NCBI GenBank assembly: GCA_022826185.1
Contig: JAJDVH010000112.1
Span: 1-32,233 of the forward strand
Reading direction: 5' to 3'
Origin: Alphaproteobacteria bacterium
GTDB taxonomy: Bacteria > Pseudomonadota > Alphaproteobacteria > Bin95
DNA length: 32,233 bases
The notes under the pieces were generated by a model. It searched no databases and had not been told where the DNA came from. It saw nothing but the letters and a program-made list of their open reading frames with translations. Position 1 is the first letter of the stretch, and every line of letters starts with the position of its first letter. The position numbers and the translations under genes were made by a program. Positions 1-32,233 of the stretch are shown here, piece by piece.

Positions 1-141
1 GCGTGCAAATCGCATCGGGGTCAGGTTACACTCTGTACGCATCGGGGCGCTCCTCTGCAACAGGACAAGTCTTTGAAGCAGAAGTACTTTCTCACATGCA
101 GAGCCCCGATGCACCTACACCCGGTGAGAAATCCGGGTTAG
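1..141 (-). mobile_element. Left end of an IS1380-type insertion sequence (continues past window start)
   Basis: This 141-bp segment matches 429-569 at a constant offset of 428 bases with few differences. On the minus strand it begins with the terminal sequence CTAACCCGGATTTCTC (rc of 126-141). It then has a leader of about 85 bp and an ATG at 42-40 that starts MRTECNLTPMRFAR, the same N-terminus as the transposase remnant in the neighbouring copy. The transposase would read leftward out of the window, so whether this copy is intact cannot be seen. The IS1380 family assignment rests on the better preserved residues of the neighbouring copy. Confidence 0.75.
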
Positions 142-569
142 TTAGTGGATAGGCGTTTAGCCTGTTTGAGAGGTTTTCGGGGCGGTCGTTTCGGCCTTTC
201 GTTTTGGGAGCGCAGGAGTATCGGTTGCGCCCGGGGCGCGTTTCAGGCGGGCCGTGAGCCGGTCGTTGCGCGCCAGGCCGAAGACACGCTGGCCCACCAG
301 CGTCGCCACATCGTGCACCACACGATCCGCAGGGCGACCGTCCGGTCCGTCGCCCCCAGAAGCAGCGCGCCGGCATCCGAGGTCATCCTCCCGCCCTCGA
401 AATCGGCCACGACATCGCGGCCTTTCAGGCGTGCAAATCGCATCCGCGTCGGGTTACACTCCGTGCGCATCGGGGCGCTCCTCTGCAACAGGACAAGTCT
501 TTGAAGCAGAAGTACTTTCTCACATGCAGAGCCCCGATGCACCTGCACGTCGTGAGAAATCCGGGCTAG
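142..569 (-). mobile_element. Internally deleted IS1380-family element (transposase pseudogene)
   Basis: The left terminus is rc of 552-569 (CTAGCCCGGATTTCTCAC). A start codon at 470 opens MRTECNPTRMRFARLKG, followed by VVADFEGGRMTSDAGALLLG, a typical N-terminus of IS1380-family DDE transposases. After ATDRTV the frame is broken. In another frame the family sequence resumes briefly (RVVHDVATLVGQRVFGLA), then the similarity stops, so the central and C-terminal catalytic region is missing. No inverted right terminus was found between 142 and 428. The next element follows directly in the same orientation, so either the right end was deleted or the second copy was inserted into it. The element is not autonomous. 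The left boundary at 569 is firm and the other boundary is uncertain. Confidence 0.75.
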
Positions 570-1585
570 TCCAGCCGGCGGGCGTGGATCAGGCGGGTCA
601 TGCCGGGCACCATTTCCTCGTCGCGGGGGACCGCGAAACCGACCTCCAGCATCCGGCCCTTGAGCCAGCCGGGCGTGACCGAGCGCGCCTCCGGCGTGAA
701 GGCCATGTGCTGCAATTGCCAGAGCGCCGCCATGGGCGGGCCGGTGCGGTCGTCCTCCACCATGAAGTCGTGGACGATGAAATGGCCGCCCGGCGACAGG
801 CAGTCATAGGCCTGCTGCACCAGCCGCGGCAGCTCGGCGCCCGGAACGCCGCTGAACAGGTAGGACATCAGGATGGCGTCCTGTTCGGTCGGCCAGTCCA
901 CCGCCAGCGCATTGCCGGGGATGTAGCGCACCCGGTCCACCATCCCGGCATCGGTGACGAAGCGCCAGCCGATCTCGGCGACGTTGGGGAAGTCGATGAT
1001 CGTCGAGACGAGACCGGGGAAGGTCTCCAGCAGCCGGATGGTCATGGCGCCCGTGCCGCCGCCGATATCCAGCAGGTTGTGGCAGCCGGAAAGGTCGACC
1101 AGCCGCGCAAGCGTGCGGCCGGGCCCGAGCGAGCCCGCATGCTGCGCCTCGCTGTAGAGCACGGCCTGCTCCGGGTCCGACATCCAGTGCTGGTAGCTGT
1201 CCACGGCCTCCGGATCGAGCGAGCCGTCCATCACCTCGTTCAGCTGGGTGAGGAACGGATACATCTGCCGGTCGATCTGGTAGCGCAGATAGTCGCCGAA
1301 ATCGTGGCGCGCGCCGCGCACGAGAAAGGCGGCCGATGCCGGCGCGTTGAAATAGCTCTCCTCCTCCCGGTCCACGAGGCCGATCGCCGTCAGCGCGGTC
1401 ATCAGCGTCGTGATCCGGTTGACGGGCACGCCCGTCTTCGCCGCGAGCGCGCCCGCCGTTTTCGGGCCGTCCGCAAGCTGGCTGAAAACATCGACATGCA
1501 GCGCCGCGAACAGCGCCTTGGAAGCCATGAAACCGAATGCCAGCCGCGATACATCCTCGGCCGTTTCGGCCAATCGTTCCGTCAT
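566..1585 (-). CDS. SAM-dependent O-methyltransferase (Methyltransf_2 / acetylserotonin OMT-like)
   Basis: Predicted to transfer a methyl group from S-adenosylmethionine to a small-molecule hydroxyl; the substrate cannot be read from sequence. The N-terminal third is a winged-helix dimerisation domain (LAAKTGVPVNRITTLMTAL). The Rossmann domain carries the SAM motif LLDIGGGTGAMTIRLLE, with a later acidic motif near IIDFPNV. About 339 residues is normal for the family. I chose ATG at 1585 because GAGGAG lies 9 nt upstream; a TTG at 1612 would add nine residues. A TATAAT-like -10 box lies at 1674-1679 (minus), without a convincing -35. The gene follows ctaA on the same strand after about 160 nt of AT-richer sequence, so it may have its own promoter. 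Its TAG stop (566-568) lies inside the terminal CTAG of the adjoining IS1380 element, so the last residues may have been altered by the insertion. Confidence 0.85.
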   Translation of the reverse strand: MTERLAETAEDVSRLAFGFMASKALFAALHVDVFSQLADGPKTAGALAAKTGVPVNRITTLMTALTAIGLVDREEESYFNAPASAAFLVRGARHDFGDYLRYQIDRQMYPFLTQLNEVMDGSLDPEAVDSYQHWMSDPEQAVLYSEAQHAGSLGPGRTLARLVDLSGCHNLLDIGGGTGAMTIRLLETFPGLVSTIIDFPNVAEIGWRFVTDAGMVDRVRYIPGNALAVDWPTEQDAILMSYLFSGVPGAELPRLVQQAYDCLSPGGHFIVHDFMVEDDRTGPPMAALWQLQHMAFTPEARSVTPGWLKGRMLEVGFAVPRDEEMVPGMTRLIHARRLD

Positions 1586-1746
1586 CTGAAAGAACTCCTC
1601 AAATCCAGCCAACTGTTAAGCGGGAATAAGCTTGCATGGGGGCGGTGAATTTTCAATGACGGGGATAACTTGGATTATATTGAACGATTTACCTTCTGTT
1701 TGCTTGCACCGGCATTCTTTTACTGTATTGCCGAAGATTTGCAGGT

Positions 1747-2766
1747 TTATTCTTGCTCTATACTTTGCAGGACAATGGCGCCGTGCGTGCGGATCAGTGC
1801 TGCGGCAAGGAGCAGCACGGCTCCGAACTGGTGCAGCGCGGCGAGGCCGAGCGGCGCCACGGCGAGCAGGGCCGCGAGGCCGAGGCCCGCCTGGAGCAGG
1901 GCCGCCGCCAGAAGGAGATGCTCGCCCGTCCGCGCCCGAAAAGCGCCGGCGCGCAGCCATTCCGCAACCACGGCCAGCAGGGCGGCAACCGCCAGCAGGC
2001 GATGGTGGAATTGCGCGGCGACCGGGTTTTCCAGCGCATCGGCGATCCAGCCGGGTTCGCTGCGATAGTCGGCCGGCACCAGCTCGCCGCCCATCAGCGG
2101 GAACGTGTTGTAGATGAGGCCGCCATTGTTGCCGGCCACCAGCGCGCCGCTGGCGATGGCAAGGGCGACCAGGCCGAGCAGCAGCCAGGCGGTCAACGGC
2201 CGGGACCCCGCCTGCGGGCGGATGCGGTCCAGCACCGTCCAGACGAGGAGCGCGAAGATGAGGAGCGCCATGCCGAGATGAACCGCCAGCCTCGCCGCGC
2301 TCACATCCGGTCGGTCGGCGAGGCCGCTCCGCACCATCCACCAGCCGATCAGCCCCTGCAGCGCGCCGAGCGCCAGCAGCAGAGCCAAGCGCGGGCCAAG
2401 CGCCCGGTCGATCCGGCCCCGGAGCCAGAACCAGACGAGCGGCGCCGCGAAGAACACCCCAAGCAGCCGCCCCCAGAGGCGATGGACATATTCCCACCAG
2501 AAGATTTGGCGGAAGCCGTCGAGGTCGATGGAAAAATTGACCTGCCGGAACTCCGGCGTCTCCCGGTAGAGGGCGAATATCCGCTGCCACTCGGCCTCGG
2601 AGAGCGGCGGCAGCCAGCCGATCAGCGGGCGCCATTCCACCATCGACAGGCCGGACTCGGTGAGCCGCGTGATGCCGCCGATCGAGACCATCGCGGCCAC
2701 CGCGCAGGCCATGAAAACGAGCCAGACGGTCACGGCGCGGCACGGGGTCGCTTGCCGGTCGAACAT
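1747..2766 (-). CDS. ctaA: Heme A synthase (COX15/CtaA family)
   Basis: An integral membrane enzyme that oxidises the C8 methyl of heme O to a formyl group, giving heme A for aa3-type cytochrome oxidase. The 339-residue length matches the proteobacterial COX15 type. Several hydrophobic helices are visible, starting with one at about residues 12-30. The histidine motifs expected for heme binding are present: EYVHRLWGRLLG, AVHLGMALL, QFHHRLLA and LHQFGAVLLL. The characteristic GGITRLTESGLSMVEWRP follows the first helix, and GALVAGNNGG-YNTFPLM is present. I chose the ATG at 2766 because the family starts here; upstream frame is antisense to the next gene. It is divergent from the large flavoenzyme, with 79 nt between them holding both promoters. 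No other oxidase assembly genes are in the window. Confidence 0.95.
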   Translation of the reverse strand: MFDRQATPCRAVTVWLVFMACAVAAMVSIGGITRLTESGLSMVEWRPLIGWLPPLSEAEWQRIFALYRETPEFRQVNFSIDLDGFRQIFWWEYVHRLWGRLLGVFFAAPLVWFWLRGRIDRALGPRLALLLALGALQGLIGWWMVRSGLADRPDVSAARLAVHLGMALLIFALLVWTVLDRIRPQAGSRPLTAWLLLGLVALAIASGALVAGNNGGLIYNTFPLMGGELVPADYRSEPGWIADALENPVAAQFHHRLLAVAALLAVVAEWLRAGAFRARTGEHLLLAAALLQAGLGLAALLAVAPLGLAALHQFGAVLLLAAALIRTHGAIVLQSIEQE

Positions 2767-2845
2767 GGAGCGCCTAGTTAGAGAGCCTCGCTCAGCCCGG
2801 CAATACCGGCCAGGCCTCCGCCCTGCGAGGTGAGCCTTACAACCC

Positions 2846-5800
2846 ATGACCGAACTCACCCTTGCCGACGGTTTCCGTTTCGAGGACCTGTATTGCCGCG
2901 ACGGTCTGCTCAGGCTCGATGCGCTGTTCCTGGAGAGCCTGGACGAGGCGCTGCGGGCCGAGCTGGAGGCGGCCCGCGCGGCGCCGGACGCGCTGGAGCC
3001 GAAAGCGGAGTCGGAGCTGGTGATCGCCCTGGCGCCGAAGCTGGAGGGCTTCCTCGCCCGCCTGTTCGGCATCGAGGCGGAAGCCGCGGCGCTGTCCGAA
3101 CGTCACACGGCGCTCGCGCCCGTCTATCGCTGCAAGCGGCTGTTCGTGCAGCGCCGCGCCGCCCGGGCGGTGAAGCCGGCGGAGGCGGCGGAACTGGACG
3201 GGGCGGCGGTCGAGGCGGCGCTCGGGGCGCATATGCCGCTGCCGGTCGAGGAGGAAGTCTTCGCAGGTGCCGTGCTCGGCTGGCTCGCCGACGAGGCGAA
3301 CGCGGGCGAGGCGCTGGAGGCGGCGGCGCGCTACGCGGCCTGGGCGCTCCACCACCCGCAAGGGCGCGCGCGCCACGGCAGGGGGGTGCTGTTCAGGCAG
3401 CCGGGGCGCGTCGATCCCATGCGGCTGATCGATACGGAGGTCCGCACGGAACAGGGCGCGCCCGCGCTGGAACTCCCGGAAGCGCGGCTGCGCCGGCGCG
3501 AGGGCTTTGCGCTCACCGACGCCGGCATGGACCTGAAGGCGGCGCTCGACCAGGCGCATTACTGCATCTTCTGCCACAACCAGGGCAAGGACAGCTGCGC
3601 GCGCGGGCTGCGCGACCGCCGCACCGGCGCCTTCGCGAGCACGGTGTTCGGCGTCGAGCTCGCCGGCTGTCCGCTGGAGGAGAAGATCTCCGAGATGCAG
3701 CTGCTCAAGACCGAGGGCTTCGCGCTCGGCGCGCTCGCCACGGTGTGCATCGACAACCCGCTCTGCGCCGCCACCGGCCACCGCATCTGCAACGACTGCA
3801 TGAAGTCCTGCATCTACCAGAAGCAGGACCCGGTCGACATTCCGCAGGTGGAGACGCGCGCGCTGAAGGACGTGCTGGAGCTGCCCTGGGGCTTCGAGAT
3901 CTACAGCCTGATGACGCGCTGGAACCCGCTGAACTTCGCCCGCCCGCTGCCTCTGCCGGAGACGGGGCGGCAGGTGCTGGTGGTCGGGCTCGGCCCGGCC
4001 GGCTTCAGCCTCGCCCACCACCTGATGAATGACGGGCACCGGGTGGTGGCGGTGGACGGGCTGAAGATCGAGCCACTGCCGGCGGCGCTCTCCGGCGTGG
4101 ACGAGACGGGCGGACGGCAGCCCTTCCGGCCCGTGCGCGACATGGCGGAAATCCGCGAGGAGCTGTCCGAAAGGGTCATGGCCGGCTTCGGCGGCGTCGC
4201 CGAATACGGCATCACGGTGCGCTGGGACAAGAACTTCCTCAAGCTGATCCGCCTGCTGCTGGAGCGGCGCGCGGCCTTCACCATGGTGGGCGGCGTGCGC
4301 TTCGGCGGCACGCTCGGGCTCGACGAGGCGTTCGCGTGGGGCTTCGACCATGTGGCGATGGCGGCCGGCGCCGGCCGGCCGACCCATGTGCCGATGCCGA
4401 ATGCGCTCGCGCCCGGCGTTCGCATGGCGTCGGACTTCCTGATGGCGCTTCAGCTCACCGGCGCGGCGCGCACGGACAGCATCGCCAACCTCCAGATACG
4501 CCTGCCGGCGGTCGTGGTCGGCGGGGGGCTGACGGCCATCGACACGGCCACCGAGTCGCTCGCCTATTACCCGGTGCAGGTCGAGAAGTTCCTGGCGCGC
4601 TGGGAGGCGCTGGACGGCAAGGTCGCGTGGACGGAGGAGGAAGCCGAGGTCGCCGAGGAGTTCCTCGCCCATGCCCGCGCGCTCAGGGCGGAGCGGGCGC
4701 GGGCGGCGGCCGGCGAGACGCCGCGCATCCGCGAAATGCTGCGCTCCTGGGGCGGCGTCACCGTCGCCTACCGCCGCCGGCTGATCGACGCGCCGAGCTA
4801 CACGCTGAACCACGAGGAAGTGGCGAAGGCGCTGGAGGAAGGCATCCGCTTCGCCGAATGCCTGTCGCCGCTCGCCGTGGAAGTGGACGCGCGGGGCCGG
4901 GCGGCGGCGCTGCGCCTCGAGCGGGTGGAGATCGACGAGCGCGGCCGGCGCCGCGCCCTCGGCGACGGCGAGACGGTTTCGCTGCCGGCCCGCTCCGTGC
5001 TCGTCGCGGCCGGCACCCAGCCCAACACGGTGCTGGCGCGGGAGAGCGCCGGCATCGCGCTCGACGGCAAGTATTTCCAGGCCGTGGACGGCGGGGGCAA
5101 CGCCGTTGTTCCCGAGCCGACGGCGAAGCCGGATGCGCCCGAAGTGCTGATGCAGCGCCGCGAGGACGGGCGGTCGGTCAGTTTCTTCGGGGACCTGCAT
5201 CCCTCCTTCGCCGGCAATGTCGTGAAGGCGATGGGCGGCGTGAAGCAGGCCTATCCTCTGGTGAGCCGCCTGCTGGCGGACCGGCCGCCGGCGACGGACG
5301 CGGACCTCGGGGCGCGCGCCGACCGCGAGCTGCGCGCGCGCGTCCACAAGGTGGTGCGGCTCACGCCCCGGATCGTCGAGGTCGTCGTCGAGGCCCCGGC
5401 GGCGGCCCGCGCCTTCCGTCCGGGCCAGTTCTACCGCCTCCAGAATTTCGAGAGCCATGCGCTGCGGCGCAACGGGACGGTGCTGGCCATGGAGGGCCTG
5501 GCGATGACCGGGGCCTGGGTGGACCATGAGCGCGGCCTGCTCTCGACGATCATCCTCGAAATGGGCGGCTCCTCCGACCTCGCGGCCTCGCTCCGGCCGG
5601 GCGAGCCGGTGGTGCTGATGGGGCCAACCGGCTCGCCGACCGAGATTCCGGGGGACGAGACGGTGCTGCTCGCCGGCGGCGGGCTCGGCAATGCGGTGCT
5701 GTTCTCCATCGGCCGCGCGCTGCGCGAGGCGGGCAGCCGGGTGCTCTATTTCGCCGGCTACAAGGAGGCGGGAGACCGCTACAAGACCGACGAGATCGAG

Positions 5801-6286
5801 GCGGCGGCCGATGTGGTGGTCTGGTGCTGCGACGGGGCGCCGGGCTTCCGGCCGGGCCGCCCGCAGGATTTCGCCCATACCGGCAATATCGTGGACGCGA
5901 TGACGGCCTATGGCGGGGGGCGGATGGGCGCGCCGCCGATCCCGCTGGGCGAAGTGGACCGCATTCTGGCCATCGGCTCGGACGGCATGATGGCGGCGGT
6001 CGACAGGGCGCGGCGCGGCGCGCTGCGGGACCTGCTGAAGCCGGGGCACAGGGCGCTCGGGTCCATCAACTCGCCGATGCAGTGCATGATGAAGGAGATC
6101 TGCGCCCAGTGCCTGCAGCTCCACCGCGACCCGGAAACCGGCGAGGAGCGGGTGGTCTATTCCTGCTTCAACCAGGACCAGCCGCTCGACCTCGTGGACT
6201 TTCCGACCCTGCGCGGCCGGCTCTCGCAGAACGGCGTGCAGGAGAAGCTGACCGCAGCCTGGATCGCCCATTGCCTCCAGGCCTGA
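2846..6286 (+). CDS. Single-chain iron-sulfur flavoenzyme: GltD/NfnB-like half fused to PyrK/NfnA-like half
   Basis: 1146 residues. Residues 1-220 have no recognisable family. A GltD-type iron-sulfur region follows, with C240, C243, C251, C275 and C301, C307, C315, C318, C322. A two-dinucleotide flavoprotein comes next: FAD motif VVGLGPAG near 389-396 and NAD(P)H motif VVVGGGLTAID near 556-566, ending with VAAGTQPNTVL. From about 830 the chain resembles PyrK/DHODB electron-transfer subunits: flavin-binding barrel FRPGQFYRLQ, nucleotide motif LLAGGGLGNAVLFSI, and a [2Fe-2S]-type set C1080, C1086, C1089, C1107. In NfnAB and glutamate synthase these modules are separate subunits. The likely role is NAD(P)H-dependent electron transfer, but the acceptor is unknown and flavin-based bifurcation is inference. 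It is transcribed alone, divergent from ctaA. Confidence 0.85.
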   Translation: MTELTLADGFRFEDLYCRDGLLRLDALFLESLDEALRAELEAARAAPDALEPKAESELVIALAPKLEGFLARLFGIEAEAAALSERHTALAPVYRCKRLFVQRRAARAVKPAEAAELDGAAVEAALGAHMPLPVEEEVFAGAVLGWLADEANAGEALEAAARYAAWALHHPQGRARHGRGVLFRQPGRVDPMRLIDTEVRTEQGAPALELPEARLRRREGFALTDAGMDLKAALDQAHYCIFCHNQGKDSCARGLRDRRTGAFASTVFGVELAGCPLEEKISEMQLLKTEGFALGALATVCIDNPLCAATGHRICNDCMKSCIYQKQDPVDIPQVETRALKDVLELPWGFEIYSLMTRWNPLNFARPLPLPETGRQVLVVGLGPAGFSLAHHLMNDGHRVVAVDGLKIEPLPAALSGVDETGGRQPFRPVRDMAEIREELSERVMAGFGGVAEYGITVRWDKNFLKLIRLLLERRAAFTMVGGVRFGGTLGLDEAFAWGFDHVAMAAGAGRPTHVPMPNALAPGVRMASDFLMALQLTGAARTDSIANLQIRLPAVVVGGGLTAIDTATESLAYYPVQVEKFLARWEALDGKVAWTEEEAEVAEEFLAHARALRAERARAAAGETPRIREMLRSWGGVTVAYRRRLIDAPSYTLNHEEVAKALEEGIRFAECLSPLAVEVDARGRAAALRLERVEIDERGRRRALGDGETVSLPARSVLVAAGTQPNTVLARESAGIALDGKYFQAVDGGGNAVVPEPTAKPDAPEVLMQRREDGRSVSFFGDLHPSFAGNVVKAMGGVKQAYPLVSRLLADRPPATDADLGARADRELRARVHKVVRLTPRIVEVVVEAPAAARAFRPGQFYRLQNFESHALRRNGTVLAMEGLAMTGAWVDHERGLLSTIILEMGGSSDLAASLRPGEPVVLMGPTGSPTEIPGDETVLLAGGGLGNAVLFSIGRALREAGSRVLYFAGYKEAGDRYKTDEIEAAADVVVWCCDGAPGFRPGRPQDFAHTGNIVDAMTAYGGGRMGAPPIPLGEVDRILAIGSDGMMAAVDRARRGALRDLLKPGHRALGSINSPMQCMMKEICAQCLQLHRDPETGEERVVYSCFNQDQPLDLVDFPTLRGRLSQNGVQEKLTAAWIAHCLQA

Positions 6287-6423
6287 GGCAGGGCGCGGCG
6301 GTCGCTGCGACATCCCGTCCCCGGAGACGGATGCCCCGCGCCGCCAATCCCCGATAATAAACTGATTTCATTGGATAAATTATGAGAAGCGGCCCTCCGG
6401 CCGGTCCGGGGCGGCCAGGATTG

Positions 6424-6450
6424 TTAGCATTCGATGTCTGCGAGTGCCAA
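6424..6450 (+). promoter_or_regulatory. CIRCE operator (HrcA-binding inverted repeat)
   Basis: TTAGCATTC at 6424-6432, a 9-nt spacer, then GAGTGCCAA at 6442-6450. This is the canonical CIRCE architecture (TTAGCACTC-N9-GAGTGCTAA) with one change in each arm. It lies about 90 nt upstream of groES, so HrcA repression of groESL is expected. hrcA itself is not in this window. Confidence 0.9.
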
Positions 6451-6457
6451 AATTCTG

Positions 6458-6486
6458 CTTGAACTTTCGCCGCCGAAACCCTAACT
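6458..6486 (+). promoter_or_regulatory. RpoH (sigma-32)-type heat-shock promoter of groESL
   Basis: CTTG at 6458-6461, an 18-nt spacer and CCTAACT at 6480-6486 resemble the alphaproteobacterial RpoH pattern (CTTG-N17/18-CCTATnT). The match sits just downstream of the CIRCE element and 55 nt before groES. Together they suggest dual HrcA and RpoH control. The transcription start is inferred, not seen. Confidence 0.65.
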
Positions 6487-6541
6487 GCCCGGCAACCCCT
6501 TTTCGGGGGTCGTTTCTCTAGAGTCCAGCAGGAGGCAAGGC

Positions 6542-8537
<1,996 letters not shown>

Positions 8538-8569
8538 TCCACGCCGTCACATCGACGGCAACACGGATC

Positions 8570-8595
8570 GGGGCGCCCCTCGGGGCGCCCCTTTT
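8570..8595 (+). terminator. Rho-independent terminator after groEL
   Basis: GGGGCGCCCC at 8570-8579, a TC loop and GGGGCGCCCC at 8582-8591 can form a GC-only stem, followed directly by TTTTCTTT. It lies 33 nt after the groEL stop. Each arm is itself palindromic, so alternative foldings exist. It may also help separate the convergent small gene at 8634. Confidence 0.9.
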
Positions 8596-8633
8596 CTTTG
8601 CAACTTACCTGCCGTCCTGCCGGAGAGTCGGTG

Positions 8634-8867
8634 TCAGTCGTCGATCAGACTGTATGAGCCGTCTTCGTTACGGACAAACAGCACCGTTTCACCGGCCGGA
8701 TTGCCTAGCCGATGCTTCGGCAGAAAGACAGAGTATGTACTCTTTGCCCAGCCCGGACAGGCGTCCCGCACATCGGCAGCCCGGAAACGCTCCGGTAATT
8801 TGCCGGAATGCCGGGCCTTACGGATCTGGGTAATGAAACGGCGACCCCGATCAGGGGGGTCAGTCAT
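8634..8867 (-). CDS. Small hypothetical protein, possible winged-helix fold
   Basis: 77 residues, function not recognised. The centre reads FRAADVRDACPGWAKSTYS, then FLPKHRLGNP and a C-terminal VLFVRNEDGSYSLI. From memory this layout occurs in small uncharacterised bacterial proteins and suggests a helix-turn-helix core followed by a beta-wing. That is an inference from pattern, not a family match. The ATG overlaps the end of the upstream small gene by 8 nt, so the two are probably translated together. It converges on groEL across the terminator at 8570-8595. Confidence 0.6.
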   Translation of the reverse strand: MTDPPDRGRRFITQIRKARHSGKLPERFRAADVRDACPGWAKSTYSVFLPKHRLGNPAGETVLFVRNEDGSYSLIDD

Positions 8868-9057
8868 GCGCGGCCTCTTTCTGTCTCCCTGCGATGGTAT
8901 CGCGCAGAGTCTCGACCACGCCTTCGACGCGCGCCATTCGTTCGCGCAGATTGGCGATGTCGCGTCGCATTTCGCGTTGGCCCGGAACGATCAGCAGGCC
9001 GAGAGCGACTCCGGTGCCGATGATCGCAACAATGATAGCCGCCGTGTCGCCGCTCAT
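8860..9057 (-). CDS. Small membrane-anchored coiled-coil protein, hypothetical
   Basis: 65 residues. One N-terminal hydrophobic helix (AAIIVAIIGTGVALGLLIV) is followed by a charged heptad-like stretch (MRRDIANLRERMARVEGVVE) that should form a coiled coil in the cytoplasm. Such proteins are common beside accessory genes and prophage remnants and have no assigned function. I prefer the ATG at 9057 because AGAGGA lies about 9 nt upstream. The ATG at 9066 would place that ribosome site directly against the start codon. It overlaps the next gene by 8 nt and lies about 70 nt downstream of tRNA-Pro on the same strand. Confidence 0.6.
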   Translation of the reverse strand: MSGDTAAIIVAIIGTGVALGLLIVPGQREMRRDIANLRERMARVEGVVETLRDTIAGRQKEAAHD

Positions 9058-9127
9058 GCCGTTCATCCTCTCGCTCTCGGCAGTCTCAAAGACCTATCAC
9101 GATTTGGAAACTGGACCAAGCTGGCGC

Positions 9128-9204
9128 TGGTCGGGGCGGCGAGATTCGAACTCGCGACCTTCTGCTCCCAAAGCAGACGCGCTGCCAGGCTGCGCTACGC
9201 CCCG
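9128..9204 (-). tRNA. tRNA-Pro (anticodon TGG)
   Basis: The 77-nt minus-strand transcript folds as a cloverleaf. Acceptor arm CGGGGCG pairs with CGCCCCG, followed by the discriminator A and an encoded CCA (9128-9130). The anticodon stem TCTGC/GCAGA encloses TTTGGGA, giving anticodon TGG. The T-loop is GTTCGAATC. It stands between a toxin-antitoxin pair and two small ORFs, a usual setting for accessory insertions, but no duplicated 3' end of this tRNA was noticed in the window. Confidence 0.95.
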
Positions 9205-9269
9205 CCGGGCGCCCGTCTTCTACTCCGCCGGCCCGCCGCCCGCAATCGGCGACGCCGGGGCTGCGGGGT

Positions 9270-9773
9270 TCACGGTCGCAACAGCGCGTCGAGCTCGGAC
9301 ATCCGCAGTGTGAGCATGAGCGGCTCGCGGTCCGAGAACGGGCGGAAGCCAAACCGCCCGTAGAAAACCTTCGCCCGCTCGTCGATAGCCTGCACGATAA
9401 CGGCGCGGGCGCCGATGACGCCGGCCGCGGCCAGCGCCCGGCGCAAGGCGTCGACGAGCAGGTCGGACCCGAGGCGGCGCCCCTGGTAGGCCTCGTCCAC
9501 GGCGAGTTGCCCCAGCAGGATGACGGGGATCGGGTCGGGCATCCCGCGGCCCACCCGCGACGATACCCGCCGCCGCTCCACGGCGCTGGCGGCGAGGCTG
9601 TAGAACCCGACCGCGCGGTCGCCGTCACATACGACATAGGTGCGGGCGCCGCCCCTGGCCTCGTTCAGCCGCGCCTTGCCCCGGAGCCAGGCGTCGAGGG
9701 CCGAGACGCCGGAGGAGAATTGAGAGATGTCGTGCCGGGGCGTGAGCGGCTCCGGCGGCGTCAGCGGTCCCAC
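9270..9773 (-). CDS. GNAT-family acetyltransferase toxin (TacT/AtaT-like)
   Basis: 167 residues. Homologous toxins acetylate the amino group of aminoacyl-tRNAs and stop translation. The GNAT acetyl-CoA site is visible as LLGQLAVDEAYQGRRLGSDLL, with Q/R-x-x-G-x at QGRRLG. The C-terminal catalytic tyrosine region is VFYGRFGFRPF. The N-terminus (FSSGVSALDAWLRGKA) is typical of toxin-type GNATs paired with DUF1778 antitoxins. It overlaps the end of the antitoxin gene by 13 nt, so the two are translationally linked. The exact tRNA target cannot be predicted. Confidence 0.9.
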   Translation of the reverse strand: MGPLTPPEPLTPRHDISQFSSGVSALDAWLRGKARLNEARGGARTYVVCDGDRAVGFYSLAASAVERRRVSSRVGRGMPDPIPVILLGQLAVDEAYQGRRLGSDLLVDALRRALAAAGVIGARAVIVQAIDERAKVFYGRFGFRPFSDREPLMLTLRMSELDALLRP

Positions 9774-10018
9774 TGCGGCCGACGCGCGTAACGCTCTTTC
9801 ACGGCGCGGTCCGGCTCAACCGGCGCGTCGAGGGCGGCCACGAAACCCTCCCAGGCCTCGTCGTCGAGGGTGATGACCGGCCTCTCGTTCAACACCTCGA
9901 CCGCCGCCGCCTCGCTCGACCGAAGCACGAACTCGGTCCGGCTGACGCCCCGGACCTCCGCCGCCCGGTCGATGAAGGCCAGGCGCTCGCTGGACATGCG
10001 GAAATTCACCTGGGGCAT
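9761..10018 (-). CDS. DUF1778 antitoxin (TacA-like, ribbon-helix-helix)
   Basis: 85 residues. The N-terminal ribbon-helix-helix DNA-binding part is PQVNFRMSSERLAFIDRAAEVRGVSRTEFVLRS (residues 2-34, shown as two adjoining motifs: strand VNFRMSS and helices up to VLRS). The C-terminal tail (ITLDDEAWEGFVAALDAP) is the toxin-neutralising segment of this family. I chose the ATG at 10018, which gives the family-standard MPQVNF start. It precedes the GNAT toxin, as in other TacAT modules, and probably represses the pair's promoter. Confidence 0.92.
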   Translation of the reverse strand: MPQVNFRMSSERLAFIDRAAEVRGVSRTEFVLRSSEAAAVEVLNERPVITLDDEAWEGFVAALDAPVEPDRAVKERYARRPQWDR

Positions 10019-10065
10019 GCCGGTCTCTTTCCTCCGGGCTGCGGGACCGTTGCCTCGATCCCGAC

Positions 10066-10082
10066 GTATAGCGCCTGTATAG
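10066..10082 (-). promoter_or_regulatory. Candidate operator of the DUF1778/GNAT module
   Basis: GTATAG occurs at 10066-10071 and again at 10077-10082, a direct repeat with an 11-bp period, about one helical turn. It lies 48-64 nt upstream of the antitoxin start. Ribbon-helix-helix repressors often bind such repeats. Read on the minus strand the copies give TATAC-like -10 sequences. The assignment is positional inference. Confidence 0.35.
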
Positions 10083-10155
10083 AATATCGGCAAGCTGCGG
10101 CCTGTCCGGGCCGGCCGTGGTACACTGCGGGCAGCAGCAAGCGGGAGGCAGCCCC

Positions 10156-11283
10156 ATGTCCGTCGAAGCAGCAGCGGTCGAGACCCTCGACTACCGCCTG
10201 AGCCCCCTGCCGGTGCGCGGCGATCTGATCGCGGCCCAGAAGCGCGCCTGGGCGCGGCTGGCGGAGCCGGGGGAGTGGTGGTCCGGGGCCGTCCGGGTCG
10301 CCATCGCCGAGGAAACGCGCGCGGCGGAGGATTGCGGCTTCTGCCGGGAACGCAGGGCGGCGTTGTCGCCTTACGCCGTCACGGGCGCGCATGAGACGGC
10401 GACGGACCTGCCCGACATGCTGGTGGAGGTCATCCACCGCATCCGCACCGACCCCGGCCGCCTGACGCGGCGCTTCTACGAGGAAGCCCTGGCCGGCGGC
10501 CTGAGCGATGCGGAATATGTCGAGACCGTGGGCGTCATGGCGACGGTCATCGCCATCGACAGCTTCTGCGACGCCATGGGACTGCCGCGCCACAGGTTGC
10601 CCGCGCCCCTTGCCGGGGAGCCGCGCCGGCGGAGGCCGGCGGGCGCGAAGGAGGGGCTCGCCTGGGTGCCGACCGTGGCGCCCGAAGACCTGACGGACGC
10701 CGAGGCCGGCATGTATGACGGGCTCTCGGCCGTGAACATCCACCGCGCGCTCTCGCTGGTGCCGGCGGAAGTCACAGGCTTCTTCGACATGGATTCGGTG
10801 CATTACCTGCCCGACGCGCAACTCAGGGATTACGGCACCGAATACCGCGCGCTCACCCATGCCCAGACCGAGTTCCTCGCGGGCCGGGTCTCGGCCATCA
10901 ACCACTGCGTCTATTGAACCACCAGCCATGCGGTGCTGCTCCGTGAGAGCGGCCGACACACCGGTGACGACTACGACCTGACGGCCATGGCGGGGGCGGG
11001 CGCGGCCGGCGGCGGGGTGGCCGCGGGAGAGGCGCTGGCGCGCTATGCCGAGACCTTCTGCGAGGACCGGGACGGTTTTGCCGCCGCGCGCGAACGGCTG
11101 CTGGCGGAAATCGGCGCCGAGGCGCTGGTCGATGCCGCGGGCGTACTCGCGATCTTCACCGCCGTCGTGCGCGTCGCCGATGCGACCGGCATCCCGCTGG
11201 AGGAGGAGAAGGCCCGGATCAGCGCGGACTTCCGGGGCGCGCTCGGCATCGACGGTTATCCCGCGGCCGCCGGCAAGGTGTGA
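10156..11283 (+). CDS. AhpD/CMD-type peroxidase-like protein, predicted selenoprotein (Sec254 = TGA)
   Basis: 375 residues if the TGA at 10915-10917 is read as selenocysteine; otherwise it stops after 253. The C-terminal half holds the AhpD-type catalytic pattern with exact spacing: E239, x11, C251, x2, TGA (254), x3, H258, within AINHCVY-U-TTSHAVLL. In M. tuberculosis AhpD the set is Glu118, Cys130, Cys133, His137, so TGA replaces the second active-site cysteine. Reading remains open and codon-biased like its surroundings for 121 further residues. A SECIS-like hairpin follows at 10935-10953. The N-terminal half has a second CxxC (C60, C63) without the Glu/His partners and may be a degenerate duplicate. 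GGGAGG lies 7 nt before the ATG. The likely role is thiol/selenol peroxide or electrophile reduction, with substrate unknown. The alternative is a nonsense-mutated pseudogene. Confidence 0.8.
10915..10917 (+). other. In-frame TGA, predicted selenocysteine codon
   Basis: The TGA follows TGC GTC TAT (Cys-Val-Tyr) and precedes ACC ACC AGC CAT (Thr-Thr-Ser-His), which completes C-x2-U-x3-H. Both flanking segments belong to the same AhpD motif, so the upstream and downstream frames are one protein. A single-base change from a Cys codon (TGC or TGT) would also give TGA, so mutation is the competing explanation. Confidence 0.78.
10935..10953 (+). promoter_or_regulatory. Candidate bacterial SECIS element (SelB-binding hairpin)
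   Basis: GCTGCTC (10935-10941) pairs with GAGCGGC (10947-10953) as seven base pairs including one U-G, closing a five-base loop CGTGA (10942-10946). The loop starts 24 nt after the end of the TGA and has G at its second position. Known bacterial SECIS models ask for a loop roughly 16-37 nt after UGA with a G among the first two loop bases, and both conditions hold. The hairpin lies within coding sequence, as bacterial SECIS elements do. Confidence 0.7.
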
Positions 11284-11336
11284 GGCGGCGATTTGCGGCT
11301 GTTCCCGAGGGCCAAGCTGTGGTTTGCTCTCGCGCC

Positions 11337-13079
11337 ATGACCGACATCGACGATCCGATCGCCTTCGAGCTGTTCAAGAACGCCATCTTCTCGATCGCCG
11401 ACGAGATGGCGCTCACCATCTGCCGGACCACCTATTCCGGCGTGCTGCGCGACAATATGGACTTCTCCACCGCCTTTGCGGATGCAGAGGGGCGGCTGGT
11501 GGCCCAGGGGCTGACCCTGCCGGGCCATCTGGGCTCGATCCCGACCGCGCTCGCCACGGTGGTCGAGCGCTTCCGGGACGACATCCATCCGGGCGACGTG
11601 TTCTGCCTGAACGACCCGTTCGACGGCGGCATGCACCTGCCGGACATCTTCGTCTTCCAGCCGATCTTCCATGAGGGGCGCCGGCTCGCCTTCGCCTGCA
11701 CCATCTGCCACCACACCGATGTCGGCGGGCGCGTGGCCGGCTCCAACGCCTCCGACTCGACGGAAATCTACCAGGAGGGGCTGCGCATCCCGCCGCTCAA
11801 GATGTTCGAGCGCGGCAGGCGCAACGAGACGCTCTGGACCCTGATCGAGAGCAATGTCCGCGTGCCGGTGCGGCTCGCCGGCGACCTGCGCGCCCAGCTC
11901 GCCGCCTGCCATATCGCGGAGGCGGCCTTCCTCGATCTCGTGGAGAAATATGGCGAGGCGCGCGTGGGCGTCTATATGGAGGCGGTGATCGACTATGCCG
12001 AGCGGCTGACCCGCGCCGCGCTCGCCGAACTGCCGGACGGGACCTGGTCTTTCGAGGACTGGATCGACGATGACGGCATCGATATCGGCAAGCCGATCCG
12101 CCTGTTCGTGACCTTCACCAAGAAGGGCGACTCGATGCACGCCGACTGGACCGGCTCGGCGGAGCAGGTGAAGGGCGCGATCAACAACACGCTCTCCTTC
12201 ACCAAGGCCGCGACCTATTGCGCGGTGCGCTCGATCCTGCCGCCGGGCATCCCCAACAATGAGGGCGTGTTCCGGGCCATCGAGGTGACGGCCCCGCCGG
12301 GCACCATCGCCAACTCGGTGCTGCCGGCCGCCTGCGCGGCGCGCGGGCTGACGGGCTTCCGCATGGTGGACTGCGCGTTCGGCGCGCTCGCGCAATGCGC
12401 GCCGGACAAGGTGTTCGCCTGCTCCGACGGCGGCAATACGGGCGTGTCCATCGGCGGCTACGACAAGGAGCGCCGGCCCTTCATCTATGTCGATTTCGCC
12501 TGCGGCACCTGGGGTGGGCGGCCCTATGCGGACGGGCTCGAGGGCAATGCCAACATGTTCGCGAACATGGCCTCGCACTCGGTCGAGGTGACCGAGGCGG
12601 AACAGCCGGTCCAGGTGCTGCGCTACGACCTGGTGGCGGACCGGATGGGGCCGGGCGCCTATCGCGGCGGTGCGCCCTACCGGCGGGAATACCGCTTCCT
12701 GGAGCATGAGGCGGTGCTGCAGGTGCGCGCCGACCGCATGGCCTTCCGGCCCTACGGCCTCTCGGGCGGCAAGCCGGGCGAGCCGGCGGCGAACTATCTG
12801 AACGGCGAGCCCGTCCCCTCCAAGATCACCCGCAACATCCATGAGGGCGACGTGTTCCTGCACGAGCTGGCGGGCGGCGGCGGCTGGGGCGACCCTCTGG
12901 ACCGCGAACCGTCGGCGGTTGCGGTGGACGTGCTGAACGAACTCCTCTCGCCCGAGGGCGCGGAACGCGACTATGGCGTGGTGCTCGCCTCCGACGGGCG
13001 CACGGCCGACGAGGCCGCAACGGCGCGCCTGCGGGCCTCGATGCGCACCGCCCGGGCCGACAGCCGCGCGGCGGAATAG
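11337..13079 (+). CDS. hyuB: Hydantoinase B / N-methylhydantoinase B-like protein (HyuB, oxoprolinase beta-type)
   Basis: 580 residues, full length for the HyuB family. Relatives are the B subunits of ATP-dependent hydantoinases and of acetone or acetophenone carboxylases, and the C-terminal half of 5-oxoprolinase. Characteristic stretches are FSTAFADAEGRLVAQG, GDVFCLNDPFDGGMHLPDI and the metal-site-like ACTICHHTDVGG. The C-terminal part has RGGAPYRREYRF and the Gly-rich ELAGGGGWGDPLDR. It starts 53 nt after the predicted selenoprotein on the same strand, so the two may be co-transcribed. The usual HyuA partner is not adjacent on either side, so the substrate remains open and the A subunit must be elsewhere if the enzyme is functional. 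A long hairpin follows the stop. Confidence 0.9.
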   Translation: MTDIDDPIAFELFKNAIFSIADEMALTICRTTYSGVLRDNMDFSTAFADAEGRLVAQGLTLPGHLGSIPTALATVVERFRDDIHPGDVFCLNDPFDGGMHLPDIFVFQPIFHEGRRLAFACTICHHTDVGGRVAGSNASDSTEIYQEGLRIPPLKMFERGRRNETLWTLIESNVRVPVRLAGDLRAQLAACHIAEAAFLDLVEKYGEARVGVYMEAVIDYAERLTRAALAELPDGTWSFEDWIDDDGIDIGKPIRLFVTFTKKGDSMHADWTGSAEQVKGAINNTLSFTKAATYCAVRSILPPGIPNNEGVFRAIEVTAPPGTIANSVLPAACAARGLTGFRMVDCAFGALAQCAPDKVFACSDGGNTGVSIGGYDKERRPFIYVDFACGTWGGRPYADGLEGNANMFANMASHSVEVTEAEQPVQVLRYDLVADRMGPGAYRGGAPYRREYRFLEHEAVLQVRADRMAFRPYGLSGGKPGEPAANYLNGEPVPSKITRNIHEGDVFLHELAGGGGWGDPLDREPSAVAVDVLNELLSPEGAERDYGVVLASDGRTADEAATARLRASMRTARADSRAAE

Positions 13080-13095
13080 CCGGACGCAAAAGCAA

Positions 13096-13126
13096 GCAGC
13101 CGGCGGGTGGGGGACCCGCCGGCTGC
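13096..13126 (+). terminator. Strong hairpin after the hyuB-like gene
   Basis: GCAGCCGGCGGGT (13096-13108) and ACCCGCCGGCTGC (13114-13126) form a perfect 13-bp stem around GGGGG, 16 nt after the stop codon. There is no T-run behind it, so it may terminate poorly by itself or protect the mRNA 3' end. Confidence 0.65.
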
Positions 13127-13503
13127 ACTGCCGGTCGCGGTGGAGGAAACCGTTACCGGCAGGGAATGTCGAGCAAGCAAGCCTGCGCCGGCTTCGAATC
13201 CGCAGTCAGCGCCGGTTCGCCGCGGACGGGACCGTCAACGCGAGTCCCGGCGCGGCCGGCTCCCGCGGCGTCTCCGCCCGTCTTCGACATTCCATTTGCG
13301 TTCCGCATTGCCATCTTCCGCCTCTTGCCGTCTGCCCGGCGCGGCGCCTTTCCGAACCGGACGGCCGCACTCTGGCAGCGGGTTTTGATAAGAACCAATA
13401 CTGTTTTCTTTTTCGTTTCATAATTTTTTCAGATAGATTATCGCCGCTTGCGAATCGTCGGGACGGCGCTGCCCGGCCGGGCCGGGCGGTGTAGAATGGC
13501 GCC
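13127..13503 (+). other. Intergenic region upstream of the cytochrome P450
   Basis: No gene could be supported in this stretch; the short ORFs have low-complexity composition and no recognisable motif. The notable feature is the drop to AT-rich sequence at about 13385-13440 (TTTTCTTTTTCG, ATAATTTTTTCAGATAG) inside an otherwise GC-rich region. This is the probable promoter area of the P450 gene. No clean -35/-10 pair was identified, and no obvious ribosome site precedes the P450 ATG. Confidence 0.5.
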
Positions 13504-14925
13504 ATGACGCAAGCGGAAACGGCCTCCATGCAGCTTCGCGACCTTCCCGGCCCGAGGGGCCTGCCGCTGATCGGCGTGCTGCACCGGGTGCGCTTCGACC
13601 GGCTGCATCTCAGGCTGGAGGAGTGGGCGGCGCATTACGGCCCGCTCTTCCAGATCCGCATGGGGCCGCACCGGATTGCCGTGGTTTCGGACAGCGCATC
13701 CATCCAGCGCATCCTGGTGCAGCGCCCGCAGGGCTTCCGGCGCACCCGCCGGCTCGAGTCGGTGGCGGACGAGATGAAACTGCGGGGCGTGTTCGCCGCG
13801 GAGGGAGACGACTGGCGCCGGCAGCGCCGGATCGTGGTCGCGGCGCTCAACCGCCAGAAGCTCGCGGACTTCTTCCCGAAGCTCGCGCTCATAACCGGGC
13901 GCCTGCAGCGGCGCTGGGAGGGGGCGGCGGAGCGCGACGAGCCGGTGGACCTCTGCCGCGACCTCATGCGCTTCACCGTCGATGTCACCATGCAGCTCGC
14001 CTTCGGCGTCGACGCCAACACGCTGGAGACGCCGGGCCCCGTGATCCAGCGCCATCTCGACAAGGTGTTCCCCGTGCTGCACCGGCGCACCAATGCGCCC
14101 TTCACCTACTGGCGCTGGTTCCGCCTGCCGTCGGACCGGGCGCTCGACCGGGCGCTGGAGGCCATCGAGCGCGAGGTGGGCGGGATGGTGCGCGCGGCGA
14201 GGGAGCGCATGGCGGCGGACCCGGACCGCGAGCCCGCCGATTTCCTGGAGGCGATACTGGCGGCGGTGGCGGACGAGGAGTCGGGCTTCTCGGACGCGGA
14301 GATCTTCGCCAATGCCGGCACCCTGCTGCTGGCCGGCGAGGACACGACCGCGAACAGCATCGCCTGGACCATGCACTATTTCATGCAATATCCGGACCTG
14401 TTCGAGCGCGCGCGCGCCGAGGCCGATGCGCTGCTGGCGCCGGCGGCGGCCATCGAGGACCCGGAGCAGGCGAACGCGCTCCCCTTCCTCGACGCCTTCT
14501 GCAACGAGTCGATGCGCCTCAAGCCGGTGGCGCCCATCCATGTGGTGGAGCCCGTGGCGGATACCGAAATCCTCGGCTGTCCCGTCCCGAGGGGAACGCC
14601 GATCATCATGCTGCTCCGCCACGCGGCGACGCGCGAGGAGCATTTCGCCGGCGGCGACCGCTTCGACCCCGAGCGCTGGCTGGCCCCGCCCGAGTCGCGC
14701 CCCAGCCCCCATGACCGCCGCGTCTTCCTGCCTTTCGGCGGCGGCCCCCGCCTCTGCCCCGGCCGCGCGCTCGCGCTGCTGGAAATCCGCACCGTCCTCG
14801 CCATGCTGCTCCGCAATTTCGACCTGGAGCCGGCGGGCCCGGCCGGGGAAATCGAGGAGCACCTCGCCTTCACCATGCTGCCTGCGGGGCTCATGGTGCG
14901 GTTCAGGAGGCGGGGGGCGGGATGA
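13504..14925 (+). CDS. Cytochrome P450 monooxygenase
   Basis: 473 residues, a soluble haem-thiolate monooxygenase with no membrane anchor; the proline-rich LPGPRGLPLIG at about 14-24 is the usual hinge. Signatures are the I-helix oxygen-activation motif AGEDTT (277-282), the K-helix ExxR at E335-S-M-R338, the PERF-like DPERW (388-392), and the haem-binding loop FGGGPRLCPGRA with the axial cysteine at 418. All catalytic elements are intact. The substrate is unknown, and no ferredoxin or reductase gene is adjacent. The stop overlaps the start of a HigA-like gene as ATGA, so translation is coupled, which is unusual for a P450. Confidence 0.96.
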   Translation: MTQAETASMQLRDLPGPRGLPLIGVLHRVRFDRLHLRLEEWAAHYGPLFQIRMGPHRIAVVSDSASIQRILVQRPQGFRRTRRLESVADEMKLRGVFAAEGDDWRRQRRIVVAALNRQKLADFFPKLALITGRLQRRWEGAAERDEPVDLCRDLMRFTVDVTMQLAFGVDANTLETPGPVIQRHLDKVFPVLHRRTNAPFTYWRWFRLPSDRALDRALEAIEREVGGMVRAARERMAADPDREPADFLEAILAAVADEESGFSDAEIFANAGTLLLAGEDTTANSIAWTMHYFMQYPDLFERARAEADALLAPAAAIEDPEQANALPFLDAFCNESMRLKPVAPIHVVEPVADTEILGCPVPRGTPIIMLLRHAATREEHFAGGDRFDPERWLAPPESRPSPHDRRVFLPFGGGPRLCPGRALALLEIRTVLAMLLRNFDLEPAGPAGEIEEHLAFTMLPAGLMVRFRRRGAG

Positions 14926-15227
14926 GCGTGCAGAACGGCATGAGGCCGGTGCATCCGGGAGAAGTGCTTCGCGATGAACTCGACGAACTCGGACTGTCGG
15001 CCAATGGGCTCGCGAAGGCGCTGGGCGTGCCGGTAAACCGCGTTACGACGATCCTGAACGGCCAGCGGGGGGTGACCGCGGACACGGCGCTCCGCCTGGC
15101 GCGGTATTTCGGCACGACGCCGGAGATCTGGCTGAGCCTGCAAAAGACCTGGGAGTTGCGCCGGGCGGAAATCGAATCGGGCCGCGAAATCGCCAATCGC
15201 GTAACGCCCCGGCAGTCGGCGGCATAG
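14922..15227 (+). CDS. higA: HigA-family helix-turn-helix protein (antitoxin or regulator)
   Basis: 101 residues. Starts MSVQNGMRPVHPGEVLRDEL, the standard HigA opening. An XRE-type helix-turn-helix follows (LSANGLAKALGVPVNRVTTIL, residues about 25-45, with NGQRGVTADTALRLARYFG behind it), then EIWLSLQKTWEL. The family normally sits just downstream of a HigB ribonuclease toxin of about 90 residues. Here the upstream neighbour is the P450, overlapping by four bases, and no HigB-like ORF was found on either strand nearby. It may be an orphan antitoxin or a regulator of the P450 transcript. An AGGAGG site lies 11 nt before the ATG, inside the P450 gene. Confidence 0.9.
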   Translation: MSVQNGMRPVHPGEVLRDELDELGLSANGLAKALGVPVNRVTTILNGQRGVTADTALRLARYFGTTPEIWLSLQKTWELRRAEIESGREIANRVTPRQSAA

Positions 15228-15263
15228 GCGGTTTGGGCCGTAACAGAGGAGTGAGGATTCGAC

Positions 15264-15458
15264 ATGACGCGCCGTAAGCAAGCCGATGAGATCGGGGAGC
15301 AACTGACCGCTTTGCCGGAGGAGGCGGAGGCCAGCGACGATCCCGCCGCCCTCATCGCAGCCATCCGCCGAGAGCGGGCGAAGCAGAAGGCTGTAACGAC
15401 GTCAGAGATACTGTCTTGGCGCCACGAAGGACACGGGACTAATACCAGCGGTCGTTGA
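15264..15458 (+). CDS. Small charged hypothetical protein, antitoxin-like
   Basis: 64 residues, not assignable to a family. The N-terminus is acidic and helical (ADEIGEQLTALPEEAEAS). The C-terminal half (AAIRRERAKQKAVTTSEIL, then SWRHEGHG) resembles the toxin-binding tail of small antitoxins, but this is a weak impression. GAGGAGTGAGG lies before the ATG and it follows the HigA-like gene by 36 nt in the same direction. No toxin partner is visible, because the following 318 bp hold no credible ORF. The last few residues may be altered by the low-complexity sequence that starts here. Confidence 0.5.
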   Translation: MTRRKQADEIGEQLTALPEEAEASDDPAALIAAIRRERAKQKAVTTSEILSWRHEGHGTNTSGR

Positions 15459-15776
15459 CCGGAACCGATGGCGGCGCCACCCCCACCGTCGCCCCGGCCC
15501 CCGCCTGTCCCTGCCTCCGAGCGGGGAAGCCGGGGCCCAGCTTCGGTCCTCGCGGCAGCCCCGGATCGGGGTCCGGGGCAGACCCCGGCGGTCGAGCCTG
15601 TTCTCCACCGGCTGCGGTGGCATCGGGAGCCAGAGATGGGCCCCGGCTCGGGGGCCGGGGCGACGATATGGGCCGCAATCTTCCCATGAGTCCAAAGTCG
15701 ATGCCGTTGGTATAAGGTGCGCCGTCCGGGGTTGTGCCCGGGTCTTTGACGGCAGAGTAAGCCCTCTTGGCCAAAT
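15459..15776 (+). other. Non-coding GC-rich convergent region with palindromic blocks
   Basis: No gene is supported between the two convergent operons. The sequence has repeated CCGGGGC-type blocks. One clear hairpin pairs GGGGTC with GACCCC across CGGGGCA near 15568-15586. ORFs crossing it are runs of Pro, Gly, Arg and Ala with no family features. The hairpins may terminate transcription from either side, or the block may be a dispersed intergenic palindrome. Confidence 0.45.
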
Positions 15777-17348
15777 TTACTCCCCGTGCCCCTGCGCCCG
15801 GAAGGCCCATTTCACCGCCGCCCCCTCCGCGCCCGTGCGGCCTTCGACGATGATCGCCTGGGTGTCCCGGCGGCGGCCGTCGCCGAGATAGACGCTGGGG
15901 CCGAGCGCGAGCCTGGCGCCGGCGGCGCGGAAGCGCCATTCCTGGCGGCCGGGAAGCGCCAGCTGCACCGCGCCCGCCTCCAGCCGCGCCTGCACGTCGG
16001 GGTGGAGGTGGAAGCGCAGGCTGAAGGGCCAGCCGGCATTGCCTTCCAGCAGGTCCTCGCCGCGCAGGTCCCCGCCCTGGCCGGAGAGATAGAGCCGCCG
16101 GCGGTGGATGAGGCCGAAGGGCGCGGCATAGCCGTCATGGCTGAGGTCGAGCCACAGGCCGCCCTCGCCCTCCGAGCGCCGCGCCTCCACATTGAGGCCG
16201 CCCGCCCGCACCCCGCCGCCCTTGTCGATCTCGACGGCATGCACGTCGTTCACGGTCAGGGTGGAATGGGCGGCGGTGGCGCGCGCCAGCTCGTTCCAGG
16301 GCGTCGAGCCGTCCGCCGGCGCGCCGCAATTGACGACGATGCGCTGCGCCCCGTCGCTGAACTCTATGGCGAGCGGGCTGGAATGGCCGCCCCGGTCGAA
16401 GCCCTTGGCGGTCGGCAGCCCGCTGTCCACCAGCACCAGCGTGCGGCCCGCATGCAGCCGGTCGAACCCCGCCTCGACGCTGCGCGTCGGCGGCCGGCCG
16501 TGATGGTCCACGCGCGCAAGCGCGAGGTCGACCAGCACGCTTTCCGACTCGTGCCCGCCGTGGAAGCAGGCGAGCCGCTTGTCGCCGTGGCGGAAGAAGG
16601 ACAGCGGCGGGCCGGCGTTGCGGATGGTCTCCGTCAGGCGCTGCGGCGGGGCCATGGGAGCCGCGCGCAGCAGGCCCTGGATCTCGATCAGCCGGCGCAG
16701 CGCCGACAGGTGCGCCACCGGGTTGCGGGAGCGGTGGAAGCCGTCGGCGAAGAACTGCTCGTCGAGCGCGCGGTCGATGCGGCGCAGCACGGCCCCGGGC
16801 GGCTGTCCGAAGGCGATGGCGGCGGCGAGCGCGCCGGTGAGCGCGGCGAGGCGCGGCACGCCCTGGGGCGCCGCCTCGACCGTGCGGGCCAGAAGCCGGG
16901 CGTGCATCGCCATGCTCTCGGCGACCCGGGTGCGGAAGAGGTCGCCCGCGCTCGCGGCGAAGAACTCGAAACTGCCGAGCCAGGAATAGAGCCTGGCGCC
17001 GGCGATGTCGGCGCGCCAGACCTCGCCGCGGCCGCTGCCGTGCGCGTCGAGCCACAGCAGCACCAGGCGCCTGGCCTCCCGCCGGCCCTGGTCGCCGCCG
17101 ATGGCGCGCAGGTCGCGCATCCAGTCGAAGCGGTGCAGCAGCAGCGCCGTGCGGTCCTCGGGCCGGGCCTCCAGCGCCGCCGCCAGGCGCCCGCTGTCGT
17201 TGAGCAGCGCCTGGCCCCGGTCGGAGACGCCGGGCCAGAGGTCGCGCGGCGCCAGCGCAATACTGCGCACCGCGCCGGCGCTGCCGATCCGTCTGGGAAA
17301 CCCTGCAGGGAACAGCCGCCGCCCCGCAAGGCCGCGCACGCCGATCAA
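15777..17348 (-). CDS. Heparinase II/III-like family protein
   Basis: 523 residues from TTG at 17348, whose bases overlap the rpe stop as TTGA, so the two genes are coupled. The N-terminal half is alpha-helical (alginate-lyase-like toroid), with [17 protein letters not shown] and [10 protein letters not shown]. The C-terminal half is the heparinase II/III beta-sandwich, with [17 protein letters not shown] and the family core [14 protein letters not shown]. Such proteins follow rpe in many alphaproteobacteria and lack a signal peptide here, so a cytoplasmic or cell-wall-related carbohydrate role is more likely than heparin degradation. The polysaccharide substrate is unknown. The TTG start is supported by the overlap; the next in-frame GTG lies three codons further on. 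Confidence 0.88.
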
Positions 17349-18013
17349 GGCGCCGCCTCGCGCAACCGGCGGATGCGCCCGGCGCATCCCTGGAAGCCGT
17401 CCGCGAAGACGAAGCTGCCCGCGACCAGCACGTCGGCGCCCGCGGCCCGCACCTCGGCGGCGGTCTCGTCGGTGATGCCGCCGTCCACCTCCAGGTCGAT
17501 CTCGCGGCCCGACTCGTCGATGCGGGCGCGGAGCCCGGCGATCTTGGCGCATTGCGCGCGAAGGAAGCTCTGGCCGCCGAAACCGGGATCGACCGTCATC
17601 GCCAGCACAAGGTCGATATCGCCCAGCACGGCATCGACGGCCGAGGCCGGCGTACCGGGGTTGAGCGCCACGCCCGCCCGGCGGCCGGCCTGCTTGATGC
17701 GCTGCACGCTGCGGTGGAGATGCGGCCCCGCCTCGGCATGGACGGTCACGATGTCGGCCCCGGCGTCCAGGAAGTCGGGCAGCAGCGGCTCCAGCGGCGC
17801 GATCATCAGATGCGTGTCGAACGTCCGGTCCGTCCGCTTGCGCAGCGCCTTCACCACCGCCGGGCCGATGGTGAGGTTGGGGACGAAATGCCCGTCCATG
17901 ACATCGATATGAATATAGTCGGCCCCGGCCGCAACCAGAGAGTCCACGGCGGCCCCGAGTTCGGCGAAGTCGGCGGAGAGTATCGAGGGAGCAATCCGCG
18001 TTGACCGGCGCAT
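17345..18013 (-). CDS. rpe: Ribulose-phosphate 3-epimerase
   Basis: Interconverts D-ribulose 5-phosphate and D-xylulose 5-phosphate in the pentose phosphate and Calvin pathways. At 222 residues it is a full-length TIM barrel. Family motifs are present in order: [10 protein letters not shown], the metal-binding [22 protein letters not shown], the phosphate-loop region [12 protein letters not shown] and EVDGGI. I chose the ATG at 18013, which gives the usual short N-terminus before the first strand. It is divergent from the MBL hydrolase across 69 nt and coupled to the heparinase-like gene. Confidence 0.97.
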
Positions 18014-18082
18014 AAACAATTGATAGCAGCAGCCCGGCGGACTATCAATCCGGTGCGCGCCCGAAACCCAAGCGAGAGAGGC

Positions 18083-18991
18083 ATGGCGGCACCGATTCCG
18101 TTTTATCGGGATTTCGATATCGAGCCGGACCGGGTCTATGAGCTGACGCCGCTGGTGCGCCGGATCACCAGCGCCAATCCGAGCCTTTTCACCTTCAAGG
18201 GCACAAATACCTACATCGTCGGGCGGGGCGAGGTGGCGGTGATCGACCCCGGCCCGGAGGACGCGGCGCACACGCGCGCGATCCTGGAGGCGCTCCGGGG
18301 CGAAACCGTGACCCACATCGTCGCGACCCACACCCACCGCGACCACTCGCCCGGCTGTGCCGCGCTCAAGGCGGCCACCGGCGCGCCGCTCTGCGGCTTC
18401 GGTCCGCACGGCATCGGCGCGCGGCGCAACTGGCCCTTCGACTCGCCGGAAGGCGGCGACACGGGCTTCGACCCCGATATCCGCGTGCCCGACGGCGGGC
18501 GCATAGAGGGCCGGGGCTGGACCCTGGAAGCCGTATTCACGCCGGGCCACATCTCCAACCATCTCTGCTTCGCGCTCATGGAGGAGAACTCGCTCTTCAG
18601 CGGCGACCATGTGATGGGTTGGTCCACCTCCATCGTCTCGCCGCCGGACGGCGACATGGCGCATTACATGGCAAGCCTGCGCAAGGTGCGGGCGCGCACG
18701 GAAACCCCCTGGTGGCCGGGCCACGGGCCGCCGATCGCCGATCCGGGGCCGTTCGTCGATGCCTTCATCGCGCACCGCGAGGAGCGCGAGCAGGCAATCC
18801 TGGCCTGCCTGGAAGACGGCGTCGTGTCGATCCCGGAGATGGTCCGGCGCATCTACACGGATGTCGACCCGAACCTGCACCGCGCCGCCGGGCGCTCCGT
18901 GCTCTCTCACCTGCTGCACATGGTCGAGGACGGCCGCGCGGCCTCGGGCGACGACCCGCCCGGCCCGGACTCGCGCTATGCCCTGGCGTGA
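18083..18991 (+). CDS. MBL-fold metallo-hydrolase (LACTB2-like)
   Basis: 302 residues. The zinc-binding HxHxDH motif is HTHRDH at residues 83-88. Further metal ligands are in [11 protein letters not shown] and FSGDHVMGW, and the C-terminal PGHGP is typical. After the catalytic domain comes a helical extension ([28 protein letters not shown]) characteristic of the LACTB2 group, which includes a mitochondrial endoribonuclease and thioesterase-like hydrolases, so the substrate cannot be fixed. I chose the ATG at 18083, preceded by GAGAGAGG, rather than the upstream ATG near 18020, which falls in the divergent promoter region. The sirtuin gene begins 37 nt after its stop. Confidence 0.9.
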
Positions 18992-19028
18992 CCTAAGAGT
19001 GGGCGGGGAGCGCAAGGCGGAGGCGGCG

Positions 19029-19778
19029 ATGGGGGACGGCATCGAACGGCTGAGGGAAGCGATCGGCAAGGCGCGGCGCGCGGTGGTCTTCACCGGGGCC
19101 GGCATCAGCACCGAGTCCGGCATCCCGGATTTCCGCAGCCCCGGCGGCGTCTGGGACCGCTACAAGCCGATCATGTTCGACGACTTCGTCTCCTCCGAGG
19201 AGATGCGGCGCGAGACCTGGCGGCGCAAGATCGAGACCGACAAGACCATGGTGAACGCCCGCCCGAACCGCGGCCACCGGGCGGTGGCGGCGCTGGTCGA
19301 GCGCGGCATCGTCTCGGCCGTCATCACGCAGAACATCGACGGGCTGCACCAGGCCTCCGGCGTGCCGGACGACAAGGTGATCGAGCTGCACGGCAACTCG
19401 ACCTATGCCGCCTGCCTCGATTGCCGTCTCCGGCACGAGCTGGACGACATACTGGCCGCGTTCCGCAAGGACGAGACGCTGCCGGTCTGCAACGCCTGCG
19501 GGGGCATGGTGAAGACGGCGACGATCTCCTTCGGCCAGGCCATGCCGGAAGACGCCATGCGCCGGGCCGAGCTCGAAACGATGGCCGCCGACCTGTTCAT
19601 CGTCTGCGGCTCCTCGCTGGTGGTCTATCCGGCGGCGGGCTTCCCGATCGCGGCGAAGCGCAACGGCGCCTTCCTCGCCATCGTCAACCGCGAGCCGACC
19701 GACCTCGACCGCTTCGCGGACCTCACCGTGCATGACGAGATCGGGGACGCGCTGGGCGGCGCGGTCGGCAACAACTGA
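19029..19778 (+). CDS. cobB: NAD-dependent protein deacylase, sirtuin (CobB/SIR2 family)
   Basis: 249 residues; removes acetyl or longer acyl groups from lysines using NAD+. Visible motifs are the NAD-binding [17 protein letters not shown] (GAGIS at 23-27), TQNIDGLH (QNID at 101-104), the catalytic H121 in ELHGN, and a zinc ribbon with C129, C132, C154, C157. SFGQAMP and [14 protein letters not shown] complete the fold. The ATG at 19029 is preceded by GGCGGAGG; a GTG ten codons upstream and an ATG overlapping the previous gene are less likely. The stop overlaps the pgk start as TGATG, linking a lysine deacylase directly to a glycolytic enzyme. Confidence 0.95.
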
Positions 19779-20953
19779 TGCCGGCACGCACGCTGGACGG
19801 GCTCGACGCGGCCGGGCTGACCGTGCTGCTGCGCGCCGACCTCAATGTCCCCATGCAGGGCGGCAGGGTCGGCGACCGGACGCGCATCGAGCGCACCCTG
19901 CCGACGATCCGCGAGCTCGCCGGGCAGGGCGCGCGCGTCGTCGTCCTCTCCCATCTCGGGCGGCCGAAGGGCAGGCCCGCGCCCGAACTTTCGCTGCGTC
20001 CGGTGGCGGAGGCGCTGGCCGATGCGCTCGAAACCCCCGTCGCCTTCGCGGCCGACGACCCGGCCGCAGTCATTGCCGGCCTGCCGGCGGGCGGGGTGGC
20101 GCTCATGGAGAACCTGCGCTTCGACCCCGGCGAGGAGGCCAACGACCCGGACTACGCCGCCCGGCTGGCCGCGCTCGGCGATATCTATGTCAACGACGCC
20201 TTCTCGGCCGCGCACCGGGCGCACGCCTCCACCGAGGCGCTGGCGCGGCTGCTGCCGGCCGCGGCGGGGCGGCTGATGCAGCGGGAGCTTGAGGCGCTGG
20301 AGGCGACCCTCGACGCGCCCGCGCGTCCGTCGGGGGCCATCGTCGGCGGCGCCAAGGTCTCGACCAAGCTCACCCTGCTCGGCAACCTCGTCGCCCGCGT
20401 CGACATGCTCGCCATCGGCGGCGGCATGGCGAACACCTTCCTGCACGCGCAGGGCTATGAGGTCGGGCGCAGCCTCTGCGAGCGCGACATGGCGGAGATG
20501 GCGCGCCATGTCCTCGACGACGCGGAGACATGCGGCTGCACGGTGGTGCTGCCGGAGGATGCGGTCGTGGCGCCCGCGCTGGAAGCCGGCGCGCCGACGG
20601 AGACCGTGGCGGTGGACGAGGTGGCGCCCGACGCCATGATCCTCGATATCGGCCCGGAGAGCGTAGCCGGGCTGATCGACCGGCTGGGGCTGCTGCGCAC
20701 CCTGGTCTGGAACGGCCCGCTCGGCGCGTTCGAGGTGCCGCCGTTCGACCGGGGCACCAGTGAGGTGGCGCAGGCCGCGGCCGGCATGGACGGGCTGCTG
20801 ACCGTCGCCGGGGGCGGCGACACGGTGGCCGCGCTCGCCCGGGCCGGCGTGGTCGAGCGCTTCGGCTATGTCTCGACCGCGGGCGGCGCGTTTCTCGAAT
20901 GGCTTGAAGGCCGGGTGCTGCCCGGCGTGGCGGCGCTGGAGGCCGCGATATGA
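19778..20953 (+). CDS. pgk: Phosphoglycerate kinase
   Basis: Catalyses 1,3-bisphosphoglycerate + ADP to 3-phosphoglycerate + ATP in glycolysis, and the reverse in gluconeogenesis and carbon fixation. At 391 residues it is full length. Motifs are [42 protein letters not shown] and the nucleotide-site GGGDTVAAL near the C-terminus. Its ATG overlaps the sirtuin stop by one base and its own stop overlaps the aquaporin start by four, so the three genes form one translational unit. The usual gap-pgk-fba arrangement is absent. Confidence 0.97.
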
Positions 20954-21618
20954 CCCTTTCCCGACGACTGACGGCGGAATTCGCCGGCACCGCCATGCTG
21001 CTCGCCGTGGTGGTCGGCTCCGGCATCATGGGCGAGACGCTCGCCGGCGGGAACACGGCCATCGCGCTGCTCGGCAACACGATTGCGACGGGCGCCATCC
21101 TGGTGGTGCTGATCCTGATCCTGGGGCCCATCTCGGGCGCGCATTTCAACCCGGCCGTCACGGTGGCCTTCCTGATGAGGCGCGAGATCGGGCCGGGCGA
21201 CGCCGCGCTCTACATCCTCGTGCAGGTGGCGGGCGGCCTGCTGGGCGTTGCGGCGGCGCACATCATGTTCGAGCAGCCGGAGCTGTTCTTCGCCTCCGGC
21301 AAGGAGCGGTCGGGCTTCGCGCAGGCCTTCTCGGAGGGCGTCGCCGCCTTCGGGCTGGTGTTCACCATCCTGCTCTGCCTGAAGGCGAAATCGGAGGCCG
21401 TGGCCTGGGCGGTCGGGCTCTACATCACCGCCGGCTACTGGTTCACCGCCTCCACTTCTTTCGCCAACCCGGCGGTGACGGTCGCGCGCGCCTTCACCGA
21501 CACTTTCTCCGGCATCCGCCCGGAGGACGCGCCCGCCTTCATCCTCGCCCAGTTCATCGGCGCCGCGCTCGCCGTCGCACTCGCGCGCTATCTCGGCGCG
21601 GGGGCAGGGAAGGGGTAA
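20950..21618 (+). CDS. Aquaporin / MIP-family channel (AqpS-like)
   Basis: 222 residues with six hydrophobic segments and the two half-helix motifs NPA at 67-69 ([10 protein letters not shown]) and 173-175 ([10 protein letters not shown]). In water and glycerol channels the residue after the second NPA is the arginine of the selectivity filter; here it is Val176. As I recall, the same Arg-to-Val change occurs in Sinorhizobium AqpS, which passes arsenite and methylated arsenicals, so this channel may be wider and less selective than a strict aquaporin. No arsenic-resistance genes are in the window. The ATG overlaps the pgk stop as ATGA. Confidence 0.92.
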
Positions 21619-21637
21619 GGGCGCGGCCCGGCCGCCC

Positions 21638-22027
21638 TCAGCGGTTGGGCAGCGCCTCGATATCCGGGCAGTCGAGCAGCCGGGCGTCGGCCGTCACCAG
21701 GGTCAGGCCGAAGACCAGCGCGCTCGCGGCGATGAAGCGGTCGGCCGGGTCCTTGTGGTCCAGCGCGATGCTGCGGCTGGCCATCGCCACCTCGAAGGTC
21801 AGCGGAACCTCGGTGACGGGGGCGGCCGCGAGCGCCCTGTCCAGCCAGCGGCGCGGGTCCGGGTCCAGCGCGATCCGGCCCCGCTCCGCCAGCATCATGG
21901 CCTCCCACACGCTGACCGGGGAGAGCCGCAGCGTCTCCGCCGGCGAGGCGAGCAGGTCGCGCACGGCGCGGGAAAGCCGGGCCGGGTCGAGCAGCGCCCA
22001 GAGCCAGATATGCGTGTCGAGCAGCAC
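21638..22027 (-). CDS. PIN-domain ribonuclease toxin (VapC-like)
   Basis: 129 residues. The acidic metal-binding positions of PIN nucleases are visible: D4 in LLDTHIWLW, the Glu in SVSVWEAMM-type helix (VSVWEAMML), the Asp in KDPADRFIAASA, and the Asp in LVTADARLLD. The protein is predicted to cleave RNA when the antitoxin is lost. The start is GTG at 22027, three nucleotides after the antitoxin stop, so the pair is one operon with the antitoxin first. It converges with the aquaporin gene across about 20 nt. Confidence 0.92.
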   Translation of the reverse strand: MLLDTHIWLWALLDPARLSRAVRDLLASPAETLRLSPVSVWEAMMLAERGRIALDPDPRRWLDRALAAAPVTEVPLTFEVAMASRSIALDHKDPADRFIAASALVFGLTLVTADARLLDCPDIEALPNR

Positions 22028-22030
22028 CGC

Positions 22031-22534
22031 CTAGCCGAGCGCTTCCCATTCCTCCGGGTCGAGCACGGGCGCGGTGAGGTCGCCCAGGATCCGGCCGGTG
22101 CCCGCCATGGCGCCCAGCCAGTCGCCCGAGGGCGGCGGGACGATCTGCGCCACGGGCTTGCCGAACCGGGTCACCAGCACAGGCTGGCCCGTCTTGCCCA
22201 CCCGTTCGAGAACCGCGAGGCAAGTGGCCTTGAAGGTGGATATCTGCATTTCCTCAATCCCCGCCGGCATGTCCGGCATCCCGAAAATCGACTGCGCTTC
22301 CTGCATGCCCGAATCCCCGCCGGCCTGCTCCCTTTCGTATGCGCTGCGAGCGGCGGGCGCATGGTCGGCGATGCGCTGCCCGACGAGGTCCAGAAGGCGG
22401 CGATAGCGCGCGCCGTCCCATTCGTGGCGCCGGCCGGAGCCGCTATGGATGCCGAGCGAGCGCAAATGCCGCCGGACGGTCGCCGGCGCAGCGTCCAGGG
22501 CGGCGGCCATGTCGTTCACGGTGTAGCGTTCCAC
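22031..22534 (-). CDS. Phd/YefM-type antitoxin with an N-terminal helix-turn-helix extension
   Basis: 167 residues. The C-terminal 75 are a complete Phd/YefM-like antitoxin (MQISTFKATCLAVLERVGKT, then PVLVTRFGKPVAQIVPP and a tail WLGAMAGTGRI to EEWEALG). In front is a domain of about 95 residues starting VERYTVNDMAAALDAAPATVRRHLRSLG, which looks like a MerR-type or similar helix-turn-helix. Such antitoxins are usually 75-90 residues without this extension. I chose GTG at 22534 because GAAGGAGGG lies just upstream. A start at MQISTF would have GAGGAA touching the ATG and is unlikely to be efficient. It is followed directly by the PIN toxin. The extra domain probably binds the palindrome at 22572-22592. 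Confidence 0.85.
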   Translation of the reverse strand: MERYTVNDMAAALDAAPATVRRHLRSLGIHSGSGRRHEWDGARYRRLLDLVGQRIADHAPAARSAYEREQAGGDSGMQEAQSIFGMPDMPAGIEEMQISTFKATCLAVLERVGKTGQPVLVTRFGKPVAQIVPPPSGDWLGAMAGTGRILGDLTAPVLDPEEWEALG

Positions 22535-22566
22535 CTGCCCGCCCTCCTTCGGCGTTCCATTGCCTG

Positions 22567-22595
22567 AACATACTATGGTCAACGACCATAGTCAA
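22567..22595 (-). promoter_or_regulatory. Promoter with embedded 9-bp palindromic operator of the HTH-Phd/PIN module
   Basis: On the minus strand TTGACT (22595-22590), a 17-nt spacer and TATGTT (22572-22567) form a good sigma-70-type promoter. The spacer contains most of a perfect inverted repeat, ACTATGGTC (22572-22580), AAC, GACCATAGT (22584-22592). A repressor bound there would block RNA polymerase, the usual autoregulation of toxin-antitoxin operons. The start codon of the antitoxin is 33 nt downstream of the -10 box. Confidence 0.8.
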
Positions 22596-22720
22596 TCCCT
22601 GTTCATCATCCGCACCTATGGGTGCTAACTATCTGACATAGCGTCGTTTTTTCTCCCGAAAAATCTGCAACTGGGGAACAGGTCGCTTCCCTGGCTGCAA
22701 CCGGAGCCGGGAGACATCTT

Positions 22721-23845
22721 ATGCCGGGAACCACCCTTACCGAGGCGCGCGTGAAGGCGCTCAAACCCCGCAAGTCCGTCCGCGAGGTCCGCGACGGCAA
22801 GCTCAGGGGCTTCGGCGTCCGCGTTTCGCCCTCGGGCCGCAAGCAGTTCTTCATCCACTGTCAGCATCGCGGCGAACGCATCTGGAAGATCGTCGGCGAT
22901 GCCGGAAGCATGAGCGTCATGGCCGCGCGGGCTTCGGCTGCCGAAATGATCACCGCCATCAGGCGCGGCGAGGAGGCGCCCCTCGCGCCCGGTGAGGCAT
23001 TCTTCGAAGCCGTCGCCGACACGACGTTTCGGCGTCACGAGCGGGTTTGGAAGCCCGGAACGCTCAATGTGAACCGGGGCTATCTGCGCAAACAACTGCT
23101 GCCGCATTTCGCCGGTCGTCCGATTGCCGCCATCGACCGGCAGGAGGTGCGGCACTGGTTCGCCCGCCTGCGCGTGACGCCAGTCGCGGCGGACCGGTCC
23201 ATGCCGATCCTCTCCGTCATCATGAGGGAAGCAGAAGCCATGGGCCTGCGCCCGGAGGGCTCCAATCCCTGCCGGGGCATCAAGCGCTACCGCCGCAAGG
23301 GGCGCGAGCGGTTTCTCTCCGACGAGGAAATCCGCCGCCTGTCCGCAAGGCTGACGGCGCATGAGGCCCGATGGCCGCAGCAGGTCGCGGTTATCCGGCT
23401 TCTTCTCCTGACCGGCTGCCGCAAGGGCGAGATTCTCACCCTGCAATGGGCGGACTACCGGGAAGGCCGCCTGTTCCTGCGCGATTCCAAGACGGGACCC
23501 AGGACCGTGTGGCTGTCGGCACCGGCCCGGGCCGTCCTCGACGGCCTTGAGCGGAAGGGCCGCTGGATGTTCCCCGCATCGAAAGGCGACCGGCCCCGGA
23601 GCGCGACCTGGCTGGACTGTTTCTGGCACGAGGTCCGCGCCGAGGCGGCCCTGGAGGACGTTCACCTTCATGACCTGCGCCACACCGTAGCGAGCCTGGC
23701 GCTGCGGCAGGGCGAGACCGTGTTGGCGATCGGCCGGCTTCTCGGGCACCGCAAGGCGGAGACCACGCTGAAATACACTCATACCGCCGACGCGATGATT
23801 ATGGCTGCGGCTGAGACGATCGGCGCTGCGTTAGGGGGAGAGTGA
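22721..23845 (+). CDS. Tyrosine recombinase / integrase, first of a tandem pair
   Basis: 374 residues. The N-terminal part (TLTEARVKALKPRKSVREV, then RDGKLRGFGVRVSPSG) is the arm-binding domain of P4/phage-type integrases. The catalytic domain has the full set: R234 in LTGCRKGEI, K257 in DSKTGPR, H317 and R320 in HDLRHT, H343 in LLGHRK, and the nucleophile Y352 in TLKYTHT. It is therefore expected to be active. The next gene is a paralogue starting one base before the end of this stop codon, so they are co-translated. No tRNA or clear att duplication was found beside it. A small palindrome (GCACC-TATG-GGTGC, 22612-22625) lies upstream. Confidence 0.93.
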   Translation: MPGTTLTEARVKALKPRKSVREVRDGKLRGFGVRVSPSGRKQFFIHCQHRGERIWKIVGDAGSMSVMAARASAAEMITAIRRGEEAPLAPGEAFFEAVADTTFRRHERVWKPGTLNVNRGYLRKQLLPHFAGRPIAAIDRQEVRHWFARLRVTPVAADRSMPILSVIMREAEAMGLRPEGSNPCRGIKRYRRKGRERFLSDEEIRRLSARLTAHEARWPQQVAVIRLLLLTGCRKGEILTLQWADYREGRLFLRDSKTGPRTVWLSAPARAVLDGLERKGRWMFPASKGDRPRSATWLDCFWHEVRAEAALEDVHLHDLRHTVASLALRQGETVLAIGRLLGHRKAETTLKYTHTADAMIMAAAETIGAALGGE

Positions 23846-25038
23846 TGGCGGGCAGGGAGCGGACGAAACTCACCGATGCCGCCGTTGCCCGGCTTCGGCC
23901 CCGCGAGCGGGAATACACGGTCTGGGACACGCGCGCGGCCGGTCTCGGCGTCAGGGTTCGGCCCTCCGGCGGGCGTAGCTATGTGCTGCTTCAGGATATG
24001 GGCGGGCGCACGAAGCGCGTCTCGCTCGGCCCGGTCGGGGTGAAGAGCCTGGAAGAGGTTCGCCGGGAATGCCATGCCCGTCGGGCAAACCCCGAGCCCG
24101 AGGCGGAAACCGCGCGGGCGCGGCCGGTCCCGCTGTTCCGGGACTTCGTCGCCGGGGAGTGGAAGGAGGCGCATTTCGACGGCTACAGGGCTTCGACGAA
24201 GAAGAACGTCCGCTACCAGCTGTCCGGACAGCTTCTGCCGGTCTTCGGGGCGAAGCCGCTCGACCGCATCGGGGAGGCCGCTATCCGGCGCTGGTTCGAG
24301 CGCTGCAGCCGTACCGCGCCGGGCAACGCCAACCATCATCTCACCTGCCTTCGCCAGATTCTCAACTTCGCCACCGCCTGCGGCCACATCGAAGGCAATC
24401 CCGCGCAGCGCATCGCCCTGAACCGCCGGCCCGCATTGACGCGGTTTCTGTCCCGCGAGGAAATCGACCGGCTGCACGGCGTCCTGGATGCACAGACCCG
24501 GAAAGGCAGCCGGGAGCAGGCCGACATCATCCGCCTTCTGCTTCTCACCGGCTGCCGCAAGGGAGAGATCATGGGCTTGCGCTGGTCAGAGGTCCGCGAC
24601 GGCATGCTGGCGCTTGCGGACAGCAAGACGGGGCCGAGAACGGTCCCGCTCAACATACAGGCGCGCGCCATTCTCGACCGGCAGCCGCGCGGGGAGAGCC
24701 CGTTCGTGTTTCCCTCGCCGCTCGACCCCGCCCACCCGCGCGGACCCGACCTGCCGTTCTGGTATCGTGTGCGCCGGGAAGCTGGGATAGAAGACGTCCG
24801 CCTCCATGACCTGCGTCACACCGTGGCCAGCCATGCGGTGATGAACGGCGTGCCGTTACCGGTCGTCGCCCGCATGCTTGGGCATTCCAATGTGCAGATG
24901 ACGCTGCGCTACGCCCATCTGGCAGACCGCGATATCGAAGCCGCTGCCGAACGGGTAGGACAGGCCATGGTGCGGGCCATGGGACCGGGCGCTCAGTTGC
25001 ATCCCCTGGATGCATCGAGCGACGGGTCGACCGGGTGA
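23845..25038 (+). CDS. Tyrosine recombinase / integrase, second of a tandem pair
   Basis: 397 residues from the ATG that overlaps the first integrase stop as TGATG; GGGGGAG lies four bases upstream and a GTG one codon earlier is the alternative. It has the same layout as its neighbour: arm-binding domain (KLTDAAVARLRPREREYTV), core-binding domain, and catalytic residues R238 (LTGCRKGEI), K261, H321 and R324 (HDLRHT), H347 (MLGHSN), Y356 (TLRYAHL). The catalytic blocks are nearly the same as in the first protein, but the N-terminal halves differ, so they are old paralogues rather than a recent duplication. The pair may act as a heteromeric recombinase. Confidence 0.93.
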   Translation: MAGRERTKLTDAAVARLRPREREYTVWDTRAAGLGVRVRPSGGRSYVLLQDMGGRTKRVSLGPVGVKSLEEVRRECHARRANPEPEAETARARPVPLFRDFVAGEWKEAHFDGYRASTKKNVRYQLSGQLLPVFGAKPLDRIGEAAIRRWFERCSRTAPGNANHHLTCLRQILNFATACGHIEGNPAQRIALNRRPALTRFLSREEIDRLHGVLDAQTRKGSREQADIIRLLLLTGCRKGEIMGLRWSEVRDGMLALADSKTGPRTVPLNIQARAILDRQPRGESPFVFPSPLDPAHPRGPDLPFWYRVRREAGIEDVRLHDLRHTVASHAVMNGVPLPVVARMLGHSNVQMTLRYAHLADRDIEAAAERVGQAMVRAMGPGAQLHPLDASSDGSTG

Positions 25039-25138
25039 CGCACCCGTTTCATCCGTTTCACGGGCTTGAGTTTCCACCGGTCGAGACCGCATCGGCGATG
25101 GTGGCGGGGCCGGTTCATTACGCGGCTGCGGTCGTCTG

Positions 25139-25567
25139 TCAGGTTCCGTCGGGACGGCTGCCCCCCAACAAAGTCTTGTGGATACGATCGGCCTCTTCCT
25201 CCGACAGATCGTGCCTCAAAGCAGTCAGCGCCTTTTCCAGAAGGCCGGTTGCCAGCGTGCTCACTTGCGTACGCGGGTCGAGGCCAATCGACTTGTCGTC
25301 AAACATCCGGTCATGTGCCTGCAGAGCCGCAATTGCCTTCGGCAAGAACGTGCGGCCGTCCTCCGTCAGTTGCGTGCGGCCCATTTCCTCCGGGTTGGGC
25401 GGGACCGGCCTTTGAAGCAGGCGTTTACCGACGGCCCTCTCCAGCCTGCCGATCTGGAGCCGAACGCTTTCTTGGGAAATGTCGAGACGGCGAGCGGTTT
25501 TCGCGGAGCTCTTCTTCTCGACCATCACAAGAAACGTCCGCAGATATTTCATATTCACATGGGACAT
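25139..25567 (-). CDS. Short LysR-type DNA-binding protein without effector domain
   Basis: 142 residues. The N-terminal 65 are a LysR winged helix (MKYLRTFLVMVEKKSSAKTA, RRLDISQESVRLQIGRLERA, VGKRLLQRP). After the wing (RTQLTEDGRTFLPKAIAAL) only about 55 helical, charged residues remain, with no periplasmic-binding-protein-like sensor domain. Normal LysR regulators have about 300 residues. The end is not obviously a frameshift remnant, because the sequence after the stop shows no LysR continuation. I chose ATG 25567, with AAAGG seven bases upstream; ATG 25552 is also possible. It may be a small regulator of the neighbouring recombinases or an eroded gene next to the IS1380 remnant. Confidence 0.75.
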   Translation of the reverse strand: MSHVNMKYLRTFLVMVEKKSSAKTARRLDISQESVRLQIGRLERAVGKRLLQRPVPPNPEEMGRTQLTEDGRTFLPKAIAALQAHDRMFDDKSIGLDPRTQVSTLATGLLEKALTALRHDLSEEEADRIHKTLLGGSRPDGT

Positions 25568-25624
25568 CGCGCACCTTTCTCCCCTTCTACTATGTGCATG
25601 TTCCCGCCGTTCCAAGCCATCATC

Positions 25625-25805
25625 CTAACCCGGATTTCTCGTCCGTTTCGCTGCGTCGGGCCTCTACATGCGAGAAAGTTCGTTTTCAACAACGACTTGC
25701 CCGGTTGCGGGGGAACACACCGATGCCGACGTATCGTAACCCGGTTTCGATGCGATTTGCACGACTGAAGGGGCCGCCGATCGATCGGGAGTTCGGCTTG
25801 TGCTT
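25625..25805 (+). mobile_element. IS1380-type left-end remnant, diverged from the copy at 1-569
   Basis: It starts with CTAACCCGGATTTCTC (25625-25640), the same terminal sequence as at 126-141 and 554-569 on the other strand. The following leader aligns with those copies (TGCGAGAAAGT against TGTGAGAAAGT), and the translated start MPTYRNPVSMRFARLKG matches MRTECNPTRMRFARLKG. Similarity ends soon after DREFG, so only the first few dozen transposase codons remain. It is oriented opposite to the copies at the window start. From about 25806 to 25950 no gene is seen. Confidence 0.72.
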
Positions 25806-25950
25806 TAATCTTGCTGCTGTCGTCCGCCGAATGGGAGGGCCGTCGATCCGGCGCGGGGGGTCGCTGCCCGCGCTTGGCGAACAAGCGGGGTCGCTTGTGT
25901 GCAGCCGGTATTGACAACGGCCCGGCGCCGGCTTCCGGGGCCTTGCCGTT

Positions 25951-28332
25951 TCACAGTTCGAGTTTGAGGCTTGCGAACAGTACGAGTTCGGGTTGGGCAT
26001 GGCGGTTGTGTCCGGGGTGGCGTGAGTGGCTTGCGCCGAGGCGCAGTTCGCCACCGCGGCGCAGCGTCCGGCTCCATGCCGCGTGGAGGTCGATCTGGCG
26101 CCCGGAGGGTTCGAGGCCGGCCGTGGCTGTCCGGCGGATCACCGCGCCGTCCCTTGTGCGCCCGACGGGCAGGAGCAGCCTTGCGCTGCCGCTCTCGACG
26201 CGCAGCGGCTGCGAGAGGGCGAAGTGGAGCCTGTCGCGCCCGGCGAGCGGTCGTTCGGCCCGGAGCGCGAAGGCGGCGGTGTCGAGCGCGCTCATGCCGG
26301 CGATCATGCCGCCCTGCGGGTCGGGTTCGACGCGCCCGAGTTCGGCCCCGGCGCGGGCGCGCCAGGCTCCGAGTTGCGCCGCCGCCCCGATGCCGGCGAA
26401 GGCGGTTGCGCCCGACACGCGCCCGAAGGCCCCGCCGGCGCGGCTGCCGAGCAGGCTTCGCCGTTCGAGCGCCAGGCCGGCGCCGAGCGTCAGCGGCGTC
26501 CCGGCCGGGCGCCATGAGAGCGCCGCGCCCGAGACCGGCGCCGGGTCCCGCAGCCCCTCCGTCGAGAAGGCCGTGACGACCGGCCCGCCCGCCGGCGACA
26601 GGCGCGCCGCCAGGGCCCGCCCGGCAAGCGCAAGATGCCCGCCGCCCAGCTCCATCGACGCCAGGCCCAGCGCCAGCGGTCCGGCTGTGTCCGCCGCCCC
26701 GCCCGCAAACGCCGCGAAGCCCGGTTGCAGCAGCCCGGCATTGCGCTCCGCCGGCTCCATGAACGCCGCCAGGCGCGCCGGGGCGGACGGGCCGGGCGCG
26801 GCGGGCGCGAAGCCGTCCAGCGCATACCAGAACGGCGCGCCCAGCGCATCGAACGCTGCAAGCTCCTGTCCGGCGAGCGAGCGCGCCAGCCCGTCGCCGA
26901 ACGCGCCGCCCGGCGCCAGGCCGGTTGCCGCCGCCGGCGCGCCGGGGCCGTCCACCCGCGCGCCCAGTGCCACCGTCACCGCGCCCACAGGCGCCGTCGC
27001 CGCGCCCAGGTCCATCAGGCCCTGCCCGTAGGTCTCCCTGTCGGCATAGACGCCCTCCCGGTTCGCCGTCGCGAACAGGCGCGTCACAAGCTCGGTATTC
27101 GACAGCTGGTCCCGGAAGAGATGCTTCATCGCCGCCAGACCGCCCGTCACCATCGGCGCGGCGAAAGACGTGCCGCTTGCCTCATAGGTCCCCCGTACGC
27201 CCGTCTCGCCCTCATGCGGACCGAAATACGCCGCGCGCACATCCGCGCCCGGCGCCGCAAGGCACCAGGGCGCCGCGATCCCGCAGCGATTGGAAAAGGA
27301 CGCGATCCCCCCGTCCTCTGCTATCGCCACCGCCGCGACATGGTGCCCGCGCAGCTCCTCGATTCGAGCCGGCAGCCCTGCCAGAAACTCGACCGAGCGC
27401 GCATTCACCTTGCCGTCCCGGCAAAGGTCCGGATTGTTCGCGAAATCCGCCGCATCGCAGTCCTTGCCATGGCCGTTGCCGGCGGCCCACACGAATACCG
27501 TTCTGTCGTCGCGGTCCCCCTGCGCCAGGGCGGCAATCGTGTTCCCGAAATGCTGGCGCAGCGCCGCCTCGCCATATTGATCAATAATCCCCGGAAAGCC
27601 GACGCTCACATTCACGAAATCGAGACGCCGCCCGCCTTCGGACCAATCGAGAATATGCGCGACCCTCGCCGCCCAGCGTTCGTCCGCATCGCCGAAGCCC
27701 GACGGCGCTAGCGGGTCATAATGGTCGCCGGGCTCGCCCGTGGGGATGGCGAACATCGCAAGCTCCGCCCCCCAGGCGACGCCGCGCGCCGCATGCACAT
27801 CCGCCGTGTAGGCCCGCCCCGGCCGCGCCGCAATCACGCTCGCCACCGCCGTGCCGTGCGAGACGCGCTCGCCCCGCTCGTCCGTTGCGCCGTCCAGGAA
27901 GGTCTCGCTGACCCGCTTGCCGGCGAAGACCGGATGCGCTGTGTCGATGCCGCTGTCGATCAGCCCGACCGTGACGCCGCGCCCCGGCGCCGCGCCCGCG
28001 CCATGCCGCAGTTCGATCTGCGCCCAAGCCCGGTCCGCCCCGATAGCGCCGAGGCCCCACTGGTTGCGGAACGCCGCCGCCCCGGTATGGCCCGCCGCCA
28101 GCCGGTCCCGCCGTCCTCCCCACGCCGCAGGCTCCAGGCAGCCCGCCTCGGCCGTCTCGATACATTGCGGCTGGGCAGGCGGTTCGGGCGGCGGCTGTTC
28201 GGTGGGCACGGTGGGAGGCGAGCCGGAGCTTCCGGTCGGCGTCGCCGGCCCGCCGCCTCCGCCGCCGCAGGCCGCCGGTAACAGCAGAAACGCCGCCATG
28301 GCAATCCTGCATAAACCACCGCGAACGGGCAT
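25951..28332 (-). CDS. Surface S8 serine protease, lipidated autotransporter (NalP/AspA-like)
   Basis: 793 residues. The signal peptide ends in a lipobox, FLLLPAACGGGGGG, with lipidated C22. A Pro-rich linker precedes a subtilisin domain with D126 (GLIDSGID), H159 (SHGTAVAS), the oxyanion N286 (WAAGNGHG) and S389 (GTSFAAP). It closes with YGQGLMDLGAATAPVG, the junction typical of S8 autotransporters. The last 290 or so residues alternate polar and hydrophobic positions like a beta-barrel translocator (for example GRDRLHFALSQPLRVESG). The final residue is Leu rather than the usual aromatic. NalP of Neisseria shares the lipobox-S8-barrel order and cleaves surface lipoproteins. Here two such lipoproteins are encoded just upstream on the same strand. 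The ATG at 28332 follows GGGGGA; ATG 28341 is an alternative. Confidence 0.85.
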   Translation of the reverse strand: MPVRGGLCRIAMAAFLLLPAACGGGGGGPATPTGSSGSPPTVPTEQPPPEPPAQPQCIETAEAGCLEPAAWGGRRDRLAAGHTGAAAFRNQWGLGAIGADRAWAQIELRHGAGAAPGRGVTVGLIDSGIDTAHPVFAGKRVSETFLDGATDERGERVSHGTAVASVIAARPGRAYTADVHAARGVAWGAELAMFAIPTGEPGDHYDPLAPSGFGDADERWAARVAHILDWSEGGRRLDFVNVSVGFPGIIDQYGEAALRQHFGNTIAALAQGDRDDRTVFVWAAGNGHGKDCDAADFANNPDLCRDGKVNARSVEFLAGLPARIEELRGHHVAAVAIAEDGGIASFSNRCGIAAPWCLAAPGADVRAAYFGPHEGETGVRGTYEASGTSFAAPMVTGGLAAMKHLFRDQLSNTELVTRLFATANREGVYADRETYGQGLMDLGAATAPVGAVTVALGARVDGPGAPAAATGLAPGGAFGDGLARSLAGQELAAFDALGAPFWYALDGFAPAAPGPSAPARLAAFMEPAERNAGLLQPGFAAFAGGAADTAGPLALGLASMELGGGHLALAGRALAARLSPAGGPVVTAFSTEGLRDPAPVSGAALSWRPAGTPLTLGAGLALERRSLLGSRAGGAFGRVSGATAFAGIGAAAQLGAWRARAGAELGRVEPDPQGGMIAGMSALDTAAFALRAERPLAGRDRLHFALSQPLRVESGSARLLLPVGRTRDGAVIRRTATAGLEPSGRQIDLHAAWSRTLRRGGELRLGASHSRHPGHNRHAQPELVLFASLKLEL

Positions 28333-28427
28333 GGCGCACATCCCCCGATGCCGTCTCCGACGGGGGCCGCAATTTACGGCAGACGCCCCATCGTGCAAAC
28401 AGGGCGTCTGGCCGCTTCCGGATCGTT

Positions 28428-29933
28428 CTAGTTCTTCCGTTGCGTGACCATCAGATAGGTGCCGAAGCCGCCCGCGACCGCGCCGTCGTCGAACTTGCCG
28501 GTGAAGGTCCCGGCGGCCCCTGTCGGATACGCCCCGTCCGCCCCGTCGCCGTAAAGCCGGCCCGAGAAGCGCCCGTGATTGTCCTGGCCCTCGTCCCTGT
28601 AGCCGTCCGTTCCCTTGTAGGTCGAGTCCCAGGTCGCCCCGTGCGTCCGGCCCGAGAAGCCGCCGCTGCTCGCGATGGAGGTCGAGCCGAAGGACAGGCT
28701 CCAGCCGAGATCGCGCCCGCCGCCCCGGAAACCGCTGAGCCCGCCATGGATCGTCTGCGAGGAGCCGAAATCCGCATGCAGCGTCACCTTCGCCGTGAAC
28801 ACCCCGGCGCTGGCGCTGCCGTCGGCGCCCTCCTTCACATACTGCCCGGCGGCCGGGCCTTCATAGGTCGCCCGCCCCGAAAGCGCACGCGGATCGCCGG
28901 CGAAGGGCTGCGAGCCGCCCGCGAAGGTCGTCATCTCGTAAGCGCCATCGTCCAGCGGGTCCGGGCCGCGCAGCCAGAACCCGAACCAGCGGTAGTCCGT
29001 GTCCGGAACGCTCACCTGCGGCTTGCGCGAACCGCCGCCCGCTCCCGTATAGGACTTCGGCGTGAAGACCCAGCCGGCCATCGCCGTGATGCCCTTCCGG
29101 GGATCGCCGGAGTCGTTGAGCGAGCAGGTCTCGGCAACGCAGCTGTAGATGCCGTAGGCGCCGTCGAACCGCCCGTCTATCTCATGGCCCCGGTCGAAGT
29201 CCCTGTCCTCGCCGCTCACGCCCCGGTCCACCGGGTTCACCGAGTCCGTGTCGCCCTCGCGCGTGTCGCCCGGCAGGCGGGAGACATGGGTCACAAGGCG
29301 CTCTCTCAGATGGGCCGCCGTGATGCCCAGGGCGTCGTTCTGCTGGTCCGCATCGGTATCCGTATCCAGGGGCCAGACTTCGGTGAAGTCCAGCGCGCGC
29401 GGCGGCTGGATATCCGTATAGACCCAGGCCGTCGTCGGTCTCGCGGCACCCGTGCGGGTCAGGCTCTGGCCGGAATAGCGGATGGTCGTCGGCGCAACCG
29501 GGGCCGAGCCCGCCGCGCGCCACGACGCATCGAGCCATATATCCGCCTTGCTGCCGTCGGGGCGGCTGATCGTCAGCGTTCCGGGCGCGCCGGTCCCGAC
29601 CGTCTCGATAGCGTGTCGGAGCGCCGCCTCGCGCGTCGGGGTTGCGTCCTCCGACACCGCATCGCCCGTGCCGCTGACAAGGCTGTCTGTCTGGCCGACG
29701 GGGTTGCCGGAGGTGTCGCTCGACTGCCCGGCGGGGCTGTCGCCTGTCCGAGTGCCGGTGTTGCCGGGCGTCTGCGGGTTGCCGCCGCCACCCTGGCCGA
29801 CGGCGCTGCCGCTCGGCTGCCCGCCGGTGTTGCTGGCCGTCTTGGGACCGCCGCTTCCGCCCCCGCAGGCCGAAAGCGCCAGCGCCGCGCAAAACATGAG
29901 CGCCGTCGTCGATAGAAGAGAAAACCGTATCAT
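28428..29933 (-). CDS. Gly-rich surface lipoprotein with TbpB-like C-terminal beta-barrel
   Basis: 501 residues. Signal peptide with lipobox ALALSACGGGSGG (C23), then a flexible Gly/Ser/Thr/Gln linker to about residue 95. A middle region has several Cys and acidic repeats (DTDTDADQQND). The last 125 or so residues look like the eight-stranded barrel of TbpB, NHBA and related Slam-dependent lipoproteins: SGGFSGRTHGATWDS, GRFSGRLYGDGADGAY, then AGTFTGKFDDGAVAGGFG. The ending GTFTGKF-(D)DG-VAGGFG is very characteristic. The role is probably host or nutrient binding at the outer membrane, with ligand unknown. AAGGAG precedes the ATG by about 11 nt. It lies 95 nt upstream of the S8 protease and below two strong hairpins. 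Confidence 0.82.
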   Translation of the reverse strand: MIRFSLLSTTALMFCAALALSACGGGSGGPKTASNTGGQPSGSAVGQGGGGNPQTPGNTGTRTGDSPAGQSSDTSGNPVGQTDSLVSGTGDAVSEDATPTREAALRHAIETVGTGAPGTLTISRPDGSKADIWLDASWRAAGSAPVAPTTIRYSGQSLTRTGAARPTTAWVYTDIQPPRALDFTEVWPLDTDTDADQQNDALGITAAHLRERLVTHVSRLPGDTREGDTDSVNPVDRGVSGEDRDFDRGHEIDGRFDGAYGIYSCVAETCSLNDSGDPRKGITAMAGWVFTPKSYTGAGGGSRKPQVSVPDTDYRWFGFWLRGPDPLDDGAYEMTTFAGGSQPFAGDPRALSGRATYEGPAAGQYVKEGADGSASAGVFTAKVTLHADFGSSQTIHGGLSGFRGGGRDLGWSLSFGSTSIASSGGFSGRTHGATWDSTYKGTDGYRDEGQDNHGRFSGRLYGDGADGAYPTGAAGTFTGKFDDGAVAGGFGTYLMVTQRKN

Positions 29934-29985
29934 CTTTCACGATGCTCCTTGAGGTTTCAGAATGAACGGCAAAGCACACCCGGAG

Positions 29986-30016
29986 GTGCCCCTGCCGACT
30001 CGGTCGGCAGGGGCAC
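29986..30016 (-). repeat. Perfect 14-bp hairpin upstream of the TbpB-like lipoprotein gene
   Basis: GTGCCCCTGCCGAC (29986-29999) and GTCGGCAGGGGCAC (30003-30016) pair completely around a TCG loop. No T-run follows on either strand. The position, 53 nt before the lipoprotein start, would place it in the 5' leader of that gene or at the end of the preceding transcript. Confidence 0.75.
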
Positions 30017-30036
30017 TCCGGGCCTGATCGAACCAT

Positions 30037-30066
30037 AACCCCGCTACTGTGTCCAGTAGCGGGGTT
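30037..30066. terminator. 13-bp hairpin terminator between the two lipoprotein genes
   Basis: AACCCCGCTACTG (30037-30049) pairs with CAGTAGCGGGGTT (30054-30066) around TGTC. On the plus strand it is followed by TTCTTT, on the minus strand by TTATGG. It lies 27 nt after the stop of the upstream minus-strand lipoprotein gene and so most likely terminates it, although the T-tail is better on the opposite strand. Confidence 0.75.
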
Positions 30067-30093
30067 TTCTTTACTCCGGGTTAGACGCGGCGG

Positions 30094-31926
30094 CTACTGT
30101 TTCGTTGCGCCAAACACGCCCACAGCTTGCACCTGGACAGCCGTTAAGTCGCCTAGTTGCGTGATATCATACACGCCTCCAGCCTCCGCCGCATTGGCGC
30201 CGAAAAACGCACCCTCAACCGACGATCCGGCTGCGGTAATAACCGCTGTGTCCGTTGAATGCACGTTTCCGACAAAGTAACCGGACTGGGCTCCGGAAAA
30301 GCTGACGTTAGCGGCAAAAGCAAATGATTGTTTCGGCGTGTCTACCCCTCCCGTCACACCGGGGAATGTATTCCCGACGGTGCTTGTGAGCGTAACGTCA
30401 ATGCTTGCGAGGCTTAAATCCCCCCATACCATTGTGACCGTTCCCGAATCATCGGCGAAGTCACCCCAACCGGTACTATCTGCGGGATTTGTGCGGTATT
30501 TCCCCACATAGGCCCCGTTCCATGTCGCCGTGCCGGTGTTTCCCAAGCCCTGGATGTCGGCAGACGACGTACGTGTGCCGCGCAGATAGTAGTAGTCAAC
30601 GCTTTCGAGACTCGCCGTGAAATCGCCAGCATTACCGGAAGCGTCGAAATCGCCCGGCTTCTCGGACCATGCCCCGAAAGACAAATGGCTATAGGCGCCT
30701 GGCGGCGTCACGGGATCGGGGTCCGGATCGGGGTCCGTCACGGGATCGGGGTCCGAAGCGGTTACATCGTCGGCCTGGAAGCAGGAAAAGTCCGTTACAT
30801 CCTTGCAACCGCCGAACCAGCCCGCGCCGCGAATGTCGGAGACCCTGACAGGATCATTGTTGTTGTCCGTAAGGGTGGCAGAATCCTTTCGGTATTCGAA
30901 CTCATACACACCGGCAAGGGCTTCGGCGTTTGTATCGAATACAGCACCGGCGATCTTGTAATATGTATCATCATCGCCCGGCTTGGCGTTGACCCTGTCG
31001 TTATTGAAAGTCGTTTTCGGGTCGATAAGGTCGGCTGTGGGCGCCCATTCATCGCCGGCCGTATCGCTGCCGTCGGGAAGCGTTTTGGCGTCAGTAGTGC
31101 TGCTTGTGAGCGTTACCGTCACAGCGTTTTCGTTGGTAGTGAAATCCACCTCAATAGAAGCGGTTCCGCTATCATTCGCTTGCGCGCCCCAGACTCCGTT
31201 TTCATCGGCCAGTTGATAAACGCCTTCGTATTCTCCCTCCCAAGTGGCAGTTCCGCTAGGAAGGGAGCTTATGCTCGCGATAACTTCTCCCGTAACCGCA
31301 TAGTTAGCGTAAAAGCCCTCCTCGGTTAATGTTCCGACACCGAAACGCCGCTGGTCGTTAGCCGGGGCAGGTTGGTCACTCCTCCATACGCCCCAGGATG
31401 CAACGGGGCCGTTTTGGGAGGTGTAGCTGCCTGTTTTCGGAGCAGTCGGCGGTGTTTGCGGCGGTGCCGGCGGGCTTTTTGCCGAGGGCTGGTCGAAAGC
31501 CTCTAGGAGGCGGTAATACAGATTTGACAGCGCCTGTTGTTCAACGGGATCAAGACGGTAGAAGTCATGATCTGGAACGCGATTGTTGACCGATTGAGCC
31601 GACTTTGACAGTAGTGCCAGAATGTCGGCGAAAAACTGCAAGTCTGCGGCAGTTGTGGCTGCGTTAAGCTGTTTTTCCAGGGTGTGGCAGTAGCTTTCAG
31701 TCTCTCCGCAAACGGACATCAGGGCCGCGCCGCCTGCGCCGGTGCCGCCTGTGCCGGTGCCGCCTGTGCCGGTCCCGCCCCCTGGGGATTGAGGGGTTTG
31801 GGAAGGGGGTATCTCGTTGCTGGCGGCCGGTGTTCCGCTGCTACCGCCGCCACCGCAGCCGGTGAGCGCCAGCATAGCAATGAGCGGAAGGGCCATTGAG
31901 GTCTTCAGGACTGTGGCGATGTTCAC
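30094..31926 (-). CDS. Gly-rich surface lipoprotein with two repeated TbpB-like domains
   Basis: 610 residues. Signal peptide with lipobox LALTGCGGGGSS (C24), a Gly-Thr repeat linker (about 50-67), and a helical segment (about 80-145). Then come two copies of one beta-rich domain. Copy one at about 224-345 has SGTATWEGEYEGVY, DSGTASIEVDF and VTVTLTSST. Copy two at about 464-590 has TGTATWNGAYVGKY, DSGTVTMVWGDL and IDVTLTSTV. A Asp-Pro-rich hinge (390-409) separates them. The TATW-x-G-x-Y-x-G-x-Y strand pair resembles barrel hairpins of TbpB-like lipoproteins. The start is GTG at 31926 with GGGAGGAA just upstream. Base composition is clearly lower in GC than its neighbours, suggesting transfer. 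Ligand unknown. Confidence 0.8.
   Translation of the reverse strand: MNIATVLKTSMALPLIAMLALTGCGGGGSSGTPAASNEIPPSQTPQSPGGGTGTGGTGTGGTGAGGAALMSVCGETESYCHTLEKQLNAATTAADLQFFADILALLSKSAQSVNNRVPDHDFYRLDPVEQQALSNLYYRLLEAFDQPSAKSPPAPPQTPPTAPKTGSYTSQNGPVASWGVWRSDQPAPANDQRRFGVGTLTEEGFYANYAVTGEVIASISSLPSGTATWEGEYEGVYQLADENGVWGAQANDSGTASIEVDFTTNENAVTVTLTSSTTDAKTLPDGSDTAGDEWAPTADLIDPKTTFNNDRVNAKPGDDDTYYKIAGAVFDTNAEALAGVYEFEYRKDSATLTDNNNDPVRVSDIRGAGWFGGCKDVTDFSCFQADDVTASDPDPVTDPDPDPDPVTPPGAYSHLSFGAWSEKPGDFDASGNAGDFTASLESVDYYYLRGTRTSSADIQGLGNTGTATWNGAYVGKYRTNPADSTGWGDFADDSGTVTMVWGDLSLASIDVTLTSTVGNTFPGVTGGVDTPKQSFAFAANVSFSGAQSGYFVGNVHSTDTAVITAAGSSVEGAFFGANAAEAGGVYDITQLGDLTAVQVQAVGVFGATKQ
30707..30755 (-). repeat. 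Direct repeat encoding the Asp-Pro hinge of the lipoprotein
   Basis: A 19-bp unit (GTCACGGGATCGGGGTCCG) occurs at 30707-30725 and 30737-30755, a 30-bp period, which keeps the frame. It encodes the DPDPVT repeats between the two beta domains. Length variation would lengthen or shorten the hinge without disrupting the protein. Confidence 0.8.
31729..31773 (-). repeat. Three 15-bp in-frame repeats in the N-terminal linker of the lipoprotein
   Basis: GCCGCCTGTGCCGGT occurs at 31744-31758 and 31759-31773, preceded by a copy with one change at 31729-31743. It encodes the GTGTG-type linker directly after the lipidation site. The unit is a multiple of three, so copy-number change alters tether length only. 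Confidence 0.8.
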
Positions 31927-32157
31927 GGGGATTCCTCCCTTTCGAGACAGACAGGACCGGGAATTGTCGATGCGCCCCGTCGAGAACCGCGAACCATTGC
32001 CCTGGTTCGGCGCGGCGGCGGAAGCAATCGCAACGAGCGGAATCCCGGCAGCTTGCGGCGGACGCGCGGAGGTGCCCTCTGCGCCCGAAATCCGGCGGCG
32101 ACGAGGTATCGTATCGACAGGAAATCCGCCCTTGGCGGGCGGCGGAAACTCAGAAGA
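31927..32157 (-). other. Upstream region of the lipoprotein gene
   Basis: No gene is supported here. The lipoprotein's own frame stays free of stop codons from its GTG start back to the window edge, but contains no ATG, GTG or TTG. A ribosome site (GGGAGGAA) and a signal peptide mark the GTG as the true start. No convincing promoter was recognised. The heptamer array begins at the far end. Confidence 0.5.
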
Positions 32158-32233
32158 TCGGCGCTCGGCGCTCGGCGCTCGGCGCTCGGCGCTCGGCGCT
32201 CGGCGCTCGGCGCTCGGCGCTCGGCGCTCGGCG
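32158..32233. repeat. Perfect heptanucleotide tandem repeat (TCGGCGC), about 11 copies, open at window end
   Basis: 76 bases follow a strict 7-base period with no mismatch, giving nearly 11 copies that continue past the window. The array starts about 230 bp upstream of the lipoprotein start codon. Seven is not a multiple of three, so copy-number change within a coding region would shift frame. Between genes it would change spacing. It may also mark the end of an assembly contig. Confidence 0.95.

Follow-up and report, generated by a model that had tools for sequence, protein, structure and literature searches.

A subtilase with a predicted outer-membrane barrel encoded next to predicted surface lipoproteins, and its recurrent linkage to Slam genes

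The window (the whole stretch of DNA that was analysed, 32,233 nucleotides) is one entire contig, G000:C146, of a 4.48 Mb alphaproteobacterial assembly. Three consecutive ORFs on its minus strand encode, in this order, P0003, P0002 and an S8 subtilase, each with a signal peptide containing a Cys followed by a Gly run, as the preliminary description of this DNA had reported. The trio and the elements flanking it are as follows:

30094..31926, minus strand: P0003, 610 aa, predicted surface lipoprotein with LTGC-GGGG, a TbpB_B_D domain and a GTG start
29960..30093, minus strand: P0003/P0002 spacer with two strong hairpins (z -9.46), a possible terminator or processing stem
28428..29933, minus strand: P0002, 501 aa, predicted surface lipoprotein with LSAC-GGGS and, by profile, a C-terminal barrel-type domain
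28333..28427, minus strand: P0002/protease spacer with a weaker hairpin (z -2.77)
25951..28332, minus strand: S8 subtilase, 793 aa from ATG 28332, the ORF being open to TTG 28398 (25951-28398)
28267..28278, minus strand: lipobox PAAC of the subtilase, with Pro at -3 and six Gly after the Cys
27019..27984, minus strand: Peptidase_S8 catalytic domain (Pfam E 2.5e-28)
25954..26676, minus strand: predicted outer-membrane beta-barrel of ~12-14 strands (modelled stretch 25954-26853)
25139..25615, minus strand: short LysR-type HTH ORF between the integrases and the protease
22721-23845 and 23842-25038, plus strand: tandem tyrosine recombinases (Pfam Phage_integrase), 0.9 kb from the protease

The subtilase likely starts at ATG 28332, which has an SD-like GGGGGA upstream and lies 95 bp past the P0002 stop, rather than at TTG 28398; this agrees with the 793 aa counted in the preliminary description. 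Because RNA hairpins are predicted in both intergenic spacers, co-transcription of the trio is not assured, and a single operon for the three genes was dropped. Upstream of P0003 the contig continues for 307 bp, and the window contains no Slam gene, the adjacency of which is customary for Slam-dependent surface lipoproteins but not required. The terminal positions 32150-32233 are occupied by a simple repeat of ~21 bp (with the reading SAERRAP), and the contig of a sibling genome (L038) likewise stops shortly upstream of P0003.

Both lipoproteins have canonical lipoboxes (LTGC in P0003, LSAC in P0002) with Gly runs after the Cys. They had been described as a pair of TbpB/NHBA-like barrel lipoproteins, and in the case of P0003 this is directly borne out by a match to Pfam TbpB_B_D above the cut-off in two stretches (E 2.6e-9); the NCBIfam slam_lipo model is additionally matched with an E of 2.7e-7, under that model's cut-off. 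P0002 has no match in Pfam and is tentatively placed in the same class through a family profile, which, when iterated over its relatives, picks up Slam-adjacent surface lipoproteins (SLPs) and also P0003. Since the direct profile comparison of P0002 with P0003 is weak (probability 60), the barrel assignment of the former rests on this family profile, and it is by profile only that P0002 may be considered a TbpB-barrel-type lipoprotein. Members of the P0002-type family are found within 2 kb of Slam at 31 of the 78 Slam hits. Sequence searches of the PDB gave one chance hit and nothing else with the P0002 family profile, and chance-level matches only with P0002 and P0003 singly.

In the protease, the Pfam S8 match and the residues Asp148, His181, Asn308 and Ser411 (numbered from TTG 28398), which are invariant in seven homologues, uphold the earlier assignment of an S8 enzyme with a catalytic triad, whereas the lipobox that had been assigned along with it, PAAC, is non-canonical. 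As this motif departs from the lipobox consensus [LVI][ASTVI][GAS]C (PMC7857515), lipidation of the window allele is uncertain. The sibling genome G003 (L038) encodes a 97% identical protease with LAAC, a simple pattern finds a lipobox-like site in 68 of 93 protease-family ORFs, and the family as a whole is likely lipidated. The window gene is the only copy in its own genome, and a plasmid collection contained no full-length relative. The S8 domain resembles the passenger of the NCBIfam families EprS (E 9e-14) and fusolisin (E 4e-7), a likeness confined to the catalytic stretch, with scores far under the equivalog cut-offs.

The C-terminus of the protease models confidently as an outer-membrane beta-barrel. 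AlphaFold2 predictions based on a 48-homologue alignment gave a mean pLDDT of 84, a pTM of 0.81 and ~14 strands, compared to the 12 proposed previously for this barrel-like region; an earlier protease model from seven sequences had a pLDDT of 58. Foldseek searches of the PDB with the barrel model retrieved outer-membrane barrels at TM values of about 0.3-0.45, with porins first and the BrkA and EstA autotransporters included. Membership of the barrel in the classical autotransporter family is not supported: the structural matches are generic outer-membrane barrels at TM about 0.4, the Pfam Autotransporter model PF03797 matches 0 of the 48 C-termini and 0 of 10 more distant homologues, and a PDB sequence search with the C-terminal profile of the protease gave no hits. 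These proteins thus constitute a large subtilase-barrel family overlooked by Pfam's autotransporter model.

In the meningococcus a surface protease governs the amount of surface lipoprotein that is kept or released. This enzyme, the S8 autotransporter NalP, is tethered by lipid and frees LbpB and NHBA from the cell surface (PMC5472700); NalP and SphB1 are group 15 subtilisin autotransporters (PMC9289746). The window family shares with NalP of Neisseria and SphB1 of Bordetella the S8 domain, a (predicted) C-terminal outer-membrane barrel and a long low-complexity linker after the Cys, as well as, in most of its members, a lipobox-type Cys at the N-terminus. Unlike that type, it has a barrel devoid of matches to PF03797 and, by sequence, to autotransporter barrels in the PDB, and its carriers include MAGs assigned to Nitrospirota, Acidobacteriota, Cyanobacteriota and other phyla. 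It also differs from NalP in that its genes often neighbour those of Slam and TbpB-type SLPs, which is not described for NalP in the literature examined. With the Slam/T11SS systems (PMC5449769, PMC8406197, PMC12282271) the window locus has in common lipoproteins with a predicted TbpB-type C-terminal barrel, relatives next to DUF560 and a Slam in the genome; as compared to Slam/T11SS with TbpB_B_D cargo, window-type loci add a subtilase with a predicted lipid anchor. No subtilase partner was found in the texts of the T11SS gene-neighbourhood studies examined, and a literature search, mainly of freely accessible journals, yielded no description of a Slam/SLP-subtilase linkage.

A profile search for Slam (DUF560) returned six matches in the genome to which the window belongs. 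The loci of relatives were read by six-frame profile searches, and the following were found to combine the protease with Slam or SLP genes:

L121/G430: S8 and Slam ORFs separated by 4 nt, SLPs nearby
L106/G422: SLP-Slam-S8-S8
L087/G407: Slam-S8-S8
L040/G088: SLP, then Slam, facing an S8 gene; another TbpB_B_D lipoprotein is encoded upstream
L102/G418 and L104/G420: SLP-Slam, then S8
L088/G397: S8, SLP, Slam and a barrel remnant
L126/G431 and L224/G410: further linked loci
L118/G429 and L043/G005: S8 with two SLPs

Linkage was counted over 53 genomes that encode the protease, which represent several phyla and many of which are titled as sponge-associated MAGs. In 9 of them a Slam lies no more than 10 kb from the protease barrel against 0.85 expected (Poisson p 3e-7), within 3 kb in 5 against 0.32 and within 1.5 kb in 2 against 0.21, where the expectation is one of random placement from genome sizes, which ignores the clustering of surface genes and the relatedness of the genomes. 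When Omp85, an OMP family with a comparable number of hits (70), was used as a negative control, comparison of the lists revealed no contig in common with the protease. Protease and Slam also co-occur more often than expected among 385 sampled genomes of the class (11 of 37 versus 32 of 348; Fisher p 0.0009, with phylogeny uncontrolled). Mapped on a tree of 93 proteases, linkage is scattered, though with some clustering: it requires 9 changes, 8 of them forced by well-supported branches, compared to 13.3 in shuffles. The linkage of the protease with Slam is non-random against this expectation, and this kind of grouping recurs in unrelated bacteria above chance. The gene order envisaged earlier was encountered in part of the family: the protease adjoins SLP or Slam genes in several relatives, but the majority of relatives are adjacent to neither. 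In two further loci we observed unusual configurations. In L229 a truncated S8-barrel C-terminus (7348-7797, plus strand) overlaps the end of a Slam gene, and 4079-6091 encodes a candidate surface protein with Pfam TbpB_B_D and factor-H-binding-protein C-terminal domains. In L227 a group II intron-type reverse transcriptase and an ORF with a near-identical start (6833-8515 and 8707-10629) are situated between SLP and Slam.

The preliminary description regarded the cluster as alphaproteobacterial; a search across 84,980 species genomes instead places the protease in several phyla. Judging from record titles, from which the phyla were taken and in which taxonomy labels of MAGs can be wrong, its carriers belong to Alpha- and Gammaproteobacteria, Nitrospira/Nitrospirales, Acidobacteria, Nitrospinota, Cyanobacteria (including Candidatus Synechococcus spongiarum), Binatia and others. 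The bin names RHO, COS, CAR, IRC and APA match sponges sampled in PMC8163846, and from these names and the record titles we infer that many of the protease-bearing MAGs are sponge symbionts; the genome of the window is itself related to sponge-symbiont genomes. Neither Slam nor an A3-type SLP was detectable in seven protease-bearing genomes (G408, G413, G417, G421, G423, G425 and G438), among them several acidobacterial MAGs. Because of these seven genomes, the protease has some role needing no SLPs, and shedding of SLPs cannot be the only function of the family. This brings up a foraging role, in which host or environmental proteins would be degraded by the protease and the freed ligands (metal, haem or peptides) bound by the lipoproteins, as partners rather than substrates of the enzyme. 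The presence of the protease without SLPs in many genomes titled like sponge symbionts suggests that it has a substrate other than SLPs, and haem or metal binding is known for TbpB-type SLPs and for other cluster-1 cargo (PMC7857515, PMC12282271). However, inspection of the window ORFs beside the trio revealed neither a TonB-dependent receptor nor a haem gene, and we consider foraging rather unlikely.

Collinearity of the window with the sibling genome G003 ends at ~25120. In G003 a minus-strand ORF (L038 253-684) comprises a 53-residue remnant of a Slam N-terminus that continues in frame into a LysR-type HTH stretch; it is situated ~0.8 kb downstream of the protease and overlaps the collinearity break, lying mostly beyond it. 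Related recombinase pairs adjoin S8/SLP/Slam loci in L043, L126, L121 and L224 and a Slam-SLP pair in the window's own genome (L058). As it adjoins tandem integrases of a kind found near several such loci, the locus is likely to be a mobile surface-protein island. Chance proximity of integrases matters in this context because the recombinase family is abundant: the P4-type tyrosine recombinases are strongly expanded, with 26 hits in the window's genome and 33-37 in several relatives. Among the matches listed, at least 6 integrases occur within 5 kb of S8 barrels against 0.73 expected, and at least 7 within 10 kb of Slam against 2.05 expected. This excess raises the possibility that the linkage of the subtilase with Slam and SLPs mirrors shared mobile islands rather than shared function, with integrase-marked islands gathering unrelated surface genes that have transport in common but not biochemistry. 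The placement of integrases near the window protease, as at other loci of this kind, fits this alternative, and so does the reported co-occurrence of cluster-1 T11SS genes with mobile islands (PMC12282271). Nevertheless, the operon-like arrangements of L087 and L106, at which no integrase was recognised, and the near-contiguous S8 and Slam genes of L121 argue against it, and we consider mere hitchhiking unlikely. Omp85 genes are not found near integrases, but as core genes they are a weak control for hitchhiking.

The S8 triad, the barrel fold, the SLP domain types, the presence of Slam in the same genome and the non-random Slam linkage are supported by computation. Based on these observations we propose, with a probability of roughly 0.4, that the trio constitutes a surface-protein island whose protease cuts the co-encoded lipoproteins in their linkers, thereby trimming or shedding them. 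P0003 and P0002 would be lipoproteins of the outer membrane that carry TbpB-type barrels and reach the surface through a Slam whose gene is located at another site in the genome or past the contig end. The C-terminal barrel of the subtilase would insert in the outer membrane and display the catalytic domain outside, in the fashion of autotransporters, and most members of the family would also be anchored by an N-terminal lipid. The enzyme would thus share the same outer leaflet with the lipoproteins, and trimming or shedding of the lipoproteins would be the likeliest role of the pairing, with the long Gly/Ser/Pro-rich linkers of the co-encoded lipoproteins as the cut sites. In short, we infer surface location, lipidation, linker cleavage and shedding. 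By analogy with NalP, the most likely targets of the window protease are proteins displayed with it at the surface, of which the co-encoded SLPs would be the nearest candidates. That the lipoproteins could instead be inhibitors or activators (fold partners) of the surface subtilase is suggested only by the same-strand neighbouring genes and the shared surface targeting; no inhibitor domain was recognised and the SLP families also occur with no protease nearby, so that we regard this as very improbable.

A broader proposal might be made, namely that across several phyla, apparently mostly in sponge symbionts, Slam-exported lipoproteins and a dedicated lipid-anchored subtilase have been repeatedly assembled on recombinase-marked islands into a 'display and shed' module, in which the subtilase, with its undescribed barrel family, would set the residence time of the lipoproteins on the cell; in this full form the proposal is unlikely. 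That subtilase genes recurrently accompany those of the Slam exporter and its cargo is a genetic ground to suspect widespread protease control of surface lipoproteins, and the linkage names candidate enzyme-substrate pairs outside pathogens.

Two further features of the window were noted. A repeat of ~140-150 bp is present in three copies (1-142, 429-570 and 25625-25777; 74-93% identical), the third of which is inverted and lies between the LysR-type ORF and the protease; the repeat is partly present in L039/L081 as well. A gene for a PIN-domain protein (21638-22582, minus strand), preceded by one for a Phd/YefM-like protein whose match is just under the Pfam cut-off, probably forms a toxin-antitoxin pair with the latter.

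Follow-up and report, generated by a model that had tools for sequence, protein, structure and literature searches.

The window analyzed here is the entire 32,233-bp contig C146 of an alphaproteobacterial genome (G000; 4.48 Mb in 279 contigs). Near its right end the minus strand carries a gene for a surface lipoprotein (positions 30094 to 31926; 610 amino acids) with a GTG start, a lipobox (LTGC), and a TbpB-type barrel. A Slam gene (PF04575; E value, 1.1e-23) lies at positions 4080 to 5609 of a second contig, C4 (10,113 bp; coordinates on it are prefixed L009), and is a neighbor of the lipoprotein gene provided that the two contigs join (see below). The locus thus resembles those of TbpB-type Slam-dependent surface lipoproteins in its TbpB_B_D domain (PF01298; E value, 2.6e-9; 38.1 bits versus a cut-off of 26), its lipobox, and the Slam gene on the adjoining contig, but differs from them in that the protein scored only 31 bits against the NCBIfam slam_lipo model, for which the cut-off is 80. 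A second putative lipoprotein (28428 to 29933, minus strand; 501 amino acids, lipobox LSAC, no Pfam match) and a subtilase-family protease (PF00082; 25951 to 28398, minus strand) are possibly encoded in the same operon. C4 also encodes a porin. Two integrase genes lie within window positions 22721 to 25038, and the second (24663 to 24981) is 83% identical to an inverted integrase fragment on C4 (L009:429-747). Because integrase sequences flank it on both sides, the lipoprotein cluster appears island-like. A repeat of about 142 bp occurs at window positions 1 to 142 and 429 to 570 (93% identical), with an inverted copy at 25625 to 25777 (74%).

The window ends in a heptamer array (32158 to 32233) whose unit is TCGGCGC on the forward strand, or GCGCCGA on the strand of the lipoprotein gene, and which runs on at L009:1-76. 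Within the window the array spans 76 bp with a period of 7, 10.9 copies, and 100% matches, the top score among the 15 tandem rows of the window. It is separated from the GTG start at 31926 by 231 bp, and the lipoprotein frame is free of stops across the array up to the window edge (712 amino acids open), although the array itself supplies no start codon. These measurements bear out the first-pass annotation, which had described at these positions a mismatch-free heptamer array about 230 bp from the start codon, with the lipoprotein frame open through it but not starting there. The locus therefore has the anatomy of a contingency locus, a perfect short-unit array beside a surface-protein gene. 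The array is beyond chance. A background sample of 848,745 bp, chosen regardless of arrays (40 plus 6 G000 contigs and 20 G007 contigs, at most 20 kb each, with N removed), contained seven perfect arrays (period 5 to 12, at least 21 bp, and at least 2.9 copies), none of period 7; one of the seven (L126) is itself linked to the motif described below. A first-order Markov simulation of the same length yielded no such arrays. Four contigs whose sequence consists of N (L097, L101, L123, and L137) were dropped from these counts and from the count of shared contig ends below.

C146 and C4 are the only G000 contigs with at least three TCGGCGC units in a row, and the first 76 bp of C4 are TCGGCGC array. 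C4, as the sole other such contig, was taken as the other side of the array, and we infer that the two contigs adjoin across it. The edges of the array (left phase T, right ...GGCGCT) require a perfect array between them to be 7m+1 bp long. Since 76 is not of that form, the 76 bp and 10.9 units reflect where the assembly was cut, and the true array at the window locus is probably at least 78 bp long. The earlier description of nearly 11 units is therefore sound as to perfect repeats but not as to their number. The possibility that both contig ends represent the shortest of several alleles was ruled out on the same grounds. L126, an unrelated 8-bp array in G000, likewise ends at exactly 76 bp. 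Contig ends common to two G000 contigs were 141 bp long in five pairs among those compared and 139 bp in a sixth.

The first-pass annotation had also raised the concern that the array might be an artefact of assembly at a contig end. The window and C4 each end after 76 bp of array, several other arrays sit at contig ends, and the length is indeed artefactual. However, homologous arrays have both flanks inside contigs of G000 and of other assemblies (L076, L077, L073, L197, and L198, the last four in other assemblies). This contradicts an artefact as the source of the array, an explanation that we regard as highly improbable and that is valid for the unit count only. In the G003 version of the window locus, the array extends for 94 bp up to the contig end on one side and for 27 bp on another contig. 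On the latter contig (G003:C220), which carries the promoter side of this locus, the 27-bp array is followed by 142 bp (L022:1-142) unlike the lipoprotein leader. A search for the origin of these 142 bp gave a full-length match to itself only, with short matches of 32 to 52 bp elsewhere, and they may be either a true rearrangement or an assembler chimera. The 94- and 27-bp arrays were not read as an allele.

On C4, just outside the window, a promoter-like motif on the minus strand, TTGACA-N20-TATAAT (L009:79-110), points at the lipoprotein gene and stops 2 bp short of the array; the contig end reads ...GGCG-TTGACA-N20-TATAAT-TA-(AGCGCCG)n on the lipoprotein's strand. No sigma-70-like pair with a spacing of 16 to 18 was found between the array and the gene or on L009:1-700, and this motif is therefore the sole promoter candidate seen in the regions searched. 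The spacer of the usual sigma-70 promoter is 16 to 18 bp. Because 20 bp is longer, promoter activity is considered putative only. MerR-type regulation was considered for the 20-bp spacing, with only the spacers looked at. The leader from the array to the start codon (31927 to 32157, minus strand; 231 nt) is 98% identical in G003 and 81 to 83% identical in two related loci. It contains a terminator-like hairpin (32126 to 32142, minus strand) 15 nt past the array (1 found versus 0.1 expected), present also in L023, L070, and L076, and a GGGAGG sequence (31934 to 31939, minus strand), common to the related genes, that is likely the ribosome-binding site. Five loci had no match in Rfam at gathering thresholds. 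The array RNA is predicted to fold into a long hairpin with GCGC and CG pairs and single-base bulges, not stronger than many shuffles, and the z-scores for folding of the array plus leader (-1.4 to -2.3 in four array-bearing sequences) were not counted as evidence.

Control through promoter spacing, as previously proposed for this array, does not fit this arrangement because the whole promoter-like motif lies upstream of the array. Most likely, the leader of the lipoprotein mRNA begins with the array, which is not a promoter spacer. The arrangement would then be of the hmwA type, with an array between a promoter and a start codon; the promoter-like motif adjoins the array on the correct strand, and its promoter activity is putative. 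The earlier suggestion that the array switches the frame of a gene to its right is likewise not supported. The intact genes that lie there, abiEi and abiEii of an AbiEi/AbiEii-type toxin-antitoxin system (L009:795-2281), share the lipoprotein's strand and lie past the promoter-like motif, between it and the Slam gene.

A search with the lipoprotein gave nine matches in four of the eight genomes of the genus, and a PF01298 search of the family gave 34 matches in 8 of 14 genomes. Twenty-nine stretches totaling 324,749 bp (24 from matching contigs, the window, L009, and three G003 contigs) contained 13 perfect arrays (at least 3 copies, at least 21 bp, and period 2 to 30), 11 of them with a period of 7. 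An upstream heptamer array was present in seven of eight aligned lipoproteins, i.e., in six of the seven relatives of the window gene. The units were GCGCCGA for the window gene and its G003 ortholog, GCGCCGT for L076, L077, and L070, and GCGCCTC for L071 and L073. The aligned lipoprotein locus that has no array, L075, has what reads as a transposase-like coding fragment before the gene. Several loci with PF01298 scores over the cut-off had no array (L072, L074, L075, L079, and L083), and the array is thus a trait of a subset rather than of all TbpB-like genes. The PF01298 gene of G003:C467 starts at the contig start, its upstream side falling outside the contig. The related genes have leader DNA that is 81 to 83% identical and a signal peptide in common; their whole proteins are 21 to 26% identical. 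Leaders in the lipoprotein class are 231 to 345 nt long, each with its own start site. Viral contigs were tried as a source of relatives and gave 30 pattern matches, with no relatives by tblastn.

Unit number differed between closed orthologs at two related loci in different species. The arrays of G000:C134 (60 bp) and G003:C255 (32 bp) are four units apart, and those of G003:C176 (94 bp) and G005:C39 (118 bp) are three units apart, with flanks 80 to 93% identical in both pairs. The arrays of G003:C476 and G005:C148 are 39 bp each, the latter limited by a contig end. The original interpretation of a slippage-type array before a surface lipoprotein is therefore upheld by the PF01298 domain, the LTGC lipobox, the occurrence of the array at related genes, and the differences in unit number between orthologs.

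The association of arrays with the promoter-like motif was specific to its spacing. In G000, TTGACA-N15..22-TANAAT had 46 matches, 44 with N15, mostly from one dispersed element, and two with N20, both of which adjoin arrays. Across the eight genomes of the genus, the strict TTGACA-N20-TANAAT motif had 11 matches, 10 with an array within 3 bp, the lone match without one being G001:C286. Because some of the 10 are orthologs, they represent about seven independent loci. A relaxed motif (TTGAC-N-TANAAT, hexamer spacings of 16 to 23) gave 47 matches in the same genomes, each of which was inspected. No array adjoined any of the 23 matches with spacings of 16 to 19, 21, or 22. Of the 10 N20 matches in which TTGAC is followed by a base other than A, one adjoined an array (G007:C189, where 20 bp of 8-mer repeats precede a lipoprotein gene), as did 1 of 3 N23 matches (G007:C134, before a secreted protein); one further N23 overlap had no array. 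The strict motif is missing at L076, where there is one base too many. Reversed-pattern controls for the strict N20 motif had no matches in the eight genomes, and a search outside the genus (order, 14 genomes) yielded a single match, which belongs to a different genus (G009) and has no array. Behind the motif, the repeat units measure 7 or 8 bp and are mostly locus specific (GCGCCGA, GCGCCGT, GCGCCTC, CAGCCGGT, AGCCGCCG, GGCCCAGC, and others). Palindromic cores gave no signal (9 of 10 units versus a shuffled mean of 8.0; P = 0.36).

The dispersed N15 element of G000 (TTGACA-N15-TAGAAT) is present as about 40 near-identical copies in 44 places (for example, L168, L172, and L177), often near contig ends. 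A GC-rich hairpin and a T-containing tail follow its motif, and it looks like a multicopy short transcript; three copies tested had no Rfam match. An 8-bp array, CCGGCGAC, is present in 7.6 copies at a contig start (L102:1-61; G000:C8) without the strict N20 motif.

Two kinds of genes lie behind the arrays: lipoproteins with their own start (kind A), which the G007:C189 locus resembles, and secreted proteins with the array near the signal peptide (kind B). Kind B includes L024 (Calx-beta, SWM, and fn3) and L078 (Calx-beta and LapA), with domains assigned by Pfam, and L235, which reads as a fibronectin-type protein. Also of this kind are L197, of which L198 is the ortholog, L203, and L204, the stretches of which that were scanned had no Pfam match in L197, L203, and L204. 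An ATG in the signal-peptide frame follows the array in L197, L198, L235, and L078, whereas L024, L203, and L204 as assembled have no in-frame start codon between the array and the signal peptide. The strict motif is absent from L024, which has TATAAT without TTGACA, and from L078, which has TTGACA without TANAAT. In G000:C32 and G005:C148 the contig ends behind the array, leaving the downstream gene outside the contig.

The anatomy of the locus, its recurrence, the spacing specificity, and the whole-unit differences between orthologs are consistent with a simple-sequence contingency element in the mRNA 5' leader of a surface lipoprotein, one of a genus-wide set, whose unit number would alter expression. 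We consider this explanation fairly probable. It is preferred because the anatomy resembles that of hmw1A, in which heptamers lie behind the functional P2 promoter. If the motif is, as we infer, an active promoter, transcription would start just past TATAAT on C4, i.e., within the first repeat units, and the transcript would cross the array and the terminator-like hairpin and reach the GGGAGG/GTG start some 200 bases later. Within one population, slippage during replication would alter the number of 7-bp units, and unit number may in turn determine the production or retention of full-length mRNA. The mechanism of this change, like its direction, is presumptive; candidates are a GC-rich leader structure that becomes longer, premature termination, and a delay in promoter escape. 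Cells of a single population would thereby differ in their amount of lipoprotein. The same TTGACA-N20-TANAAT geometry, with different 7- or 8-bp units, would serve the set of loci before lipoproteins and secreted proteins. A broader version of this proposal is possible but doubtful. It holds that the genus has a reusable module in which a 20-bp-spaced promoter is followed by a locus-specific 7- or 8-bp array as the initially transcribed region, deployed across a bank of surface-protein genes, with array length rather than sequence being what counts.

An alternative is that translation begins upstream of the array and that unit number decides whether it joins the downstream frame. Units of 7 and 8 bp do shift the frame, and at the window locus the frame of an ATG on C4 stays open into the array. 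L024, L203, and L204, with no in-frame start after the array, also fit such a switch. It is plausible at L024, where an SD-like GGGAGG and an ATG precede the array and a stop directly follows it as assembled. However, the lipoprotein class has a separate start with a GGGAGG-like site and a signal peptide 231 to 345 nt past the array, and reading through would bury that signal peptide. Furthermore, the equivalent upstream frame in L076 stops at TAA, and the lengths of related leaders (231, 253, 247, and 237 nt) differ by non-multiples of three. Frame switching is therefore unlikely at the lipoprotein class, and as a general explanation it has little probability. The units might instead be DNA or RNA binding sites for a regulator acting just behind the promoter, with unit number titrating the regulator. 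The array does adjoin the -10-like box, but the units differ between loci, which makes a single sequence-specific regulator unlikely, and we give this explanation only a small chance. It is similarly improbable that the arrays are passive satellites at sites that tolerate slippage, with no effect on expression. Slippage can produce GC-rich arrays, but these arrays go together with a single motif geometry and with exported-protein genes, and perfect arrays were rare elsewhere in the background sample, where one was itself motif linked.

The leader-array explanation has precedents. The (ATCTTTC)n arrays of Haemophilus influenzae hmw1A and hmw2A have 9 to 28 units among isolates (PMC8262952, PMC2424069). 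In hmw1A, as described in PMC8262952, P2 and P1 flank the heptamers, P2 alone is functional, and more units result in less mRNA. The arrays described here are similar to those in having a period of 7, a length of tens of base pairs, a position before a surface adhesin or surface protein and downstream of a functional or putative promoter, and paralogous loci (PMC8262952, PMC2424069). They differ in their locus-specific units, some of 8 bp, the fixed N20 motif adjoining them, the other gene families involved, and their occurrence in alphaproteobacteria. Neither homology to hmwA nor the ATCTTTC unit was found. Because the unit (GCGCCGA) and the protein (a TbpB_B_D lipoprotein) are different, the locus would work like hmwA without being a member of that family. 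PMC4679880 recounts that an AGAT array governs expression of Moraxella catarrhalis uspA2 through its copy number. That array, too, belongs to the 5' untranslated region of a surface-protein transcript, but its period is 4 and a single gene is involved. The TAACTGA heptamers of Beggiatoaceae are alike in being intergenic heptamer repeats ahead of genes (PMC4679880). Neither arrays of this sort in sponge symbionts nor the N20 motif turned up in the literature searched. The first-pass annotation was thus likely right in kind, a surface-protein contingency locus, and wrong in detail, the array appearing to be a leader array behind a promoter-like motif.

The sister genomes in the genus include G007 (JAPORR01, isolate CAR1_bin_3) and G003 (JAJEAZ01, isolate jk18x7bins.95). 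According to PMC9531527, bins named jk18x7bins originate in work on Ircinia sponges that used Megahit, and kinship suggests that the window's genome also belongs to a sponge symbiont. Phase variation is said in PMC11475388 to be typical of small-genome pathogens. The present results describe a set of phase-variation-type loci with one promoter-like geometry in alphaproteobacteria that are uncultured and include at least one from Ircinia sponge metagenomes. Because the arrays cut short-read assemblies, such locus banks are probably undercounted. The leader arrays provide a natural experiment in which the geometry is constant and many different units are found, and the set suggests that symbionts vary their surface inside the host. 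If the module reading were true, the module would be a promoter-escape or leader-length rheostat and a principal means by which symbionts with multi-megabase genomes vary their surface.
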